From Alistipes sp. (lineage in GTDB: Bacteria; Bacteroidota; Bacteroidia; Bacteroidales; Rikenellaceae): DNA of 64,000 nt. The stretch covers positions 19,522 to 83,521 of the forward strand of contig JAIDUK010000006.1 in assembly GCA_029060215.1 (NCBI GenBank), written 5' to 3'. The position numbers were made by a program, and so were the translations under genes. This document shows, piece by piece, positions 1 to 64,000 of this stretch. The notes under the pieces are model-generated. The model did no database searches and had not been told where the DNA came from. It saw only the letters and a program-made list of their open reading frames with translations. The number at the start of each line of letters is the position of its first letter. The first letter of the stretch is position 1.

Positions 1-1726
1 CTTTCTGACGCCAGAATGCGTAGTAGGTGTCGAACGTAGCGATGACCACGTTCTTGGAGTTCTTGAAATCCTTGGGCTCGGTGAGCTTGGCGTAGTCGGC
101 GTAGTTGCCGCGCATGCAGGCCAGATCCTTCATGTCGTCGCGGGCTTGATTGAGTTTCTTGGTGAGCAGGCCCCAGCGGATCAGGTCCTGTTTGCGGAGG
201 AACTCGCCTGCGAACTCCAAGGCGCGTTCGTCGATGATGGCCTTCATGATGGTGCCTTCGGTTTCGAAATCGTCGATGGCGGCATCGTCGCTGTTGACGG
301 CCGTACCGGCGGTCAGCGCATCGACATAGGCGTCGACCATCCCTTCGTTACCCTTGTAGGCACGTTTGCGGACTTCCTTGAGACAAATCTTGGCGTAGTC
401 CAGATCGCCGGTCCAAGCTGCGATTTCGGCAGCCATCAGGTAGACGTCAGCATAGCGCATGACAATGGGCTTGCAGCCGTCGCCCGTACCGCCGGGATAG
501 TCGATCATCCACTCGTAGCGATACTTGCCCCAATAGAAGCTGGATGCGTTGCGCATCTCCCAGCCGCCTTTGGTGCCGTCTTCGTTCTCGACATCTTGGT
601 TCCAGCGCATAGGCACGCAGGTGATGTCGCGACGAACGTCCTGCTTCTCGTACTTCCACCACAGCGTGGGGTTGGGGCCCGTTGCGCCGCCCTTGGACGA
701 TTTGTCCTTGATGAAGGGCGAGTTGGCGGTGTGAGGATAGGCGTGGGCGTAGTTCCAGCGGCCGCGGGCGTTGCCGAACGGCTGTACGAACATCACTTCG
801 CGCGAAGCGGTGACATGCGAGAAATCGTTGAACTTATGCCAAAGCGATTCGAAGCTGGGGTCGAGCGAGAGCGAACCGCTGTCGATGACTTCCTTGAGGT
901 AGGCCAGCGCCTTGGGATAGAGTTCGGCTTTGGACATGGTTTCGCGGGTCGAGAGACGCAGCGAACCGGGGTCGCCGGTGCCGGTCTTGCCGTCGGCGGG
1001 GCGCCATGCGTAACCGGCGGCGTTCAGCGCGATGCGGGCATAGAGACCCATGGCGAAAGCCTTGTTCATACGGTCGGTGCGCATGGTCTGCGTAGCCTCG
1101 TAGGGCCAGTAGAGCAGCGGAATGGCCGTGTCCAGATCGGCGAGCATGGCGGCATAGACATCGTCGCGCTCGGCCTTGGGATCGTAGAGGGTGGCGGAAG
1201 TCAGCGGCTCGAGGTGCAGAGGCACGTCGCCCCACATCTTGATGAGCTCGTAGTAGTAGAGCGCACGGTAGGTGAGCGCTTCGCCGAGCAGATAAGCCAT
1301 GTCGCGGTTGTTGGTCGTATTGCCGTAGGCACGCAGGTTCTGGATGGCGAGGTTGGCACGCTCGATACCGATCATGATTTCGTTGTAGCCGTTGTTGGAC
1401 GTATCCAACGAACCGTTGTCGGGTTTCGTGTTGTACTCGGACAAGGTGTATTCGTCGACCTTGGCGTCCGAAGCCTGAGATCCCATCTTGAGTTCGATGT
1501 CGGTATTGTAACCGTACATGTGGTTCAGACGGGCGTTGTAGGAATTGGTATGGGCGAAGATCTCGCCGATGCCGATCACCGCGAATTCAGCGGTCTGGTA
1601 CTGCGAGAATACCTTCTTTCCGTCGAACGACGATTGATTTTCGACTTCCAGCGCATCGTTCAGACACGAGGTCAGAAGACCTCCCATCAGCAGAAGCGCG
1701 GAAATGCTATATAATGTCTTTTTCAT
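1..1726 (-). CDS. SusD/RagB family outer-membrane lipoprotein (3' end outside window)
   Basis: Surface glycan-binding partner of the SusC transporter encoded just upstream. My translation from the ATG at 1726 begins with a lipoprotein signal (MKKTLYSI..., lipobox LTSC, Cys21), followed by the typical SusD N-terminal style with an alpha-helical TPR-like scaffold (ALTYRALYYYELIKMWGDVP, ERALEFAGEFLRKQDLIRWG). About 575 codons are present and no stop is reached, so the C-terminus lies beyond position 1. The gene follows susC by 32 nt on the same strand, as in most Sus-like loci. Substrate cannot be read from SusD itself; the nearby pectate lyase suggests pectin. The family call is secure. Confidence 0.95.
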   Translation of the reverse strand, partial: MKKTLYSISALLLMGGLLTSCLNDALEVENQSSFDGKKVFSQYQTAEFAVIGIGEIFAHTNSYNARLNHMYGYNTDIELKMGSQASDAKVDEYTLSEYNTKPDNGSLDTSNNGYNEIMIGIERANLAIQNLRAYGNTTNNRDMAYLLGEALTYRALYYYELIKMWGDVPLHLEPLTSATLYDPKAERDDVYAAMLADLDTAIPLLYWPYEATQTMRTDRMNKAFAMGLYARIALNAAGYAWRPADGKTGTGDPGSLRLSTRETMSKAELYPKALAYLKEVIDSGSLSLDPSFESLWHKFNDFSHVTASREVMFVQPFGNARGRWNYAHAYPHTANSPFIKDKSSKGGATGPNPTLWWKYEKQDVRRDITCVPMRWNQDVENEDGTKGGWEMRNASSFYWGKYRYEWMIDYPGGTGDGCKPIVMRYADVYLMAAEIAAWTGDLDYAKICLKEVRKRAYKGNEGMVDAYVDALTAGTAVNSDDAAIDDFETEGTIMKAIIDERALEFAGEFLRKQDLIRWGLLTKKLNQARDDMKDLACMRGNYADYAKLTEPKDFKNSKNVVIATFDTYYAFWRQK

Positions 1727-1758
1727 ATGTGTTGTATATCGCTTGAAGTTTTAGGCTT

Positions 1759-4700
1759 TTAGAACGAGAGGTTGAGACCGAACACCCACGAGCGGCTCTT
1801 CGGGAAGGCCGAGTAGTCGACGCCGGGGGTCAGCGGGGTCGAACGGCGCGTGTCGACCTCGGGGTCGTAGCCCGAGTAGGGGGTCCAGCAGAAGAGGTTG
1901 GTGCCCGTAGCGTAGACGCGTACGCGGGTCAGCCGGATCTTGCGGGTCAGATGCTCGGGGATGGTGTAGCCGATCGTCAGCGACGACAGACGCAGGAACG
2001 AACCGTCTTCGATGGCCCAGCTCTGAGCGATGCGCTTGTTCGAGTAGGGGGTCCACATGGTCTTGCCTGCGTTCATTGCAGCCAGCGTTGCGGGATCGTT
2101 CACCAGTTCGCCGGTAGCCCAGTCGATGTTGGTCCAGCGGTTGGAGGGCGAAACGGTGTTCAGTGCGTTCTGACCTTGGTTGGTCTTGGTGGTCGAGAAT
2201 TCGATCTTGTTGGCGTTGTAGATCTGGTTGCCGTACGAGTAGGTGAAGTTGGCAGCCACGTCGAAGCCGTAGGCATAGGCCGTCAGCGAGAAACCGCCGG
2301 TGAAGAGCGGCTGCGTGTTGCCGATGCGGGTGATGTCGTTGGCCGTGATCTTCGTCGGGTCGTCGTCGCTCAGTTTGGCCAGACGGGGAGCGCCCGGACG
2401 AAGTTCGGCGCCGGTGATGGGCGACGAATCGGCGATGCCCTCCTTCAAAGTCCACGTGCCGTTGTTGTAGTCGAAGTCGTCGACGGTATACATGCCTTGG
2501 TTGACATAACCGTAGATGTCGCCTAAGGGACGGCCTTCCTGTACGATGTAGTCATAGCCGATTTCGGTCGAGAACATGCCTGCGCTGGCCGTGATGCGGT
2601 CCAGACTGCCGAGGTCCATGACACGGTTCTGGTTGAAAGCGATGTTGGCGTCGAAGTTGATGCCCCACTTCTCCTTGCGGACGATGGCCGCACCCAGCGT
2701 AACCTCGATACCGCGGTTGCGCACCTCGCCGAGGTTGCGGTACTGGGTCGAGTAGCCGCCCGTCACGGGGAAGTTGATCAGCAGGTCCTTGGTGTTCGAC
2801 TGGTAAACCTCGACGCTACCGGTCAGACGGCTGTTCCAGAAACCGAAGTCGACACCCAAGTTGTGCGAATAGGTGGTTTCCCACTTCAGATCGGGGTTGG
2901 TCATGGTCGTACCGCCGGTCCAGATCACCGTGCCCTGCGAAATCCACGAAGTCTGCGACGAGCTGAACAGGGTTTCGGTCTGACCCGAGGGGATGTTGTT
3001 GTTACCCGCCGTACCGAAGCTGTAGCGGATCTTCAGGTTGTCGATCCACGTTTCGTTCTTGAGCCATTCCTCGCCCGAGAGACGCCACGAAGCGGCTACC
3101 GAGGGGAAGTAGCCCCATTGGTTGCCCTTGGCGAACTTCGACGAGCCGTCGGCACGCATCGTGGCCGATACCATATACTTGCCTTTGTAGTCGTAGTTCA
3201 CACGTCCGAAGAACGAGAAGAGCACATCGTCGTTGGCATATTTGTTCGATACCGACAGCGGGTGTTCGCCCGAGGACATGAACTTCCAAGCCATCTCCGA
3301 ATCGAAGAAGTCGGGCAGACCTTCGACTACGGTGTTCATCGTGTTCTGGCTCGTGCGCAGATACTCCATACCGACCAGCACGTTCAGATTGTGGTCCTTG
3401 GACAGTACGTCCTTGAAATCGTATTGCAGCGTGTTGGTGTTGCGGATCTTCTCGCGATAGATGCCTTCCCACTCGGCCAGCGGCTTGTTCTGATAGCCTG
3501 CCGACGCATAGCGCGAAGCGTAGGACGAAATGCCGTAGAAGCGGTCTTTGGTTTGTTTGTAGTCGTCCAGACCTGCTTCTACACGCAGACGCAGGTTGTC
3601 GATGATCTCCCATTGGAAAGCGGCGTTGGCGTTCCACGTCGTACGGTTGTAGCGCGAATCGTTCTCGCGTACGGCCTGAATGGGGTGTACGTAGTTGTTG
3701 TAGTCATCGGGGTTGTCTTCTTCGACGATTGCTGCATAGCGCGGAATCGGCGAGTAGACGATGGCGTTCTTCAGACGCGAATTCGACGACGAGCCGCGGT
3801 CGTTCAGACCGTTGGCGCCCGAGCCGGTCACGTCTACGTCCGAGTAGCGGATGTTGACATCGATCGACACGCGCTTCACGGGTTTGAACTGGCCTTTGAA
3901 GTTGAGGTTGTTACGCTTGTAGTCCGAGCCGATCATGATGGTCTTTTCGTCGTGGTGCGAGTAGCTGGCCGTCCACTTGTACTTGTCGCCGCTGCCCGAT
4001 ACCGAAAGGTTGTGATCGAACACCGTACCCGTGCGGCCGAACACCTGCTCCACCCAGTCGTTGCCGGGCATGTTGCGATAGAGGTCCATGTCTTCCCATA
4101 CGCCGTAGTTGGGCGTGTAGTAGCTCTTCGTGTTGCCCTTGATCATCGAATATTCATACTGCGTGCGTACGAAGTCGTAGACGTTCTGGGGCTCCAGCGC
4201 ATCCTTGTTGGCCATGTTCTTCACACCGCCGTAGATGTTGTAGTTGACCGTGATGCGGCCCGATTCGCCGCTCTTGGTCGTCACGATGATTACACCGTTG
4301 GCACCGCGCGAACCGTAGATAGCCGTCGAGAAGGCGTCTTTCAGCACGTCGATCGACTGGATGTCCGAAGCCGGGATGTCGGAGATGCTCTCCACCGGGA
4401 AGCCGTCTACAATATAAAGAGGCGAGCTGTCCTGCGTGATGGAGCCCGTACCGCGTACGCGGATCTTCACATCGGCATCGGGGTCGCCCTCGGTCGAGGT
4501 CACCTGCACACCGGCCATACGGCCCGACATGGCTTCGCTCACCGATGCCACGGGCATCTGGGTCAGCGCTTCGTTGCTGATGGACGATACCGAACCCACT
4601 ACGTCGCGGCGCTTGACGGTGGCATAGCCGACCACCACCACGTCGTCCAGTTGGTTGGAGCTCTCCACGAGGGTTATATCATAGGAGGTCTGCGACGCAT

Positions 4701-4986
4701 GCAGCGTCACGTATGCGTCATCGTAGCCGATGAAGCTCACTTTGAGCTGCTTGGCCGATGCAGGAACGTCTATTCTGAACTTTCCGTCCATGTCGGTGCT
4801 CACACCGATAGTCGTTCCTTCCACCACGACCGACGCGGCCAGCACAGGCCCCATGGAATCCTTGACAGTACCGGTGACGACTCGGCTTTGGGCCGAAGCG
4901 CTTCCCGCTGCCAAAGAAACGAACGCCAAAACGAGCGCTAAGCGTAGCGCTGCCGTCTTGGTGAATGCGTAGAATTTCTCTGTCAT
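1759..4986 (-). CDS. SusC/RagA family TonB-dependent outer-membrane transporter
   Basis: TonB-dependent importer of oligosaccharides across the outer membrane, 1075 aa, the normal length for SusC proteins. Residues 1-33 are a signal peptide ending in SASAQ. A carboxypeptidase-regulatory-like domain follows (about 37-120, VTGTVKDSMGPV to SFIGYDD), then the plug domain with the SusC signature LKDAFSTAIYGSRGANG, then a long 22-strand-type barrel ending in aromatic FGLNLSF. First gene of the susC-susD pair; the lyase gene upstream (5282-7822) is transcribed the same way but separated by about 295 nt and a stem-loop, so it may be a separate transcript. No N-terminal STN domain is seen, so no sign of an ECF-sigma/anti-sigma relay. 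Confidence 0.97.
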   Translation of the reverse strand: MTEKFYAFTKTAALRLALVLAFVSLAAGSASAQSRVVTGTVKDSMGPVLAASVVVEGTTIGVSTDMDGKFRIDVPASAKQLKVSFIGYDDAYVTLHASQTSYDITLVESSNQLDDVVVVGYATVKRRDVVGSVSSISNEALTQMPVASVSEAMSGRMAGVQVTSTEGDPDADVKIRVRGTGSITQDSSPLYIVDGFPVESISDIPASDIQSIDVLKDAFSTAIYGSRGANGVIIVTTKSGESGRITVNYNIYGGVKNMANKDALEPQNVYDFVRTQYEYSMIKGNTKSYYTPNYGVWEDMDLYRNMPGNDWVEQVFGRTGTVFDHNLSVSGSGDKYKWTASYSHHDEKTIMIGSDYKRNNLNFKGQFKPVKRVSIDVNIRYSDVDVTGSGANGLNDRGSSSNSRLKNAIVYSPIPRYAAIVEEDNPDDYNNYVHPIQAVRENDSRYNRTTWNANAAFQWEIIDNLRLRVEAGLDDYKQTKDRFYGISSYASRYASAGYQNKPLAEWEGIYREKIRNTNTLQYDFKDVLSKDHNLNVLVGMEYLRTSQNTMNTVVEGLPDFFDSEMAWKFMSSGEHPLSVSNKYANDDVLFSFFGRVNYDYKGKYMVSATMRADGSSKFAKGNQWGYFPSVAASWRLSGEEWLKNETWIDNLKIRYSFGTAGNNNIPSGQTETLFSSSQTSWISQGTVIWTGGTTMTNPDLKWETTYSHNLGVDFGFWNSRLTGSVEVYQSNTKDLLINFPVTGGYSTQYRNLGEVRNRGIEVTLGAAIVRKEKWGINFDANIAFNQNRVMDLGSLDRITASAGMFSTEIGYDYIVQEGRPLGDIYGYVNQGMYTVDDFDYNNGTWTLKEGIADSSPITGAELRPGAPRLAKLSDDDPTKITANDITRIGNTQPLFTGGFSLTAYAYGFDVAANFTYSYGNQIYNANKIEFSTTKTNQGQNALNTVSPSNRWTNIDWATGELVNDPATLAAMNAGKTMWTPYSNKRIAQSWAIEDGSFLRLSSLTIGYTIPEHLTRKIRLTRVRVYATGTNLFCWTPYSGYDPEVDTRRSTPLTPGVDYSAFPKSRSWVFGLNLSF

Positions 4987-5220
4987 AGTTAGAAGTTTTT
5001 AGATTAGAGTTTTGGAAAATTTTTATTAATTCGCTTGGTTTCGGTAAACGAAATTAAGGATTCCGGGGCGGGCAGGCGGGTAAATTTTATCAATTATCTG
5101 GTAAAATTTGTCAGGCTTGTCTGGACGGATATTCCTCTTTCGGGCCGTTCGTGCGGTCGTTCCGGGGCGTATCTGTCTCTTTTTTAGCGGAAAACCTTGT
5201 TTCGGGGACGGTAATTCGAT

Positions 5221-5269
5221 CGCGGCATAGGGAAATGTACGTTGTCGCGCAATATTTCCCTATGCCGCG
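5221..5269 (-). terminator. 16-bp inverted repeat downstream of the pectate lyase gene
   Basis: Arms 5221-5236 and 5254-5269 are perfect complements around a 17-nt loop. The structure starts 12 nt after the lyase stop codon and lies between that gene and susC. It lacks a clear T-run on the minus strand, so it may work as an mRNA 3' stabiliser or a protein-assisted terminator rather than a classical intrinsic terminator. Confidence 0.5.
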
Positions 5270-5281
5270 GTCGGATTCTTC

Positions 5282-7822
5282 TTACTTGATTTCGGCGTAG
5301 CTGCCCGTTGCGGTCTGCGCCTTGGTGATGTCTTTCACCAGATAGTGGAGATAGATTTCCAGATTGGTGTAGAGACCTTGCGGGTCGAGCGTCTTTTCGT
5401 TGCCGTCGGCCTTGTTGTCGCTGTCCAGACCGAACAGGTCTTCATAGTAGTCCGGAATTCCGTCGCCGTCGCCGTCGGTCGCAGCCCGGACAATTTCATC
5501 GTCGGTAGCCGTCAGCGTCGGATAGCCGCCTTTGTCTTCCGGCGTGTCTATCAGACCGTACCAGCTTCTCTTCAGTCCGTTGGCGTTGGTCGTATTCGTG
5601 TTTTCACCCGAAGTGCCCGTGCCGTTCTTTACGTCGGCCAGTACGCGGGCGTCGGCGTCATCCTGTCGGAGCGAAGCACCGCAGAGCTGCGTCATCAGGT
5701 TGAATGCTTCGTTGGCCGTGTGGGTCGTTACGCTGCAAACCTTGCCATTGCTCTCTACAGGGTACGCACTACTCGAATAGATGAATTCTTGCGGAACCGT
5801 TGATGCACTGTTGGCATTGACAACCATCGCTTTTTTGTTGTCGGCCGTCAATGCTTCGCCTTTGGATGCGTCGCCGATCGTCGTGTCGAACTTGTTGTTT
5901 CGGTTGTCTCCGATATAGATGTGCGGCTGTCCCTGAACGGGAGTTGCCAGACCGTTGCCATTATAATAAGTATCGGCATAGAAGAACCACAGCCGCTGAC
6001 AAGCCTTGCTTGCGCTTTCTACGCCATTTTTGTAGCTCGGTCCAGTACCTTTGTACGAAGCGGGTCCCCATTTGTAGTAGTTGCCGATGTAGTTCATCTT
6101 GATGCCTACGCCGCCGTATCCGGGGAAGTTGCAGAAGTTGTAGACCACGTTGTTGCGGAAGTCTACCAGACGTTTGTCGGAGGTGATGCCTTTCTGTTTG
6201 GACGCATCGCGGCCCTGTTCTTGATCGCCATACTGCTCGGGCCCGTCGAATCTCGGGTTGCGGGAGTCATGATGCGCAAGGATATTGTGGTGGAACGAGG
6301 CCGGAGCACCTCCCCAGATGCCGCCGTATCCGTGCGAGCCTTTGCCGTGTTTCCCGTTCCGCAGCGATTCGTACATCATGCACCACTGCATGGTCATGTT
6401 CTTGTTCACGTAGAACGACGCGCACTCGTCCGTGGACCACGACATCGAGCAGTGGTCGATGATGATGTTCTGCATGTCGCGGGCCCCGATGGCATCGAGC
6501 CCGTCGTTGCCGGCCATATCTCCCGGACGGATGCGGATATAACGGATGATGACGTTGTCGGCAGCAATGCTCAGCTCGTAGTTCTTCAGGCAGATGCCGT
6601 CGCCCGGTGCGGTCTGTCCGGCGATGGTCAGGTCGCCGCGCTGGATCTTCAGCGTGGACTTCAGTTCGATGGTTCCCGCTACGTCGAAGACGATGGTGCG
6701 GGCACCGGACTTGCCTACGGCTTCGCGCAGCGAGCCCGGGCCGCTGTCATTGAGATTCGTAACATGGTAGACGGCACCTCCGCGGCCGCCCGTGGTGAAC
6801 ATGCCTGCGCCCTCGGCACCCGGGAATGCACGCAGGATGCCGTCCATTTCGTGTTCGGGCAGTTCGGCGTCGAATTCGACGGTTGCCGACGATTTGGTGC
6901 GGAAGCGCACCGGTTCGGCTTCTTCCGAATCGCTCATGTAGGGATCGGCTTCGTCGGCCACGGCCCGGATCACGAACAGATAGTCGGTCAGTTCTTTCAG
7001 ATCGCCGATCGTGACGCTCGTTTCTGCGGTCTCGCTTTCCTTCACGGGCGTGCTTTCGACCGTTGCTTCGTAGAGTTTATAGGCGTATTTCTTGGCGCCG
7101 GTCACTGCGGCCCAGCTGATTTCGGCCGATGCGGCCGTGCGGTTTTTGACCACGGCTGCCGGAGTTCTCAGCTGTTCGTGCGCCCGGGTCTTGAAGCTCA
7201 CGTAGGCCGACCACGGCGAATCGGTCTTGCCCGTTTCCTTGGAGACGGTCATCGCCCGGAATCGGTATTCGGTGCCTTCGGTCAGTTCGTCGAACGTCAC
7301 GCTCAGCGCCGTTTCCGACCCTTCGGCGACGATCTCGCCGCTCCTGTCGGTCAGCTGGTATTTGTAGCTTCCGGCTCCTTCGACGGCTTCCCATGCCAGC
7401 GTCGCCGAGGTGTCGGTCAGCGTCTTTTCGTCTACGACGGGTTTCGGGGCCGGGAGCATGTTGCTCGATGCGGTCACGTATTCCGACCACTCCGAATCCT
7501 TGTATTCCGAGTTGGGCCGTGCTTTTGCCATCACGCGGAATGAGTAGATCGTCTCTTCTTCCATTGTGAACGAGTAGGCTGCGGCGAAGACGGTGCCGCT
7601 TTCGACGCTTTCGCTGGCATCCGTTTTCAGTTCCCAGCCGTATTGATGGGCATTTTCCACGGCGCTCCAGCGCACCGTAGCCGTGTTGCCCTCCACCGCG
7701 ACCACAGGGGTCGGGGCGGCAAGCGGGGTGTTCCCGTTCATGGGATCGGTTCCGTCCGAGCCGCACCCTGCCAGCAGGGCCAGCATGCAGGCTCCGAAGA
7801 GCCGTTCGATCGATTTTTTCAT
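5282..7822 (-). CDS. FN3-repeat pectate lyase lipoprotein (PL1-like)
   Basis: Predicted surface or periplasmic enzyme that cleaves polygalacturonan by beta-elimination. From the ATG at 7822 the protein is 846 aa: lipoprotein signal with lipobox LAGC (Cys20), three fibronectin type III repeats (about 35-115, 120-210, 215-300), then a parallel beta-helix lyase domain from about 320 beginning AFPGAEGAGMFTTGG and LNDSGPGSLREAV. The motif IIIDHCSMSWSTDE and the downstream HHDSRNPRFDG (Arg-x-Pro-type catalytic segment) are typical of PL1 lyases. An in-frame ATG at 7834 would add MYEP; the one at 7822 gives a better signal peptide. It is the only clear glycan enzyme in the locus and defines a probable pectin target. 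Confidence 0.9.
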   Translation of the reverse strand: MKKSIERLFGACMLALLAGCGSDGTDPMNGNTPLAAPTPVVAVEGNTATVRWSAVENAHQYGWELKTDASESVESGTVFAAAYSFTMEEETIYSFRVMAKARPNSEYKDSEWSEYVTASSNMLPAPKPVVDEKTLTDTSATLAWEAVEGAGSYKYQLTDRSGEIVAEGSETALSVTFDELTEGTEYRFRAMTVSKETGKTDSPWSAYVSFKTRAHEQLRTPAAVVKNRTAASAEISWAAVTGAKKYAYKLYEATVESTPVKESETAETSVTIGDLKELTDYLFVIRAVADEADPYMSDSEEAEPVRFRTKSSATVEFDAELPEHEMDGILRAFPGAEGAGMFTTGGRGGAVYHVTNLNDSGPGSLREAVGKSGARTIVFDVAGTIELKSTLKIQRGDLTIAGQTAPGDGICLKNYELSIAADNVIIRYIRIRPGDMAGNDGLDAIGARDMQNIIIDHCSMSWSTDECASFYVNKNMTMQWCMMYESLRNGKHGKGSHGYGGIWGGAPASFHHNILAHHDSRNPRFDGPEQYGDQEQGRDASKQKGITSDKRLVDFRNNVVYNFCNFPGYGGVGIKMNYIGNYYKWGPASYKGTGPSYKNGVESASKACQRLWFFYADTYYNGNGLATPVQGQPHIYIGDNRNNKFDTTIGDASKGEALTADNKKAMVVNANSASTVPQEFIYSSSAYPVESNGKVCSVTTHTANEAFNLMTQLCGASLRQDDADARVLADVKNGTGTSGENTNTTNANGLKRSWYGLIDTPEDKGGYPTLTATDDEIVRAATDGDGDGIPDYYEDLFGLDSDNKADGNEKTLDPQGLYTNLEIYLHYLVKDITKAQTATGSYAEIK

Positions 7823-8154
7823 AGGTTCGTACATAGGTTATTTGTTCGTTTCGGATTTCATCCTTGGTTTCGGGTATACAAAATTATCCATTACCCCCCC
7901 CCGCATATTGGATTTTTTGACGCAAAACAGGGACTTTTTTTTAATCGCGAATCCGGTTCCGGCCCTTGTTGTTATATTATATATAGGTGTATTCCTATCT
8001 CCGAATGGGCCGGGCGCTCCGTTTTTCGGGTCCGGCTGCGGTGCGTCGCTTCGGAGTTGACGCTCCGGGCAGGCTCCGTTCCGGCCGCAGATTTGCTGTT
8101 GCGCATTATGAAATTGCGAATTCATTTCGTACCTTTGCGTGTTATTTCGTAGCT
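7823..8154. promoter_or_regulatory. Divergent regulatory region between pectate lyase and sufB, with a C9 tract
   Basis: No gene is visible. On the minus strand, 7879-7886 reads TAATTTTG, a good -7 box for the lyase gene. A run of nine C (7894-7902, nine G on the lyase strand) lies just upstream of it, where the spacer would be. No TTTG sits at the expected distance, so the -33 element is unclear. On the plus strand TACCTTTG (8130-8137) lies 17 nt before the sufB ATG and is its likely -7 box. Confidence 0.5.
8130..8137 (+). promoter_or_regulatory. -7 box of the suf operon promoter
   Basis: TACCTTTG fits the Bacteroidota TAnnTTTG consensus. The -33 element is weak; no TTTG is found 19-20 nt upstream. 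It places transcription start only about 10 nt before the sufB ATG. Confidence 0.5.
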
Positions 8155-9600
8155 ATGGCTGAAAACGAAAAAGAGTTGTTGGAGCATATCGGCGGGCAGG
8201 AGTACAAGTACGGCTTCACCACGCAGATCGACACCGAGCTGATCCGCAAGGGGCTCGACGAGGAGGTCGTGCGTCTGATTTCCGCCAAGAAGGGCGAGCC
8301 CGGGTGGATGACCGAGCGGCGCGTGGCGGCTTTCCGTCATTGGCTCACGCTCGACCCGCCCGTGTGGGCCCATTTGTCGATTCCCGATATCGATTTCCAG
8401 AATATCATCTACTATGCGGCTCCCAAGCCCAAGAAGCGCTTGGAGTCGATGGACGAGGTCGACCCCGAGTTGAAGCGGACGTTCGACAAGTTGGGCATTC
8501 CGCTCGAGGAGCAGATGGCGTTGGCCGGCGTGGCGGTCGATGCCGTCATGGATTCCGTCTCGGTCAAGACCACTTTCAAGGAGACCCTCGCCGGGATGGG
8601 CATCATCTTCTGTTCGATTTCCGAGGCACTGCGCGATTATCCCGAGTTGGTGCGCAAGTATCTCGGCAGCGTCGTGCCCCATACCGATAATTTCTACGCC
8701 GCATTGAATGCCGCCGTCTTCTCCGACGGGTCGTTCTGCTACATCCCCAAAGGGGTGCGGTGTCCCATGGAGCTCTCTACCTATTTCCGCATCAACGCCG
8801 CGGGTACGGGGCAGTTCGAGCGTACGCTCATCGTCGCCGACGAGGGTTCCTACGTCAGTTATCTGGAGGGTTGCACCGCTCCGCAGCGCGACGAGAACCA
8901 GTTGCACGCCGCCGTGGTCGAAATCGTTGTCGAGAAGAACGCCGAAGTCAAGTATTCCACCGTCCAGAATTGGTATCCCGGCGACCGCGAGGGTCGGGGC
9001 GGCATCTACAATTTCGTCACCAAGCGCGGTATCTGCTGCGAGAACGCGCGCCTGTCGTGGACGCAGGTCGAGACCGGTTCGGCCATTACATGGAAGTATC
9101 CGAGCTGCATTCTTGCGGGCGATAACTCCGTCGGCGAGTTCTACTCCGTGGCCATGACCAACAACCGCCAGCAGGCCGATACTGGCACTAAGATGATCCA
9201 TATCGGGCGCAACACCCGCAGCCGCATCGTCTCCAAGGGTATTTCGGCCGGGCGCAGCGAGAATTCCTACCGCGGGCTGGTCCGCGTGGGCAAGGGGGCC
9301 GAGGGGGCGCGCAATTATTCGCAGTGCGATTCGCTTTTGATAGGCGACAAGTGCGGGGCCCATACGTTCCCCGAGATCGATTGCCGCAACCGGTCGGCGG
9401 TTGTGGAGCACGAGGCCACCACGTCGAAGATCTCCGACGACCAGCTCTTCTACTGCAACCAGCGCGGTCTCTCAACCGAGGATGCCGTCGGCCTGATCGT
9501 CAACGGCTATGCCCGCGAGGTGTTGGCCAAGCTGCCTATGGAGTTCGCCGTCGAGGCGCAGAAATTGTTGTCCCTCAGTCTGGAGGGCAGTGTCGGATAG
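8155..9600 (+). CDS. sufB: Fe-S cluster assembly protein SufB
   Basis: Scaffold subunit of the SufBCD iron-sulfur cluster assembly complex in the cytoplasm, 481 aa. I chose the ATG at 8155 ([15 protein letters not shown]) because it follows a TACCTTTG promoter box by 17 nt; the open frame upstream to 7987 would lie before that box. The C-terminal core holds the conserved NYSQCDS cysteine (Cys391) and the EHEATTSK glutamate used in cluster assembly, then the RGLSTEDAV segment. First gene of sufB-sufC-sufD-sufS; sufC follows after 17 nt. No sufA, sufE or sufU gene is present beside it. Confidence 0.97.
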
Positions 9601-9617
9601 AAAAAAGCAAGTAAGAT

Positions 9618-10370
9618 ATGTTGAGCGTTAAAAATCTGCATGCGTCGGTCGACGGCAAGGAGATTCTGCGGGGCATCGACCTCGAGGTCCGGCCCGGCGA
9701 GGTGCATGCCATCATGGGCCCCAACGGTTCGGGCAAGTCGACGTTGGCTTCGGTGCTGGCCGGCAACGAGAAGTTCACCGTCACCGAGGGTTCGGCTTCG
9801 TTCATGGGGCACGACCTGCTGGCCATGTCCATCGAGGACCGTGCACGGTTGGGATTATTTCTCGGCTTCCAGTATCCGGTCGAGATTCCCGGTGTCACGA
9901 TGGCCAATTTCATGAAGCTCGCCGTCAACGAGCAGCGCAAGTTCCGCGGCGAAGAACCGCTGTCGGCCGCCGAGTTCCTCAAGCTCATGCGCGAGAAGAG
10001 CGCCGTGGTGGAGCTGGACGCCAAACTGACGTCGCGCGCCGTCAACGAGGGTTTCTCGGGCGGCGAGAAGAAGAAGAACGAGATTTTCCAGATGGCCATG
10101 CTCGACCCCAAGCTCGCCATCCTCGACGAGACCGATTCGGGTCTGGACATCGACGCCCTGCGCATCGTCGCCACGGGCGTGACGAAGTTGCATACGCCGC
10201 AGAACGCTACGGTCGTCATCACCCATTACCAGCGTTTGTTGGATTACATCGTGCCCGACGTGGTGCATGTCCTCTACCGGGGGCGGATCATCCATTCGGG
10301 CGACAAGTCGTTGGCGCTCAAGCTCGAAAAAGAGGGTTACGATTGGCTCATAAACGATTACAAGGAGTAA
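9618..10370 (+). CDS. sufC: Fe-S cluster assembly ATPase SufC
   Basis: ABC-type ATPase of the SufBCD complex, 250 aa, the usual length. Walker A is GPNGSGKST, the signature is FSGGEKKKNE and Walker B is LAILDETDSGLDID, all intact; the modified signature (SGGEKK) is typical for SufC. It has no membrane partner, as expected. The stop codon overlaps the sufD start (TAATG at 10368-10372), so translation is probably coupled. Confidence 0.97.
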   Translation: MLSVKNLHASVDGKEILRGIDLEVRPGEVHAIMGPNGSGKSTLASVLAGNEKFTVTEGSASFMGHDLLAMSIEDRARLGLFLGFQYPVEIPGVTMANFMKLAVNEQRKFRGEEPLSAAEFLKLMREKSAVVELDAKLTSRAVNEGFSGGEKKKNEIFQMAMLDPKLAILDETDSGLDIDALRIVATGVTKLHTPQNATVVITHYQRLLDYIVPDVVHVLYRGRIIHSGDKSLALKLEKEGYDWLINDYKE

Positions 10371-11191
10371 TGGCCGCCCTTACCGATATTCTCCGCGGGT
10401 TCGCGGCCGTCGAGGGCGCTTCGCTCGAAATCGGCGCGGCCGCCGCTCAGCCGTTCGTCGCTTTCGATCCGCAGAAACTGCGGGTCGGGGTCGCGGCCGG
10501 GGCTTCGGCGCGGTTGGTCGTCGTGCATGAAAAGCCGGTTGCGTCGTCGCTCTCGTTCTTGCTCGAGCGCGGGGCCCGGTTGGAGTTCACCCAGATCTTT
10601 TTGGGCGAGGCTTTCGCCGAGGTCCATGCCGTGCAGGCGGCCGACAGTTCGTGTTGCGCCACGCTCGTCCAGTTGGCCGGGGCCAACGTCTCTTGCCGGT
10701 TCGATCTTGACGGAGCGCATGCCCGAAACCGTTTGGGCGGGCTCTTTCTCGCCGCCGACAGCGAGCATTGCGTCATGGATTTGCGTACGGGGCACAACGT
10801 GGCCGATTGCGCCAGCGATTCGTTGGTCAAGGGAATTGCGGGCGGCAATGCCGTCGGCGAGTTCCGCGGGTTGGTCTATGTGGCGCCCGATGCCCAGCGG
10901 ACCGATGCCCGGCAGCAGAGCCGCAACATCTTGTTGAGCGACGCGGCGCGCATCGTCGCCAAACCGCAGCTGGAGATTTACGCCGATGATGTCAAGTGTT
11001 CGCACGGCGCTACGGTGGGGCAGATGGATGCCGATGCGATTCTCTACATGCGGCAGCGCGGATTGAGCCTTGCGCAGGCCCGGCGGTTGCAGATCGAGGG
11101 TTTCGCGGGCGACGTCGTGCGCCGTTGCGGGATCGAGGATTTGGGCGAGACGCTCATGGAGTGCGTCGCCCGTAAAATGGAAAGGATGTAG
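10370..11191 (+). CDS. sufD: SufD-like Fe-S assembly protein, short form
   Basis: Partner of SufB in the SufBC2D complex. The start at 10370 is supported by an AAGGAG sequence 2-7 nt before it and by the TAATG overlap with sufC. The protein is 273 aa, clearly shorter than the 420-450 aa common for SufD. What is kept is the beta-helix core with KCSHGAT (His212, the residue needed at the SufB-SufD interface) and the C-terminal helices (ILYMRQRGLSLAQARRLQIEGFAGD). The missing part is the N-terminal helical region. There is no frameshift, and the reading frame starts cleanly, so this looks like a natural short form rather than a decayed gene. Confidence 0.9.
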   Translation: MAALTDILRGFAAVEGASLEIGAAAAQPFVAFDPQKLRVGVAAGASARLVVVHEKPVASSLSFLLERGARLEFTQIFLGEAFAEVHAVQAADSSCCATLVQLAGANVSCRFDLDGAHARNRLGGLFLAADSEHCVMDLRTGHNVADCASDSLVKGIAGGNAVGEFRGLVYVAPDAQRTDARQQSRNILLSDAARIVAKPQLEIYADDVKCSHGATVGQMDADAILYMRQRGLSLAQARRLQIEGFAGDVVRRCGIEDLGETLMECVARKMERM

Positions 11192-11193
11192 CC

Positions 11194-12411
11194 ATGTTCG
11201 ATGTCGACGCCATACGTCGGGAGTTCCCGCTCCTCGGCCGCGAGGTCTACGGCAAGCCGCTCGTCTATCTGGACAGCGGCGCCACGGCTCAGAAGCCTTT
11301 GCAGGTGATCGAGACCCTCGACCGGCTGCACCGCGAGCAGAACGCCAACATCCACCGCGGCGTGCATTTGCTGGCCGAGGAGATGACCGAGCGCTACGAG
11401 GAGGCCCGGGCCCGGATCGCCGCATGGATCGGTGCCGCCGAAAAGGAGGAGATCGTCTTCACCGCCGGGGCTACGGCATCGCTCAATACGGTGGCTCATG
11501 CGTGGGGCGAGAAGTTCGTCGGTCCGGGCGACAACATCGTCGTCAGCGAGTTGGAGCACCATTCCAACATCGTCCCGTGGCAGCTGCTCGCCGAGCGCAA
11601 GGGGGCCGAAATCCGCGTCCTGCCTTTCGACGACGAGGGGGCGCTGCGCATCGACCTGCTGCCTTCGTTGATCGACGACAGGACCCGCGCCGTCGCCGTC
11701 ACGCAGGCTTCCAATACGTTGGGTACGCGGCCCGATTTGCGGCCCGTGGTCGAGGCGGCCCATGCCGCCGGGGCCGTCGTCGTGGTCGACGGGTGTCAGG
11801 GTGCGGTGCATGGCGGCATCGACGTGCAGGCGCTCGGCTGCGATTTCTACGCTTTTTCCGGCCACAAGCTCTACGGTCCTACCGGCATCGGGGTGCTCTA
11901 CGGCAAGCGCTCTCTCTTGGAAGCGATGCCCCCGTTCATGGGGGGCGGCGACATGGTCGACCGGGTGACTTTCGCCCGCACGACGTTCGCTCCCGTGCCG
12001 CTCAAGTTCGAGGCCGGGACAGCCAATTTCATCGGCGCCATCGGGTTGGGCGAGGCCGTCCGGTTCATGCAGCGGTTCGACCCGGCCGAGATCGATGCCC
12101 ACGAGACTGCTTTGTTGCATCGCGCCGAGGTTCGTCTGCGCGAAGTCGACGGGCTCCGGATCTACGGCAGTGTTCCCGGCAAGTGCGCCATCCTTTCGTT
12201 CAACGTCGAGGGGGTGCATCCCTACGATATGGGGATGATCCTCGACAAGCTCGGCATCGCCGTCCGCACCGGACAGCATTGCGCCGAACCGGTGATGGAC
12301 CATTTCGGCGTCACAGGCATGTGCCGCGCGTCGCTGGCCCTCTACAATACGCTCTCCGAGGTCGACGCGTTGGCCGACGGCGTGCAGCGGGCGGTGCGGA
12401 TGCTGCGCTGA
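11194..12411 (+). CDS. sufS: Cysteine desulfurase SufS
   Basis: PLP-dependent group II cysteine desulfurase that takes sulfur from L-cysteine for cluster assembly, 405 aa, full length. The PLP lysine is Lys225 in SGHKLYGPTG; the catalytic cysteine is Cys377 in GMCRASLALYNT, on the short loop typical of SufS. HHSNIVPWQLL is also conserved. Starts 2 nt after the sufD stop. No sufE/sufU activator is adjacent, so the sulfur acceptor must be encoded elsewhere. Confidence 0.97.
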   Translation: MFDVDAIRREFPLLGREVYGKPLVYLDSGATAQKPLQVIETLDRLHREQNANIHRGVHLLAEEMTERYEEARARIAAWIGAAEKEEIVFTAGATASLNTVAHAWGEKFVGPGDNIVVSELEHHSNIVPWQLLAERKGAEIRVLPFDDEGALRIDLLPSLIDDRTRAVAVTQASNTLGTRPDLRPVVEAAHAAGAVVVVDGCQGAVHGGIDVQALGCDFYAFSGHKLYGPTGIGVLYGKRSLLEAMPPFMGGGDMVDRVTFARTTFAPVPLKFEAGTANFIGAIGLGEAVRFMQRFDPAEIDAHETALLHRAEVRLREVDGLRIYGSVPGKCAILSFNVEGVHPYDMGMILDKLGIAVRTGQHCAEPVMDHFGVTGMCRASLALYNTLSEVDALADGVQRAVRMLR

Positions 12412-12447
12412 CCCCGCATACCTTACATCATATAAAGGAAGAATCCC

Positions 12448-13140
12448 ATGTTCATCGTTCTCGAAGGTTTGGATGGCGCCGGCAAGTCGACGCAGATCGC
12501 TCTGCTGCGCGATTTCTTCGCCCGGCAGGGCATCGAAAGCGCCTACATCCATTTTCCGCGTTTCGACGCTCCCGTCTACGGCGAGCTCATCGCCCGGTTT
12601 CTGCGGGGCGAGTTGGGCGGCGTCGGGCAGGTCGATCCCTATCTGGTCGCGCTGCTCTTCGCCGGCGACCGGGCCGAGGCCGCGCCGCAGATCCGGGAGT
12701 GGATCGCTCAGGGCAAGGCCGTGATCTTCGACCGTTACGTCTATTCGAACGTGGGGTACCAGTGCGCCAAGTTGCCCGCGGGCGAGGAGCGGCGGCGGTT
12801 GGCCCGGTGGATTCTCGACCTCGAGTTCCGGCATAACGCTCTCCCGAAGCCCGATTTGTCGCTCTTTCTCGACGTCCCGTTCTCCTTTACCGAGCGTAAG
12901 CTCTCCGCAGCGCGCGAGGGCGACGACCGCAGTTATTTGCAGGGCGCCGACGATATCCACGAGGCGTCGCTCGCCTTGCAGCGCAGCGTCCGCGACGTTT
13001 ATCTCGACGTCGCCGTTTCCGATCCGGCCTTGCAGGTCGTCGATTGCAGCGATGCCTGCGGCGGCATGGCGGCTCCCGAGGTCGTTTTCGCCCGCATATG
13101 CGATTTGTTGAACCCTTTGTTTGCGAGCGATGCGAAGTAA
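12448..13140 (+). CDS. tmk: Thymidylate kinase
   Basis: Phosphorylates dTMP to dTDP in DNA precursor synthesis; 230 aa. Walker A is GLDGAGKST (residues 7-15), followed by HFPRFDAPVYG, the DR motif in VIFDRYVYSN and a lid region. It follows sufS by 36 nt and probably shares its transcript. The 3' end overlaps the next gene by 11 nt. Confidence 0.93.
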   Translation: MFIVLEGLDGAGKSTQIALLRDFFARQGIESAYIHFPRFDAPVYGELIARFLRGELGGVGQVDPYLVALLFAGDRAEAAPQIREWIAQGKAVIFDRYVYSNVGYQCAKLPAGEERRRLARWILDLEFRHNALPKPDLSLFLDVPFSFTERKLSAAREGDDRSYLQGADDIHEASLALQRSVRDVYLDVAVSDPALQVVDCSDACGGMAAPEVVFARICDLLNPLFASDAK

Positions 13141-14236
13141 CCGGATTTTCAAGTTCATAGCCCGTCTGTGCCGGTTGGTGCTGGCCTGCACCTTCGTCTT
13201 CTCGGGTTTCACCAAGGTGATCGACCCGTGGGGCACTTCGCTCAAGGTCAACGAGTACCTCTCGATTTACGGGTTGGACTACTTGCAAGGTGCCAGCATG
13301 GCCTTTTCGATCTGGTTGTGCGGCGCCGAACTGATGATGGGGTGCATGTTGCTTTTCAAGGTGCGTATCCGGTTGATTTCGATCTTCGCTTTGTTGTCGA
13401 TGACTTTCTTCACCGTGCTCACCTTGCTCAGTGCGACGTTTCTTCCCGTCGAGGATTGCGGGTGCTTCGGCGAGGCCGTCAAGCTCACCCCGTGGCAGAC
13501 TTTCTTCAAGAATCTGGCCTTGCTGCCCTTGGCCGTCGTCGTGTGGTGGCGTTATCGTCCCGACAAGATTTTTGCTTTCAATGCGGTGGAGATCGCGCTG
13601 ACTTGTTCGTTCTTCATCATGTCGATGTATCTGGGCTATTATTGTTACCGCCATCTGCCGCTCATCGATTTCTTGCCCTACAAGGTCGGGGTCAACATCC
13701 GCGAGGCGATGCAGGAGTTCGAGACCGAGACCGATGCGGCGGAGACGGTGCTCGTCTACCGCAACCGTCGTACGGGCAAGTTGCAGGAGTTTTCGCTCGA
13801 CGACACCCGCTGGCAGGACGGCGACGAGTGGGAGTGGGTCGATACCCGCATTTCGGGCGACGTGCCTGCCGTGCGGTCGATGATCGGCGAGTTCGCGCTG
13901 CACGATGCCGAGGGCGACGCCACCGAGCAGGTGCTTTCTACGCCCGGACGGCTCTACATGTTGTGCGTCACGCGGTTCGACCGTCTTTCCCGGCGTTGCG
14001 CCCGGCGCATGGAGTTGTTGGCCGCCGCAGCTGCCGAGCAGGGGGCCGAGGTCGTCTGCCTGACGCCCGATCCGCTTCACGACCGGATGTGGCACATGTT
14101 CGGCGGGCAGCGGGTGCGGTGTTACAACATCGACGCTTCGACCATGAAGACCATGCTGCGGGCTCGCAACGGGTTGGTGGTGCTCGACGACGGCACCATC
14201 TCGGCTAAGATGAATTGTCGGGATATTCGTCCGTAG
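13130..14236 (+). CDS. DoxX/MauE-type membrane protein (BT_3928-like)
   Basis: Integral membrane protein, 368 aa from the ATG at 13130 (MRSNRIFKFIARLCR); the alternative start at 13121 is TTG. The N-terminal half has four hydrophobic segments with FSGFTKVIDPWG and the VEDCGCFGEAVKLTP motif seen in MauE/DoxX redox-associated proteins, suggesting a link to thiol or quinone redox chemistry. The C-terminal half (about 215-368) looks like a soluble thioredoxin-fold-like domain without an obvious CxxC. Overlaps tmk by 11 nt, so it belongs to the suf-tmk operon. The exact function is not known. Confidence 0.8.
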   Translation: MRSNRIFKFIARLCRLVLACTFVFSGFTKVIDPWGTSLKVNEYLSIYGLDYLQGASMAFSIWLCGAELMMGCMLLFKVRIRLISIFALLSMTFFTVLTLLSATFLPVEDCGCFGEAVKLTPWQTFFKNLALLPLAVVVWWRYRPDKIFAFNAVEIALTCSFFIMSMYLGYYCYRHLPLIDFLPYKVGVNIREAMQEFETETDAAETVLVYRNRRTGKLQEFSLDDTRWQDGDEWEWVDTRISGDVPAVRSMIGEFALHDAEGDATEQVLSTPGRLYMLCVTRFDRLSRRCARRMELLAAAAAEQGAEVVCLTPDPLHDRMWHMFGGQRVRCYNIDASTMKTMLRARNGLVVLDDGTISAKMNCRDIRP

Positions 14237-14260
14237 GGGCGCCCGGCGGGATGTGGTATG

Positions 14261-14294
14261 AAAGTTGACTTCGGTGCAGAAAGTCAACTTTTTT
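14261..14294 (+). terminator. Hairpin plus T-run just before the RND adaptor start codon
   Basis: Arms 14261-14271 (AAAGTTGACTT) and 14281-14291 (AAGTCAACTTT) are perfect complements around a 9-nt loop and run into six T (14289-14294). It can end the suf-tmk-doxX transcript. Its end lies 3 nt from the ATG at 14298, so it could also be an attenuator, or the palindrome GTTGACTT/AAGTCAAC could be a repressor operator. Confidence 0.7.
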
Positions 14295-14297
14295 CGT

Positions 14298-15332
14298 ATG
14301 CGCCTGTTCCCCGTCTTGCTTCTGTTGTCGGTGTCGGCCGGCTGCGGCCGCCGTCCGGACGGAGCCGCCGTTTCCGCCGTGCGGCCCGTCAAGGTGACCG
14401 AGGCTTCCGGTGCCGCGTTCCTGCGCAAGGATTTCGCCGGGATGGCTACGCCCGACGATGCCGTGACCCTCGCTTTCAAGCTCTCGGGACAGGTGTCCGA
14501 GCTCCCCGTGGCGCAGGGCATGCAGGTGCTGCGCGGGGATTTGTTGGCCGAGTTGGACCCCCGCGATGTCGAGTTGCAGGTGTCGGCCACCCGCTCCGCT
14601 TTCGAGGAGGCCCGTTCGCAGCAGCAGCGCATGGAGCGCTTGTTGGCCCACGAGGCCGTTTCGCGGCAGGATGCCGAGGCGGCCCGGACCCGTTTCGCGC
14701 AGGCTCGGGCGGCGTACAACAATGCGCTCGATCTGTTGAACGACACCAAGCTCAAGGCTCCGTTCGCCGGGGTCATCGAGGCTACCTATGTCGACAATTA
14801 CGAGCGCGTGCAGGCCGGACAGGCCATTTTGCGGCTCGTCGCTCCGCGTACCACCACCGTCAAGTTCACCATGCCCGAGCGCGGTCTGGCTTCGCTGGCC
14901 GATTCTTCCACCCGGTTCGAGGTCGAGTTCGACAATTTCCGCGGCATGCGTTTCCCCGCCCGTCTGAAGGATTACGCCCGTACTTCGTCCGACGCGTCGG
15001 GTTTCCCCGTGTCGCTGACCCTCGGCGGCACCGATACGCTCCGCTACGACATTTCGCCCGGCATGTCGTGCACCGTCACCATGTTCTCGGCCGACCCCGT
15101 GCCCGATGCCGTGTCGCTGCCCTTGTCGGCCATCTACGCTCCCACCGAGGGCGGTACTTACGTCTGGGTCGTCACCGCCGGGGATCGGGTCGAGCGGCGC
15201 ACCGTTGTGCTCGGCGAGTTGTTCGGCAGCGACCGGGTCGTGATCGACAGCGGGGTAGCCCCCGGCGAAACGGTCGTCACGGCCGGGGTGTATCGGTTGC
15301 ACTCCGGCGACGAGGTGCGGATTCTCAGATGA
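14298..15332 (+). CDS. RND efflux periplasmic adaptor lipoprotein (membrane fusion protein)
   Basis: Bridges the inner-membrane RND pump and the outer-membrane channel. From ATG 14298 the protein is 344 aa with a lipoprotein signal (MRLFPVLLLLSVSAGC, Cys16). It has the HlyD/AcrA layout: N-terminal lipoyl half, a short coiled-coil hairpin (about 95-145, rich in Ala/Arg/Gln/Glu), the second lipoyl half (KAPFAGVIEATYVDNYERVQAGQ), beta-barrel and membrane-proximal domains. First gene of a three-gene operon with the pump 7 nt downstream. The frame is open further upstream but would put the start inside the hairpin. Confidence 0.93.
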   Translation: MRLFPVLLLLSVSAGCGRRPDGAAVSAVRPVKVTEASGAAFLRKDFAGMATPDDAVTLAFKLSGQVSELPVAQGMQVLRGDLLAELDPRDVELQVSATRSAFEEARSQQQRMERLLAHEAVSRQDAEAARTRFAQARAAYNNALDLLNDTKLKAPFAGVIEATYVDNYERVQAGQAILRLVAPRTTTVKFTMPERGLASLADSSTRFEVEFDNFRGMRFPARLKDYARTSSDASGFPVSLTLGGTDTLRYDISPGMSCTVTMFSADPVPDAVSLPLSAIYAPTEGGTYVWVVTAGDRVERRTVVLGELFGSDRVVIDSGVAPGETVVTAGVYRLHSGDEVRILR

Positions 15333-15339
15333 TACGGCC

Positions 15340-18300
15340 ATGACCCTTCCCCAATATTCGTTGCGTTATCCGAAAGTCGTCTGGTTCTTTCTGCTGGTCT
15401 TGCTCTTGGGCGGCGTCGCCGGATTTTTCTCCTTGGGCAAGAAAGAGGATTCGGTCTTCGTCATCAAGAGTGCGTCGCTCGTCTGTTCCTATCCCGGGGC
15501 CGATCCGTTGGAGGTCGAATCGCTCGTCACCGAGCCCATCGAGCGCGAGGTGCAGTCGATGCGCAACGTCTACAAGGTCACGTCCGAATCTTATTACGGG
15601 CTCTCCAAAATCCTTGTCGAGCTCGATCCGGCCACTTCCGCCCGCGAGATTCCCCAGCTTTGGGACGAGTTGCGGCGCAAGGTGCTCAACATCCAGCCCA
15701 GCCTGCCCGAGGGGGCTTCGCCGATCACCGTGGCCGACGATTTCGGCGACGTCTACGGCATTTATTACGCCTTGTCGGTCGACGAAGGGTTCACTTGGGA
15801 CGAGTTGCGCCGACAGGCCCAGCGGTTGAAAACTTTGCTCGTGACGGTCGACGGCGTGCAGAAGGTCACCCTTTTCGGCGAGCAGACGCCCGTGGTCGAT
15901 GTCTACGTGGGGTTGGCTTCGCTGGCCAATTTCTCCATCCGGCCCGAGACCATCGTCGCGACGGTCCGTCAGCAGAACGCCGTGGTCAGCAGCGGCGAAA
16001 AGCAGGCCGGGGCGCTCGAAATCCGGATTTTGGAGGAGGGCGCCTACCGCAGTCTCGACGACATCGCCGATCAGCTGCTCATCTCCTCTTCGGGCAAGCA
16101 GTATCGGTTGGGCGACATCGCGCGCGTGGAGCGGGGCTATGCCGAGCCGCCCCGGACCCTCATGCGGGTCAACGGCCGCCGGGCCGTCGGCATCGGCATC
16201 TCGACCGAGGCGCAGGCCGACGTGGTGAAGACCGGCGACCGGATCGGCCGCCTGCTCGACGCCGAGACAGCCCGCATGCCCGTGGGGATGGAGCTCACGG
16301 TCCTCTACCCCGAAAACCGCATCGCGCGCGAGGCCAATACGACGTTTCTCGTCAATCTGGCCGAATCCGTGGCTATCGTCGTGGCCATCATCATGTTGGT
16401 CATGGGGTTCCGGGCCGGGGTGCTGATCGGCAGTTCGCTGCTCTTCTCCATCGGCGGGACATTGTTTCTGATGCAGTTTCTCGGCGAGGGGCTCAACCGC
16501 ACTTCGCTCGCCGGGTTCATCATCGCCATGGGGATGTTGGTCGACAATGCCATCGTCGTCACCGACAACGCCCGGCAGGCCATGTCGCGGGGCGTCGGGC
16601 GGCAGCAGGCTTTGATCGACGCCGCCATCGCTCCCCGCTGGAGTTTGCTGGGGGCTACGTTGATCGGCATCTTTTCGTTTCTGCCTTTGTATCTCGCTCC
16701 GTCGTCTGTGGCCGAAATCGTCAAGCCGCTCTTCGTTGTGCTGGCTTTGTCGCTGTTGCTCAGTTGGGTGCTCGCCCTTTCGCAGACCCCGTTGTTCGGC
16801 AGTTTCATGTTGCGCGTCGAACCGCGTGCTTCGGACCCTTACGACACACCTTTCTACCGGGCGTTCGACCGGCTGCTGGGGTGGCTGTTGCGTTGGCGGT
16901 GGGGTGTCGTCGCGGGTGTCGTAGGCCTTTTCTTCGTGTCGCTCGTGGTCATGGGGCGGATGCCGCAGAATTTCTTTCCGGCGCTCGACAAGCCTTATTT
17001 CCGGGCCGACGTGTTGTTGCCCGAGGGTTTTTCCATTCGCCAGACCGAGCGCGACATGTTGCAGATGGAAAGTTGGCTCCGCCGGCAGCCCGAGGTGAAG
17101 AACGTTTCCATGACCTTGGGTTCTTCTCCGCCGCGTTATTATCTGGCCAGCAGTTCCGTGTCGTTGCGCCCCAATTTCGGCAACATCCTCGTCGAGTTGT
17201 TCGACAAAAGGCAGACGGCCGCCGTCGAGGAGCGTTTCGACGCCTATGTCTCGGCCGAGTTTCCCGACGTGTGGCTCCGTTCGTCGTTGTTCAAGCTCTC
17301 GCCCGTGCCCGATGCGGCCATCGAGTTCGGGTTCATCGGCGACGATATCAACACCCTCTGCCGCCTTGTCGCCGAGGCCCGGCAGATCATGTGGCATACG
17401 CCGGGTGCCGTGCGCATCCGCAACAGCTGGGGCAACCGCCTGCCTGTGTGGGCGCCCCATTATTCGCAGATGAAGGGGCAGCGCATCGGCATCGGCCGCA
17501 GCCAGATGGCGCAGGGGATCACCATCGCCACCCAAGGGTATGCCTTGGGCGAGTTCCGCGAGGACGATCTCTTCATGCCCATCTTGCTCAAGGACGAAAA
17601 CGTCGATTCCTACAACCTTACCAATTTGCAGGCCCTGCCCATCTTCAATTCCGCCGGCCGCGTCTTTTCGCTCGGGCAGGCCGTCGAGGACTTCCGTTTC
17701 GGATTCCGGCGGGGTGCCGTCAAGCGCTTCGACCGCCAGCGGGTCATGAAGGCGCAGTGCGACCCCGGCCGCGGGGTCAATACCATGCGGTTGTTCGCCG
17801 CCTTGCGCGATTCGATCGCCCGGCGGATCGTCTTGCCCGAGGGTTATTCGTTGAAGGTCTTCGGCGAGCAGGAGAGCCAGCAGGAGTCCAACGAGGCTTT
17901 GGCCCGTTACATGCCTTTGACTTTGGTGTTGATTCTGATCGTGTTGCTGCTCTTGTTCCGCAATTATCGCGAGCCTGCCGTCATCTTGTCGATGATTCCT
18001 TTGATTTTCATCGGGGTGGTGCTCGGACTGGCCGTTTCGGGCAAGGTCTTCAATTTCTTTTCGTTGCTCGGCTTGCTCGGGCTCGTGGGGATGAATATCA
18101 AGAACGCCGTGGTCCTCGTCGAGCAGATCGGGGTTCTGCGCAGCGGGGGAGCCGCTCCCTACGAGGCGGTCGTGTCGGCCGCCCGCAGCCGCATCGTTCC
18201 CGTGGCCATGGCTTCCGGAACCACCATTCTGGGCATGCTGCCCCTGTTGTTCGATTCGATGTTCGGGGCCATGGCCGCTACCATCATGGGCGGACTTTTC

Positions 18301-18372
18301 GTGGCTACGCTCCTGACCGTCTGCGTCTTGCCCGTCGTCTATGCACTCTTCTACAACATCCGTCAGTCATGA
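15340..18372 (+). CDS. RND efflux transporter, inner-membrane permease
   Basis: Proton-driven AcrB-type exporter, 1010 aa, with the 1+5+1+5 transmembrane pattern and two large periplasmic loops. The proton-relay segment in TM4 reads GMLVDNAIVV, with Asp402 followed by Asn403 where AcrB has Asp-Asp; the D-N form is common in other RND subgroups. Substrate is unknown: drugs, detergents and metals are all possible, though no metal-binding run is visible. Its stop overlaps the start of the outer-membrane gene (ATGA). Confidence 0.95.
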   Translation: MTLPQYSLRYPKVVWFFLLVLLLGGVAGFFSLGKKEDSVFVIKSASLVCSYPGADPLEVESLVTEPIEREVQSMRNVYKVTSESYYGLSKILVELDPATSAREIPQLWDELRRKVLNIQPSLPEGASPITVADDFGDVYGIYYALSVDEGFTWDELRRQAQRLKTLLVTVDGVQKVTLFGEQTPVVDVYVGLASLANFSIRPETIVATVRQQNAVVSSGEKQAGALEIRILEEGAYRSLDDIADQLLISSSGKQYRLGDIARVERGYAEPPRTLMRVNGRRAVGIGISTEAQADVVKTGDRIGRLLDAETARMPVGMELTVLYPENRIAREANTTFLVNLAESVAIVVAIIMLVMGFRAGVLIGSSLLFSIGGTLFLMQFLGEGLNRTSLAGFIIAMGMLVDNAIVVTDNARQAMSRGVGRQQALIDAAIAPRWSLLGATLIGIFSFLPLYLAPSSVAEIVKPLFVVLALSLLLSWVLALSQTPLFGSFMLRVEPRASDPYDTPFYRAFDRLLGWLLRWRWGVVAGVVGLFFVSLVVMGRMPQNFFPALDKPYFRADVLLPEGFSIRQTERDMLQMESWLRRQPEVKNVSMTLGSSPPRYYLASSSVSLRPNFGNILVELFDKRQTAAVEERFDAYVSAEFPDVWLRSSLFKLSPVPDAAIEFGFIGDDINTLCRLVAEARQIMWHTPGAVRIRNSWGNRLPVWAPHYSQMKGQRIGIGRSQMAQGITIATQGYALGEFREDDLFMPILLKDENVDSYNLTNLQALPIFNSAGRVFSLGQAVEDFRFGFRRGAVKRFDRQRVMKAQCDPGRGVNTMRLFAALRDSIARRIVLPEGYSLKVFGEQESQQESNEALARYMPLTLVLILIVLLLLFRNYREPAVILSMIPLIFIGVVLGLAVSGKVFNFFSLLGLLGLVGMNIKNAVVLVEQIGVLRSGGAAPYEAVVSAARSRIVPVAMASGTTILGMLPLLFDSMFGAMAATIMGGLFVATLLTVCVLPVVYALFYNIRQS

Positions 18373-19610
18373 AACGTTTGCTTCTCCTTTTCGGTGCGTG
18401 TTTTTCGTGGCCGCTCGCGGCTCAGACGGCGCTCGGCGATTACCGGCAGGCCGTGGTCGACTACAGTTTGCAGCTCAAGGCTGCGGCCGCCCGGAGCCAA
18501 GCCGCCGCGCAGACGCTCGGACAGGCTCGTACGGGGTATCTGCCGCGCCTGTCCATGGACGGAAGTTTCACGGTTGCCGCCCGCCATTACAACGGGGTCG
18601 AGCATTGGACGTTCAGCGTGTTGCCGCAGTTGGTGCAGACCCTCTACGGCGGCGGTTCGGTGCGGGCCGGGGTCGAGCACGCCGAGGCCGGTTACGGCGC
18701 GGCGCTTTGCGACGAGGAGTTTTCGCGGCTTCAGGTCTTCTATGCCGCAGACTATGCTTATTGGAGCCTTTCGGCCTTGAACCTCTACGTCGACGCCATG
18801 CAGCAGTACGTGGCGTTGATCGCGTCGCTCAAGGAGGTGGTCGATCGGCGTTTCGAAGAGGGTTACATCGCCAAGGGCGACGTGCTGATGACCGATGCCC
18901 GATTGAGCGAGGCCCGTTACCAGCTCGTCACGGCCCGGCAGCGGGCCGAGGTGGCGTTGCATAATTTCAATATCCTGCGGGGAGCCGATGCGGCCGCCGA
19001 GGTGCGGCTCGCCCAGAGCATCCGCGATTCGATCCCCATGCCGCAGCGGGTTCCTTTCGTCGAGGCGGTTGCGCGGCGACCCGATTATGCGGCGGCTGAG
19101 TTGCGGTCCGGACAGGCCGAAGCCGGGGTGCGGTTGGCGCGGGCGCCTTTCAATCCGCAGGTGAGTGCAGGGATCGGCGGTTCGTGGCAGCCCTATACCC
19201 CCAACCGCACCGGCGCTACGGTGGTCGACGCTTCGGCTTTCGTCAAGCTCTCGGTGCCGATTTTCCACGGCGGGGAGCGTCGGCGCGCCGTGGGTGCGGC
19301 GCGGGCTCTTCTGCTCGAAAGCGAGTGGAACGCCGCGCAGGTCCGCGACGACATCGAGCGCGAGGAGATGAACGGTTGGACGGCCATCGTCCAAAGCCGC
19401 GCTCAGGTCGACGCTTCGGAGCGCACCTTGCGCATCGCCGCCGAGAACCTCGAAATCAGCACCTATTCCTACCGCGAGGGGCTGGTGACGATTCTCGACG
19501 TCCTGCAAGCGCAGTTGAGTTGGATCCAGCTCTACACCAGCGACCTTACGGCCCGTTACAATTACGCCGTCGCCGTCGCCGATTATCGGCGCATCACGGC
19601 GTCCGAATAA
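18369..19610 (+). CDS. TolC-family outer-membrane efflux protein
   Basis: Outer-membrane channel of the tripartite pump, 413 aa. The start at 18369 lies in an ATGA overlap with the RND gene and gives a clear signal peptide (MKRLLLLFGACFSWPLAAQ). The two-fold repeated helical hairpins of OEP proteins are visible (QAVVDYSLQLKAAAARSQAAAQTLGQARTGYLP; later LEISTYSYREGLVTILDVLQAQ). No lipobox, unlike OprM types. The open frame continues far upstream inside the RND gene in another phase, which is a composition artefact. Confidence 0.93.
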   Translation: MKRLLLLFGACFSWPLAAQTALGDYRQAVVDYSLQLKAAAARSQAAAQTLGQARTGYLPRLSMDGSFTVAARHYNGVEHWTFSVLPQLVQTLYGGGSVRAGVEHAEAGYGAALCDEEFSRLQVFYAADYAYWSLSALNLYVDAMQQYVALIASLKEVVDRRFEEGYIAKGDVLMTDARLSEARYQLVTARQRAEVALHNFNILRGADAAAEVRLAQSIRDSIPMPQRVPFVEAVARRPDYAAAELRSGQAEAGVRLARAPFNPQVSAGIGGSWQPYTPNRTGATVVDASAFVKLSVPIFHGGERRRAVGAARALLLESEWNAAQVRDDIEREEMNGWTAIVQSRAQVDASERTLRIAAENLEISTYSYREGLVTILDVLQAQLSWIQLYTSDLTARYNYAVAVADYRRITASE

Positions 19611-19649
19611 CCGGCGAAGAATCTTTCGGCGGCAACGTTCTGTGCGGGG

Positions 19650-20060
19650 TTATCTCACCGCTTCCGGTTCGGTGGTCACGATGGCCGTTTCGTGCGAGAC
19701 GGGGGCTATGCGGCGCAGCATCTGCGTCAGTCCGCAGTGTTTTTCGTGCGTGAGCCCGATGGCCCGGCTTGCCTTTTCCTGATCGCTTCCCGTGGCGCAT
19801 TCCACATTGTAGAGAACATGGAACGAGCGGAACATGCTTTCGGCTTGTACTTCGTCGGTGTCGAGGTCGCCCGAGTAGCTTATTTCCAGCCCCTTGGGTT
19901 GCATGCGCATCTTCTGCATCACCAGCATCGCCGTGCGTCCCGAGCATTGGGCCGCGGCGTAGAGCAGCAGTTCCTTGGGGTTCATCGCGTCGCAGTCCGG
20001 TCCGTCGATGGGCCGGAACTTTCCTTCTTCGGTCAGTCGTACCGTTACTTTTTCGATCAT
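19650..20060 (-). CDS. OsmC/Ohr family protein
   Basis: 136-aa member of the OsmC peroxide-reductase superfamily. The two characteristic cysteines are present: Cys39 in AAQCSGRT and a second in EKHCGLTQML, matching the redox pair that reduces organic peroxides. The N-terminal strands are short, as in the YhfA-like subgroup. Transcribed towards the efflux operon with a 39-nt gap and no strong terminator between them. Substrate is not known. Confidence 0.88.
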   Translation of the reverse strand: MIEKVTVRLTEEGKFRPIDGPDCDAMNPKELLLYAAAQCSGRTAMLVMQKMRMQPKGLEISYSGDLDTDEVQAESMFRSFHVLYNVECATGSDQEKASRAIGLTHEKHCGLTQMLRRIAPVSHETAIVTTEPEAVR

Positions 20061-20197
20061 TGTTCTTTCGGTTTTTTAGTGGTTTTTTCCGCTTCCGGGC
20101 AAATTTCGTTCCCCGCCGGCGGTCGGCATATTTTTTCCGGGTTGTTCCGAAGTCTCTGTTGCGTTTCGTTTTTCGGGCGGTTCAATGTTCAAATAAA

Positions 20198-20229
20198 TTT
20201 GGCATTGCGTTCGACTTGCGCTATCTTTG
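20198..20229 (+). promoter_or_regulatory. Promoter of the TPR-barrel operon
   Basis: TTTG (20198-20201), 20-nt spacer, TATCTTTG (20222-20229): a near-perfect match to the Bacteroidota primary sigma promoter. The predicted leader to the ATG at 20330 is about 95 nt. Confidence 0.75.
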
Positions 20230-20329
20230 TGACCAATAAACTGCTGCCGCGGCGGGCGGTGTTCCGGTCGCGAGGGCCCGGCCCTCTCCGATCTCCGTTT
20301 TGCCTTGGCCGCTTTCGGTTACGGTTTCT

Positions 20330-23308
20330 ATGCGAAAATATCTTTTGTCGTTCTTCTTCGCGGTGTGGGGCGCCTCCGGTCTTCAGGCCGCACCCGGTTC
20401 TCCGCGCGAGTTCATCGTGCGCGGGCACGAGTTGTTCGATCTGGGGCGTTGGACCGAGGCCCGGCACGAGTTTCTGGCAGCGCGCGCTGCGCTGCGCCCC
20501 GACCAGCGGGGCGATGCCGAGGAGATCGCTTTCTTTTTGGCCGCCTGCGCCGTCGAGTTGGGCAGCGACGATGCCGAGGGGGCGTTGATGCGTTTCGTCA
20601 ACGATTATCCCCGCTCCGTCTTCAACAACAATGTCCACTTCGCGCTCGGTTCCTATTATTGCGCCAAGGGCGACATGGTCCTTGCCCGGCAGGCGTTCGG
20701 CCAGACCGATTACAAGGCCTTGAGCGCTTCGCGGCGCGAGCAGTTCGACATCCGCATGGGGTGCGTCGAGTTCGCCGACGGCAACTACGATCTGGCCTAC
20801 GATTATTTCGACCGCATCGGTCCGCGCAGCAAGTATGCCGACCATGCGCTTTATTACAAGGCTTATATCGATTATGCTTCGGAGCGGACGGGGCGTGCCC
20901 GGCAGGGATTCCAGCTTTTGGAGAAAAGCGACGCTTACAAGGACCTCGTGCCTTATTACTTGCTTCAGATCGAGTTCCGCGAGGAGAATTACCGCGCCGT
21001 CGTGGAGCGGGGCGAGGAGTTGGCGCAGCGTTCCGTGCCCGAGCGGCGGGCGGAGTTGGAACGCGTGATCGCCGAATCGTGGTTCCGGCTCGAAGATTAT
21101 CCGCAGGCCATCGAGCATCTCGAGGCTTTCGGCCGGTCGGGCGGGGAGTTCGACCGCGAGGCTTGTTATCTGATGGGTTTTTCGCTCTATCGGACCGCCC
21201 GTTATCCCGAGGCTGCCGACTGGTTGCGCAAGGCGTGCGGTCCCGAGGATGCGCTCACGCAGAATGCGTCGTACCATTTGGCCGATTGTTATCTGCGGGT
21301 CGGCGACAAGCAGAGCGCCATGCAGTCGTTCGCCATGGCCAACGACGAGCGTTTCAATGCCGACATCGCCGAGGATGCTTTGTTCAATTACGCTAAGTTG
21401 CAGTACGAGCTCGGCGGCGGGGCTTTCAACGGTGCCATCAACATGCTGACCCAGTATGCCGAGCGTTATCCCTCTTCGCCCCGGGCCGAAGAGGCGCGTA
21501 CGCTGCTCGTGGCCGCTTATTACAATTCGCGCGATTACGATGCGGCTTACAATGCCATCAAGGCTTCTTCATCCCGGGATGGCGATATCCGCGCCGCTTT
21601 GCAGAAGATCGCCTACTTCCGGGGATTGGAGGCCTATGCCGCCGGAAACCTGACCGAGGCCCAGCGTTATCTCGAGGAGTCGGCGGCCGTGGGCGTCAGT
21701 TCCAAATATACGGCGCTCAACCACTTCTGGCAGGGCGAGATCGCTTTCGCCAAGGGCGATAAGGTCACGGCTACGGCCAAATACAATGCTTACCTCAAGC
21801 GGGCTCCCAAAACCGAGCGGGAGTACGCTTTCGCGTGGTACAACCTCGGTTATTGCGCTTTTTCGCGCAGCCGGCTGTCGTCGGCCGGGGAGGCTTTCGC
21901 CAATTTCCTGCGCTACCATTCCGACCGCGACCGTTACCGGGCTGATGCCTACAACCGGCAGGGCGATATCTGCTATGCCGAGCGGTTGTTCGAGGCGGCG
22001 GTCGAGGCCTACGACAAGGCCATCGCCATAGGCACCGTTCCCGAAAAGCATTACGCGGCTTATAAGCGTGCCGTCACCTTCGGGTTGCAGGGGCTCACGG
22101 ACCAGAAGCTCAAGGCGCTCCGACAGATCGCCGACGCCCGGGACGGGGAGTATGCCGATGCCGCTTCCTGCGAGTTGGGGCGTTCCTGCATCGCTTTGGG
22201 CCGTTATGCCGAGGGGGCCCGTCAGCTCGAAAAGTTCTTGGCCGATTATCCTTCGTCGCCCCACCGCGTGCAGGCTTGTTCCGATCTGGGGCTCGCTTAT
22301 TTCAATCTGGGCGATCAGAAGAAGTCGATGCACTACTACGACATGGTCGTCAAGGCGGCTCCCCATTCGCCCGAAGCCCGCGAAGCCATGCAGGGCATCC
22401 GCGAGATCTACGTCTCCGACGGCGACATCGACGGTTATTTCAAATATGCCGCTCAGGAGGGGTTGGAGAGCGACGTGACTTCCATTTCGCGCGATTCGCT
22501 TTCGTTCGCCGCGGCTCAAAAGCTCTACCTCACCAACCGCCACGAGGTGGCGGCCCGGTCGTTGCGCAGCTACATCCGCAGTTATCCCAAGGGCAGTTAC
22601 CGCGCCGATGCGCTTTATTACCTCTCCGATTGCTATCTGCGGCTCGGACAGCGCAAGGAGGCGATCGGCACCCTCTCCGAGTTGGCCGATCTGGGTACCA
22701 ACAAGTATAGCGTCACCGTGTTGGAGCGTCTTTCCGAAATGACATGGGCCGACCGGCAGTACGACAAGGCCGCGGCCGCTTACCGGAAGTTCTACGACGT
22801 GGCTCCCACCGCCGCCGACCGGCAGAAGGCCATGACCGGGTATGTCCGCGCCACGGTCGCCGGGGGCGATCCGCAGAAAATCGCCGACATGGCCGCCGAC
22901 GTCTGCGCCCGGTCCGATGCCGGGGCCGTCGCTCTGCGCGAGGCCCGTTTCGCTTGGGCCGAGCAGTTGAGAGCCTCGAAACAGCAGGACGAGGCCTTGA
23001 AGCTCTACCGGATTCTCGCTGCCGACGTGCACACCCGCGAGGGTTCGGCCGCAGCTTATTATCTGATCGAAGATACGTTCGCCGGGGGCGATTCGGAGCA
23101 GACCGAGAAGGAGATCTTCGCCTTCTCCGAGCGTGAGCCGCAGGCCTATTGGCTCGCCAAGGCCTACATCCTCTTGGGCGACGTCTACGCCCGCCGCGGC
23201 GACGGATTCCAAGCGCGCGCTACTTGGCAGAGCGTGGCCGACGGTTATTCGCCCGCCGACGACGGCATCGTCGCCGAGGCCAAGGCCCGGATCCAAAAAA
23301 TGAATTGA
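20330..23308 (+). CDS. Large secreted tetratricopeptide-repeat protein
   Basis: 992 aa from the ATG at 20330 (MRKYLLSFFFAVWGASGLQA, signal peptide). Nearly the whole chain is TPR-like helical pairs, many ending in YP or DYP turns (LADYPSSPHRVQACSDLGLAYFNLGDQ; LRSYIRSYPKGSYRADALYYLSDCYLRLGQ). It should lie in the periplasm or at the inner face of the outer membrane as a scaffold. The next gene starts 2 nt after its stop and encodes an outer-membrane barrel, so the pair probably act together. Resembles YbgF/BamD-type scaffolds in style only. Confidence 0.85.
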   Translation: MRKYLLSFFFAVWGASGLQAAPGSPREFIVRGHELFDLGRWTEARHEFLAARAALRPDQRGDAEEIAFFLAACAVELGSDDAEGALMRFVNDYPRSVFNNNVHFALGSYYCAKGDMVLARQAFGQTDYKALSASRREQFDIRMGCVEFADGNYDLAYDYFDRIGPRSKYADHALYYKAYIDYASERTGRARQGFQLLEKSDAYKDLVPYYLLQIEFREENYRAVVERGEELAQRSVPERRAELERVIAESWFRLEDYPQAIEHLEAFGRSGGEFDREACYLMGFSLYRTARYPEAADWLRKACGPEDALTQNASYHLADCYLRVGDKQSAMQSFAMANDERFNADIAEDALFNYAKLQYELGGGAFNGAINMLTQYAERYPSSPRAEEARTLLVAAYYNSRDYDAAYNAIKASSSRDGDIRAALQKIAYFRGLEAYAAGNLTEAQRYLEESAAVGVSSKYTALNHFWQGEIAFAKGDKVTATAKYNAYLKRAPKTEREYAFAWYNLGYCAFSRSRLSSAGEAFANFLRYHSDRDRYRADAYNRQGDICYAERLFEAAVEAYDKAIAIGTVPEKHYAAYKRAVTFGLQGLTDQKLKALRQIADARDGEYADAASCELGRSCIALGRYAEGARQLEKFLADYPSSPHRVQACSDLGLAYFNLGDQKKSMHYYDMVVKAAPHSPEAREAMQGIREIYVSDGDIDGYFKYAAQEGLESDVTSISRDSLSFAAAQKLYLTNRHEVAARSLRSYIRSYPKGSYRADALYYLSDCYLRLGQRKEAIGTLSELADLGTNKYSVTVLERLSEMTWADRQYDKAAAAYRKFYDVAPTAADRQKAMTGYVRATVAGGDPQKIADMAADVCARSDAGAVALREARFAWAEQLRASKQQDEALKLYRILAADVHTREGSAAAYYLIEDTFAGGDSEQTEKEIFAFSEREPQAYWLAKAYILLGDVYARRGDGFQARATWQSVADGYSPADDGIVAEAKARIQKMN

Positions 23309-23310
23309 CC

Positions 23311-25050
23311 ATGAGAAAATGTTTCATAGCCGCCGCCTTCGTCGCGGCGTTCCACGGGGTGGTTTCGGCGCAGGTCGAGAAGGTCGTCGAGGTGACCAAG
23401 ACCTACGTCCCCAGTCTGGAGAGCGCCGTCAAGCTCTCCGTCGCGCCCAACATGACCGATACGGTGCAGATGTATCCCGACATCGATTATTCCATCGCGC
23501 CGCTTTCGATCGAGACTTCGTTCCGTACGCGCCCCATCCGTCCCGCTTCGGTCACTTATTGGGAGTTCAACCGTCCGCGGAGTTGTTATCTTAAGGCCGG
23601 GGCCGGTTATCCGCTCAATTCCGAGGTCGATTTCTACGCTTCGTCGCAGAACCACGATACGGGTTACGTCATCGGGTATCTCAACCACGAGGGGCGTTAC
23701 GCCAATATCCGCAACGATTTCGGGAACCTTCGGAATTCCATCCGCTTGGCCAACCGCGCAGGCGCTGCCGCCGGGCTCTACCTCGGCCGGCATGTTTTCG
23801 AGGGCGAGGTGAGCTACGACAATAGGTTGTATCATCGTTACGGCCGTCATATTCCCTTGGGCGTGGCGTTCGACGATCTCTATGCCGGGGCCGTCGTCGA
23901 TTACGGCGATGCGAATCTGAAGTTGCGCATCGGCGACGATTTTCTCGACCTGAGCCGCGTCAACTTCGAGATCGCGCTCTCGGGCGGTCTCTTCTTCGAC
24001 CATTCGGATGTCGCGCAGCGCGCCGGGCAGAATCTGCTCGGGGCAAGCGGCCGCATCGGCAAGGCGTTCGGACGGCATCGGTTTACGCTCGATGCCGGTT
24101 ACGAGCGGTTCGGGGGCAGCAAGAACCTCAAGGGGTTGCGTCAGCAGCAGATCCATGCCGGGGTGCGTTACGGCCACGACGGCGAGGCGGTGCGGCTCGA
24201 GGTCGGCGCCGAGTATTACCGCGATGAAATAAAGGGCCAGACCAGCGGCGATTACATCTTGCCGTTCGCCCGCGTCCACTTCACGCTCGGGGCTCGCGAG
24301 TTCCGGCCCTTCGTCGAGGCCGACGGCAAGGTGCAGGACAACAGTTTCCGTTCGCTCGCCCGGCAGAATCCCTATGTCGCCGGGGGTGTCCAGACCGAAG
24401 AGGGGACAGGGCTTTGGCTGGATAAAAGTTCGGTCGACTACAACGTGCGGCTCGGTTTGGGCGGTACGCTTTGGCGCAATCGGTTCGATTATCGGGTCTA
24501 TGTCGGCTTCTCCATCCGCGACCACCACGTCTATTGGTACGGCAATCTGGCCGCCGACCGGCAGCAGGAGGGTTTTTCCGGGGCTTTGATGCCCGTCTTG
24601 TCGCGGCAGACGGTCTCTTCGTTGCACGGCGAGATCATCTATCGGCCCGTCAGCCAGTTGCGCATCGACCTCGGCGTGCACGGCTTCATCTACAACGACG
24701 ACCGCCTGCGTATGTATGGCCGGCGGATCGGGTTGGGCAACGGCGAGCCCCAGTTCCGGGCCAATGCCGCCATCCGTTATCAGGGGCGTAAGATCGCCTT
24801 CGGCGTCAATGCCCTCGCTGAGAGCAAGCGGCTTTGGAGCGTCTTCGTCTCCCGTGGCGACGAGCATTCGGCCGAGCGTTATTCCGTGCCTTTCGCCGTC
24901 AACCTCGGGGCCGATTTCGAGTGGAAGATCTCGGGGCGGGTCGCCGTCTTCGTCGAGGGGCGCAACTTGCTTGACCGCAAGCTCTACGAGTATCCGTGGT
25001 ATCCCGAGTACCGCATCAACTTCACCGCTGGTGCCAAGGTCGTCTTTTAG
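23311..25050 (+). CDS. Outer-membrane beta-barrel protein (TPR operon partner)
   Basis: 579 aa from ATG 23311, with a signal peptide ending VVSAQ. A short N-terminal segment (VEKVVEVTKTYVPSLESAVKLSVAPN) is followed by a barrel of alternating amphipathic strands with an aromatic end (INFTAGAKVVF), like TonB-dependent receptors without a recognisable plug domain. The segment EGRNLLDRKLYEYPWYPEYR resembles the last strands of TonB receptors. Co-transcribed with the TPR gene. I do not recognise a characterised homologue; transport, assembly or surface display are all possible. Confidence 0.8.
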   Translation: MRKCFIAAAFVAAFHGVVSAQVEKVVEVTKTYVPSLESAVKLSVAPNMTDTVQMYPDIDYSIAPLSIETSFRTRPIRPASVTYWEFNRPRSCYLKAGAGYPLNSEVDFYASSQNHDTGYVIGYLNHEGRYANIRNDFGNLRNSIRLANRAGAAAGLYLGRHVFEGEVSYDNRLYHRYGRHIPLGVAFDDLYAGAVVDYGDANLKLRIGDDFLDLSRVNFEIALSGGLFFDHSDVAQRAGQNLLGASGRIGKAFGRHRFTLDAGYERFGGSKNLKGLRQQQIHAGVRYGHDGEAVRLEVGAEYYRDEIKGQTSGDYILPFARVHFTLGAREFRPFVEADGKVQDNSFRSLARQNPYVAGGVQTEEGTGLWLDKSSVDYNVRLGLGGTLWRNRFDYRVYVGFSIRDHHVYWYGNLAADRQQEGFSGALMPVLSRQTVSSLHGEIIYRPVSQLRIDLGVHGFIYNDDRLRMYGRRIGLGNGEPQFRANAAIRYQGRKIAFGVNALAESKRLWSVFVSRGDEHSAERYSVPFAVNLGADFEWKISGRVAVFVEGRNLLDRKLYEYPWYPEYRINFTAGAKVVF

Positions 25051-25069
25051 AGCGGTTCTCTTATAGCGT

Positions 25070-25103
25070 CAATGGCGGAATTCCCAAGGGAATTCCGCCA
25101 TTG
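25070..25103 (+). terminator. 16-bp perfect hairpin after the barrel gene
   Basis: Arms 25070-25085 and 25088-25103 are perfect complements with a 2-nt centre, 20 nt after the stop at 25050. There is no T-run, but the stem is strong. It separates the plus-strand operon from the SRP RNA on the other strand. Confidence 0.6.
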
Positions 25104-25122
25104 CGTTATGGGCATGAAAAAA

Positions 25123-25219
25123 GGGTGAGCTACTTATATCGCACCGCTGCGACCGCATACCCTTGCTCGATTCCTCGCCTAGGGGGGTTCTGCAGGAGCT
25201 GGTCGTATAAGACTCACCC
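25123..25219 (-). ncRNA. ffs: Signal recognition particle RNA (small bacterial type, 4.5S)
   Basis: RNA core of the signal recognition particle, partner of Ffh (encoded here at 53311-54642). Read on the minus strand, 25180-25161 carries the conserved domain IV core AGG-CGA-GGAA-TCG-AGCA, with the GGAA tetraloop-like turn and symmetric loop. The ends GGGTGAG and CTCACCC pair, extended by CTTATA/TATAAG, giving a 97-nt hairpin rod. Six T follow at the 3' end (25122-25117 read on the minus strand), acting as terminator. A perfect promoter lies directly upstream (25225-25255). Exact ends may shift by a few bases. Confidence 0.92.
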
Positions 25220-25224
25220 GACCG

Positions 25225-25255
25225 CAAAAGTAGGAAAATTTTATATCTTTGCAAA
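25225..25255 (-). promoter_or_regulatory. Promoter of the SRP RNA gene
   Basis: On the minus strand TTTG (25255-25252), 19-nt spacer, TACTTTTG (25232-25225), then the RNA start 5 nt on. The -33 box lies directly beside the plus-strand TATCTTTG of mltG (25244-25251), so the two promoters overlap. Confidence 0.8.
25244..25251 (+). promoter_or_regulatory. -7 box of the mltG promoter
   Basis: TATCTTTG lies 17 nt before the mltG ATG. No TTTG is found at the normal -33 distance; that position is taken by the SRP promoter -7 box. Polymerase binding at the two promoters should be mutually exclusive. Confidence 0.6.
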
Positions 25256-25268
25256 AATTTCGCAAGCA

Positions 25269-26279
25269 ATGCGTAAAAAAATCGTCTATCTTCTCTCGGC
25301 TGTCGGGGCTGCCGTGCTCCTCGCCGCGACGATCGTCTTCGTTCAGTTCCGGGGCAATGCCGTGCGCGGCAAGAGCGAGTTGTTCGTGGCTTCGAAGGCC
25401 GATTACGGGCAGCTCGTCGATTCGTTGATGCCTCGTATCAGGCATCGGGCGGCGTTCCGTTTCTACGCCCGGCGGATCGGGTTGGCCGATAGTTTCAAGC
25501 CGGGCCATTATGTGCTCGACCGCGGTATGAACGTCATCCGTATCGCCCGCATGCTCAAGTTGGGTTTGCAGACTCCCGTCCGGGTCACCATCAACAACGT
25601 GCGTACTCCGGCCCAGCTGGCTCAGAAGCTCGCCCGGCAGCTCGATGCCGATTCCGCCGCTCTCATGCAGGCGCTCGTCTCCCGCGAGTCGGCCGAGCGG
25701 GTCGGTTTCGACAGCGTCGCGTTCTTCTCGATGTTCATCCCCGATTCCTACGAGTTCTATTGGACCGTTTCGCCCGAGGAGTTCGTGTCGAGTATGAAGC
25801 GGGAGTACGACCGTTTCTGGACCCCCGAGCGCGATTCGCTGCGCAAGCGCAGCGGGCTGAGCCGGCTGGGAGTATTGACGCTGGCTTCCATCGTCTACGA
25901 GGAGACCCGCAAGAGCGACGAGATGCCGCGCGTCGCAGGCGTCTACATCAACCGGTTGAGGCGGGGCATTCCGCTTCAGGCCGATCCTACGGTCAAGTTC
26001 GCCATGCAGGACTTCGCTTTGCGGCGCATCCTCTACAAGCATCTCAAGTTTCCGTCGCCCTACAATACCTATATTAATAGGGGCCTTCCGCCGTCGCCCA
26101 TCTGCATGCCCGGCAAGAACGCCATCGACGCCGTGCTCAATTTCGAGAAGCACGATTACATCTTCTTCTGCGCCCGGCCCGAGTTCGACGGCTACCACAA
26201 TTTCGCCCGTACGTTCGCCGAGCACATGAACAACGCCCGCGCTTACAGCGCCGAGCTCAACCGGCGCAATATCAAGTAG
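25269..26279 (+). CDS. mltG: Endolytic peptidoglycan transglycosylase MltG
   Basis: Inner-membrane lytic transglycosylase that cuts nascent glycan strands, 336 aa. The start at 25269 (MRKKIVYLLSAVGAAVLLAATIVFVQF) gives one N-terminal membrane anchor; upstream extension would cross the promoter. A LysM-like segment is followed by the YceG catalytic domain: LASIVYEETRKSDEMP with catalytic Glu211, VAGVYINRL, LQADPTVKFA and NTYINRGLPPSPIC. The length fits the family. Confidence 0.95.
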   Translation: MRKKIVYLLSAVGAAVLLAATIVFVQFRGNAVRGKSELFVASKADYGQLVDSLMPRIRHRAAFRFYARRIGLADSFKPGHYVLDRGMNVIRIARMLKLGLQTPVRVTINNVRTPAQLAQKLARQLDADSAALMQALVSRESAERVGFDSVAFFSMFIPDSYEFYWTVSPEEFVSSMKREYDRFWTPERDSLRKRSGLSRLGVLTLASIVYEETRKSDEMPRVAGVYINRLRRGIPLQADPTVKFAMQDFALRRILYKHLKFPSPYNTYINRGLPPSPICMPGKNAIDAVLNFEKHDYIFFCARPEFDGYHNFARTFAEHMNNARAYSAELNRRNIK

Positions 26280-26302
26280 CCGCTCCCGCCGTTCCGATTG
26301 CA

Positions 26303-26329
26303 AAAGCCCGCCGTTCGAAGGCGGGCTTT
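26303..26329. terminator. Bidirectional terminator between mltG and the SnoaL-like gene
   Basis: AAAGCCCGCC (26303-26312) pairs with GGCGGGCTTT (26320-26329) around a 7-nt loop. It lies between two convergent genes and has A/T ends that can serve both. Confidence 0.8.
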
Positions 26330-26353
26330 CGTCGTTTCCGGGCGTCGGACAGC

Positions 26354-26737
26354 TTATTTCGCGATCGTATCCGAGTTTTGGTTGTAGGCTTTCGCCACGC
26401 ATTTCCACTGTCCGTCCATTTTCAGCAGAAGCAGATAGTCGGTGAAGTCGATGCGGTCGCCCCAGCCTTCTTCGAGCACCCGTACTACCGCAAGCGTCTC
26501 TTCGACGGCCATCACATCGATTCGGGCCTTGAATTTTTCGCCGCCGCCCACCGTGTCTACATTGCGGTAGAATTGTTCGATGGAGCCGCGTTCCGGGGTT
26601 TCGTCCAGACAGCCGAACAGAACGGCATCTTCGGTGAAGAGTTCGCGGGCATGGCGGCTGTCGCCTTCCGCTACGCTTCTCACAAATTTCATGGCGGCTT
26701 CTTCTACGGCCGCATATTCCTTGATCGGGTCGCGCAT
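26354..26737 (-). CDS. SnoaL-like/DUF4440-type NTF2-fold protein
   Basis: 127 aa from ATG 26737 (MRDPIKEYAAVEEAAMKFVRSVAEGD). The pattern of N-terminal helices, LFTEDAVLFG, FKARIDVMAVEETLAVVRVLEEGWGDRIDFTDYLLLLKMDGQWKCVAK is the NTF2-like/SnoaL fold used for many small-molecule enzymes and binding proteins. The longer open frame to 27028 is rejected because a TAACTTTG promoter box lies at 26767-26774. It is divergent from an HxlR regulator and shares its operator region, so it is likely that regulator's target. Substrate unknown. Confidence 0.8.
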   Translation of the reverse strand: MRDPIKEYAAVEEAAMKFVRSVAEGDSRHARELFTEDAVLFGCLDETPERGSIEQFYRNVDTVGGGEKFKARIDVMAVEETLAVVRVLEEGWGDRIDFTDYLLLLKMDGQWKCVAKAYNQNSDTIAK

Positions 26738-26766
26738 GGTGTTTGTGTGTGTTGGTTTGACTGCTG

Positions 26767-26774
26767 CAAAGTTA
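26767..26774 (-). promoter_or_regulatory. -7 box of the SnoaL-like gene
   Basis: TAACTTTG on the minus strand, with a TTG at 26797-26795 about 20 nt upstream. That -33 position touches the palindromes at 26798-26840. Confidence 0.55.
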
Positions 26775-26797
26775 GCGGGCGGTTGCGGTCGGTGCAA

Positions 26798-26840
26798 GTA
26801 CCGAAAAATGATTCGGGTACCGAAAATTTTTTCGGTATAC
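26798..26840. promoter_or_regulatory. Two overlapping palindromes, probable HxlR operator
   Basis: First palindrome 26798-26820: GTACCGAA, 7-nt centre, TTCGGGTAC. Second 26817-26840: GTACCGAA, centre, TTCGGTATAC. They share the middle GTAC. The pair sits between the divergent SnoaL-like and HxlR genes, next to the -33 of the first and upstream of the -7 of the second, where a dimeric repressor would control both. HxlR proteins are known to bind GTAC-type palindromes. Confidence 0.65.
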
Positions 26841-26862
26841 TTTCTGTTCTGTGGATTATCTT

Positions 26863-26870
26863 TATTTTTG
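26863..26870 (+). promoter_or_regulatory. -7 box of the HxlR regulator gene
   Basis: TATTTTTG lies 26 nt before the ATG at 26897 and about 22 nt after the second palindrome. The -33 element is not clear. Confidence 0.5.
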
Positions 26871-26896
26871 CAGCATACAACCGAACCGTTCTGCCA

Positions 26897-27250
26897 ATGT
26901 ACCAACGAAAAATTCCGGTCGATCTGAGTTGTCCTCTGCGGTTGACCATGAGCCTGATCAATTCCAAATGGAAGTCCTGCATCCTCGACGAGCTGCGCCA
27001 CGGGCCCATGCGGCCCAGCTGCCTGCACCGGGCCTTGCCCGAGGCAGCGCCGCGCGTGTTGGATTTGCAGCTCCGGGAGTTGGCCGAGGACGGGCTCGTT
27101 GTCAAGACGATCTTTCCCGAGCTTCCGCCGCGGTCGGAGTATGCCATTACCGCATTGGGGCGTTCGTTGCTCCCGATCATCGATGCCATGATCGCGTGGG
27201 GCGAGCAGAACAGGAGTTTGTTCGAGCGGAAGTTTCCGCCCCTCGATTGA
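26897..27250 (+). CDS. HxlR-family winged-helix transcription regulator
   Basis: 117-aa DNA-binding protein of the HxlR/MarR-like class, many of which sense aldehydes, quinones or oxidants through an N-terminal cysteine. Here DLSCPLRLTMSLINSKWKSCIL carries that cysteine at about residue 11, followed by the HTH (LHRALPEAAPRVLDLQLRELAEDGLV), wing (PPRSEYAIT) and a dimer helix (LGRSLLPIIDAMIAWGEQN). Start set at 26897 because the frame upstream crosses the divergent promoter. Probably represses itself and the SnoaL-like gene. Confidence 0.9.
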   Translation: MYQRKIPVDLSCPLRLTMSLINSKWKSCILDELRHGPMRPSCLHRALPEAAPRVLDLQLRELAEDGLVVKTIFPELPPRSEYAITALGRSLLPIIDAMIAWGEQNRSLFERKFPPLD

Positions 27251-27312
27251 GCCTGCCGCCGCTTCGGGCGCTTATTTTTCGGGCTATGCGTCCGTTTTCC
27301 GGCCTTTTTTCG

Positions 27313-27320
27313 TACATTTG
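27313..27320 (+). promoter_or_regulatory. -7 box of the Sua5/YciO-like gene
   Basis: TACATTTG ends only 6 nt before the ATG at 27327, implying a leader of nearly zero length. Confidence 0.45.
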
Positions 27321-27326
27321 TTCCCT

Positions 27327-27923
27327 ATGCTTACCAGAATCTTCGGGCAGAATCCTTCGGAGCGGGAGTTGCAGCGGGTCGTTGCGGCGCTCGAGAGCGA
27401 CGATCTGATCATCTATCCCACCGACAGCGTCTATGCTTTCGGGTGTTCGGTCCGTTCGGCCCGGGCCATTGAGCGGCTGCGGCGTCTGAAGGGCAAGGAC
27501 GAGTTCGCGTTGGTCTTCGCCGATCTCGCGCAGGCCGCCGAGTTCTGCCGCATCGACAATGCCGCGTTCCGGATTCTGCGGCGCAATCTTCCCGGTCCGT
27601 TCACGTTCGTGCTGCCCGCTTCGTCGCTCGTGCCCGACAAGACGCTCGGCCGGCGCAAGACCATCGGCGTGCGGATTCCCGCCCATCCCGTCGCCCGGGC
27701 CATCGTCGGGGCGTTGAGGTGTCCGCTGGTCACCGCTTCGGTGCGCGAGGACAGCGAGGAGACCGAGTACATGACTGATCCCGAGCTCATCCACGAGCGT
27801 TACGGCCGCGAGGTCGCTTGGGTCGTCGACGGCGGGGCGGGGGACCTCGTGCCTACTTCGGTCGTCGACCTTTCCGGTCCGGAGCCCGAGATCCTGCGCG
27901 AGGGCAAAGGCGAGTTGAATTAG
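27327..27923 (+). CDS. Sua5/YciO/YrdC family protein (threonylcarbamoyl-AMP synthase type)
   Basis: 198 aa. The YrdC fold is clear: a KxxN/PTDSVYAFGC-type start (LIIYPTDSVYAFGC), RLKGKDEFALVF, LPGPFTFVLPA, TIGVRIPAHPVARAIVGAL and PLVTASV. These proteins make threonylcarbamoyl-AMP for tRNA t6A (TsaC) or form the less-defined YciO branch. This compact form without a Sua5 domain and with RLKGKDEFALVF is closer to YciO. Start at the ATG 27327 rather than an upstream TTG. Confidence 0.85.
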   Translation: MLTRIFGQNPSERELQRVVAALESDDLIIYPTDSVYAFGCSVRSARAIERLRRLKGKDEFALVFADLAQAAEFCRIDNAAFRILRRNLPGPFTFVLPASSLVPDKTLGRRKTIGVRIPAHPVARAIVGALRCPLVTASVREDSEETEYMTDPELIHERYGREVAWVVDGGAGDLVPTSVVDLSGPEPEILREGKGELN

Positions 27924-27949
27924 TACTTATATATAAATACGGTTTTGTC

Positions 27950-28489
27950 ATGAAAAATTCTTTTTGGGGCGATGCGGCCCTTTACGGTGCTTTCCTCGGG
28001 TTGGCCGAGATCCTTTTCACTACCTTGGAGCTCGCCGTGCCCTTCACCGGGCTCGGTTTGTTGCACTTCGCCGTCTTCGTGGCGTTGTTGGTCTTCTTCA
28101 CCAAGCGCCGCGTCCGTTTGTGCGCTTCCGAGGAGACGGGTTACGGTTACGGCGAGTGCTTGAAGTATATCTTGGCCATGTCGCTCTTCGCCGGGGTGCT
28201 CGTGGGGGCTTATTCGGCCGTCGCCGCCAATTTCCTCTTCCCCGAGAAATATCAGGCCGTCATCGACCAGTCGCTTTCCGTTCTTTCGCAGACCGGGGTC
28301 TATACTTCCGACATGCTTCGGCAGATGCAGTCCATGTTGCGGCGGATGATCTTCTCGCCGGTGTGGGCGCTCTTTTCCAACCTCTTTTCCTACGCTTTCA
28401 AAGGGGTGTTCTGCGGGTTGATCGTCGCGGCGTTCACCAAGCGTAACCCGCAGTTGTTCGGGTCCGAGCCTTCTTCCGACCATGAGTAG
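27950..28489 (+). CDS. DUF4199 membrane protein
   Basis: 179 aa with four predicted transmembrane segments (AALYGAFLGLAEILFTTL; GLLHFAVFVALLVFF; YILAMSLFAGVLVGAYSAVAANFLF; WALFSNLFSYAFKGVFCGLIVAAF) and a periplasmic loop between the third and fourth. Matches the DUF4199 pattern found in Bacteroidota directly before a GT2 glycosyltransferase, as here. Its stop overlaps the next start by 8 nt. Function unknown; a helper for lipid-linked sugar transfer is an inference from context. Confidence 0.8.
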   Translation: MKNSFWGDAALYGAFLGLAEILFTTLELAVPFTGLGLLHFAVFVALLVFFTKRRVRLCASEETGYGYGECLKYILAMSLFAGVLVGAYSAVAANFLFPEKYQAVIDQSLSVLSQTGVYTSDMLRQMQSMLRRMIFSPVWALFSNLFSYAFKGVFCGLIVAAFTKRNPQLFGSEPSSDHE

Positions 28490-29438
28490 CCCCGATATTT
28501 CGGTTGTCGTGCCCCTCTACAACGAGGAGCAGTCGCTGCCCGAGCTCGCCGCATGGATCGACCGCGTCGCTGTCGCCCATAGCCTTTCCTACGAGATTAT
28601 TTTCGTCGACGACGGGTCGTCCGACGGGTCGTGGAACGTCATCGAGCAGCTTCGGGCACAGTTTCCCGCTGTGCGGGGCATCCGTTTCGCCCGTAATTAC
28701 GGCAAGTCCGCCGCGCTTTTTTGCGGGTTCGAGGCCGCTCAGGGCGAGGTCGTTTTCACCATGGACGCCGATTTGCAGGATTCGCCCGACGAGATTCCCG
28801 CCATGCGGAGCATGATTCTCGACGAGGGCTACGACCTCGTTTCCGGGTGGAAGCGGAAGCGTTTCGACCCCGTCGGCAAGCGGTGGCCCAGCAAGTTCTT
28901 CAATTGGACCGCGCGCGTCGCTTCCGGCATCCGGCTCCACGATTTCAATTGCGGGCTCAAGGCCTACCGGCGCAAGGTCGTCAAGTCCATCGAGGTCTAC
29001 GGCGAGATGCACCGGTTCATCCCCATCCTCGCCCGCAAGGCCGGGTTCCGCCGCATCGGCGAGAAGGTCGTCGAGCATCATCCCCGCAAGTACGGGTGTT
29101 CCAAGTTCGGGCTCGAGCGCATGGTCAAGGGCTACCTCGACCTCATCACCGTCTTGTTCATGTCCCATTTCGGACGGTCGCCCATGTATTTCTTCGGCGG
29201 GCTCGGGACCCTCATGTTCTTTTTCGGCGGCGTCACTACCGTGTGGGTCATCGCCGCCAAGCTCTGGAAGCAGGCCCACGGCCTGCCTTTGCGGCCCGTC
29301 GCCGACCAGCCGTTGTTCTACCTCGCCATGCTCGCGGTCGTCCTCGGCGTCCAGCTCTTTTTGGCCGGGTTTCTCGGCGAGCTCGTCAACCGGGGTTCTT
29401 CCGACCGCAACAAGTATTTGATCGATAAACAATTGTAG
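28482..29438 (+). CDS. GT2 glycosyltransferase, polyprenyl-phosphate type
   Basis: 318 aa. The GT-A domain has VVPLYNEEQSLPEL, FVDDGSSDGSW and the metal-binding DADLQDSPDEI, then the acceptor-side KYGCSKFGLERMVKGYLDL segment and two C-terminal transmembrane helices (MYFFGGLGTLMFFFGGVTTVWVI; FYLAMLAVVLGVQLFLAGFLGELV). This layout is that of DPM1/GtrB/ArnC-like enzymes that move a sugar onto a polyprenyl phosphate at the inner membrane. Lies between DUF4199 and DUF4293 genes in one operon. Confidence 0.92.
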   Translation: MSSPDISVVVPLYNEEQSLPELAAWIDRVAVAHSLSYEIIFVDDGSSDGSWNVIEQLRAQFPAVRGIRFARNYGKSAALFCGFEAAQGEVVFTMDADLQDSPDEIPAMRSMILDEGYDLVSGWKRKRFDPVGKRWPSKFFNWTARVASGIRLHDFNCGLKAYRRKVVKSIEVYGEMHRFIPILARKAGFRRIGEKVVEHHPRKYGCSKFGLERMVKGYLDLITVLFMSHFGRSPMYFFGGLGTLMFFFGGVTTVWVIAAKLWKQAHGLPLRPVADQPLFYLAMLAVVLGVQLFLAGFLGELVNRGSSDRNKYLIDKQL

Positions 29439-29440
29439 TT

Positions 29441-29905
29441 ATGATACAGCGTATCCAGTCCCTCTATCTGCTCGCCGTGTCGGTTTTCATGGCCGTCGCG
29501 CTCTTCGCTCCGCTCGCTTGGTTCGCCGGCGATGCCGGGGAGTTCCGGCTCCATGCCTTCGCGCTTCGCGAGGTCGGCGGCGAGGCCGTGCATTCCGCGG
29601 TCTATATGGGCGTGCTCTTCGTCCTCGCCGGTGTGTTGCCGTTCGTCTCGATTTTCTTGTTCCGGCGGCGTTTGTTGCAGATCCGTCTCTGCGTCGTCGA
29701 GGCCGTGTTGCTCATCGGGTGCGTCGTCATGGAGGGCGTCTATTACTTTCTCGGTTGGCGGGTCTTTTCCGTCTTGACATTCCATTTGCAGGGTCCGCGC
29801 GTCGCCGCTGCGTTGCCCGTCGTTTGTCTCGTCTTCGTGTGGTTGGCTGCCCGCGCCATCTTGCACGACGAGTTGCTCGTCCGCGCCGCCGACCGCATCC
29901 GTTAG
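29441..29905 (+). CDS. DUF4293 membrane protein
   Basis: 154 aa with four hydrophobic helices; starts MIQRIQSLYLL, the hallmark of DUF4293. Starts 2 nt after the glycosyltransferase stop and is followed by a strong terminator, so it ends the operon. Function unknown. Confidence 0.85.
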   Translation: MIQRIQSLYLLAVSVFMAVALFAPLAWFAGDAGEFRLHAFALREVGGEAVHSAVYMGVLFVLAGVLPFVSIFLFRRRLLQIRLCVVEAVLLIGCVVMEGVYYFLGWRVFSVLTFHLQGPRVAAALPVVCLVFVWLAARAILHDELLVRAADRIR

Positions 29906-29924
29906 GAGCCTTCTTTTTCGTTCG

Positions 29925-29961
29925 GCACCGGTCCGTTTCCGCGGATCGGTGCTTTTTTTTT
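29925..29961 (+). terminator. Intrinsic terminator after the DUF4293 gene
   Basis: GCACCG-GTCCG (29925-29935) pairs with CGG-ATCGGTGC (29942-29952, one G-T pair), followed by nine T (29953-29961). Confidence 0.9.
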
Positions 29962-30001
29962 GTCCGTCAGCCTTTTTTATTATAAAAAAGGTGGCAGGAA
30001 C

Positions 30002-30032
30002 TTTGTTCGTAAATAAAAAAAGTTTATCTTTG
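30002..30032 (+). promoter_or_regulatory. Promoter of the nuclease/TonB locus
   Basis: TTTG (30002-30005), 19-nt spacer, TATCTTTG (30025-30032): a full match to the Bacteroidota promoter. Leader of about 140 nt to the first ATG; no riboswitch is recognisable in it. Confidence 0.8.
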
Positions 30033-30176
30033 AGGTACGTTTTCTTAGTCGGATGCGATGCCGGATTCGCCTGTTTTTGCCGAGACTGGAAAACCTGCAT
30101 ATAGTTGAACAATATTGTTATTATGTAATGGTATTGGCTGTGTAGACGGAAATCTCAAGTTGTTTTATTAAAATTC

Positions 30177-32594
30177 ATGGTTATGAAAAATTTCAATTTC
30201 TGGCGTTCGCTGTTTTTCGCAGCGTTGGCAGTTGTCGGGTTCGCCGCTTGTTCGGACGACGACGACAACAACGGCAATGGGAACGGGGATTCCTTGACTG
30301 TCAATGGCAAGCCGTCCGTCACTATCGGCGTGAATGGCGAGGCTGGCGAGACCGAGGCCGTCGAGGTTGTTTCGCCCGGTCAGTGGACCCTTGCTTTCGA
30401 GGAGGAGCAGGATTGGTGCGTGCCCAGCGTTACGGCCGGCAAGGGCGGTACTTCGGCGCTCAAGTTTACGGTCGAGGCTTTGCCCGAGGGTGTCGAGGAG
30501 CGTTCCGCTACGGCCGTTCTTTCGTCTCAGATCGAAATTCTCGGCGGGTTGTATCCGGTCACTGCCAAGGTCACCGTGCGTCAGTCGCCTTCCGGGTCGG
30601 CTACTCCCGATACCAACGTTGCTGCCGTCCGTGCGTTGCTTGTGGCTATGAATCCCACTTCGACTAAAGTCGATGTTACCGAGGAAATCGCTGCCATGAC
30701 CCTCACGGGTATCGTCGTTTCCAATTCGGAGGGTAAGAATACCGGCAGCACTTGGAATGTTTCTGTGCAGGACGGTATCGTTGCCAAGAATTCCGGTCTG
30801 ACTATTTCCAACTCGAAATTCGCCGCAGGCACTTATACTCCCGGTATGTGCGTGACGGTTGCATTGACCGGTGCACAGGTTCAGTCCTACAACGGCTTGC
30901 TCCAGCTCAACATCGCCGATGCAGCTGCCGAGGCCATTACGAATGTGGCTACCGATGCTCCGGAACCTGTAGTTATTTCTTCCGAGGAGTTGTTCGATTA
31001 CGAGTCCATGCTCGTGCAGATCGACAATTGTTATCCGACTGCCGGTTACGGCGCAGGTTGGAACACAACCACCAACAAGGGCAATGTCAATTTCGCTACT
31101 GCCGATGGGTTGTCGTTCGTTTGCCGCACGGGTTCTTCGGCGGTTTTCAAGGATCAGACTATCCCTGAGAAGATGGGTTCGTTGATCGGTATCGCAGGGC
31201 GTTACAATAACGACAAGCAGGTTTCGCCCCGTACTATCGACGACATCAAGCTCACCGAGGCCATTCCCGAGCCTGAGTATACCAAGGCTACCATCGCTGA
31301 GCTGAAAGCCGGTAACTACGAGGTGGAAGCTACGCTTCTCGCTGTTTATCAGAAAGGTTTGTTGTTGGGCGATGAGACCGGCTATACGCTCGTCTTTTTC
31401 AACGACTGGAACACGCAGACGTCCAATCCCTATCAGAACGATGTAAACAAGAAGATTACCGTCAAGGGCGCTGTGTCCGAATACAATGGTCTGCTTCAGT
31501 TCTCGGCTCCCAAGACTGAAAATATCACTATCGGTGCCGCCAATCCGGATTACAAGTTGCCGGAGCCTATTGTTTTCGATGCTGCCGGGTTGACCGCTTA
31601 CGAGAGCGACAAGAAGTATGAGTACGTTTCGCTTACGGGGACCTTGGTTGTTACGCAGGGAACCAGCGGCGCCAATACTTATAATTCCTATACGGTTATC
31701 GTTCCCGGTTATACTGCCAAGACCGTCACGATGGCTTACGGTTTGGATTCTTACTATACGGGGCTCGTTACGGGCGACGTGGTCGATGTCAAGGGCTTTG
31801 CGCTCGGTTTCGATACTTCCAAAGTCAATATCATGGTTCGTGAGGTCGCTAAAAACACCACTACCCCCGCTTTGACTTTCACTTCGACTGTCAAGCCTTT
31901 TGCAGGCAGTAACCCCGAGGCTCAGACGCTCAATTTCGAGGCCCGTAACATTTCGGCTCTGGCGCTTGAAATGTTCTCGTTCACGGGTGCTGACGCCGAT
32001 AAGTTCAATGTCGATTCTCAGAGCGATGATTCCGTGACCATCAGTGCAAAAGGTGATAATGATAGCGGTGTTACTTACTCGGCTACGCTCGTCGTTACGC
32101 TTGATGGTACGGTGTTGGACGAGATAGATGTAAAACAAACGAGTAAACCGGCGGCAGGAACAGGAACGTCTTATGTTTGGACTTTGGCAAAAGGAGATCT
32201 GACAACGAGTGGTGGCAATGTTGCTGGTAAGGGCACTCCTGCATTGACTTGGACTTCGACTGCAGCTACCTATATCGGATTCGATACTGCGAGCAGTGCA
32301 AGAGGTGTACAAATTGGTTCTGCTAAGAATCCGACAAGCTCCTTTACACTTTCTACAGAGGGTTATACAGAAAAGATTGCAGCAATTGCAGTAAATGCCG
32401 CGACCACAGGAACGGCTACATTGACCGTTAAAGTGGGAGGGGTGCAAATCGGTGAGAAAGCGAATTTGACAACTGTTGCGACGCTTTATAAATTTGAAAG
32501 CGCTTCTCTTGTTGAGGGAAAGGTTGAAATTATTTTGGAAGCTACCGAAAAAGCGATGTATTTATCATCGGTAAGCATTAATCCAACTGAGTAA
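30177..32594 (+). CDS. Surface lipoprotein with BACON-like and DUF5689 domains
   Basis: 805 aa. Lipoprotein signal (FFAALAVVGFAACSDDDDNN) with an acidic tail after the cysteine, typical for surface export. A BACON-like Ig domain (about 45-145, VEVVSPGQWTLAF ... KVTVRQSP) is followed by two DUF5689-like OB/barrel-like modules (about 150-360 and 370-565) sharing motifs such as YNGLLQ and a pattern of IVVSNSEGKNTGSTWNVSVQDG, then Ig-like and C-terminal beta domains. The last ~130 codons are AT-rich compared with the rest. Starts at ATG 30177 or 30183. First gene of the locus; probable substrate-binding surface protein. Confidence 0.82.
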   Translation: MVMKNFNFWRSLFFAALAVVGFAACSDDDDNNGNGNGDSLTVNGKPSVTIGVNGEAGETEAVEVVSPGQWTLAFEEEQDWCVPSVTAGKGGTSALKFTVEALPEGVEERSATAVLSSQIEILGGLYPVTAKVTVRQSPSGSATPDTNVAAVRALLVAMNPTSTKVDVTEEIAAMTLTGIVVSNSEGKNTGSTWNVSVQDGIVAKNSGLTISNSKFAAGTYTPGMCVTVALTGAQVQSYNGLLQLNIADAAAEAITNVATDAPEPVVISSEELFDYESMLVQIDNCYPTAGYGAGWNTTTNKGNVNFATADGLSFVCRTGSSAVFKDQTIPEKMGSLIGIAGRYNNDKQVSPRTIDDIKLTEAIPEPEYTKATIAELKAGNYEVEATLLAVYQKGLLLGDETGYTLVFFNDWNTQTSNPYQNDVNKKITVKGAVSEYNGLLQFSAPKTENITIGAANPDYKLPEPIVFDAAGLTAYESDKKYEYVSLTGTLVVTQGTSGANTYNSYTVIVPGYTAKTVTMAYGLDSYYTGLVTGDVVDVKGFALGFDTSKVNIMVREVAKNTTTPALTFTSTVKPFAGSNPEAQTLNFEARNISALALEMFSFTGADADKFNVDSQSDDSVTISAKGDNDSGVTYSATLVVTLDGTVLDEIDVKQTSKPAAGTGTSYVWTLAKGDLTTSGGNVAGKGTPALTWTSTAATYIGFDTASSARGVQIGSAKNPTSSFTLSTEGYTEKIAAIAVNAATTGTATLTVKVGGVQIGEKANLTTVATLYKFESASLVEGKVEIILEATEKAMYLSSVSINPTE

Positions 32595-32608
32595 GAACTT
32601 TATTATCC

Positions 32609-32650
32609 AAACTCTTGACGGGAGTAACATCTCGTCAAGAGTTTGTTTTC
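32609..32650 (+). terminator. Hairpin after the DUF5689 lipoprotein gene
   Basis: AAACTCTTGACG (32609-32620) and CGTCAAGAGTTT (32633-32644) pair perfectly; a short T stretch (GTTTTC) follows. It may end or attenuate transcription before the nuclease genes. Confidence 0.75.
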
Positions 32651-32755
32651 TCGTAGCTTTTCTTGTCTCGACATAGCTCAGATTGTCTGACTTTGCGCTT
32701 GACTTACGAAAAGTTTCGGTTTCTTTGAAACTCTTTTCTATTTTTTGTTTTTCGG

Positions 32756-33958
32756 ATGTCTCTTTTCAAGAATTTCCATTTGCCTGCATGGGTATTTGCA
32801 GGTATCCTTTTTCTTTTCGCGGGATGCGGCGACAGCGACAGCGGACCTTCGGTTTCCGTGCGGCTCGACGCAGAGACCGTGAATTGCAATGCTACAACGA
32901 ACCGGATCATCGCTACCGGCGAGGCCATGACTTTCCTCGCCACCATTCTCTCGCAGGGCGACGGCGATGCTTGGTGTTCGTTTTCTTCGTTCGATACGTC
33001 GGCCGAGCCTCAGTTGTCCAAGGAGGGGCATGTCAGCATCCCGATGAAACTCTACCTCTTGCGGAATCAGACCGACGAAGCCCGCGAGGCTCTTATCCGT
33101 GTCGTTTTTGCCAACGGTTTTAGTGCCGACCTCGTTTTGCGGCAGGGTGCTTTTTCGCCCCATCCCGACTACGACCGGCAGTGGGGCGAGCAGCCTTTCT
33201 TCCGCGAGGACGATGCTTATATATATAAGACTTATTATACAACACTCACCCGCGGCGGTTACGTCCGCAATTATTCCGTTTGTTTCGATACCGGGAAGCG
33301 TGTGTCGCATTGGGTGGCTTATCCGTTGACTATCAATTATGTGACGCCTAATCTCGGGCGGCCTAATCCCGAGCCGTGGGCCTACGATCCGAATAAGTAT
33401 TTGCCTGCTATTCCGGAATCGGCGCAAGCCTATATTCTCCAAGGTTATGGTTCCGGCGCTGTGCGCGGCCACCAACTCCCGTCGGCCGATCGGTACAGTA
33501 CTAAGGAGACCAATGCCATGACTTATTATGCGGTCAACATCATGCCCCAGAACTACGATTTCAATGGCGGTGTTTGGTTGGAGCTGGAGAATAAGGTTCG
33601 CGATAACATGACTCGCAATCCGTCCGATACGATCTTTGTTGTCACCGGGACTTATTTCGGCACCGGCAAGACCCTCACCGACCGCACGGGCAAGACCGTA
33701 TCCGTTCCTTCCAATTGTTGGAAGGTCTTGTTGCGCGGTTCCAGCGGCAAGGCTGTCTGGGATTGTTCTGCCGACGAGCTCCACGGCATCGGTTTCTGGT
33801 TCGCCAACGATGCGTCCAACACGGCGTCGTTGCGCAGCTACGCCACCACCATCGCCGATATCGAGCAGAGAACCGGCTTCACATTTTTCCGCAACCTTCC
33901 CGCCGATGCGGCCGATGCCGTCAAGGCGCAGAATTCTCCTTCCGATTGGAACCTTTGA
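32756..33958 (+). CDS. NUC1-type DNA/RNA non-specific endonuclease lipoprotein
   Basis: 400 aa with lipobox LFAGC (about residue 24), so anchored in an outer or inner membrane leaflet. Residues ~35-130 form a BACON-like domain. The nuclease domain (about 140-395) has AVRGHQLPSADR, the His-containing motif of the beta-beta-alpha-metal NUC1 family; the usual leading Asp (DRGH) is Val here. NIMPQNYDFNGGVWLELENKVRD carries the conserved Asn that binds the metal, and FVVTGTYFG the third motif. It should cut extracellular DNA and RNA. Next gene is 32 nt downstream. A TGACTTTG box at 32688-32695 is a possible own promoter. Confidence 0.85.
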   Translation: MSLFKNFHLPAWVFAGILFLFAGCGDSDSGPSVSVRLDAETVNCNATTNRIIATGEAMTFLATILSQGDGDAWCSFSSFDTSAEPQLSKEGHVSIPMKLYLLRNQTDEAREALIRVVFANGFSADLVLRQGAFSPHPDYDRQWGEQPFFREDDAYIYKTYYTTLTRGGYVRNYSVCFDTGKRVSHWVAYPLTINYVTPNLGRPNPEPWAYDPNKYLPAIPESAQAYILQGYGSGAVRGHQLPSADRYSTKETNAMTYYAVNIMPQNYDFNGGVWLELENKVRDNMTRNPSDTIFVVTGTYFGTGKTLTDRTGKTVSVPSNCWKVLLRGSSGKAVWDCSADELHGIGFWFANDASNTASLRSYATTIADIEQRTGFTFFRNLPADAADAVKAQNSPSDWNL

Positions 33959-33990
33959 CCGAACGTCTGAATCTAAAATCATAAACCGCC

Positions 33991-35025
33991 ATGAAGAAAA
34001 TCCTTTTCACAGGTCTGTTCGTCGTCTTGTTCGCGGCGGGCATCGCGCAGAAGCCGTATAAGATCGTCTTCTACAACTTCGAGAACCTCTTCGACACCAT
34101 CCGCGATCCCGACATCTACGACGAGGAGTTCACTCCCGAAGGGGCTAAAAACTGGAATTCGGCCAAGTACAGCAAGAAGATCGGCAATCTCGGGCGCGTG
34201 TTGTTCGACATTGCCGCCGCCGACCGCGATTTCCCCATCGTCATCGGCGTTTCCGAGATCGAGAACCGCAACGTCATGGAGGACGTCATCGCACAGCCCA
34301 AGCTCTTGCCCGCCAATTACCGCATCGTCCACTTCGATTCGCCCGATGCCCGCGGCGTCGACGTCGGTTTTTATTACCGGCCCGACCGGTTCAAGTTGGA
34401 GGGCAGCGCTCCCATTCCGTTCCGCATGCCTGAGTTGCCCAATTTCCGTACGCGCGATTTCGTCACCATGTGGGGCACCATCGACGGCGAGCCTTTCTTC
34501 TTCCTCGTCTCCCACTGGCCTTCGCGTCTGGGCGGTAAGGAGGCTTCCGATCCCAAGCGTCTGTCCGCAGCCCGGCAGGTCCGTGCCATCGTCGATTCCG
34601 TTCAGCAGGCCAATCCCGCTACCAAGGTCGTCGTCATGGGCGACATGAACGACGACGCTACCGACGCCAGCATCGTCGAGGGGCTCAGCGCCAAGGGCCG
34701 GATCAAGGATTTGCAGCCCGGCGACATGTTCAATCCTTATATCGCTTTGCTCAAGGCCGGTTACGGAACGTTGGCTTACCGCGATGCGTGGAACCTCTTC
34801 GACAACATCATCGTCTCAGAGAACCTCGTCGACGCGCCCGCCGGGACTTTGCGTCTGCTCTCCGTCGGCTCTTCGTCCAAGTTCTACGGCGGGATTTTCC
34901 AGCGGCCCTATATGCTTCAGCGCGAGGGGCAGTACAAGGGTTATCCCCTGCGTACGTTCGTCGGCAACAATTTCCAAGGCGGTTTCAGCGACCACTTCCC
35001 CGTCTACATCTTCATCGGTAAATAA
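33991..35025 (+). CDS. Secreted endonuclease/exonuclease/phosphatase (EEP) family enzyme
   Basis: 344 aa with a signal peptide (MKKILFTGLFVVLFAAGIAQ). The EEP (DNase I-like) fold keeps its active-site set: YNFENLFDT, GVSEIENRNV (metal Glu), GVDVGFYYR, LVSHWPSRLGG (His), VVMGDMNDDATD (Asp/Asn) and the C-terminal FSDHFPVY (Asp-His). It is therefore expected to hydrolyse phosphodiester or phosphomonoester bonds in the periplasm or outside. Lies between the NUC1 nuclease and a TonB receptor in one operon. Confidence 0.9.
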   Translation: MKKILFTGLFVVLFAAGIAQKPYKIVFYNFENLFDTIRDPDIYDEEFTPEGAKNWNSAKYSKKIGNLGRVLFDIAAADRDFPIVIGVSEIENRNVMEDVIAQPKLLPANYRIVHFDSPDARGVDVGFYYRPDRFKLEGSAPIPFRMPELPNFRTRDFVTMWGTIDGEPFFFLVSHWPSRLGGKEASDPKRLSAARQVRAIVDSVQQANPATKVVVMGDMNDDATDASIVEGLSAKGRIKDLQPGDMFNPYIALLKAGYGTLAYRDAWNLFDNIIVSENLVDAPAGTLRLLSVGSSSKFYGGIFQRPYMLQREGQYKGYPLRTFVGNNFQGGFSDHFPVYIFIGK

Positions 35026-35045
35026 ACAGTGCAAACAATAACCTT

Positions 35046-37922
35046 ATGAAACTGAAATCTTTACTCTTCCTTTTCCTCGCTTCGGCCGTTTGCTCCGTCG
35101 CTTATGCGCAGGAGGGCGGCATCCGGGGCAAGGTCGTTTCGCGCGGCAGCCGCGAGGCGTTGGGCAACGTCAAGGTGACGCTCGAATCCACCGGGCTCTC
35201 CGCCGTTACCGACCGCGACGGCAATTTCCTCTTCGAGAATCTGCCGCAGGGCGATTATCGCGTTGCTTTCGAGGCGCCCGATTTCGAGGACCTCGAGTTG
35301 CGCGTGCGCGTCGGGCAGAACATGCGCGACTTGGCTTCCGTCGTCGTCTCGCCTTTGATGACTTCCGCCGGGTTCGACGATTCGGTTTTCGCCGAGTTCG
35401 ACAGCGATTCGTCGGGTTCCGACGAGCAGGCGTTGCCTTCGTCGCTTTCGTCGTCCAAGGACCTTTATAACAGCGTCGCGTCGTATCGTTTCTCCGAGAT
35501 GCGTTTCAACGTCCGGGGTTACGATTCGCAGTATTCGGATATTTACCTCAATGGCATCCGGTTCAACGACGCCATGACCGGTTACGGTCCGTGGTCGTTG
35601 TGGAGCGGTCTCAACGACGCTACCCGCAACCAGAATACCGTCGCCGGGCTCGGTTCTTCCGATTTCGGCATCGGGGGTATCGCCGGTATGACCAACGTCA
35701 ACGCCCGTGCTTCGCAGATGCGCAAGGGTTTGCGCGTCAGCGTCTCCAACGGCAACCAGATGTACCGGTTCCGCGCCATGGTTTCCTACGCTTCCGGGCA
35801 GTTGGACAACGGTTGGTCCTATGGTATCTCCGTCGGTACGCGTCAGGGCGGCAACGGTTACGTCGACGGGGTTTATTACAATTCCTACTCCTACTTCCTC
35901 TCCGCCGAGAAGCTCTTCCGCGACAACCATCGGTTGGCGCTCACCGTCTTCGCGTCGCCTTCCGAGCGCGGTGCCCAGCAGGCTTCCACCGACGAGGCTT
36001 ACCAGCTCTTCGGCAGTAATTTCTACAATCCCAACGTCGGTTATCAGGACGGCAAGTTGCGCAATTCCCGCGTGCGCAATACCCACGAGCCCGTCGTCAT
36101 GCTCAATTATACGTGGGATGCTTCCGACAAAACCCGTTTGAACGCCGCCACGGCTCTGCGTTTCGGCAAGAACGGTTATTCTGCCCTCACTTGGAAAGAC
36201 GCCAGCGATCCCCGCGGCGATTACTACCGTTATCTGCCTTCGTCGCTCCTCAGCCAGATCGTGCCGGGCGTCACTTCCGAAGAGACCATCTACGAGTATA
36301 ACTACCGTGCTCAGCAGTTGGCTCAGAATTTCACCGGCATGTTGCAGTACGACCGTTTCTTCCGCGAGAACCGTTTCATCGACAATACGCTCGTCGACCA
36401 GTTCGCTTCCAGCAAGGATGAGCAGTTCAAGCAGACCATCGGTTCGCAGTACCGTTCCAACATCATCCTCGAGGAGCGTCATACCGACCAGCTCGATTAC
36501 AACCTCGCTCTCGACGTCTCGCACCAGATCCGCAACAACATGCAGATTACCGCCGGCGCCAACCTCCGCGTCAACCGCACGTGGTATTACGACGAGGTCA
36601 AGGACCTGCTCGGCGGCGATTATTGGTACGACATCGACAAGTTCGCCGAGCGCGACATGTCGCACAGCGCCATCAATTACCAGAACGATCTGGATTATTA
36701 TTACCAGACCGGCCACGCCCGCATCGCCCGCGTCGGCGACAAGATCAGTTACAACTATCGCGCGCATTTGCTCGAAACTTCCGCTTGGGCTCTCTACAAC
36801 TATGCGATCGGCGGTTTCGCCATGAACGTCGGCGGCAAGATCGGTTATTCGTCCATGCACCGCGAGGGTCTTTGGCGCAAGGGGCTCTTCCCCGATAATT
36901 CGCAGGGCGATTCCAAGTCGCTCGATTACCTGATCTACAGCGCCAAGCTCAACTTGTCCTACCGTTTCTCCGGCGCCCATTCGCTCGAGGCAGGTGTCGT
37001 TTATATGCAGAACGCGCCCAAGTTCGTCAATGCGTTCGTCTCGCCCCGCACCCGCAACACCACTACGCCCGGCATCTCCGCCGAGCAGATTTTCGGCGTC
37101 GACCTCACTTACAACCTCAATCTGCCTTATGTCAAGGGCCGCGTCTCGGGGTATTACACCACCATGACCAACCAGACCAAGGTCATTTCGTTCTACGACG
37201 ACGTCGAGCGTTCGTTCACCAACTTCGCCATGAGCGGCATCGACAAGCGTTACTACGGCGTCGAGGCTGCCGTCTCCGTGCCCATCTGGAACGGTATTTC
37301 GGCCGTCGGCGCCGTCAGCTGGGGCGATTATACCTATACGTCCAATCCCGACTTCATCCAGACCATCGACAACAGCGAGGTCATCGCCCGCGGCGACAAG
37401 GTCAATTGGAAGGGCATGCACGTCGAGAGTTCGCCGCAGTTGGCTTTCAACATCGGTCTCGATTATCGCGGTCCGCGCAATTGGTTCGCTTCGATCAACT
37501 TCAACTACTACGACAACCTCTACCTCTCGATGAACCCGCTTTACCGGACCAAGCAGGCGTCGCAGTATTATTCCAACATCATCACCGACGAGATACAGAA
37601 GGGCAGCGGCATGGACATCGCCAAGATCAAGGAGGCCGCTCAGGGTATCGAGCGGATGCGCGCTCAGGAGAAGTTCGGCGGGTTCTATACCCTCAGCGCC
37701 AGCCTCGGCAAGAATTGGTACATCCACCGTAAGTACATGTTGGGTTTCAGCCTCGAGGTCAAGAACATCCTCAACGATCAGGACATCCGCACCGGCGGTT
37801 ACGAGCAGATGCGTCTGCGCCGCGTCCGTACTCCCGAGGGCGTCAAGTTCTCCCGTTTCGATTCCAAGTATTTCTACATGCTCGGGACCAATTATTATCT
37901 CAACCTCTATTTCCGTTTCTAA
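35046..37922 (+). CDS. TonB-dependent receptor with N-terminal carboxypeptidase-like domain
   Basis: 958 aa. Signal peptide ending AYAQ, carboxypeptidase-regulatory-like domain (about 22-105, IRGKVVSRGSREALGNVKVTLEST), an Asp/Ser-rich linker (FAEFDSDSSGSDEQALPSSLSS), plug domain (FNVRGYDSQYSDIYLNGIRFND) and a barrel ending NYYLNLYFRF. It is not a classical SusC: it lacks the LKDA...YGSRGANG motif and has no SusD beside it. The role of SusD may be taken by the DUF5689 lipoproteins on either side. Probably imports products released by the two nucleases. Confidence 0.92.
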   Translation: MKLKSLLFLFLASAVCSVAYAQEGGIRGKVVSRGSREALGNVKVTLESTGLSAVTDRDGNFLFENLPQGDYRVAFEAPDFEDLELRVRVGQNMRDLASVVVSPLMTSAGFDDSVFAEFDSDSSGSDEQALPSSLSSSKDLYNSVASYRFSEMRFNVRGYDSQYSDIYLNGIRFNDAMTGYGPWSLWSGLNDATRNQNTVAGLGSSDFGIGGIAGMTNVNARASQMRKGLRVSVSNGNQMYRFRAMVSYASGQLDNGWSYGISVGTRQGGNGYVDGVYYNSYSYFLSAEKLFRDNHRLALTVFASPSERGAQQASTDEAYQLFGSNFYNPNVGYQDGKLRNSRVRNTHEPVVMLNYTWDASDKTRLNAATALRFGKNGYSALTWKDASDPRGDYYRYLPSSLLSQIVPGVTSEETIYEYNYRAQQLAQNFTGMLQYDRFFRENRFIDNTLVDQFASSKDEQFKQTIGSQYRSNIILEERHTDQLDYNLALDVSHQIRNNMQITAGANLRVNRTWYYDEVKDLLGGDYWYDIDKFAERDMSHSAINYQNDLDYYYQTGHARIARVGDKISYNYRAHLLETSAWALYNYAIGGFAMNVGGKIGYSSMHREGLWRKGLFPDNSQGDSKSLDYLIYSAKLNLSYRFSGAHSLEAGVVYMQNAPKFVNAFVSPRTRNTTTPGISAEQIFGVDLTYNLNLPYVKGRVSGYYTTMTNQTKVISFYDDVERSFTNFAMSGIDKRYYGVEAAVSVPIWNGISAVGAVSWGDYTYTSNPDFIQTIDNSEVIARGDKVNWKGMHVESSPQLAFNIGLDYRGPRNWFASINFNYYDNLYLSMNPLYRTKQASQYYSNIITDEIQKGSGMDIAKIKEAAQGIERMRAQEKFGGFYTLSASLGKNWYIHRKYMLGFSLEVKNILNDQDIRTGGYEQMRLRRVRTPEGVKFSRFDSKYFYMLGTNYYLNLYFRF

Positions 37923-37944
37923 CCTCGTTTAGCGATTGTGCATT

Positions 37945-39234
37945 ATGAAAAATTATAGATTGTTTCTGGTTGCGGCGCTCGGCATTCTGTTGGCCGGGTG
38001 TTACAACGATTTCGATACGCCCGCTCCCGCCAAGGTCTGGACCGACGAGGATTTGGCCCAGCAGGGGTTGACGCCCATGACTATCAAGGAAATGAAGGCT
38101 GTCTTCATCTCCGAGTTCGGGTCGTTGGAGAATACAGGGTCCAACAACAGTTGGTCCGATACCAAGACCGTCAAGTTCGGTGCTCCGTCGACATTCGTCG
38201 AGAAAGAGTTCCCCAATATCAATTTCCGCGAGGACATCGCCGACCGTTATATCAAGGGCAAGGTCATTTCCAGCGATGCGCAGGGCAACGTCTACAAGTC
38301 GCTTTACATCGACGACGGTACGGCCGCCATCGAGCTCAAGCTCTGCGGTACGTTGTACACTACTTTCAAGCTCAACCTCGCTACGATGGAAAGTACGTGG
38401 GTCTACGTCAAGCTCAAGGATTTCTACCTCGGCAACTACCGTATGATGCTTTCGTTGGGCGACGCTCCGTCCAACGCGCTCAATACGGGTTTGCGCAATA
38501 AGTACTACGCCAATTCCAACTTCGAGAGCGTCGATCTGTGGGCCAATCTCAGCAATCCCGCTTTCAACCGCGTGCTCGTGGGCGGTCCCTGCCGGTTGGA
38601 CGAGACCAATATCAAGGTCGTCAATTCTTCCAATTATGCTCAGTTGGGGCAGGACGATTACGGGCGTCTGATTCGTTTCGAGGGTGTCAAGATCCGTTAT
38701 GCCAACGTCACTTATCAGGACGAGGAGCGCGACGACGAGGGTAATATCAAGCGCGACGACGAGGGTAATATCATTTGGGGGCCCGACATCACCGCTCCCG
38801 CGTTCGGTACCAACGGCGATCCGTTCCCCAATTGGATCGTCACCGATTCGGGTTCGCCCGTGTTCAGCGCGTGGTATCATTGGGCTTACACCCGTAATAA
38901 TGTCAGCCTTTACGGTTCCGTGCTCATGACGTTGAACGACAGCGCCACCGGATCGGCTTCTCCCGGGGCTTATTCCATCCGTACCAGCGGTTATGCGCGT
39001 TTCTCCATGCGTCCCGTGCCACGCAACGGGACCGTCGGCAACGTGTTGGGTATCTACAGCATCTATTCCACTCGGTTGAACGATTACGCTCAGTACCAGA
39101 TCACCGTCAGCCGGATGGAAGACCTCGATTTCCCCAAGGAGTCGTTGCTCTCGCAGGAGTGGATCGACCACAATACGCCTGCTTCTTCTTATAATCCGCC
39201 CGTCAAGGACGGCGCCGGCGAGTACGACGATTAG
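37945..39234 (+). CDS. DUF5689 domain lipoprotein
   Basis: 429 aa from ATG 37945 (a TTG at 37936 is an unlikely start). Lipobox LLAGC (Cys at about 19). The DUF5689 domain (about 85-265) carries ADRYIKGKVISSDAQGNVYKSLYIDDGTAAIELKLCG, an OB-fold-like pattern shared with the first gene of the locus. An acidic segment RDDEGNIK-RDDEGNII arises from an exact-looking 24-bp tandem duplication and resembles a Ca-binding loop. Follows the TonB receptor by 22 nt and ends the operon at a strong terminator. Likely surface binding partner of the receptor. Confidence 0.85.
   Translation: MKNYRLFLVAALGILLAGCYNDFDTPAPAKVWTDEDLAQQGLTPMTIKEMKAVFISEFGSLENTGSNNSWSDTKTVKFGAPSTFVEKEFPNINFREDIADRYIKGKVISSDAQGNVYKSLYIDDGTAAIELKLCGTLYTTFKLNLATMESTWVYVKLKDFYLGNYRMMLSLGDAPSNALNTGLRNKYYANSNFESVDLWANLSNPAFNRVLVGGPCRLDETNIKVVNSSNYAQLGQDDYGRLIRFEGVKIRYANVTYQDEERDDEGNIKRDDEGNIIWGPDITAPAFGTNGDPFPNWIVTDSGSPVFSAWYHWAYTRNNVSLYGSVLMTLNDSATGSASPGAYSIRTSGYARFSMRPVPRNGTVGNVLGIYSIYSTRLNDYAQYQITVSRMEDLDFPKESLLSQEWIDHNTPASSYNPPVKDGAGEYDD
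38729..38776 (+). repeat. 24-bp tandem duplication inside the DUF5689 gene
   Basis: The stretch encoding RDDEGNI(K/I) occurs twice in a row, in frame, differing in the last codon. Removing or adding a unit would keep the frame. Confidence 0.85.
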
Positions 39235-39284
39235 TCCCGTTTTCCCGGAACTGCGGTCTTTCCGCCGTGTCCCCCTTTTCTCCA

Positions 39285-39312
39285 AGAGGTGCCCCTCGGG
39301 CACCTCTTTTTT
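39285..39312 (+). terminator. Terminator of the nuclease/TonB operon
   Basis: AGAGGTGCCC (39285-39294), loop CTC, GGGCACCTCT (39298-39307), then TTTTT. Perfect 10-bp stem. Confidence 0.92.
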
Positions 39313-39430
39313 CGTGTTCTTATCTTTCCGCTGATTCCGACCGCCTCGTCCTGTTACCTCTTCTTCTGCCATTCCGGGTTCTCATCCACGTCATCCCGGG
39401 TGCCCTTTCAGCCTGTCCCCCTCTCTCTTG

Positions 39431-39455
39431 TCATTCTGAGCGCAGCGAAGAATCT
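39431..39455 (+). repeat. Small dispersed hairpin repeat, TTCT class
   Basis: 25-nt element with arms ATTCT and AGAAT and a GC-capped centre, the same family as at 52226-52250, 58012-58036 and 58128-58151. Lies in a 565-nt stretch without genes (39235-39799). Confidence 0.7.
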
Positions 39456-39547
39456 GTTTTCCTGCCCTGCCATTGCCGGAAGCAAAAGTGCGGGCGCCGT
39501 CGTAAAATATTTTTCGTCTCTCGCGGCCGGATTCGGCGTAAAATCGT

Positions 39548-39555
39548 TACCTTTG
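39548..39555 (+). promoter_or_regulatory. -7 box before the structured RNA at 39.6-39.8 kb
   Basis: TACCTTTG fits TAnnTTTG. No TTTG is present at the -33 distance. It would start a transcript near 39562 that reads the rod-shaped structure and then the PAP2 gene. Confidence 0.45.
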
Positions 39556-39559
39556 TCTC

Positions 39560-39764
39560 CGGCAGCCTTGTTCAGGGTTGCCGACATTCGGACATAAAGC
39601 GCATCGGCTTTACTTTCTTACTGATGAAACTTGGCGGTTTTTGAAGGTGTAGGAGTAGCAAGGTTGGTGCTCGCGTCGTTTTTCGGCGTGGGCATTCGTA
39701 TCGTTCTCTACACCGGGTACGCCAAGACCTCATCAGTGGTTCGTGCGAAGTGCTCGCGCTTTTT
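39560..39764 (+). ncRNA. Candidate structured RNA or leader with rod-shaped stem and terminator
   Basis: No gene is supported here. A long imperfect stem spans 39620-39737: ACTGATGA (39620-39627) with TCATCAGT (39730-39737), TTGGCG (39631-39636) with CGCCAA (39720-39725), GGTGTAG (39646-39652) with CTACACC (39708-39714), and GTGCTCGCGTCG (39667-39678) with CGGCGTGGGCAT (39684-39695, with G-T pairs) closed by TTTTT. Upstream lie small hairpins GGCAGCC/GGTTGCC and AAAGC/GCTTT. An intrinsic terminator (39743-39764) closes the unit 36 nt before the PAP2 ATG. It could be a small RNA or an attenuated leader of the PAP2 gene. Confidence 0.5.
39743..39764 (+). terminator. Intrinsic terminator between the rod RNA and the PAP2 gene
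   Basis: GTGCGA (39743-39748), 5-nt loop, TCGCGC (39754-39759, one G-T pair), then TTTTT. Confidence 0.6.
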
Positions 39765-39799
39765 GTTGTCCGGGAAACGATGAACCTGATCCGAATTCT

Positions 39800-40981
39800 A
39801 TGAAGTTTTCCGTTTGTTTGCTGGCCCTCGCTTGTTTGTGGGCGCCCGGCCGTTCCCTCGCCGCGCAGCGCGACAGTCTCGGCCACGGCCGGTTGGCCAT
39901 CGCCGCGGTTCCGTTGGTTTTGGGCGGTGCCGCCATGACTTTTTGCGACCGCGATTTCCGCGAGTTGCGCAATAGTTACGCCGTCGGGTTCCGTCACGAC
40001 TACGACGATTATCTCCAGTACGCTCCCTTGGCTTTGACTTGGGGATTGAAGGCTTGCGGCGTTAAGAGCCGCAGTTCTTGGGGGCGGATGATCGTTTCCA
40101 ACGCGTTTTCCGCCGCCGTGATGGCCGCTTCGGTCAATTCGCTCAAATATTCCGTGCGGGTCGAGCGGCCCGACGGTTCCACCCGCAATTCCTTTCCGTC
40201 GGGCCATGCCGCCACAGCTTTCATGGCGGCCGCCATCCTTCATAAGGAGTACGGCCATCGCAGTCCGTGGTTCAGCGTCGGGGGTTATGCGGCCGCCGCC
40301 GCTACCGGCATCACCCGTCAGCTCAACAACCGCCATTGGATGAGCGACATCTTGGTCGGTGCCGGCATCGGTATTCTTTCCGTCGAGTTGGGCTATTTCT
40401 TCGCCGATTTGATTTACCGCGACCGGGGGCTCTCGGTTCTCGACATGCCCGCCGAGTTCGATAGGTTGCGGCGGCCGTCGTTTTTGTCGTTGCACGTCGG
40501 GGCCGCCGCTGCTTTGGGCAGTTATTCGGTGTTGTCCGGCCATGAGGTCCGTTTCGCCGCCGGTCCGGTGGCCGGGATCCGGGGTGCTTGGTTCGCTACG
40601 CCTTACGTCGGGGTCGGCGGGCGTCTCGGGGTCGGCAGCATGCGGTTGGCCATCGATGCCGCGACACAGGACGAGGCGCAGTACAGTGCTTCGGTCTCTG
40701 CCGGGCCTTGTTTTTCCTATCCCCTCACGGATCGTTGCGCTGTCGGGTCGCATTTGTCCGGCGGGTACGAGTATTTCAAGCGGATGCGCAGTTCGGTCGG
40801 CGACTTGGGCGATCGCGGCGGTGCGTCGATCGGCACCGGACTTTCCGTCACTTGCCTTGTCTCCACCGGTTTCGGCGTCCGCTTCGCGGTCGATTACGAC
40901 ATCGTCTCGCCCGTGTTGCGCGGGTCGGCCGAGTGGTTGCATAAGTTGACCGTCGGCATGGAAGTCTGCACGCTTTTCTGA
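39800..40981 (+). CDS. PAP2-family phosphatase with C-terminal barrel-like domain
   Basis: 393 aa from ATG 39800 (MKFSVCLLALACLWAPGRSLAAQ, signal peptide). The type 2 phosphatidic acid phosphatase motifs are complete: KYSVRVERP (K-x6-RP), FPSGHAAT and TRQLNNRHWMSDILVG (R-x5-H-x3-D). Such enzymes remove phosphate from lipids such as undecaprenyl diphosphate or lipid A. After about residue 225 the chain changes to alternating strands (SFLSLHVGAAAALGSYSV ... GVGGRLGVGSMRLAIDAA ... LHKLTVGMEVCTLF) like an 8-stranded outer-membrane barrel. The pairing of a helical membrane enzyme with a barrel-like tail suggests an outer-membrane location. Confidence 0.88.
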   Translation: MKFSVCLLALACLWAPGRSLAAQRDSLGHGRLAIAAVPLVLGGAAMTFCDRDFRELRNSYAVGFRHDYDDYLQYAPLALTWGLKACGVKSRSSWGRMIVSNAFSAAVMAASVNSLKYSVRVERPDGSTRNSFPSGHAATAFMAAAILHKEYGHRSPWFSVGGYAAAAATGITRQLNNRHWMSDILVGAGIGILSVELGYFFADLIYRDRGLSVLDMPAEFDRLRRPSFLSLHVGAAAALGSYSVLSGHEVRFAAGPVAGIRGAWFATPYVGVGGRLGVGSMRLAIDAATQDEAQYSASVSAGPCFSYPLTDRCAVGSHLSGGYEYFKRMRSSVGDLGDRGGASIGTGLSVTCLVSTGFGVRFAVDYDIVSPVLRGSAEWLHKLTVGMEVCTLF

Positions 40982-40992
40982 TTTCCAGTCAT

Positions 40993-41025
40993 AAAAAAAC
41001 AGCCGCTTTCGAGCGGCTGTTTTTG
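40993..41025. terminator. Bidirectional terminator between PAP2 and M16 genes
   Basis: ACAGCCGCT (40999-41007), TTCG loop, AGCGGCTGT (41012-41020), flanked by an A-run and a T-run. Serves both convergent genes. Confidence 0.92.
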
Positions 41026-41043
41026 TTCGTGTCGGCAGGGGTT

Positions 41044-43872
41044 TTATTCTGCCTGTTCCGGGCGCATGATTACCTTCACGAGGTTCCCGTCTTCAAGAAT
41101 CTTCTTCGCCATGGTTTGTACGTCGGCGTTGGTCAGGTCGCGCAGCGCCTTTTCGTAGTCGGCCAGATAGTCGGCGCCCGAAGTGTACTTCGATTGGATG
41201 TAGCGCATCCATTGGTTGTTTTGTTCAAGGCTGTTCTTCCAGCTCTTGAGCATGAATTCGCGGTTCTTCTCGATGTCTTCGGTCAGCGGGCCTTCGGCGG
41301 CTATCTTCTCGATTTCCGCCATCACGATCTCCAGCAGTTCGTCGGCCATCTCTTCGTTGGTGTCGAATGCGATGTGCATTTTGTAGCTCTCCTGCGGGAG
41401 ATATTCGGCTCCGCCGTATACCTGTACGCCGTAGGTGCCGCCTTTCTCTTCGCGGATCGAGATCAGATAGCGCGAGTCGAGCGCCTGCGTCAGGAACGTC
41501 AGGGCCAGCCGGTTCTTGAACGTGTAGGGCATCTGGCCCGAGAACAGGTAGTGTACCGATACCTTGGGTTGCTGCATCGCCGTGCGGAAGTCTCCGGTCG
41601 TTTCGCCCGTTACCGGTGCGCTGTGGTCGTCGATGGCTTTCGTCTTGGTTTTGGCTGTGGGCAGCGAGCCGATGTATTTCTCAACCAGCGGCTTGAGCGT
41701 CTCCATGTCTACGTTGCCTACGAAGGTGAACGTGAAGTCGTTGGCGTTGCGATAGAGTTTGTCATGGATAAGGGGCAGCAGTTCGAACCGGAAGCCGTCC
41801 ATCGTCTTCGCGGTCGTCACTTGGCGGCGGGGATTGTGGCCGTAGGCTACGTCCATGAAGCGTTTTTGCATCACGAAGTCGGGGTTCGATTCGGCGTTCT
41901 CCAGTTGCGAGCGCAGCATCTTCGTCAGCGTCGCGTAGTCCGTCTCGTCGTAGCGCGGTTGTACGAAGTTCAGATAGAGCAGTTGGAGCATCGTCTCTAC
42001 GTCCTTGGGCGAGCATACTCCGTTGATGCCGGTCTGATAGTTGTCTGCATTGAGTTCTACCGATGCCGAGATTCCTGCCAGTTGCTTGCGCAGTTCCGTG
42101 GCCGAGAATTTGCCCGTTCCCATCATCGAGTTGTAGACGGGCAGCCATTCGGCCATCAGCAGTTCTTCGTCGGTCAGGATCGAGAGGCCGCCTTCCGCTA
42201 TGGCGTTCATGCGTACTTCGTCGGCTTTGTAGGTCGTGGGTTTCACCACGATCTTCACTCCGTTCTTCAGCGTCCATTCCGTCGTGCCGTAGGCCGCGTC
42301 TTCCGTCGTTTTCTTCACCGGCGAGCCTTTCAGTTTCGTCTCCGCAGGCAGCAGGGGTTCTTTCACCGCCGTGTCTTCGTAGGCTTCCAGTTCCGAGGCC
42401 GCCACCCGGTCGCGGATGGCCAGTATTTCGGCTTCGGTCGGGGTTTCAAGCCCTTCTTTTTCGGGTGCCGTGACGGCTATGACTTGGTTCTTCGGCGTGA
42501 TCAGTTGGTGAGCGACTGCGTTCACCGTGTTCACGTCGATCGATTTCAGCAGCATGCTGTCGATGCGCCATTCGGTTTCGGCGGCAGGCATGGGGGTGTT
42601 CTTGCTGAAGTTCGACAGGTAGGTGCGTACGTATTCGCCGTTGGTGCGGTCGTTGCGGTTGGTGTATTTGCGTTCCGCACTGCGCAGCAGGTCGTTCTGG
42701 GCGCGTTCGAATTCGCCTTGCGTGAATCCGAAGCGGCGGATCTTTTCCATCTCGCCGTAGAGTGCTTCGAAGCCTTCCGGGAGTTTGCCGTCCTGCGTCA
42801 TCGCAATGAATACCGTCAGGTTCATCGTCGGGATCACGCCCAAGATGTCGCCCGCGCTCATGCCCGCACCGAGGAACGGGGCGTCGGGTTGCATCGCGAT
42901 TTCTTGCAGCCGGGCGTTGGTCATCGTCGTCATGTAGGCTTGCGCTACGTCCAGCATTTCGGCTTGCAGCGTGTTGTTCAGTTCTTTGGGCAGCGCTTCG
43001 CGTTTGATGAACAGTTGGACGCGCGAGCCTTGCATTTCCGGGTCGGTCGTGATGCTCACGATCGGGGCTTCGTTGTCGGGTACTGCGATCCGTTCCTTGT
43101 GCGAGGCGTCCGTTTCCGGGGCCGGAATGTCGTTCATCAGGTTCTTCACCTTCGCTTCGACCGCGTCTACATCCACGTCGCCTACAACGATTACCGCTTG
43201 GTAGTCAGGGCGGTACCATTGGTGGTAGAAGTCGCGCAGCACTTGGTGGTCGAAGCTCTTCAGGTAGTCGAGATAGCCGATCAGGTTGCGGTGTTCGTAC
43301 TTCGTGCCTTTGCCCAGCGCCTTGATCATCGCCATCATCGAGCGCCATTGGGCTCCGTCGCGGGTGCGGAGTTCTTCGCAGATCACACCGCGTTCCGAGT
43401 CGATTTCGTCGCCTTCCAGCGCTATGAAGTGCGACCAGTCGTGCAGGATCAGCAGCGCCGAGTCGATCACTCCTTCGCGCAGCGTCGGCACGTCCTTGAT
43501 CTGGTAGGTCGTCTGGTCCCAGCCCGTCGAGGCGTTCAGGTTGTAGCCGAATTTCACGCCCACGGTCTCCAAATACTCCGTCAGCATCTTGCCCGGCAGG
43601 TTCTTCGTGCCGTTGAAGGCCATGTGTTCGAGGAAGTGGGCCAGACCTTGTTGGTCGTCGTTTTCCTGAATCGCGCCTACATCGTGCAGGATGTAGAAGT
43701 CGGCTTGTCCCTTCGGTTTTTCGTTGTGGCGGATGTAGTAGGTCATGCCGTTTTCCAGCTTGCCCGTGCGCACCGCTTCGTCGGCCGGTATCGGGGTCAT
43801 CATGCCCGGTTGGGCCGCCATGTTCCCTGCGGTCAGGACCGCAAGAAGCAGGAACATCAGTTTTTTCTTCAT
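41044..43872 (-). CDS. M16 family zinc metallopeptidase (pitrilysin/insulinase type)
   Basis: 942 aa from ATG 43872 (MKKKLMFLLLAVLTAGNMAAQ, signal peptide), so periplasmic or secreted. The zinc motif HFLEH is intact (His79, Glu82, His83) with the third ligand region EIDSERGVICEE (about 155-167). Four M16-type domains can be followed, with the inactive C-terminal half (EWTLKNGVKIVVKPT, then EEKGGTYGVQVYGG). Last gene of a minus-strand group with an XRE regulator and a DUF2975 protein. Expected to degrade small peptides. Confidence 0.94.
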   Translation of the reverse strand: MKKKLMFLLLAVLTAGNMAAQPGMMTPIPADEAVRTGKLENGMTYYIRHNEKPKGQADFYILHDVGAIQENDDQQGLAHFLEHMAFNGTKNLPGKMLTEYLETVGVKFGYNLNASTGWDQTTYQIKDVPTLREGVIDSALLILHDWSHFIALEGDEIDSERGVICEELRTRDGAQWRSMMAMIKALGKGTKYEHRNLIGYLDYLKSFDHQVLRDFYHQWYRPDYQAVIVVGDVDVDAVEAKVKNLMNDIPAPETDASHKERIAVPDNEAPIVSITTDPEMQGSRVQLFIKREALPKELNNTLQAEMLDVAQAYMTTMTNARLQEIAMQPDAPFLGAGMSAGDILGVIPTMNLTVFIAMTQDGKLPEGFEALYGEMEKIRRFGFTQGEFERAQNDLLRSAERKYTNRNDRTNGEYVRTYLSNFSKNTPMPAAETEWRIDSMLLKSIDVNTVNAVAHQLITPKNQVIAVTAPEKEGLETPTEAEILAIRDRVAASELEAYEDTAVKEPLLPAETKLKGSPVKKTTEDAAYGTTEWTLKNGVKIVVKPTTYKADEVRMNAIAEGGLSILTDEELLMAEWLPVYNSMMGTGKFSATELRKQLAGISASVELNADNYQTGINGVCSPKDVETMLQLLYLNFVQPRYDETDYATLTKMLRSQLENAESNPDFVMQKRFMDVAYGHNPRRQVTTAKTMDGFRFELLPLIHDKLYRNANDFTFTFVGNVDMETLKPLVEKYIGSLPTAKTKTKAIDDHSAPVTGETTGDFRTAMQQPKVSVHYLFSGQMPYTFKNRLALTFLTQALDSRYLISIREEKGGTYGVQVYGGAEYLPQESYKMHIAFDTNEEMADELLEIVMAEIEKIAAEGPLTEDIEKNREFMLKSWKNSLEQNNQWMRYIQSKYTSGADYLADYEKALRDLTNADVQTMAKKILEDGNLVKVIMRPEQAE

Positions 43873-43901
43873 ATGCGTTTTGTTTTGTGGAAGTTGTCGG
43901 T

Positions 43902-44129
43902 TCATTGCGTCGGCGCGTCGGGTCGGTCGGCGCGGTATTCGATGATGTCTCCCGGTTGGCATTCCAGTTCGCGGCAGATCGCTTCGAGGGTCGAGAAGCG
44001 GATCGCCTTGGCCTTGCCGTTCTTCAGTATCGAGAGGTTGGCCGGGGTGATCTCCACGCGTTCGGCCAGTTCGCCGAGCGACATTTTGCGGCGGGCCATC
44101 ATCACGTCTATGTTGATGATTATAGCCAT
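43902..44129 (-). CDS. XRE-family HTH regulator (YozG/HTH_26-like)
   Basis: 75-aa Cro/CI-type DNA-binding protein: MARRKMSLGELAERVEITPANLSILKNGKAKAIRFSTLEAICRELECQPGDIIEY is the full five-helix HTH with the usual GDI(I/L)EY end. This family is often encoded next to DUF2975 membrane proteins, as here (41 nt downstream of it). A run of nine G (44140-44132 on the plus map, nine C) lies 2 nt before the ATG. It probably controls the adjacent membrane protein gene. Confidence 0.92.
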   Translation of the reverse strand: MAIIINIDVMMARRKMSLGELAERVEITPANLSILKNGKAKAIRFSTLEAICRELECQPGDIIEYRADRPDAPTQ

Positions 44130-44170
44130 TTCCCCCCCCCTTTCAGTTCGTTATTGATTGTCATGGTGCG

Positions 44171-44884
44171 TCAGATCGTTAGTTTCTGTTCTTCGCTCAG
44201 GTTCTGGCCGATGGCGAATACTTCCGCCGCAAAGATGATCAGTATGCCGATGATGATCGTCGAGTAGGAGAGGTGGAGCGCCGTGTCTACCGTGTAGGGG
44301 CTTTCTGCCAGCAGTTCGGCCGCACGGCGGTTCATCGTCCAGCCTACCAGCCCGTCCGTCAGTTCCGTCAGGATGGCCAGTGCGCCGATGGCTCGCAGAT
44401 ACCATACGTTGCGTTTGTCCAGCGTGCGTTCTTCGCGGATCGAGCGGCGCACCGAGTTTATTATCAGGAACATCAGTACTATGATCGTCAGATAGGCCCC
44501 AAGGGTCAACATCACCGAGGCATAGATCCAGCCGCTGCCGCCCAGCGAGCGGAATGCCAGTCCGACGATCGAGGCTCCGGGGGCTTCTTGTTCCACCACC
44601 AGCCCTATCTTGCGGATCTTCGTTTCTATCTTCACATCCGGTTTTTCCGGCAGTGCGATGACATTTTCCGGGCTTTCGTCGATCAGGATGTTTTCAAGCA
44701 TGTAGATCAGGCGCGGCGTGCCCGAGCCCCAGTTGCGTGCCAAGTCCATGCCGATTTCGTCGCCGTCGGCATAGCCGCGGTTGAATCCCGGCAGGATTTC
44801 CAGCGCAAGACCCGCCAGCAGCGCTCCGAAGAACGCAATGTAGATGACCAGCAGGCGTTGCAAGAAGGGTTTTTTGTTTTGCAT
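44171..44884 (-). CDS. DUF2975 membrane protein
   Basis: 237 aa with four transmembrane helices (VIYIAFFGALLAGLALEIL; WIYASVMLTLGAYLTIIVLMFLII; NVWYLRAIGALAILTELTDGLV; LSYSTIIIGILIIFAAEVFAIG), the DUF2975 pattern. The start is set at MQNKKPFLQR (44884), because the longer reading frame from 44965 begins inside the -7 box at 44963-44970. Forms a known pairing with a YozG-like HTH protein. Function unknown. Confidence 0.85.
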   Translation of the reverse strand: MQNKKPFLQRLLVIYIAFFGALLAGLALEILPGFNRGYADGDEIGMDLARNWGSGTPRLIYMLENILIDESPENVIALPEKPDVKIETKIRKIGLVVEQEAPGASIVGLAFRSLGGSGWIYASVMLTLGAYLTIIVLMFLIINSVRRSIREERTLDKRNVWYLRAIGALAILTELTDGLVGWTMNRRAAELLAESPYTVDTALHLSYSTIIIGILIIFAAEVFAIGQNLSEEQKLTI

Positions 44885-44962
44885 TTCGGTTTGTTTTGGT
44901 GTTTCTTCCGGTTCGGCCGGGGTGTCTCCCTCCGGTGGGCCGAGCCGTTGCTTTCGCTTTGG

Positions 44963-44992
44963 CAAAGATACGATTTATCTCTGAAAAACAAA
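44963..44992 (-). promoter_or_regulatory. Promoter of the DUF2975-XRE-M16 operon
   Basis: On the minus strand TTTG (44992-44989), 18-nt spacer, TATCTTTG (44970-44963). Leader about 70 nt. Confidence 0.75.
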
Positions 44993-45032
44993 TAATATTT
45001 ATCGTTTTTCGATAAAATCGATGGGCGGGTAT

Positions 45033-45061
45033 AAAAAAGACAGCCCTCGGGCCGTCTTTTT
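45033..45061 (-). terminator. Terminator downstream of the 45.1-45.7 kb membrane protein gene
   Basis: Read on the minus strand GACGGCCC and GGGCTGTC pair (with one G-T) and are followed by six T. On the plus strand the same pair would be an A-C mismatch, so the minus orientation is favoured. Confidence 0.8.
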
Positions 45062-45083
45062 GTTCCCGGGCCTTTTCCCGGAT

Positions 45084-45710
45084 TTATGCCGCGTTGTCTT
45101 TCAGTTGGCGCCAGAACGAGGCTTTCAGGGCCATCGAAATGGAGGCGATCAGAACAGCAAGGGCCAGCATCGCCACGAATGTGATTGCATCGATGTCGAG
45201 CGGTGCGCAGAGAGCGCCCAGAATTATCGTTGCAAGCATCGTCGCTATGCCGAATACGAGGTTGATGAAAAACATCGTCCATTTGTTGCCGTAGGTCGCC
45301 GTGTTCGATGCTCGGAGCGCTTCGAACGGGGTCTTCTCTTTTTCCAGCAGGTAGTAGTAGGCCAGCGACCACGACAGGGCCAGTACGATGCCCGGAATCA
45401 GCAGGAAAATCATCGCTGCGTAGACGCCCATCACCAGCAGGGCCGTGGTCAGCAGATATTCGCCCATGCAGCGGCGGTATTTGCTGTCGAAGATTCCCAG
45501 CGGGTTGATCACGTTGCCTTTGGCCAGTTCCACCGGCAGCAGCGTGATGGCGATCGTCGTCCCTACGTTCAGATAGGGTATCCAGAGCGTCACAAGCCAC
45601 AGCGCCACGGCCGCTATGATCGACGGGGCGTTTTTCACTCCGATCGTCAGCGCATCTTTCAGCGTCTCCGCAAAGTCCAGTTTCTTGGGTTCCAGCAGTT
45701 CCATAAGCAT
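45084..45710 (-). CDS. Integral membrane protein, function unknown
   Basis: 208 aa from ATG 45710 (MLMELLEPKKLDFAETLKDALTIGVKNA). Six or so hydrophobic segments, with a cytoplasmic start of the type seen in DUF975/glycerophosphodiesterase-membrane-domain proteins (ALTIGVKNAPSIIAAVALWLVTLWIPYLNVG; LLIPGIVLALSWSLAYYYLLEKEKTPFEALRAS). The longer frame to 45767 would begin upstream of a TATCTTGG box (45735-45742), so it is not used. Single-gene unit with its own terminator. I do not assign a function. Confidence 0.75.
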   Translation of the reverse strand: MLMELLEPKKLDFAETLKDALTIGVKNAPSIIAAVALWLVTLWIPYLNVGTTIAITLLPVELAKGNVINPLGIFDSKYRRCMGEYLLTTALLVMGVYAAMIFLLIPGIVLALSWSLAYYYLLEKEKTPFEALRASNTATYGNKWTMFFINLVFGIATMLATIILGALCAPLDIDAITFVAMLALAVLIASISMALKASFWRQLKDNAA

Positions 45711-45828
45711 TTTATTTAAGGGGTTGAATCTTCGCCAAGATACGAAAAAAATCCGAAGCGGCGTCATGCGTCGTCCGATTTTTCCGCAGCCGTCGTGTGC
45801 CGGGCGTCCGAATATGCAAAAAAAGCAC

Positions 45829-45836
45829 TACCTTTG
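45829..45836 (+). promoter_or_regulatory. -7 box of the acyl-ACP thioesterase gene
   Basis: TACCTTTG, 28 nt before the ATG at 45865. It rules out the ATG at 45838 and all earlier in-frame starts. No clear -33. Confidence 0.6.
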
Positions 45837-45864
45837 TATGACATCCTTTCATCTTACGAAAGTC

Positions 45865-46596
45865 ATGCAGGAAGAAAAGTCTCTCTATCATTATCGGGTC
45901 GAGCCGCAGGAGGTCGATTTCACCTTGCGGGCTACCATCCCGGCTTTGGGGGCCGCGGTGCTCAATACGGCCGGGACCGACGCCCACGGCAAGGGTTTCG
46001 GCGTCGATGCCTTGAATGCCGACAACCATTCGTGGGTCCTCTCGCGCATCGCCTTCGAGTTCGACAGCCGCCCCGCGCAGTACGCCGATTATTCCATCGC
46101 TACTTGGATCAGCGATTACGGGCGCGTGCTCTCTACGCGCAATTTCGTCCTCTCCGACGCCGAGGGCCGCGAGTTCGGGCGCGCCGTCTCGCAGTGGGCC
46201 ATGATCGACCTCGCTACGCGTTCGGCCGTCGACCTTTCGTGGGTCGGCAGCGCCCATGCCGACGCCATCGTCGACGTGCCGCCCCCGGCCGCCATGCCGC
46301 GCAAGATCCGCACCGTCGCACCGTCGGTCGTCTGCCAGCACAAGGTCGTCTATAGCGACATCGATTTCAACCGCCATGTCAATACCATGCGTTATATCGA
46401 GATGATGCTCGACATGCTGCCCCTCGAGCGGCTCACGTCCGAGGCTCCCGTGCGGCTCGACGTCCATTTCTTGCGCGAGTGCCGTTTCGGGCAGACGCTC
46501 TCGGTCGGGGCCGAGTTGCGCGACGAGGGGGCTTTGTTCGAGATCGGCAGCGACGAGGGTGCGGTCGCCGTGCGCGCTGCCGTCGAGTGGCGATAG
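45865..46596 (+). CDS. Acyl-ACP thioesterase (FatA/FatB type)
   Basis: 243 aa. Releases fatty acids from acyl carrier protein. Two hot-dog domains: the first contains NADNHSWVLSRIAFEF, YADYSIATWISDYGRVLSTRNF and GREFGRAVSQWAMIDLATR, the second SDIDFNRHVNTMRYIEMMLD with the Asn-His pair of the active site, as in plant-type thioesterases (PF01643). Start at MQEEKSLYHY chosen from the promoter position. Length is normal for the bacterial enzymes. Confidence 0.9.
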   Translation: MQEEKSLYHYRVEPQEVDFTLRATIPALGAAVLNTAGTDAHGKGFGVDALNADNHSWVLSRIAFEFDSRPAQYADYSIATWISDYGRVLSTRNFVLSDAEGREFGRAVSQWAMIDLATRSAVDLSWVGSAHADAIVDVPPPAAMPRKIRTVAPSVVCQHKVVYSDIDFNRHVNTMRYIEMMLDMLPLERLTSEAPVRLDVHFLRECRFGQTLSVGAELRDEGALFEIGSDEGAVAVRAAVEWR

Positions 46597-46622
46597 CCGC
46601 TCTCGGACCGATCCGTGGAACG

Positions 46623-46654
46623 GGTTTTGCAGCGCATCGTTGCAAAACCTTTTT
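46623..46654 (+). terminator. Hairpin plus T-run before bacterioferritin
   Basis: GGTTTTGCA (46623-46631), 9-nt loop, TGCAAAACC (46641-46649), then TTTTT. Only 9 nt separate the T-run from the bfr ATG, so no promoter fits between. It is either the end of the thioesterase transcript with readthrough to bfr, or an attenuator in the bfr leader. Confidence 0.75.
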
Positions 46655-46663
46655 CATAATACC

Positions 46664-47197
46664 ATGGAAACTACCGAAGTAAAGAGCAAGTATCGGGTCA
46701 GCATCGACCTGTTGAACGATGCCGTGGGCAAGGAGATCGCCGCCTCGCTCCAGTACATGTATTTCCACACGCATTTCGAGGATGCCCGTTACCAGTATCT
46801 TTCGCGCATCATGCGCGAGATTTCGATCGCCGAGATGCGGCACATCGAGGAGTTCTCCGACCGCATCCTCTTCTTGGAGGGCGACGTCGACATGAATCCT
46901 TCGTTCCGTACTCGGCAGGTCGTCGACGTGCGGGAGATGTTGCTCTTGGCCATGCAGTTGGAGCAGAGCACCATCGATAGTTACAACAAGGCTTCGCGCA
47001 TCGCCGCCGAGCACAACGATGCCGTCACCCATAAGATGTTTCAGGACATCATCGCCGAGGAGGAGCAGCACCTCGATACCTTCCGCACCGAGTTGCAGAA
47101 TCTCTCCGATTACGGCGAGGAGTACCTCGCGCTTCAGTCCGTCGCCGGCAGCAAGCATGCGGCCCGCGCCCTGCACCATCATTCCCGCGAGGAGTAG
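46664..47197 (+). CDS. bfr: Bacterioferritin
   Basis: Iron-storage cage protein, 177 aa. The ferritin-like four-helix bundle keeps the di-iron ligands: Glu in GKEIAASLQYMYFHTHFED, Glu/His in IAEMRHIEEFSDRILFLEG, Glu in LEQSTIDSYN and Glu/His in AEEEQHLDTF. The Met in AEMRHIEE aligns with the haem ligand of classical Bfr. The His-rich C-terminus (ALHHHSREE) is unusual but short. Starts at the ATG 46664 after a terminator-like hairpin. Confidence 0.9.
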   Translation: METTEVKSKYRVSIDLLNDAVGKEIAASLQYMYFHTHFEDARYQYLSRIMREISIAEMRHIEEFSDRILFLEGDVDMNPSFRTRQVVDVREMLLLAMQLEQSTIDSYNKASRIAAEHNDAVTHKMFQDIIAEEEQHLDTFRTELQNLSDYGEEYLALQSVAGSKHAARALHHHSREE

Positions 47198-47218
47198 CTT
47201 TCCGGCCGCCCCTTTCTG

Positions 47219-47245
47219 CGGAGCCTTTTCCGAAGGCTCCGTTTT
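47219..47245 (+). terminator. Terminator after bacterioferritin
   Basis: CGGAGCCTT (47219-47227), 5-nt loop, AAGGCTCCG (47233-47241), then TTTT. Confidence 0.85.
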
Positions 47246-47372
47246 CGTTTGTTCCTGCGTTCGCCTCGCAGGCGTCGAAGCGTTGCGTTTCGAACCCCGA
47301 GAAGATGGCCGTTGTCTGCGTGCACTCGTCCGTCGCGTCGAGGGATCCTGCCTATGAGCCGCCGAAAACTAC

Positions 47373-47449
47373 TTTTCATTTTTCACTTCTCACTTTTCAC
47401 CTTTCACTTTTCACTTTTCACCTTTCGCTTTTCACCTTTCGCTTTTCAC
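47373..47449 (+). repeat. Heptamer tandem repeat, 11 units, upstream of a GT4 gene
   Basis: Eleven head-to-tail copies of TTTTCAC with variants CTTTCAC, CTTTCGC, TTCTCAC and TTTTCAT. It ends 10 nt before a TATCTTCG sequence (47460-47467) that could be the -7 box of the glycosyltransferase, so the -33 position falls in the repeat. Confidence 0.85.
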
Positions 47450-47491
47450 CTTATTTTCGTATCTTCGCTTCGAGTAAGCAAAGCATCCGTC

Positions 47492-48628
47492 ATGAAGATA
47501 ACCATTCTGGGGCCGGCCCATCCCTACCGGGGCGGTCTGGCTTCCATCATGGAGACTATGGCTCGCGTGTTTCGGCGGCGGGGCAACGAGGTGAAGATCG
47601 AAACGTTTACCTTGCAGTATCCCTCGTTGCTCTTTCCCGGCAAGAGCCAGACCGTCTCGACCCCGCCGCCCGGCGATTTGTCCATCGTGCGGTGCGTCAA
47701 TACGGTCGATCCTTTCAATTGGCTGCGCGTCGGCCGCCGCTTGCGGCGCGAGCGGCCCGATTTCGTCTTGCTGAAATATTGGACTCCGTTCATGGCTCCG
47801 TGTTTCGGCACTATCGCCCGGCTCGCTCGCCGCAACGGGCATACCAAGATCCTGTGTCAGATCGACAACGTCGAGCCCCACGAGCACCATCTGATCGACA
47901 AGCCGTTCAACCGTTATTTCTTGCGGTCGGTCGACGGGTTCATCTACATGTCCGAGCAGGTCCGCCGCGAGCTCGCGGCCTATACCGACGCTCCGGCGCT
48001 CTTTTCGCCCCATCCGTTGTTCGAGCATTTCGGCGGCCGCGTCGACCGCCGCGAGGCTTGTGTGAGGTTGGGGCTCGACCCGGCCGTGGGTTACGCCCTC
48101 TTTTTCGGGCTCATCCGCGATTACAAGGGGTTGGATTTGCTGTTGGATGCGTGGGCCCGGCTTCGGCGCGAGGGGCGCATCGGCGGCAGGAAGCTGATTG
48201 TCGCCGGAGAGTTCTATACTTCGCCCGAGCCTTATTTGAAGCAGATTGCCGCGCTCGGATTGCAGGACGAGGTCATCCTCCACGATCGTTTCATTCCCGA
48301 CGCCGAGGTGAAATACTATTTTTCGGCGGCCGATTGCGTCGTCCAGCCTTACAAGACCGCTACTCAGAGCGGCGTCACGCAGATTGCTTACCAGTTCTGC
48401 ACGCCCATGATTGTCACGGACGTCGGCGGGCTCGCCGAAATCGTGCCCGACGGCCGGGTAGGGTATGTTTGTCCGCCTTCGGCCGAGGGGGTGGCCGATG
48501 CCGTGCGGCGCATCTATGAGCCCGGGGTCTTGGAGCGGTTCCGCGAGAATTGCATCGAGGAACGCAGGCGGTTTTCGTGGGAGGAGATGTGCAGCCGCAT
48601 CGAGGAACTTTATAATAGGGTGCGATAG
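47492..48628 (+). CDS. GT4-family glycosyltransferase
   Basis: 378 aa with the GT-B fold. N-terminus MKITILGPAHPYRGGLASI has the glycine-rich donor turn; the C-terminal half has ALFFGLIRDYKGLDLLLDAW, LIVAGEFYTSPEPYLKQIAALGL, DAEVKYYFSAADCVVQPYKTATQSGVTQIAYQFCTPMIVTDVGGLAEIV, the GT4 donor-binding E-x7-E type region. Donor and acceptor are unknown; surface glycans are likely. The open frame extends upstream through the heptamer repeat, but the ATG 47492 gives the natural start. Confidence 0.9.
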   Translation: MKITILGPAHPYRGGLASIMETMARVFRRRGNEVKIETFTLQYPSLLFPGKSQTVSTPPPGDLSIVRCVNTVDPFNWLRVGRRLRRERPDFVLLKYWTPFMAPCFGTIARLARRNGHTKILCQIDNVEPHEHHLIDKPFNRYFLRSVDGFIYMSEQVRRELAAYTDAPALFSPHPLFEHFGGRVDRREACVRLGLDPAVGYALFFGLIRDYKGLDLLLDAWARLRREGRIGGRKLIVAGEFYTSPEPYLKQIAALGLQDEVILHDRFIPDAEVKYYFSAADCVVQPYKTATQSGVTQIAYQFCTPMIVTDVGGLAEIVPDGRVGYVCPPSAEGVADAVRRIYEPGVLERFRENCIEERRRFSWEEMCSRIEELYNRVR

Positions 48629-48640
48629 CCGCACCGTCGC

Positions 48641-48685
48641 AAAAAAAAAGCCGGGAACCTTCAGCGAAAGTTCCCGGCTTGTTCG
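48641..48685. terminator. Bidirectional terminator between GT4 and MFS genes
   Basis: AAGCCGGGAAC (48648-48658) pairs with GTTCCCGGCTT (48670-48680) around an 11-nt loop; nine A precede it, serving as T-run for the minus-strand MFS gene. Confidence 0.85.
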
Positions 48686-48697
48686 TTTTCCGCCCGC

Positions 48698-50068
48698 CTA
48701 TTTCTTCACGTTGGGCAGTTCCAGTCCGTAGCCTTTCTTGCGGTCTTCCACTTTCAGGTAGAGGCTGAAGATGAACGCCAGTACTCCGAACGACGAGAAG
48801 ATGACCATCGGCAGCGTGTAGCCGTCCGTCGCGTCGAGTACCTTGCCTATGAGCAGCGGTACCAGACACAGGCCGATGTTCTGTATCCAGAATATCAGGC
48901 AGTAGGCCGAGCCCAGTATCTTTTCGTCGATGATTTTCGGGACGCTCGGCCACAGGGCCGCCGGCACCAGCGAGAACGACACTCCGAGCGTCACTACCAG
49001 CAGCAGCGCCAGCCATTGCGTCGGGAATACCGGCAGCAGGAACGCAAAGCACAGGTGGCAGCCCGTCATGATGACGGCGCCGATCATCAGCATCGTCGCT
49101 CCCTTGCCGCGGAAGTCGAGCAGTCCGCCGAGCACCGGCGTCAGAATCATCGCCAGTATCGGGAAGCAGCTGAACAGCCGTGCGGCCGTTTCGGCGCCTA
49201 CGCCCAGCGTCACTTCCAGATAGTTCGGGGCATAGCGTTGGAACGGGAAGATCGCCGAGTAGTAGAGTACGCACAGCAGCGCCACCAGCCAGAACATCTT
49301 GCTCGAGAAGATTTGCTTGAGGTCCGAAATGTGGAATTCTTCGTCCGACGATTTTTCTTCTTTCAGTTCGCCCGCCGCTATGAGTTGGTTGTCCAGTTTG
49401 CGGTCCATCACAACGAATACCGCGTAGCACAGCATGCCGATTATCAGCAGCGCCGTGCAGAATCCTACCGGGGCCACGATCGAGTGGTCGAATCGGTTCG
49501 AGATCATCGGGGCCAGCCACATCACCGCAAATACGCCCAGCCGCGCTATGGCCATTTCAAGGCCCATCGCCAGCGCCATTTCCTTGCCTTGGAACCACTT
49601 GGCTATGGCTTTCGAGACCGTCGTGCCCGCCATTTCGCAGCCGCAGCCGAAGATCATGAATCCCAGCGAGGCCATCTTCGCGCTGCCCGGGAACGCCGTC
49701 CACCAGCTGTCCAGCCAGCCGCACAGCTGCGTCGTCTGGAACCAGTCGGTGATGCCCACGAATTTGATCGTCGCGCCCAGCACCATCAGCCCCGCCGACA
49801 GCAGGCCCGTGAAGCGGATGCCCATCTTGTCCAAGATGATGCCCGCAAATATCAGGAAGAATACGAATACGTTCAGGAAGTACTCCGAGGCCGCATAGGT
49901 CCCGAACGTCGAGCTGTCCCAGCCGCGGGCCGTCTCGACCAGCGATTTGAGCGGCGACATCACGTCCACGAACATGTAGCCGAAGAACATCATCGACGCG
50001 ATCAGGATCAGCGCCGCCCAGCGTGCTGCCGCCGAGTCGTTCAGTTTGCGTTGGATTGTTGTTGTCAT
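48698..50068 (-). CDS. MFS transporter
   Basis: 456 aa, twelve predicted transmembrane helices with a cytoplasmic loop (ELKEEKSSDEEFHISDLKQIFSSK) in the middle. The segment FGYMFVDVMSPLKSLVETARGWDSSTFG and KMGIRFTGLLSAGLMVLGA resemble the MFSD1-like and nitrate/sugar-type branches of the major facilitator superfamily. Substrate cannot be predicted. Starts 16 nt after the TPR gene and is probably co-transcribed with it. Confidence 0.88.
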   Translation of the reverse strand: MTTTIQRKLNDSAAARWAALILIASMMFFGYMFVDVMSPLKSLVETARGWDSSTFGTYAASEYFLNVFVFFLIFAGIILDKMGIRFTGLLSAGLMVLGATIKFVGITDWFQTTQLCGWLDSWWTAFPGSAKMASLGFMIFGCGCEMAGTTVSKAIAKWFQGKEMALAMGLEMAIARLGVFAVMWLAPMISNRFDHSIVAPVGFCTALLIIGMLCYAVFVVMDRKLDNQLIAAGELKEEKSSDEEFHISDLKQIFSSKMFWLVALLCVLYYSAIFPFQRYAPNYLEVTLGVGAETAARLFSCFPILAMILTPVLGGLLDFRGKGATMLMIGAVIMTGCHLCFAFLLPVFPTQWLALLLVVTLGVSFSLVPAALWPSVPKIIDEKILGSAYCLIFWIQNIGLCLVPLLIGKVLDATDGYTLPMVIFSSFGVLAFIFSLYLKVEDRKKGYGLELPNVKK

Positions 50069-50084
50069 TTTCTATGTTTTTGAG

Positions 50085-52076
50085 TTAGTTCTTCGCTTGG
50101 GGTGCATGGCGCCGGAGTACTTCGTAGGCTTCTTCTATGCCCAGTTCGCCCGCTTTCGACAGGTCCAGACACCCTTTGCGGGTGTCTTTCATGTAGAGTT
50201 GTACGATTCCGCGGTTGTAGTAGGCTTCCGCAAACCACGGGTTCAGGCCGATGGCGCGCGTGTAGTCTTCGAAGGCTTCCGGCAGGTTGCCCGACAGGGC
50301 TTGCAGGTTGGCCCGGTTGTAGTAGGCGTGGGCGAATTCCGGGCAGAGTTTGGCCGCCTTGTTCAGGTCGGCGATCGCCTCGTCGTAGCTGTAGTTGCGT
50401 TTGGCGTTGTTGGTCAGGCGGTTGGCCGGGTCCGAGTCGATCGTTATGCGTTGGTAGGAGTTGTCGATCGACGAGATGAAGTCGATCATCTCCGCGCGTG
50501 TCGTCGAGCGGTTCAGATAGAGGAACGGGTTGGTCGGGTTCATCTCGATGGCCGACGAGTAGGTGTTCACCGAGTTGGTGTATTGTTTGATCTGCGATTG
50601 GGTCACGCCCCGTTCGAAGTAGTCTCTCCACGTCGGTTCGCCCGTTTTCAGCCGTTGCATGCAGCGTTTGTCCAGCATCAGCAGCGTGTCGGGCGTCAGG
50701 TCGCTCGCGCGGCACGAAAGTACAAGATAGGGGTTGCCGATGCTGCGGCGGAAGTCTTCGGCCCGTTGCAGGTGGTAGCGTTCGGGGCGGGGCAGCGTGT
50801 CGGGGCGCATCAGCGTGAATTTGAACAGCGGCAGCAGGCGCATCTCTTCGCGGACGCCTTGTTGGCCCGGCAGTTTGTCGAAATCGGCTCCCGTCAGTTG
50901 CGTGTCGAACGACAGCAGGCGGTCGAAGCGTTGCGTCGTGTCGGCATAGATCGAGTAGGTGCTGTCGCTCAGCCGCGTGCGGTATTCCGCTATCTTGCGT
51001 TGCGCCGTGTTGCGGTCGGCGCGGGCTCCTCTCGGGTCGCGCAGCAGTTCGCGCAGGCGGCCGCGGTAGATGTAGGCGTTGGCAAAGTCCGGATAGAGTT
51101 CGATGGCCGACGTGTAGTCGTCCACCGCTTTTTCGATTTCGCCCAGTTGGGTGTGGACTCCCGCACGATTGTAGTAGACCAGTACATTATTCGGTGAGTA
51201 GAGCGCCACCCGGTCGTAGTCTTCCAGCGCTCGGTTGTAGTCGCCTACTTGCGTGCGCAGCATCGCACGGTTGAAGTAGGCCAGCGAGTTCAGCGTGTCG
51301 AGACTTATCACTTTGTCGAAGTCGGCCAGCGCTTGCCGCGGGCGGTTGGTCGACGAGTAGACCAGCGCTCGGTTGAAGTAGGAGAGCAGGTAGGCCGAGT
51401 CGCAGGCTATGGCTTTGTCGAAGTCGGCTTCCGCTTCCGCATAGCGGCGTTGGTGCATGTAGAGACCGCCGCGTTGGTTGTAGCCGTTGGGGTTTTCGCG
51501 GTTGGTGCGGATCGCCGTCGAGAAGTCGTCGTAGGCGCGCAGCGTGTCTTTCAGATGCAGGTAGCTCAGGCCGCGGCAGATGTAGGCGTCGGCTACTTTG
51601 TTTTCCTGACGGATGAATTTGTCGAAGTCTTCGATCGCTTCGTCGAATTGTTGGTTCAGCAGGCGCGTCACGCCGCGGCTGTAGTAGGGTCCCGGCAGGT
51701 CGGGCCGCAGGTCTATGGCTTCGCGGAAGTCTTGCAGGGCGTCGTCGTAGTTGCCCAGCCGCGAGCGCGTCACCGCCCGGTAGGTGTAGGCTTGGGTGTA
51801 GACCGGATTTTTGCTTATCGCCGTCGAGAAGTCGGCTTCGGCGCCTATCAGGTCGCCGAGGTTGTATTTCGCTATCCCTCGCAGGAAGTAGCCTTCGTAG
51901 GCATCTTCGTCGAATCGCAGCAGGGTGTTCAGCGTGCGGATGGCTTCGCGGTAGTTGTTTTCCATCATGCAGCGTTGGCCCATCCAGAAAAAGTATTCCC
52001 GGTTGTACTGCGCATGGGCCCGCAGGCCGCTCAGTAGCGCCGCACTCAGTAGGATGGCTGTGATTAGCTTCCGCAT
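50085..52076 (-). CDS. Secreted tetratricopeptide-repeat protein
   Basis: 663 aa with a signal peptide (MRKLITAILLSAALLSGLRAHAQ). About nine canonical TPR units fill residues 25-380 (e.g. LAYFNRAMLRTQVGDYNRALEDYDRVALYSPNNVLVYYNRAGVHTQLGEIEKAVDDY), then an insert with few repeats (about 385-540) and three more units near the C-terminus. Upstream partner of the MFS gene. Typical Bacteroidota cell-envelope scaffold; role unknown. Confidence 0.88.
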   Translation of the reverse strand: MRKLITAILLSAALLSGLRAHAQYNREYFFWMGQRCMMENNYREAIRTLNTLLRFDEDAYEGYFLRGIAKYNLGDLIGAEADFSTAISKNPVYTQAYTYRAVTRSRLGNYDDALQDFREAIDLRPDLPGPYYSRGVTRLLNQQFDEAIEDFDKFIRQENKVADAYICRGLSYLHLKDTLRAYDDFSTAIRTNRENPNGYNQRGGLYMHQRRYAEAEADFDKAIACDSAYLLSYFNRALVYSSTNRPRQALADFDKVISLDTLNSLAYFNRAMLRTQVGDYNRALEDYDRVALYSPNNVLVYYNRAGVHTQLGEIEKAVDDYTSAIELYPDFANAYIYRGRLRELLRDPRGARADRNTAQRKIAEYRTRLSDSTYSIYADTTQRFDRLLSFDTQLTGADFDKLPGQQGVREEMRLLPLFKFTLMRPDTLPRPERYHLQRAEDFRRSIGNPYLVLSCRASDLTPDTLLMLDKRCMQRLKTGEPTWRDYFERGVTQSQIKQYTNSVNTYSSAIEMNPTNPFLYLNRSTTRAEMIDFISSIDNSYQRITIDSDPANRLTNNAKRNYSYDEAIADLNKAAKLCPEFAHAYYNRANLQALSGNLPEAFEDYTRAIGLNPWFAEAYYNRGIVQLYMKDTRKGCLDLSKAGELGIEEAYEVLRRHAPQAKN

Positions 52077-52126
52077 CTCTGTTTGTTGCCTAACGGTTTT
52101 TTTCGTGGCTTTATTGCCTTGCCGAC

Positions 52127-52298
52127 TTTGTCTTTCTGAGCCGGTTTGTCATTCTGAGCTGACTTTGTCATTCCCTGCCGGGGCTTTGTCATTCCTGTTG
52201 GCTTTGTCATTCTGAGCCGGTTTTGTCATTCTGAGCGAAGCGAAGAATCTACCGACAGATTCTTCGTCCGAACACTGTTCCTCCTCAGAATGACGGTT
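52127..52298 (+). repeat. Array of short repeat heads with a full hairpin repeat pair
   Basis: Six copies of a TTTGTCATTCTGAG-like head start at 52127, 52145, 52164, 52185, 52203 and 52222 (spacing 18-21 nt). The last runs into a full TTCT-class hairpin element (52226-52250), followed by an inverted partial copy (AGATTCTTCG from 52257, CTCAGAATGAC at 52283-52294). Lies between the TPR gene and era; no gene is present. Confidence 0.8.
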
Positions 52299-52301
52299 CT
52301 T

Positions 52302-53183
52302 TTATTCCTGTTCGTACCCGAATCGGCGTAGTTGCCGCGGGTTGTTGCGCCAGTCGTCGTTCACTTTCACAAATAGTTGCAGGAATACTTTTTTCTCCAG
52401 AAATTGTTCCAAGTCTTCGCGGGCCGCTTGGCCTACTCGTTTCAGTTTCTCGCCTTTGTGGCCGATCAGGATTCCTTTTTGCGAGTCGCGCGATACATAG
52501 ATCGTCGCCGCTATGCGGTCGATGGCCGGTTCTTCCTTGTAGCTGTCGATTTCGATTTCGCAGCAGTAGGGTATTTCTTTGTCATAGTTGCGCAGGATCT
52601 TTTCGCGGATTATTTCCGACGCAAAGAAGCGCAGCGTCTTGTCCGTCAGCGTCTCTTTCGGGTAGAACGCCGGACCTTCCGGCAGTAGTTCCAGTATCGC
52701 TTTGAACAGCCCTTCGACATTGAATTTCTCTTTGGCCGACGCCGGTACTATCTGCGCTTCGGGCAGGGCCGCGTGCCATTTCTCCACCAGCTTCTCCAGC
52801 GCTTCGGGCGTCGTCAGGTCTATTTTGTTCACCACTACGATCGTCGGTATCCCGCTCCGGCTTATCTTCTCTACGATTTCTCCCGAGCGGTCGCTTTGTT
52901 CCACCGTGTCCGTCACATACAGAATCACATCCGCGTCGGTCAGGGCGCCCGTCACGAATTTCATCATCGATTCCTGTAGTTTGTAGCTCGGTTTCAGGAT
53001 TCCCGGCGTGTCCGAGTAGACTATCTGGAAGTCGTCGCCCGAGACTATGCCCATGATTCGGTGGCGCGTCGTCTGCGCTTTCGAGGTGATGATCGATAGT
53101 TTTTCTCCTACCAGCGCATTCATCAGCGTCGATTTCCCTACGTTCGGATTCCCTATGATGTTTACAAAGCCCGATTTGTGCAT
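52302..53183 (-). CDS. era: GTPase Era
   Basis: Ribosome-assembly GTPase that binds 16S rRNA, 293 aa. G1 is GNPNVGKST, G3 DTPG, G4 NKID; the C-terminal KH domain has ILIGHKGEKLKRVGQAAREDLE. The start is set at MHKSGFVNIIG (53183), since the longer frame begins at 53210 inside the TACCTTTG box (53208-53215). Full length for the family. Confidence 0.96.
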   Translation of the reverse strand: MHKSGFVNIIGNPNVGKSTLMNALVGEKLSIITSKAQTTRHRIMGIVSGDDFQIVYSDTPGILKPSYKLQESMMKFVTGALTDADVILYVTDTVEQSDRSGEIVEKISRSGIPTIVVVNKIDLTTPEALEKLVEKWHAALPEAQIVPASAKEKFNVEGLFKAILELLPEGPAFYPKETLTDKTLRFFASEIIREKILRNYDKEIPYCCEIEIDSYKEEPAIDRIAATIYVSRDSQKGILIGHKGEKLKRVGQAAREDLEQFLEKKVFLQLFVKVNDDWRNNPRQLRRFGYEQE

Positions 53184-53207
53184 CTTTCTTCTTTCGTTTT
53201 TATCTTC

Positions 53208-53215
53208 CAAAGGTA
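53208..53215 (-). promoter_or_regulatory. -7 box of the era promoter
   Basis: TACCTTTG on the minus strand, 24 nt before the era ATG. -33 not clear. Confidence 0.6.
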
Positions 53216-53249
53216 CGCATTTTTCCGTTCGTTTCGTGCCGGTTGGCGT

Positions 53250-53287
53250 AAAAAAAGCGGCTTTTCCTCAGAAGAAAGCCGCTTTTA
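53250..53287 (-). terminator. Terminator of ffh
   Basis: AAAAGCGGCTTT and AAAGCCGCTTTT pair across a ~10-nt loop; the minus-strand product ends in a T-run (plus A's at 53250-53256). Lies between ffh and era. Confidence 0.85.
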
Positions 53288-53310
53288 CCGTATGGATAGA
53301 GTGCTTCGGT

Positions 53311-54642
53311 TTACCGCCTCATCATCCCGCCCGGGAATTTGGGCATCCGCAGGTTGCCGCCCGCCACGGTCTTCATCATCTTGCGGGTTTGTTCGAATTG
53401 TTTCATCAGGCGGTTCACGTCGGCCATCGTCGTGCCGCTGCCTTTGGCTATGCGTTCGCGGCGGCGGGCATTGATGATCTCGGGTTGCGAGCGTTCGGCC
53501 GGGGTCATCGAGCCGATGATCGCTTCCGTTTGTTTGAATACGTCGTCCGGTATGTCTATGTCTTTCAGGGCTTTGCCCATACCCGGCAGCATCGAGGCTA
53601 TGTCTTTCAGGTTGCCCATCTTCTTCACTTGTTGGATCTGGGCTATGAAGTCGTTGAAGTCGAATTGGTTTTTCACCAGTTTCTTCTTCAGTCTCCGGGC
53701 TTCTTCTTCGTCGAATTGTTCCTGCGCGCGTTCCACCAGCGACACTACGTCGCCCATGCCCAAGATCCGGTCGGCCATGCGTTCCGGATGGAATACTTGC
53801 AGGGCGTCCATCTTCTCGCCGCTCGATATGAATTTCAGCGGTTTGTCCACCACCGAGCGGATCGATATGGCCGCACCGCCGCGCGTGTCGCCGTCGAGTT
53901 TGGTCAGTACTACGCCGTCGAAGTCCAGCCGGTCGTTGAATTCCTTGGCCGTGTTCACCGCGTCTTGTCCCGTCATCGCGTCCACTACGAATAGCGTCTC
54001 CGAGGGGTTCACCGCCGCTTTGATGGCCGTTATCTCCTGCATCATCGCCTCGTCCACGGCCAAGCGGCCCGCCGTGTCGACGATTACCGCGTTGTAACCC
54101 TTCTGCCGTGCGTGTTTGATGGCGTTCTGCGCTATTTCCACCGGGTTTTTGTTCCCTTCTTCGGTGTAGACTTCCACCCCGATTTGGCTGCCCAGTACTT
54201 TCAGTTGGTCGATGGCCGCCGGACGGTATACGTCGCCCGCAACCAGCAGTACCTGACGGTTTTTCTTGTTCTTGAGCAGTTGCGCCAACTTGCCCGAGAA
54301 GGTCGTCTTGCCCGAGCCTTGCAGACCCGCTATCAGGATCACCGCAGGCGTGCCTTCCAGTTTCACGTCGGCCGCCGTGCCGCCCATGAGTTCGGCCAGT
54401 TCGTCGCGGACGATCTTGGTCATCATCTGGCCCGGCTTCACCGCCGTCAGTACGTTCTGTCCCAGCGCTTTTTGCTTCACCGTGTCGGTGAAGGTCTTCG
54501 CTACCTTGTAGTTCACGTCGGCGTCGATCAGCGCACGGCGGATTTCCTTGAGCGTCTCCGCTACGTTGATTTCCGTGATGCGGCCTTCGCCCTTGAGTAT
54601 CTTGAACGACCGTTCGAGTTTGTCTGTCAGGTTTTCAAACAT
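53311..54642 (-). CDS. ffh: Signal recognition particle protein Ffh
   Basis: SRP54 GTPase, 443 aa, which binds the SRP RNA and signal sequences at the ribosome. N domain at 1-85, G domain with GLQGSGKTTFSGKLA, DTAGRLAVDE, TKLDGDTRGG, and the Met-rich M domain (QQVKKMGNLKDIASMLPGMGKAL ... QPEIINARRRERIAKGSGTTMADVNRLMKQFEQTRKMMK) that holds the RNA-binding helix-turn-helix. The C-terminus ends in GGMMRR. Its RNA partner is encoded at 25123-25219. Confidence 0.97.
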   Translation of the reverse strand: MFENLTDKLERSFKILKGEGRITEINVAETLKEIRRALIDADVNYKVAKTFTDTVKQKALGQNVLTAVKPGQMMTKIVRDELAELMGGTAADVKLEGTPAVILIAGLQGSGKTTFSGKLAQLLKNKKNRQVLLVAGDVYRPAAIDQLKVLGSQIGVEVYTEEGNKNPVEIAQNAIKHARQKGYNAVIVDTAGRLAVDEAMMQEITAIKAAVNPSETLFVVDAMTGQDAVNTAKEFNDRLDFDGVVLTKLDGDTRGGAAISIRSVVDKPLKFISSGEKMDALQVFHPERMADRILGMGDVVSLVERAQEQFDEEEARRLKKKLVKNQFDFNDFIAQIQQVKKMGNLKDIASMLPGMGKALKDIDIPDDVFKQTEAIIGSMTPAERSQPEIINARRRERIAKGSGTTMADVNRLMKQFEQTRKMMKTVAGGNLRMPKFPGGMMRR

Positions 54643-54765
54643 CTTTTTTCCGTGATTTGGATTACAAAGGTAAGCAGAAAATCGTATCCCTGCAAGCCCG
54701 CCGCTTGTTCGTGCGCTTCGCCTTCGCGGAGTCCGGTCTCTTGCCCGCTCCTGCCAATCCGCCGT

Positions 54766-55338
54766 TTACAGCAGCCCCGCTTCGTAGTAGGCCACGATTT
54801 GTTCGATGATTCGGTCTTCGCCTTCGCGGTCGTATTCCGATTTGAGGTCTTGTCCGAAGATTTTCGACACGCCTTGCCAGAATCCCGCTACGAATCCCCC
54901 TCGGAATTCGCGCAGCACTTCGTAGGCCGTGTATTCCGTTTCGCGGTCGATAAGTTTGAGCAGTACTTTCCCTTGCGTGCGGGTCATGCGTTTCAGCACC
55001 GGCGTGTATTCTTCCTTGATTTCGTGGTAGACTTGTTTGGTGTAGGCTTTCTGCGCTTTTTTCGTCGGCAGGTTCAGTAGTTCGGCTTCCATTTCGGCCA
55101 GTTTGGCCCGGGCGATCTTCGCTGTCGGGTAGACTTTCTTCACCGCGTCGACCAGCCGGCGGTAGCGGCGCAGGTCGGCCGGACGTCGGAATACCGGCAC
55201 CGGGGCTGCATGGATCAGCGGCACCGAGTCGCCCCGTTCCACCGTCCATTCCTGATACAGATAGCCGCGGCCCCCTTGCGCCCGCAGGTCCGGCAGCGCA
55301 GCGCTGAATACGCATAAAAGCAGCAGCAGCTTTTTCAT
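54766..55338 (-). CDS. DUF4294 protein, secreted
   Basis: 190 aa with a signal peptide (MKKLLLLLCVFSAALPDLRAQ). The helical region RRPADLRRYRRLVDAVKKVYPTAKIARAKLAEMEAELLNLPTKKAQKAYTKQVYHEIKEEYTPVLKRMTRTQGKVLLKLIDRETEYTAYEVLREFRGGFVAGFWQG is the DUF4294 signature of Bacteroidota. Envelope protein of unknown function, upstream of ffh by 123 nt. Confidence 0.85.
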   Translation of the reverse strand: MKKLLLLLCVFSAALPDLRAQGGRGYLYQEWTVERGDSVPLIHAAPVPVFRRPADLRRYRRLVDAVKKVYPTAKIARAKLAEMEAELLNLPTKKAQKAYTKQVYHEIKEEYTPVLKRMTRTQGKVLLKLIDRETEYTAYEVLREFRGGFVAGFWQGVSKIFGQDLKSEYDREGEDRIIEQIVAYYEAGLL

Positions 55339-55354
55339 GGTCCGTAAATTTGGT

Positions 55355-55362
55355 TATCTTTG
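55355..55362 (+). promoter_or_regulatory. -7 box of the FlK-like thioesterase gene
   Basis: TATCTTTG, on the plus strand, 80 nt before the ATG at 55443. Confidence 0.55.
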
Positions 55363-55442
55363 CCGGGCCGACCGTTCCGCCGCAGGATGCGGAGTTCGGC
55401 CCATGCAAAAATAGTCATTCAATCCCATATACGGAAAACATC

Positions 55443-55817
55443 ATGTTGGAAAAAGGACTTACGGCTGTCAGCCGCACCACCGTTTCGCAGGCCAATACCG
55501 CCGCCGCCATGGGTTCGGGCGACATGGCGGTTTTCGCTACTCCGGCCATGGTCGCTTTGATGGAGAACGCCGCTATGCTCGCCGTCGCCGGGGAGTTGCC
55601 CGAGGGGGCTGCCACCGTCGGCGGCGAGATTGCCGTCACCCATCTCAAGCCTTCGGGTCTCGGTGCCGAGATCATCGCTTCGGCCGTGGTCACGGAGGTC
55701 GACGGGCGTAAAATCACCTTCACCGTCGGCGCTCGCGATGCCGAGGGGCTCATCGGCGAGGGCACCCACGTGCGTTTCGTCGTCGACCGCGCCCGGTTCC
55801 TCGCCAAGTTGAAATAG
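55443..55817 (+). CDS. Hot-dog thioesterase, FlK-like
   Basis: 124 aa. The fold and residues match fluoroacetyl-CoA thioesterase (FlK)-like proteins: Thr in FATPAMVALMENAAM, Glu in LMEN and His in AVTHLKPSGLGAEI form the known Thr-Glu-His set. In non-fluoro organisms this family hydrolyses unknown acyl-CoAs. Convergent with nhaD, 9 nt apart, no terminator visible. Confidence 0.85.
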   Translation: MLEKGLTAVSRTTVSQANTAAAMGSGDMAVFATPAMVALMENAAMLAVAGELPEGAATVGGEIAVTHLKPSGLGAEIIASAVVTEVDGRKITFTVGARDAEGLIGEGTHVRFVVDRARFLAKLK

Positions 55818-55826
55818 GCAGGGCCG

Positions 55827-57167
55827 TTACCAGCCTATCAGGTGTTGGAGCCAGACGGCTAGCATGCCCGCCAGATAGCCCGCCAGTGCCAGCGGCGTGA
55901 TTTTGCGCAGGTACCACCCGAAGTCGATTTTTTCGAGGCCCATGGCCACTACGCCCGCCGCCGAGCCGATGATCAGCAGGCTGCCGCCCACTCCCGCACA
56001 ATAGGAGAGCAGGTGCCAGAAAAGGCCGTCGGCCACAAAGGCTTGCATGAAGGCCGGGTCGGCGCTCGCCGCTGCGGTCGCGGCATCCGTCACCGGGTAC
56101 ATCCCCATGCACGCCGCCACCAGCGGTACGTTGTCCACCACCGACGACAGGATGCCGATCAGTCCCGCTATGGCATAGGGTTCGTGCAGGTGCCGGTCGA
56201 ACCAGCCGGCCATGTCGGTCAGGATGCCCGCGCTTTGCAGCGCCCCGACCGCCAGCAGGATTCCCAGAAAGAACAGAATCGTCGGCATGTCGATGTGTTT
56301 CACCACCTTCGACACCCGGTTCTGGATCGATTCTTCCATGTCGCGTTTGCGGTCGTAGAGGATCTCCGTCAGCAGCCAGTTCGCGCCCAGCGCTATGATC
56401 ATCCCCATGTAGGGCGGCAGCCCCGTCAGTTCCTTAAATAGCGGTACGAACAGCAGGCCGCCCACTCCCGTTGCCAGTATCGTGCGGCTCATGCGGGTGT
56501 CCACTCCCTGCGGCAGGGGCGCCGCCGTAGATGCTCCGTCCGGTTTTTCCGCGGTCGTTTCGTTCCGGTTTATGTAGCGGGCTGCAAGGGCCGTCGGGAC
56601 CGCTACCGACACCAGCGCCGGCAGCAGCAGGCCGTACATCAGCGGTCCGGCCGTAACATTGCCGCGCATCCATAGCATGATGGTCGTCACGTCGCCTATG
56701 GGCGACCATGCGCCGCCGCTGTTGGCCGCCACTACGATCAGCCCCGCGAATATCCACCTCTCCCGGCGGTCGCCGACAATCCGGCGCAGCAGCATGATCA
56801 TGATGATCGCCGTGGTCATGTTGTCCAGCACCGCCGACATGAAGAAGGTGATAAGCGTCAGCAGCCATAGCAGTTTGCGTTTGTCGCGGGTCCGTATGCG
56901 CGACGTGATGACGTTGAATCCGCCGTGGGTGTCTATCAGGTCCACGATCGTCATCGCGCCGATCAGGTATACCAGTATTTCGCATGTGCTGCTCAGTTGT
57001 CCGGACAGTTGCGTGCCCGTCTGCGGGTCGTGGCCCGCCAGACCGAATATCGCCCACAGCGCGCCGCACATCAGCAGCGCCACGGCCGATTTGTTGATTC
57101 CGATTTTGTGTTCCAGCGCTATGAGCAGATAGCCCGCGCAGAATACGATGATCAGGGTTGTTATCAT
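55827..57167 (-). CDS. nhaD: Na+/H+ antiporter NhaD
   Basis: 446 aa, 11-13 transmembrane helices of the ion transporter (IT) superfamily. LIALEHKIGINKSAVALLMCGALWA at the N-terminus, VLDNMTTAIIMIMLLRRI, GGAWSPIGDVTTIMLWMRG and ILSSVVDNVPLVAACMGM are the NhaD motifs, including the Asp/Asn in the re-entrant segments. It exports sodium at alkaline pH in known members. Single transcription unit on the minus strand. Confidence 0.93.
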   Translation of the reverse strand: MITTLIIVFCAGYLLIALEHKIGINKSAVALLMCGALWAIFGLAGHDPQTGTQLSGQLSSTCEILVYLIGAMTIVDLIDTHGGFNVITSRIRTRDKRKLLWLLTLITFFMSAVLDNMTTAIIMIMLLRRIVGDRRERWIFAGLIVVAANSGGAWSPIGDVTTIMLWMRGNVTAGPLMYGLLLPALVSVAVPTALAARYINRNETTAEKPDGASTAAPLPQGVDTRMSRTILATGVGGLLFVPLFKELTGLPPYMGMIIALGANWLLTEILYDRKRDMEESIQNRVSKVVKHIDMPTILFFLGILLAVGALQSAGILTDMAGWFDRHLHEPYAIAGLIGILSSVVDNVPLVAACMGMYPVTDAATAAASADPAFMQAFVADGLFWHLLSYCAGVGGSLLIIGSAAGVVAMGLEKIDFGWYLRKITPLALAGYLAGMLAVWLQHLIGW

Positions 57168-57207
57168 GATTCAGGATTTCAGGTGGTGCGTGTTTTCGGG
57201 TGCGTCG

Positions 57208-57238
57208 CTTGGATATTGCGTTTTTTTGTTTATCTTTG
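57208..57238 (+). promoter_or_regulatory. Promoter of tRNA-Gln
   Basis: CTTG (57208-57211), 19-nt spacer, TATCTTTG (57231-57238), 20 nt before the tRNA. Confidence 0.65.
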
Positions 57239-57258
57239 CAGCGCTTACGAGCAGCGAT

Positions 57259-57329
57259 TGAGCTGTGGTGTAATGGTAACACAGCAGATTTTGGTTCTGT
57301 CGTTCTAGGTTCGAGTCCTAGCAGCTCAA
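57259..57329 (+). tRNA. tRNA-Gln (anticodon TTG)
   Basis: 71-nt cloverleaf without encoded CCA. Acceptor TGAGCTG (57259-57265) pairs with CAGCTCA (57322-57328). The anticodon stem GCAGA/TCTGT holds the loop TTTTGGT with anticodon TTG; the T-arm is CTAGG-TTCGAGT-CCTAG. Decodes CAA (and CAG by wobble). Confidence 0.97.
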
Positions 57330-57340
57330 CTTCTTCAGCA

Positions 57341-57374
57341 GAAGCGGAGACCCGAAAAGGGTCTCCGCTTCTTT
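57341..57374 (+). terminator. Terminator after tRNA-Gln
   Basis: GAAGCGGAGACCC (57341-57353), loop GAAAA, GGGTCTCCGCTTC (57359-57371), then TTT. Perfect 13-bp stem. Confidence 0.9.
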
Positions 57375-57391
57375 CGTCGAGGCGTGCGGCA

Positions 57392-57658
57392 TCAGTAGCT
57401 CTTCTTGCCTTGAAGACGGTCGGTCGCCTTGTCGGCTGCCTGTCCGATCTTGTCGGCTGCTTTTTCTGCGCCTTGTTTGATGCTGTCGCCTGCTTTGCGG
57501 GCGGTGTCGCCCACACGGTGGGCTGCGTTTTCCACACCGTTCTTCACCGTGTCGACGGTCTTTTCCGTCTTGTTCTTGCAGTCGGTCGATCGGTCGATCT
57601 TGTCGCCGAATTGTTGTTCCGTCTGCCGGTTTTCCCAGTTGTTTTTCGTGTCGTTCAT
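57392..57658 (-). CDS. Small amphipathic helical protein (YtxH/CsbD-like)
   Basis: 88 aa from ATG 57658 (MNDTKNNWENRQTEQQFGDK). Charged and Ala/Lys/Asp-rich, with repeated 11-residue-like helical periods (KTVDTVKNGVENAAHRVGDTARKAGDSIKQGAEKAADKIGQAADKATDRLQGK), as in LEA-like, YtxH and CsbD stress proteins. Follows the GlsB-type gene by 13 nt. An earlier ATG at 57685 would overlap that gene. Probably a stress-induced protein; no enzyme function. Confidence 0.7.
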   Translation of the reverse strand: MNDTKNNWENRQTEQQFGDKIDRSTDCKNKTEKTVDTVKNGVENAAHRVGDTARKAGDSIKQGAEKAADKIGQAADKATDRLQGKKSY

Positions 57659-57671
57659 TTCGTTCGTTTTT

Positions 57672-57929
57672 TTACCGTTCAACATGTTTGCGTCGGGTGA
57701 TCATCGAGACGATCCACAGCAGGACGACGGCTCCGGCTATCGAGGTCAGGAAGCTGCCGAAAGTGCCTGCGGGCACCCAGCCGAACCACGAGAAGATCCA
57801 GCCGCCGAGTACGCCGCCTATCAGGCCCACGATCAGATTGATGACAAGTCCCGAGCCGTTGCCCTTGACGATCAGGTTGGCGATCCATCCGGCCGCCAGA
57901 CCGATTAAAAGATACCACAAAAAATACAT
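57672..57929 (-). CDS. GlsB/YeaQ/YmgE family stress membrane protein
   Basis: 85 aa with three hydrophobic segments and the family motif GLAAGWIANLIVKGNGSGLVINLIVGLIGGVLGGWIF. Members are small inner-membrane proteins induced by stress, also called transglycosylase-associated proteins although no enzyme activity is shown. A 9-bp hairpin lies 4 nt before the ATG. Likely in one operon with the amphipathic protein downstream. Confidence 0.9.
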   Translation of the reverse strand: MYFLWYLLIGLAAGWIANLIVKGNGSGLVINLIVGLIGGVLGGWIFSWFGWVPAGTFGSFLTSIAGAVVLLWIVSMITRRKHVER

Positions 57930-57931
57930 AA

Positions 57932-57959
57932 TCTTCCGTTTTTTTGACTTAACGGAAGA
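57932..57959 (-). promoter_or_regulatory. Hairpin in the leader of the GlsB-type gene
   Basis: TCTTCCGTT and AACGGAAGA (57932-57940, 57951-57959) pair around a 10-nt loop and end 3 nt before the ATG at 57929. It may act on translation initiation, or be a stress-regulator binding palindrome. Confidence 0.5.
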
Positions 57960-58011
57960 CTACGTAGCAAAATTCGTTCCCGAATCTTCTTTGCGGTTAT
58001 TATAGGTTATG

Positions 58012-58257
58012 GATTCTTCGCTTCGCTCAGAATGACAACGAGGGAATAGAATGATCGCCGAATGCCATGTTGAGTGTTATGTCATGTTGAGCGTCAGCGA
58101 AACATCTGTATGGTCTGTTCGGTCATGGATTCTTCGCTTCGCTCAGAATGACAACGAGGGGGTAGAGTGACTGCCGAATGTCATGTTGGGCGTTCATGTC
58201 ATGTTGAGCGTCAGCGAAACATCTGTATTAGGTTCTTCGCTTCGTTCTGCATGACAA
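58012..58257. repeat. Cluster of dispersed hairpin repeats, with a ~117-bp tandem duplication
   Basis: TTCT-class elements on the minus strand start at 58012 and 58128, GTT-class elements on the plus strand at 58082-58107 and 58199-58224, and a decayed copy at 58231-58257. Spacing of 116 and 117 nt between equivalents shows that the whole unit has been duplicated. The 438-nt stretch 57930-58367 has no gene apart from these. Confidence 0.85.
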
Positions 58258-58367
58258 CAGCGCTGAATAATTATTCTCTATTCATTATAGATGGCTTCCG
58301 GCCCTTGCTAAATCGTTTTAGCTGCCCGGTTCCTTTCTCTTTCAGCCTTTCGCTTTGAGAAAGGTTC

Positions 58368-58622
58368 TTACTCGCTTTGCGCTTCTTCCAGCGCGCGGGC
58401 CAGTTGGTCGGGGCACGAGGTTCCGCGGCCGCGGCAGTCTATGCCTTTCAGCCGGGCAATGGCTTCTTCGGCGCGCAGGCCGCGTACCAGCGCGGCTATG
58501 CCTTGCGTGTTGCCGTGGCAGCCGCCCGTAAAGGCTGCGTGGCGGATGATGCCGTCTTCGAGTTCGATCTCCACTTGGGTCGAGCAGGTGCCTGCGCACG
58601 CGTAGGTTATCTTCTTTCGCAT
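58368..58622 (-). CDS. TSCPD-domain protein (TIGR03905 type)
   Basis: 84 aa: CAGTCSTQVEIELEDGIIRHAAFTGGCHGNTQGIAALVRGLRAEEAIARLKGIDCRGRGTSCPDQLARALEEA, with the TSCPD motif and four conserved cysteines that suggest metal binding. A stand-alone version of the domain found at the C-terminus of some ribonucleotide reductases. Preceded by a terminator for yajC, so probably its own transcript. Confidence 0.88.
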   Translation of the reverse strand: MRKKITYACAGTCSTQVEIELEDGIIRHAAFTGGCHGNTQGIAALVRGLRAEEAIARLKGIDCRGRGTSCPDQLARALEEAQSE

Positions 58623-58654
58623 GGTCGTTTCGTTTTTGTCTCGGCGAATTTAAT

Positions 58655-58689
58655 GAAAAAAGCTCTCCCATGCAATAGGAGAGCTTTTT
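58655..58689. terminator. Terminator after yajC
   Basis: AAAAAAGCTCTCC and GGAGAGCTTTTT pair (58656-58668, 58678-58689) around a 9-nt loop, with A/T ends for both directions. Lies between yajC and the TSCPD gene. Confidence 0.9.
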
Positions 58690-58709
58690 CGGTCGGAGTG
58701 GGTCCGTGT

Positions 58710-59027
58710 TTACTTCTGTTGGTTGCCGTTGTCGGCCACTACCATGTTCTTGTCTATGCGCAGCGTCACATCGCTGTCCACTTCGATCAGCAGCGAAGTC
58801 TCCTTCACTTCCTTGACCGTGCCGTAGATTCCGCCCGCGGTGATCACTTTGTCGCCTTTTTTCAGTCCGTCGCGGAAGGCTTGCATTTGTTTGCGGCGTT
58901 TGGCTTCCGGGCGCCACATGAAGAGCCACAGGACCAGTACCATCAGACCGATCATGATCAGGAAGCTATACTGTTGCAGGAATCCGGGTTGCGGTTCGGC
59001 GGGCATCGCCTGAAGGAAATTCATCAT
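58710..59027 (-). CDS. yajC: Preprotein translocase subunit YajC
   Basis: 105 aa from ATG 59027 (MMNFLQAMPAEPQPG). One transmembrane helix (YSFLIMIGLMVLVLWLFMWRPEAKRRKQMQAF) and the cytoplasmic YajC domain (GLKKGDKVITAGGIYGTVKEVKETSLLIEVDSDVTLRIDKNMV), full length. It is an accessory to SecDF. Not next to secDF here. The longer frame to 59066 would cover the TATATTTG box at 59064-59071. Confidence 0.94.
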   Translation of the reverse strand: MMNFLQAMPAEPQPGFLQQYSFLIMIGLMVLVLWLFMWRPEAKRRKQMQAFRDGLKKGDKVITAGGIYGTVKEVKETSLLIEVDSDVTLRIDKNMVVADNGNQQK

Positions 59028-59063
59028 ACTCTTTCGTGTTTTGTTGTTTCGGGGTTTGTTGGG

Positions 59064-59071
59064 CAAATATA
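59064..59071 (-). promoter_or_regulatory. -7 box of the yajC promoter
   Basis: TATATTTG on the minus strand, 36 nt before the ATG. A TTCG lies about 19 nt upstream of it. Confidence 0.55.
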
Positions 59072-59205
59072 GTTATTTTTCCGGATTCCGCGAAATTCAT
59101 TTCCGGGTTCCGGCGGTTCGCGCCATCATTCCACCCGTTCGGAATCTCCGTCGGCCTTCTTCCGGGCGGTTTCCGGGGCGGTCCGTTCGGGTTTTGTCGC
59201 AAAAG

Positions 59206-59237
59206 TTTGCTTTTTTGTCCGGAAAGACTTATCTTTG
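59206..59237 (+). promoter_or_regulatory. Distal promoter upstream of the wecA-like gene
   Basis: TTTG (59206-59209), 20-nt spacer, TATCTTTG (59230-59237). The leader to wecA would be about 340 nt. Just inside it lies a 15-codon reading frame, ATG 59255 to TGA 59302 (MRLDFRRAVVPDAER). Confidence 0.6.
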
Positions 59238-59409
59238 GTTGCGTCGCGGCTTTCATGCGTCTCGATTTCCGCAGAGCGGTTGTTCCGGACGCAGAACGTT
59301 GATTTTCCGGGCGTTGTTTGTTGTCAATGCCGGATGCTTTCAATCGTTTGATTGCCAGTGTGTTATCGCTTGCTGTTGCGCAGGGCTGCCGTCGTGCCCG
59401 GCGGATTTA

Positions 59410-59441
59410 TTTGGTAACTTGTCCCAAATGCGCTACTTTTG
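59410..59441 (+). promoter_or_regulatory. Proximal promoter of the wecA-like gene
   Basis: TTTG (59410-59413), 20-nt spacer, TACTTTTG (59434-59441). Leader about 135 nt. The two promoters fill the otherwise gene-free stretch 59028-59584. Confidence 0.65.
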
Positions 59442-59584
59442 TTGGCTAATTGCCCGTTTCGCCCTTGCCGTTGCCGCCGGGTGCCCGGGGTTCCTCTTTT
59501 CGGGAGCCGTTCGGTTGGCGGAATAGTTGCAGGGCATAACAGTGTGTATAATTTGCCGAAGTCGAACCCTATACCGTATCGCGG

Positions 59585-60775
59585 ATGATGAGCCGGATTT
59601 TTTTGACATACAAGGAGCTTCTGCCTTTGGTGCCGTTCGTCGTGGCATTTCTGTCGGTATGTTGGATCCACCCGCGGTTGGTCAAGCTGGCCTACCTGAA
59701 GGGCATCGTCGACAATCCCGACCACCGCAAGTTGCAGCGCAGCCCCGTTCCCGTCTTGGGCGGTTGCGCCGTCTTCTTCGGTATTTCGTTGGGGTTGGGG
59801 CTCGTCAGTCCGTTCTTCGATTCGTCGCAGCTTTCGATCATCATCGCGGCCATGACCTTGATGCTCTACATCGGTACCATGGACGACATCCTCAATCTGT
59901 CGCCCGGGTTCCGGTTCTGCGTCGAGGTGTTGTGTCTGGTGTTGCTCGTGGTCATCGGCGGCTACGGCATCAGCAGTTTCCACGGGTTGTGGGGCGTTGG
60001 CGCCATCCCTTGTTGGTGGGGCAGCGTGTTGTTGACGGTCTTCGCCGCCGTCGGGATCGTCAATGCCATCAACCTCATCGACGGCGTCAACGGGTTGTCG
60101 TCCGGTTATTGCATCATGGCTTGCCTGATTTTCGGGGCTTTTTTCTTCTTCGCGGGCGATCTGGTCATGGTTTTGTTGGCCGCCGTCTGCGTCGGGGCGT
60201 TGATTCCGTTCTTCCTCCACAACGTCTTCGGCAAGAGTTCGCGCATGTTCATCGGCGACGGGGGTACGCTCGTCATGGGGTTGGTCATGTCCATCTTCGT
60301 CATCCATACGTTGGACACCAAGTCGCCGGGCGTTTGTTTCGCCGAGCAGGGGTTCGGGCTCATTCCCTTTACGCTCGCCGTGTTGTCGGTGCCCGTGTTC
60401 GATACGTTGCGCGTCATGTCGTCGCGCGTGCGGCGGCACGTTTCGCCGTTCCATCCCGACAAAACCCATCTCCACCATTTGTTCATCGACCTCGGGTTTT
60501 CGCACATCGGCACTACGTTCTGCATCTTGTCGTTGAACGCTTCGGTCGTCTTGTGCCTTTGGGCGTTGTATGCCCTCGGGGTCTCGGTCGCCGGGCAGTT
60601 CTATGCCGTCGTCGCGCTCAGTTTCCTCGTCACCTTCGGGCTTTATTATCTCGTGCGGTGGAACGAGAGGCGCAATACGCGGTTCTACCGGATGTTGTTG
60701 CGTTTGGGCCGCGCCTTCCAGTTCGAGCGGCGGGGCGTCTTCCTTTGGTTCCAGCATCTTCTCGACCGGATTTGA
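59585..60775 (+). CDS. wecA: WecA/TagO-type undecaprenyl-phosphate sugar-1-phosphate transferase
   Basis: 396 aa, ten to eleven transmembrane helices. Transfers a HexNAc-1-phosphate from UDP-sugar to undecaprenyl phosphate, the first step of surface polysaccharide or O-antigen-like synthesis. The PNPT motifs are present: GIVDNPDHRKLQRSPVPVLGG, GTMDDILNL (Asp-Asp), VNAINLIDGVNGLSSG, FIGDGGTLVMG and KTHLHHLFIDLG (the HIHH-like motif of the WecA branch, not MraY). The gene could start at the ATG 59585 or 59588. Two promoters precede it. Confidence 0.92.
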   Translation: MMSRIFLTYKELLPLVPFVVAFLSVCWIHPRLVKLAYLKGIVDNPDHRKLQRSPVPVLGGCAVFFGISLGLGLVSPFFDSSQLSIIIAAMTLMLYIGTMDDILNLSPGFRFCVEVLCLVLLVVIGGYGISSFHGLWGVGAIPCWWGSVLLTVFAAVGIVNAINLIDGVNGLSSGYCIMACLIFGAFFFFAGDLVMVLLAAVCVGALIPFFLHNVFGKSSRMFIGDGGTLVMGLVMSIFVIHTLDTKSPGVCFAEQGFGLIPFTLAVLSVPVFDTLRVMSSRVRRHVSPFHPDKTHLHHLFIDLGFSHIGTTFCILSLNASVVLCLWALYALGVSVAGQFYAVVALSFLVTFGLYYLVRWNERRNTRFYRMLLRLGRAFQFERRGVFLWFQHLLDRI

Positions 60776-60831
60776 CCCGTGCCACGGGTTTCCGCCGCGG
60801 CAGCCCCTGTTTCCGGTTCCGTTCCGATTTC

Positions 60832-60857
60832 AGCCCCTGCACAAAGGGGCTTTTTTT
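60832..60857. terminator. Terminator between wecA and the metal transporter genes
   Basis: AGCCCCT (60832-60838) pairs with AGGGGCT (60845-60851), followed by a T-run; it overlaps the cbiO stop codon (60856-60858) on the other strand. Confidence 0.8.
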
Positions 60858-61593
60858 ATGGGTTGGGGCGTAGGGAGCCGGGCGGTTCCAGTCCGCAGGC
60901 ATCCAGCAGGGCCGTGTCTCGGAACAGGGTTTCCGTCGGGCCGTCCGCCGCAATGGTTCCGTCGCGCATCACGATCGTTCGGGGGCAGAGTTCGAGTGCC
61001 ATTTCCATGTCGTGCGTGGCTGCCAGCATCGTGTGGCTAAAACGTTTTAGCAGGTCGATCGTCCGGCGCCGGGCCCGCGGGTCGAGGTCGGAGGTGGGTT
61101 CGTCCAGCACCAGCACCGAGGGGCCCATGGCCAGCACCGTCGCTATGGCCGCGCTGCGTTTCTGCCCGCCCGACAGGCGGTAGGGCGATTCCTTGCGCAG
61201 GTGTTGCGCGCCCACGGCTTCGAGCGCTTCCGTCACCCGTGTTTCGATCTCTTCCGGCGTCAGTCCCATGTTGGCCGGTCCGAACGCCACATCTTCCTCC
61301 ACCGTGGGCATGAAGAGTTGGTGGTCCGGATTCTGAAAAACCAGCCCCACCGTCTGCCGGATCAGCGGCAGGGTGGCGGGCGCTGCGCCGATTCCGCCCA
61401 CCGACACTTCGCCCTCCGAGGGCAGCAGCAGCCCCGCCGTGTGGAGCAGCAGGGTCGACTTGCCCGAGCCGTTCGCGCCCAGCAGCGCGACTTTTTCGCC
61501 GTGGCCGATGCGCAGCGATACGTCGCGCAGTGCTTCGCGGCCGTTGGGGTAGCGGTAGCTTACGCGGGTGAATTGCAGATAGTGGTGGCTCAT
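60856..61593 (-). CDS. cbiO: ECF transporter ATPase, CbiO/NikO type
   Basis: 245 aa. ATPase of an energy-coupling factor transporter for cobalt or nickel. Walker A GANGSGKST, Q-loop FQNPDHQLFMPTVEEDVAFGPANMGL (typical for ECF A subunits), signature LSGGQKRSAAIA, Walker B VLVLDEPTSDLD and His-loop ATHDMEMAL. Start at MSHHYLQFTRVSYRY (61593), in an ATGA overlap with the permease. Last gene of the operon. Confidence 0.92.
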   Translation of the reverse strand: MSHHYLQFTRVSYRYPNGREALRDVSLRIGHGEKVALLGANGSGKSTLLLHTAGLLLPSEGEVSVGGIGAAPATLPLIRQTVGLVFQNPDHQLFMPTVEEDVAFGPANMGLTPEEIETRVTEALEAVGAQHLRKESPYRLSGGQKRSAAIATVLAMGPSVLVLDEPTSDLDPRARRRTIDLLKRFSHTMLAATHDMEMALELCPRTIVMRDGTIAADGPTETLFRDTALLDACGLEPPGSLRPNP

Positions 61594-62399
61594 AGCAGCA
61601 GGCGTGTCAGGGTTTCGGCCGGAGAGGTCAGGCGCATAAGCAGCAGGGCAAGGCTCCAGCCCGCAAGAAAAAGGGTGTCGGCCCGTCGCCAGCGCGGCCC
61701 GGCGGTCGTGCAGTCGGGGATGCGGCCCGTAAAGCCGCGGGCCAGCATCGCCCGGTGGATCTGTTCGGCCCGGTCGAAGGTGCGCAGCAGCAGTTGTCCG
61801 GTCAGCGTGCCCCAGACTCGCAGCGGCAGGTGGCGGCGGCCGTAGCTGCGGGCTTCGCAGGCACGCATCATGCAGAGCGCTTCGTCGAGCAGCATCCGCA
61901 GATAGCGGTAGACGAAGAGTAGTTGCACCGTCAGAAAGCGGGGGATGCCCAGCCGTTGCATGGCCCGGCAGAGAGGGTAGAATCCTGTGGTGCCGATCAG
62001 CACCAGCAGCGCCGCCAGCGAGAGGATGCCCCGCAGCAGGATGGCTGCGTATTCGATGCCGCCTTCGGTCACCGTCAGCGCTCCGATCCGCAGGGCCGGG
62101 GTGCGGTGGGCAAGCAGGTTGAAAATGCCGATCAGCGCCACGAAGGGCAGGACCGCCAGCGAGCGGCGCACAAGCGGCCCGAGCCGCATGCCGCCCATGG
62201 CTGCCCCGATCATCGGGAAAAGGGCGCAGAGCAGGATTTCCGACAGCCGGGAGAGCGGCAGCGAAAGCATCGCCGCCAGATAGGCCGTCGTCGCAAGCAG
62301 TTTGGCCCGGGCGTCGAGCCGGTGCATCGGGCTCTCTGTCCGGGCGGAGCGTTCCAGTGCGTCGAGTTCGCCGAGGAGGTGTTGCAGGCGGTTTTTCAT
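61590..62399 (-). CDS. cbiQ: ECF transporter transmembrane subunit, CbiQ/NikQ type
   Basis: 269 aa, the T component. About five to six helices and the two cytoplasmic Ala-Arg-Gly coupling motifs: ACEARSYGRR and AMLARGFTGR. The segment MHRLDARAKLLATTAYLAAMLSL is the typical start of the domain. Starts at 62399 in an ATGA overlap with the CbiM gene. The metal is not defined by this subunit. Confidence 0.93.
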   Translation of the reverse strand: MKNRLQHLLGELDALERSARTESPMHRLDARAKLLATTAYLAAMLSLPLSRLSEILLCALFPMIGAAMGGMRLGPLVRRSLAVLPFVALIGIFNLLAHRTPALRIGALTVTEGGIEYAAILLRGILSLAALLVLIGTTGFYPLCRAMQRLGIPRFLTVQLLFVYRYLRMLLDEALCMMRACEARSYGRRHLPLRVWGTLTGQLLLRTFDRAEQIHRAMLARGFTGRIPDCTTAGPRWRRADTLFLAGWSLALLLMRLTSPAETLTRLLL

Positions 62400-63385
62400 G
62401 CCCGTCGGCGTCCGGTGCGCAGCAGTCGGGTGCCGCCCCATGCGGCCAGCAGGATGACGCCGCAGCCTGCCAGCCCTGCGGTCGTCGTGCCGTAGTCGGG
62501 CAGGGCCGCTGTGGTTTGTTGGATGGCCGCGGCTGCGCGGTGCGCTTCGCCGGGAGCGGGGAGTATTTCTGCATCGCCGGCAGTTCGTGCGACCGACCAT
62601 TCGAGCCCGTCGGGCTGCGACGAGGCGAGCCACGAGAACGAAGCGCCCAAGAGCAGGGCCGCTGCGGCTATGACGGCCAGCGATCGGCCGAAGCGGCGGC
62701 GGTTCAGCGATTGTCTCCGGCCGGTGTCGAGCAGTTCCGGGCGGCAGCGTCGCACCGCGTTGAGCAGCGCCCCCGTGGCCAGCCCTTCGCCCAGACCGAT
62801 GGCCAGATGGATTGGCAGCATGAAGAGCAGGAAGCGGCCGAACGGCAGCGCCGTGATGCCCGAGACTTCGGTCTCCAGCGTCACGGCCAGCGCTCCCAGT
62901 CCCAGCGCCGCGACCGACGCCAGCACCGATGCCGCGAGGATGCGTCCCGGTGTCGCGTCGGGGCGCATCAGGGGTTTGAATACCAGCGGATAGGCCACCA
63001 GACACGAGAGCACCGCCATGTTCAGGATGTTGCATCCCAGCGCCAGAAATCCGCCGTCGGCAAAGAGCAGGCATTGCAGGATCAGCACCGACGAGAGGGT
63101 GAGCAGCGCCGCCCACGGCCCGAGCATCGCCGAGAGCAGGATGCCTCCGGCAATATGGCCGCTCGACCCCGTGCCCGGTATGGCGAAGTTGATCATCTGC
63201 GCCGCAAAGACGAAGGCTCCCATGACCCCCATCAGCGGTACGATGCGTTCGTTGCGGAGCGGGTCGGCAGGCCGGCCGCTCCGCGTCGGGCGCAGTTTGC
63301 GGATCGCCGTGCCCAAGAGCGCCAGCGAGACGGTTCCCGCCGCGGCTGCGGCCGCCGGGGAGACCAGTGCGTCGGACATGTGCAT
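62396..63385 (-). CDS. cbiM: ECF transporter substrate subunit, CbiM/NikM with PDGLE domain
   Basis: 329 aa. The N-terminus MHMSDALVSP carries the Met-His-Met metal-binding start of CbiM/NikM S components, which must be unblocked by processing or placed outside. Seven hydrophobic segments follow (MGVMGAFVFAAQMINFAIPGTGSSGHIAGGILLSAMLGPWAA with the conserved His). The C-terminal third contains GASFSWLASSQPDGLEWSVAR, a PDGLE (CbiN-like) domain fused to CbiM, so no separate cbiN is needed. Nickel is favoured over cobalt from the urea transporter next to it. Confidence 0.92.
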   Translation of the reverse strand: MHMSDALVSPAAAAAAGTVSLALLGTAIRKLRPTRSGRPADPLRNERIVPLMGVMGAFVFAAQMINFAIPGTGSSGHIAGGILLSAMLGPWAALLTLSSVLILQCLLFADGGFLALGCNILNMAVLSCLVAYPLVFKPLMRPDATPGRILAASVLASVAALGLGALAVTLETEVSGITALPFGRFLLFMLPIHLAIGLGEGLATGALLNAVRRCRPELLDTGRRQSLNRRRFGRSLAVIAAAALLLGASFSWLASSQPDGLEWSVARTAGDAEILPAPGEAHRAAAAIQQTTAALPDYGTTTAGLAGCGVILLAAWGGTRLLRTGRRRA

Positions 63386-63391
63386 GGCGGC

Positions 63392-64000
63392 CTATTTTTT
63401 CGGTGCCGACGTCCGCTCGAACAGCGGCCGCGGGGCCAGATGGGTTTTGTTGGAGGGGTCCCAGTTGGAGTGGTCGGGGCGTTCGGTCTGGTCGAAGCGG
63501 ATGAGCGGCAGCAGGAAGAGCCACGTAGTCAGGCAGAACGGTGCGGTCAGCGTCGGGATGCCCAGCGGCGCGAGCATGACATTCATTCCGGCCTGTACGA
63601 ACACCGTCGTCACGATTCCCAGCAGCGCCCATACGGCCGAGCGCCGCCCGGGTTTGTAGAAGACCGTGCCCAGCGCAATGGCCGTCAGCACCGGGCTGAA
63701 GCCGTAGAGACCGCCCGCCACGTCGGCGCCCGAGGTCTCGAAAAGAATGGCCACCAGCAGCCCTACGGCCGAGCCTATGGCTGCCCACAGTGCGGCCCGG
63801 GCGCTGCTCAGCCACAGCCCGATGAGGAAGAAAAGGCCCGTCGCCCACGAATCGATCAGAAAGACCTGCCCGATGCCCTTGAGCCAGTAGACCAGCAGGT
63901 GGCCGAAGCGGAGATTTTCGCCCGATACGAAGAGCGTCGGCAGCGTCGGGTCGCTCAGATGCGCGGGCGGCATTCCGTGCATGGCGCGCGCCGCCAGCAG
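63392..64000 (-). CDS. Urea transporter, C-terminal half (5' end outside window)
   Basis: 203 codons are visible up to the window edge, ending 6 nt before cbiM. The second half-repeat of bacterial urea transporters is clear: LLVYWLKGIGQVFLIDSWATGLFFLIGLWLSS, GGLYGFSPVLTAIALGTVF and LGIPTLTAPFCLTTWLFLLPL, the LPxxTxPF-type selectivity motif. A full protein is about 300 aa or more, so the N-terminal half lies beyond 64000. The frame shows no in-frame stop, so the visible ATG 63982 need not be the true start. The position before a Ni/Co transporter suggests urease supply. Confidence 0.88.
   Translation of the reverse strand: MLAARAMHGMPPAHLSDPTLPTLFVSGENLRFGHLLVYWLKGIGQVFLIDSWATGLFFLIGLWLSSARAALWAAIGSAVGLLVAILFETSGADVAGGLYGFSPVLTAIALGTVFYKPGRRSAVWALLGIVTTVFVQAGMNVMLAPLGIPTLTAPFCLTTWLFLLPLIRFDQTERPDHSNWDPSNKTHLAPRPLFERTSAPKK

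Follow-up and report, generated by a model that had tools for sequence, protein, structure and literature searches.

Within the analysed window, a stretch of 64,000 nucleotides of Alistipes DNA, an open reading frame map gives five genes, all on the plus strand and in the order g1-g2-g3-g4-g5, lying between a promoter and a terminator-type hairpin as the original prediction had stated. The promoter is of the Bacteroides type (TTTG-N19-TATCTTTG, plus strand, 30002-30032, from motif scan and sequence reading) and its motif occurs at seven sites in the window against 0.32 expected. A second promoter-like site of the same type was found by motif scan within the end of g1 (32465-32496, plus strand), 5' of the first of two plus-strand hairpins which fold far better than shuffled sequences. 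This first hairpin, situated between g1 and g2 (32608-32645, -25.5 kcal/mol, z -7.6), has a T-rich tail and is perhaps a partial terminator, while the second follows g5 (39284-39308, -19.8 kcal/mol, z -5.7); terminator-like sites as a class are not enriched between 28000 and 41000 (20 against 18.3 in shuffles). The intergenic gaps amount to 161, 32, 20 and 22 nt, the last one measured to the ATG at 37945. It had been suggested that the hairpin at 32609 splits the unit: the hairpin is real and may separate g1 from g2-g5 in this genome, however a g1-type DUF5689 gene keeps its upstream place in all six same-genus relatives read. Beyond the terminator a PAP2-type phosphatase is encoded.

Products of the five genes

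The first gene, g1 (30177-32594, plus strand, 805 aa), encodes a large DUF5689 lipoprotein (Pfam, E 2.9e-25) in which, by eye, the lipobox cysteine is followed by SDDDD, and which is predicted to be a surface binder of nucleic acids. The BACON domain also attributed to it is unproven, since the match of 20.1 bits falls below the 25-bit cut-off. The second DUF5689 lipoprotein of the original prediction is found again in g5 (37945-39234, plus strand, with TTG 37936 as the other possible start; E 5.9e-24), the smaller partner of the receptor. Its predicted model (mean pLDDT 65.8) would contain OB folds of a type that binds nucleic acids; the best Foldseek row is RPA-ssDNA at 1.5e-3, with none under 0.001, and such a match is evidence for the fold and not for the ligand. 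Pfam gives DUF5689 only in g5, with no DUF5017, and profile NF052645 scores 22.7 bits against a cut-off of 475.

The next two genes encode proteins of nuclease families, both with export signals by eye and both with their catalytic motifs intact; for the EEP-fold enzyme a complete active site had been foreseen. g2 (32756-33958, plus strand, 400 aa) is a lipoprotein of the NUC1 family of DNA/RNA non-specific endonucleases (Endonuclease_NS, E 4.9e-38; best solved relative E 4e-20). It has the RGH catalytic motif and the metal-binding Asn of NUC1, and RGH 237-239, N270, E278 and lipobox Cys24 are invariant in an alignment of 14 sequences. Family and catalytic motif are shared with the Anabaena nuclease, the Serratia nuclease and EXOG, but g2 differs from these in being a lipoprotein encoded within a putative importer operon. 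g3 (33991-35025, plus strand, 344 aa) is a secreted EEP-family phosphodiesterase (Exo_endo_phos_3, E 3.5e-113, over the profile cut-off) with GDxND and SDH motifs invariant in 16 aligned sequences; no lipobox was seen and the protein is predicted to be periplasmic. No solved relative of g3 was found by sequence. Its assignment to the ExeM/NucH extracellular DNases was rejected, as the NCBIfam profile NF033681 gives only 20.4 bits, far below the cut-off of 300, and g3 consists of a single EEP domain.

The fourth gene, g4 (35046-37922, plus strand, 958 aa), encodes a TonB-dependent receptor. It shows carboxypeptidase-regulatory matches in Pfam, with no plug or barrel match, and a single weak solved relative by sequence (E 0.0085); its predicted model, taken as a whole, matches solved TonB-dependent receptors (best E 4e-36, TM by target 0.71). 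SusC/SusD polysaccharide utilisation loci likewise place the genes of a TonB-dependent receptor, of lipoproteins and of secreted hydrolases within a single operon. Nevertheless, a Pfam scan of eight proteins of and beside the locus revealed neither a SusD-family protein nor a glycan enzyme, and the small lipoprotein is instead a predicted OB fold. The receptor thus stands without SusD, as was anticipated, and a glycan utilisation locus was rejected on this ground.

Conservation of the receptor and its neighbours

The five-gene order is kept in all six same-genus loci read widely, which bears out the expectation of a conserved arrangement. Among 62 loci chosen by receptor match, a DUF5689 gene lies directly 3' of the receptor in 60, and an EEP-nuclease gene within 3 kb, a window corrected by hand, in 48 (absent in 14). 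This pairing of a DUF5689 lipoprotein with the receptor resembles that of SusD and SusC, in line with the SusD-like role proposed for it. When named genomes are considered, the best 80 loci among the matches listed have DUF5689 downstream in every case and EEP within 3 kb in 63, the remaining 17 being without this neighbour; Riemerella is not among these 80. The most conserved part of the locus is therefore the receptor with its DUF5689 partner, and the variable part is the nucleases. The matches listed (at least 120) include relatives from Bacteroides sp., Bacteroidaceae, Paludibacter and Paludibacteraceae, and a strong g4 match is absent from 16 of 81 same-genus genomes by hand count.

Twenty TonB receptors of greater distance, spread over the phylum (group C, L057-L076) and at first taken as candidate Riemerella orthologues, served as a control and were rejected because none has DUF5689 just downstream or EEP within 3 kb. 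The DUF5689 family as such is not specific to the context of g4-type receptors: a search of 40 genomes at greater distance found it in 22, away from any such receptor there. Near these distant genes one alpha-amylase and proteins bearing Por sorting tails are encoded, among others, and for a few of them (L108, L111, L119, L121, L126) an ordinary TonB receptor with a Pfam barrel is encoded within some kb; these DUF5689 proteins were set aside.

Likeness to the presumed transformation pair of Riemerella anatipestifer

Riemerella anatipestifer is a bacterium of ducks. Deletion has shown that its receptor RA0C_RS04915 and the adjoining DUF5689 protein RA0C_RS04920 are both essential for natural transformation (PMC8459023). 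From indirect marks we infer that this pair corresponds to L157 9898-14134 in genome G296, so that the G296 receptor, which is the reciprocal best hit of g4 (27% identity, full length alignable), would be RA0C_RS04915. A paralogue within the Alistipes genome itself (L036 6156-8630) was discarded as counterpart of the Riemerella receptor, being a lesser match on a very long branch (2.16).

In both loci the DUF5689 lipoprotein gene lies directly downstream of the receptor on the same strand and an EEP gene adjoins the receptor, although in the presumed R. anatipestifer locus the EEP gene is divergent, in contrast to the plus-strand g3. That locus also lacks a NUC1 gene within the 20 kb read and has ComEC four genes from the pair, whereas Alistipes carries g2 and has ComEC on another contig. 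The R. anatipestifer partner contains a DUF5017 / choice-of-anchor J part not found in g5, and for this reason the Alistipes locus was ranked as a variant and not a member of the R. anatipestifer type; the same C-terminal part is likewise not reported in L053 and L054. Among the points against a DNA importer in Alistipes, g5 has a weak likeness to the G296 partner (27% over 191 residues), and RS04910, which is the G296 EEP gene by tag count, is absent from Table 1 of defective mutants in PMC8459023. The loci lacking an EEP neighbour, the wider occurrence of DUF5689 and the same-genus genomes lacking a strong g4 match weigh in the same direction.

The same study calls four essential proteins of no known function widespread in Bacteroidetes and reports the receptor homologue only in Flavobacteriaceae (PMC8459023). 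A partial literature search (titles and abstract starts) found no follow-up study naming the receptor/DUF5689 pair and a single paper naming DUF5689, and a word search of PMC12236230 found no mention of Bacteroid-, Riemerella, TonB or Flavobacteri-. The search for competence families took in ComEC, DprA and multi-HhH proteins, and all three are present in the Alistipes genome. They are common families, matching also in 10-11 of 14 control genomes, and so count as weak evidence.

Probable DNA import and the competing explanations

The locus is probably a TonB-driven outer-membrane importer of DNA, with a receptor akin to the presumed R. anatipestifer one and, in this genus, encoded together with two nucleases. 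The reading is based on g4 being the reciprocal best hit of that presumed transformation receptor, and two nucleases with intact motifs encoded with an importer-like receptor make binding, cutting and import of DNA likely. As to substrate, direction of transport and the place and step of each protein, we infer that DNA would be held at the cell surface by the OB-fold lipoproteins g1 and g5 and cut by g2 into importable ends or pieces, after which TonB-energised g4 would pull a strand or short duplex through its barrel and, in the periplasm, g3 would trim the DNA or remove one of its strands. What results could pass to ComEC and a helix-hairpin-helix protein, families which the genome has, or be degraded to nucleosides and phosphate; the DNA may serve for transformation, food, or both.

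A purely nutritional role, in which a receptor descended from a DNA-uptake receptor would by now take in nothing but the nucleotides or oligonucleotides that the nucleases release, for phosphate and nucleosides, is rather unlikely. In its favour, all 19 same-genus loci read with a 1.5 kb flank have NUC1 beside the EEP gene, although the edge of the flank cuts the NUC1 gene, and the NUC1 motifs are intact in 14 of 14 aligned sequences. Moreover, a receptor subclade of eight rows (SH-aLRT 99) contains seven NUC1-linked receptors, the eighth being the long-branch paralogue L036, and genome G306 has a NUC1-carrying second copy (L162) besides the standard locus. As g4 is nearer to the NUC1-linked receptor of G306 (9.4e-137) than to its standard one (2.5e-81), the NUC1-linked clade could have a role of its own, which weighs against the importer reading. 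Against pure scavenging, the PAP2-type phosphatase aside, the eight proteins in or beside the operon that were scanned with Pfam include neither a nucleotidase nor a transporter for nucleosides or phosphate; the same core without a nearby NUC1 is the presumed R. anatipestifer transformation pair, and the competence families are still in the genome. An extracellular nuclease would harm transforming DNA, a point against an importer for transformation.

The EEP-fold superfamily includes phosphodiesterases and phosphatases which are not nucleases, so that teichoic acid, a phosphoglycan or parts of lipopolysaccharide could be thought of as the substrate. This is very unlikely, and teichoic acid, named as an alternative in the original prediction, found no support: the NUC1 family, marked by its RGH motif, consists of nucleases, g5 is a predicted OB fold, and the R. 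anatipestifer pair is required for DNA transformation (PMC8459023). A barrier against extracellular DNA from host traps, biofilm or phages, which the nucleases would degrade while the receptor takes no part, would account for two exported nuclease-family proteins in one operon, but is hardly credible when the receptor and its partner are more conserved than the nucleases and none of the five proteins has a PADLOC match.

Returning to DNA import, the nucleic-acid uptake originally proposed is partly supported and agrees with counterparts that appear essential for transformation, while its resemblance to a polysaccharide locus probably does not reflect descent. Among characterised systems the nearest is a route by which transforming DNA is taken up, and the locus likely descends from DNA uptake for competence; the extra surface nuclease suggests that feeding gained weight in the Alistipes lineage, with transformation still possible. 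In other Gram-negative bacteria the type IV pilus brings DNA through the outer membrane to ComEA/ComEC. The task proposed for the Alistipes locus is alike, but a TonB-dependent barrel would stand in for the pilus and its secretin, likely a DNA import route that would need no pilus.

The locus speaks to the question of outer-membrane passage of DNA in Bacteroidota. For Porphyromonas gingivalis competence, a 2024 study describes the step into the periplasm as still unexplained, reports that secretion systems of types II and IV were not identified and states that the conjugation pilus is not involved (PMC11532111). The R. anatipestifer uptake model includes a strand-degrading protein yet to be identified (PMC8459023), for which the EEP nuclease, as a frequent neighbour of the receptor, is a candidate. 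The receptor-partner pair is now carried into Bacteroidales, with Alistipes as a likely host. It can be proposed tentatively, at somewhat less than even confidence, that pilus-free uptake of DNA is common to many Bacteroidota, with an OB-fold lipoprotein catching it, a TonB-powered barrel pulling it through the outer membrane and the neighbouring EEP enzyme as the missing nuclease that makes it single-stranded for ComEC, and that Alistipes has converted such competence machinery to both eating and inheriting DNA. This would bear on gene transfer in the gut, and the question of DNA uptake becomes directly testable in commensals.

Layout of the locus and its encoded proteins

The five genes lie on the plus strand between a Bacteroides-type promoter (30002-30032, plus) and a terminator-type hairpin (39284-39308, plus), as the original prediction had correctly observed, and encode in order a large DUF5689 lipoprotein (g1, 30177-32594), a NUC1 endonuclease lipoprotein (g2, 32756-33958), a secreted EEP-family phosphodiesterase (g3, 33991-35025), a TonB-dependent receptor (g4, 35046-37922) and a smaller DUF5689 lipoprotein (g5, 37945-39234). 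Within the g2-g5 stretch, neighbouring genes are separated by 20-32 nt. The hairpin between g1 and g2 (32608-32645, plus), formerly named as a possible split of the unit, is indeed strong (-25.5 kcal/mol), is preceded by a promoter-like site (32465-32496, plus) and may reduce read-through from g1 to g2. A PAP2-type phosphatase gene (39743-40981) is located on the same strand past the terminator hairpin. The description of g1 as a BACON/DUF5689 protein holds for DUF5689 only, the BACON match being below the curated cut-off.

In NUC1, RGH 237-239, N261, N270 and E278 are invariant among 14 aligned sequences, and the invariant columns of 16 aligned EEP sequences include N29, E31, E89, D218, N220, D334 and H335. 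Inspected by eye, g1, g2 and g5 contain lipoboxes and g3 a signal peptide without the lipobox cysteine, which suggests that the EEP enzyme is periplasmic. After the lipobox g1 continues (by eye) with SDDDD, which we take to resemble the surface-export signal of Bacteroides lipoproteins.

Conservation and phylogeny of the receptor locus

Within the genus, 80 of 81 genomes (own included) gave some g4 match and one gave none; by reading of the table, the match was strong (E <= 1e-100) in 65, and in 15 only a weak one (about 25-31% identity) was present. Full-length receptors of the genus are about 54-85% identical to g4 (69-71% for the named Alistipes relatives among the matches listed), and these identities point to an Alistipes-like organism as the probable host. 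The gene order, whose conservation had been proposed as a check, was kept: NUC1, EEP, receptor and DUF5689 followed one another on one strand in 19/19 other same-genus loci read with 1.5 kb flanks, which truncated the NUC1 gene, and all five genes were in order in 6/6 loci viewed more widely, chosen from strong g4 matches and sharing three genomes with the former set.

Beyond the genus, the receptor was matched in 183/247 genomes of the phylum (E <= 1e-5) and 130/198 of the order (E <= 1e-20), distant paralogues being counted in both, and in 116/120 genomes of a Weeksellaceae-like family when that family's own receptor was the query. A set of 62 loci comprised the window, the own-genome paralogue L036 and 60 loci chosen by receptor match from the phylum, order and family listings. 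A DUF5689 gene was found downstream of the receptor in 60 of them (59 by script, plus g5, which had been masked by a longer antisense ORF), and none in L036 and L039. The EEP gene lay within 3 kb in 48/62, divergent and upstream in 41. Among the best 80 named-genome loci of the matches listed, titled mostly Weeksellaceae and Flavobacteriaceae, DUF5689 followed the receptor in 80 and EEP was nearby in 63. Of the 17 EEP-less loci, L220 at least ends at a contig edge and is thus uninformative on EEP. Around 20 more distant TonB receptors taken as controls neither DUF5689 nor EEP was found (0/20 each). Of the DUF5689 queries, the 62-locus set supplied seven and the window two; neither the named loci nor the controls contributed any. 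A script detected NUC1 within 6 kb in 7/62 loci (L037, L162, L167, L286, L288, L295, L305), the window being the eighth.

A tree of 70 receptors (quick search, LG+G4, outgroup of three distant receptors) contained a clade of 37 rows with Riemerella and all named Flavobacteriales and one of 33 that unites the window with Bacteroidales and two further families (SH-aLRT 99 each). This division mostly tracks taxonomy, as a gene passed on mainly by descent should do. Row L172 of the tree is a 443-aa fragment of a receptor split over two ORFs. NUC1-linked receptors except L162 share with the window one 8-row subclade (SH-aLRT 99), the eighth row being the long-branch L036. The exception to taxonomy is an Elizabethkingia-like genome with two loci, one per clade; its second locus (L162, 6389-15949: NUC1, fimbrillin-like, receptor, DUF5689, EEP, clostripain) looks acquired from outside, and the receptor encoded there clusters with Bacteroidales.

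Several variants were seen. L036 (6156-8630, contig C38) encodes a strongly diverged second receptor of 824 aa beside a gene resembling, by eye, aminoacyl-histidine dipeptidase; a DUF5689 pair lies about 4 kb beyond (12887-14370), flanked by apparent obg and serB (by eye), and weak second matches of the L036 kind are present in many same-genus genomes. Receptor and DUF5689 occur without adjoining EEP in Flavobacterium-type loci (L045, L046, L047, L052 and most of the 17 named ones), where the enzyme may be replaced or encoded elsewhere. The L053 partner (9868-11895) has DUF5689 in two stretches and, where DUF5017 would be, a lamin-tail domain. In the Flavobacteriaceae-type L042 (13552-19452) a more distant TonB receptor lies upstream, on the same strand, of an unassigned gene of 554 aa and one for Endonuclease I; this group, about 4 kb from a standard EEP-receptor-DUF5689 locus, is perhaps a second nucleic-acid importer. 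The DUF5689 profile also matches in Bacillus subtilis (control set), where the protein concerned may be an extracellular nuclease, for instance YhcR.

Probable link to natural transformation

The one study found to name DUF5689 is a Riemerella anatipestifer transposon screen. Markerless deletion there showed that RA0C_RS04915 and RA0C_RS04920 are each essential for natural transformation; the former is located in the outer membrane and has a carboxypeptidase-regulatory domain, the latter carries DUF5689 and DUF5017 (PMC8459023). In another report tonBA and tonBB mutants were impaired, the latter in iron uptake too (PMC8383284). We infer that a locus in G296, a genome inferred to be R. anatipestifer, is this region: a published primer matches exactly there and in one of five other same-genus genomes, and the succession ComEC, 145-aa ORF, carboxyltransferase, EEP, receptor, DUF5689 agrees with tags RS04895 to RS04920. 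The partner there, a member of the NCBI M949_1556 lipoprotein family, combines DUF5689 with a choice-of-anchor J domain and a DUF5017 match just below cut-off. By tag count the EEP gene would be RS04910, mentioned in that study solely as a neighbour with unchanged transcription (PMC8459023). The G296 receptor and g4 pair up in reciprocal searches, with 27% identity over a full-length alignment; the EEP protein is 38% identical to g3, and the partner shows a weak likeness to g5 (27% over 191 residues). With ComEC less than 10 kb from EEP, receptor and DUF5689, L157 4405-14134 of G296 is a possible competence region.

From the parts of the locus a four-step scheme follows, in which lipoproteins with predicted OB folds would capture DNA, NUC1 would cut it, the receptor would pass it, driven by TonB, and the EEP enzyme would trim the imported DNA. 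Porphyromonas gingivalis is naturally competent and requires ComEA and ComEC, the outer-membrane step being described as unclear (PMC11532111). The original prediction of nucleic-acid scavenging was right as to nucleic acids and too narrow as to purpose; the locus is most likely a nuclease-equipped variant of a transformation-type DNA importer. ComEC and DprA are present in the 2.07 Mb genome containing the window, together with a 415-aa frame that matches HhH at four places (two over cut-off), so the inner half of transformation may be available to this organism; ComEC, DprA and HhH are widespread families.
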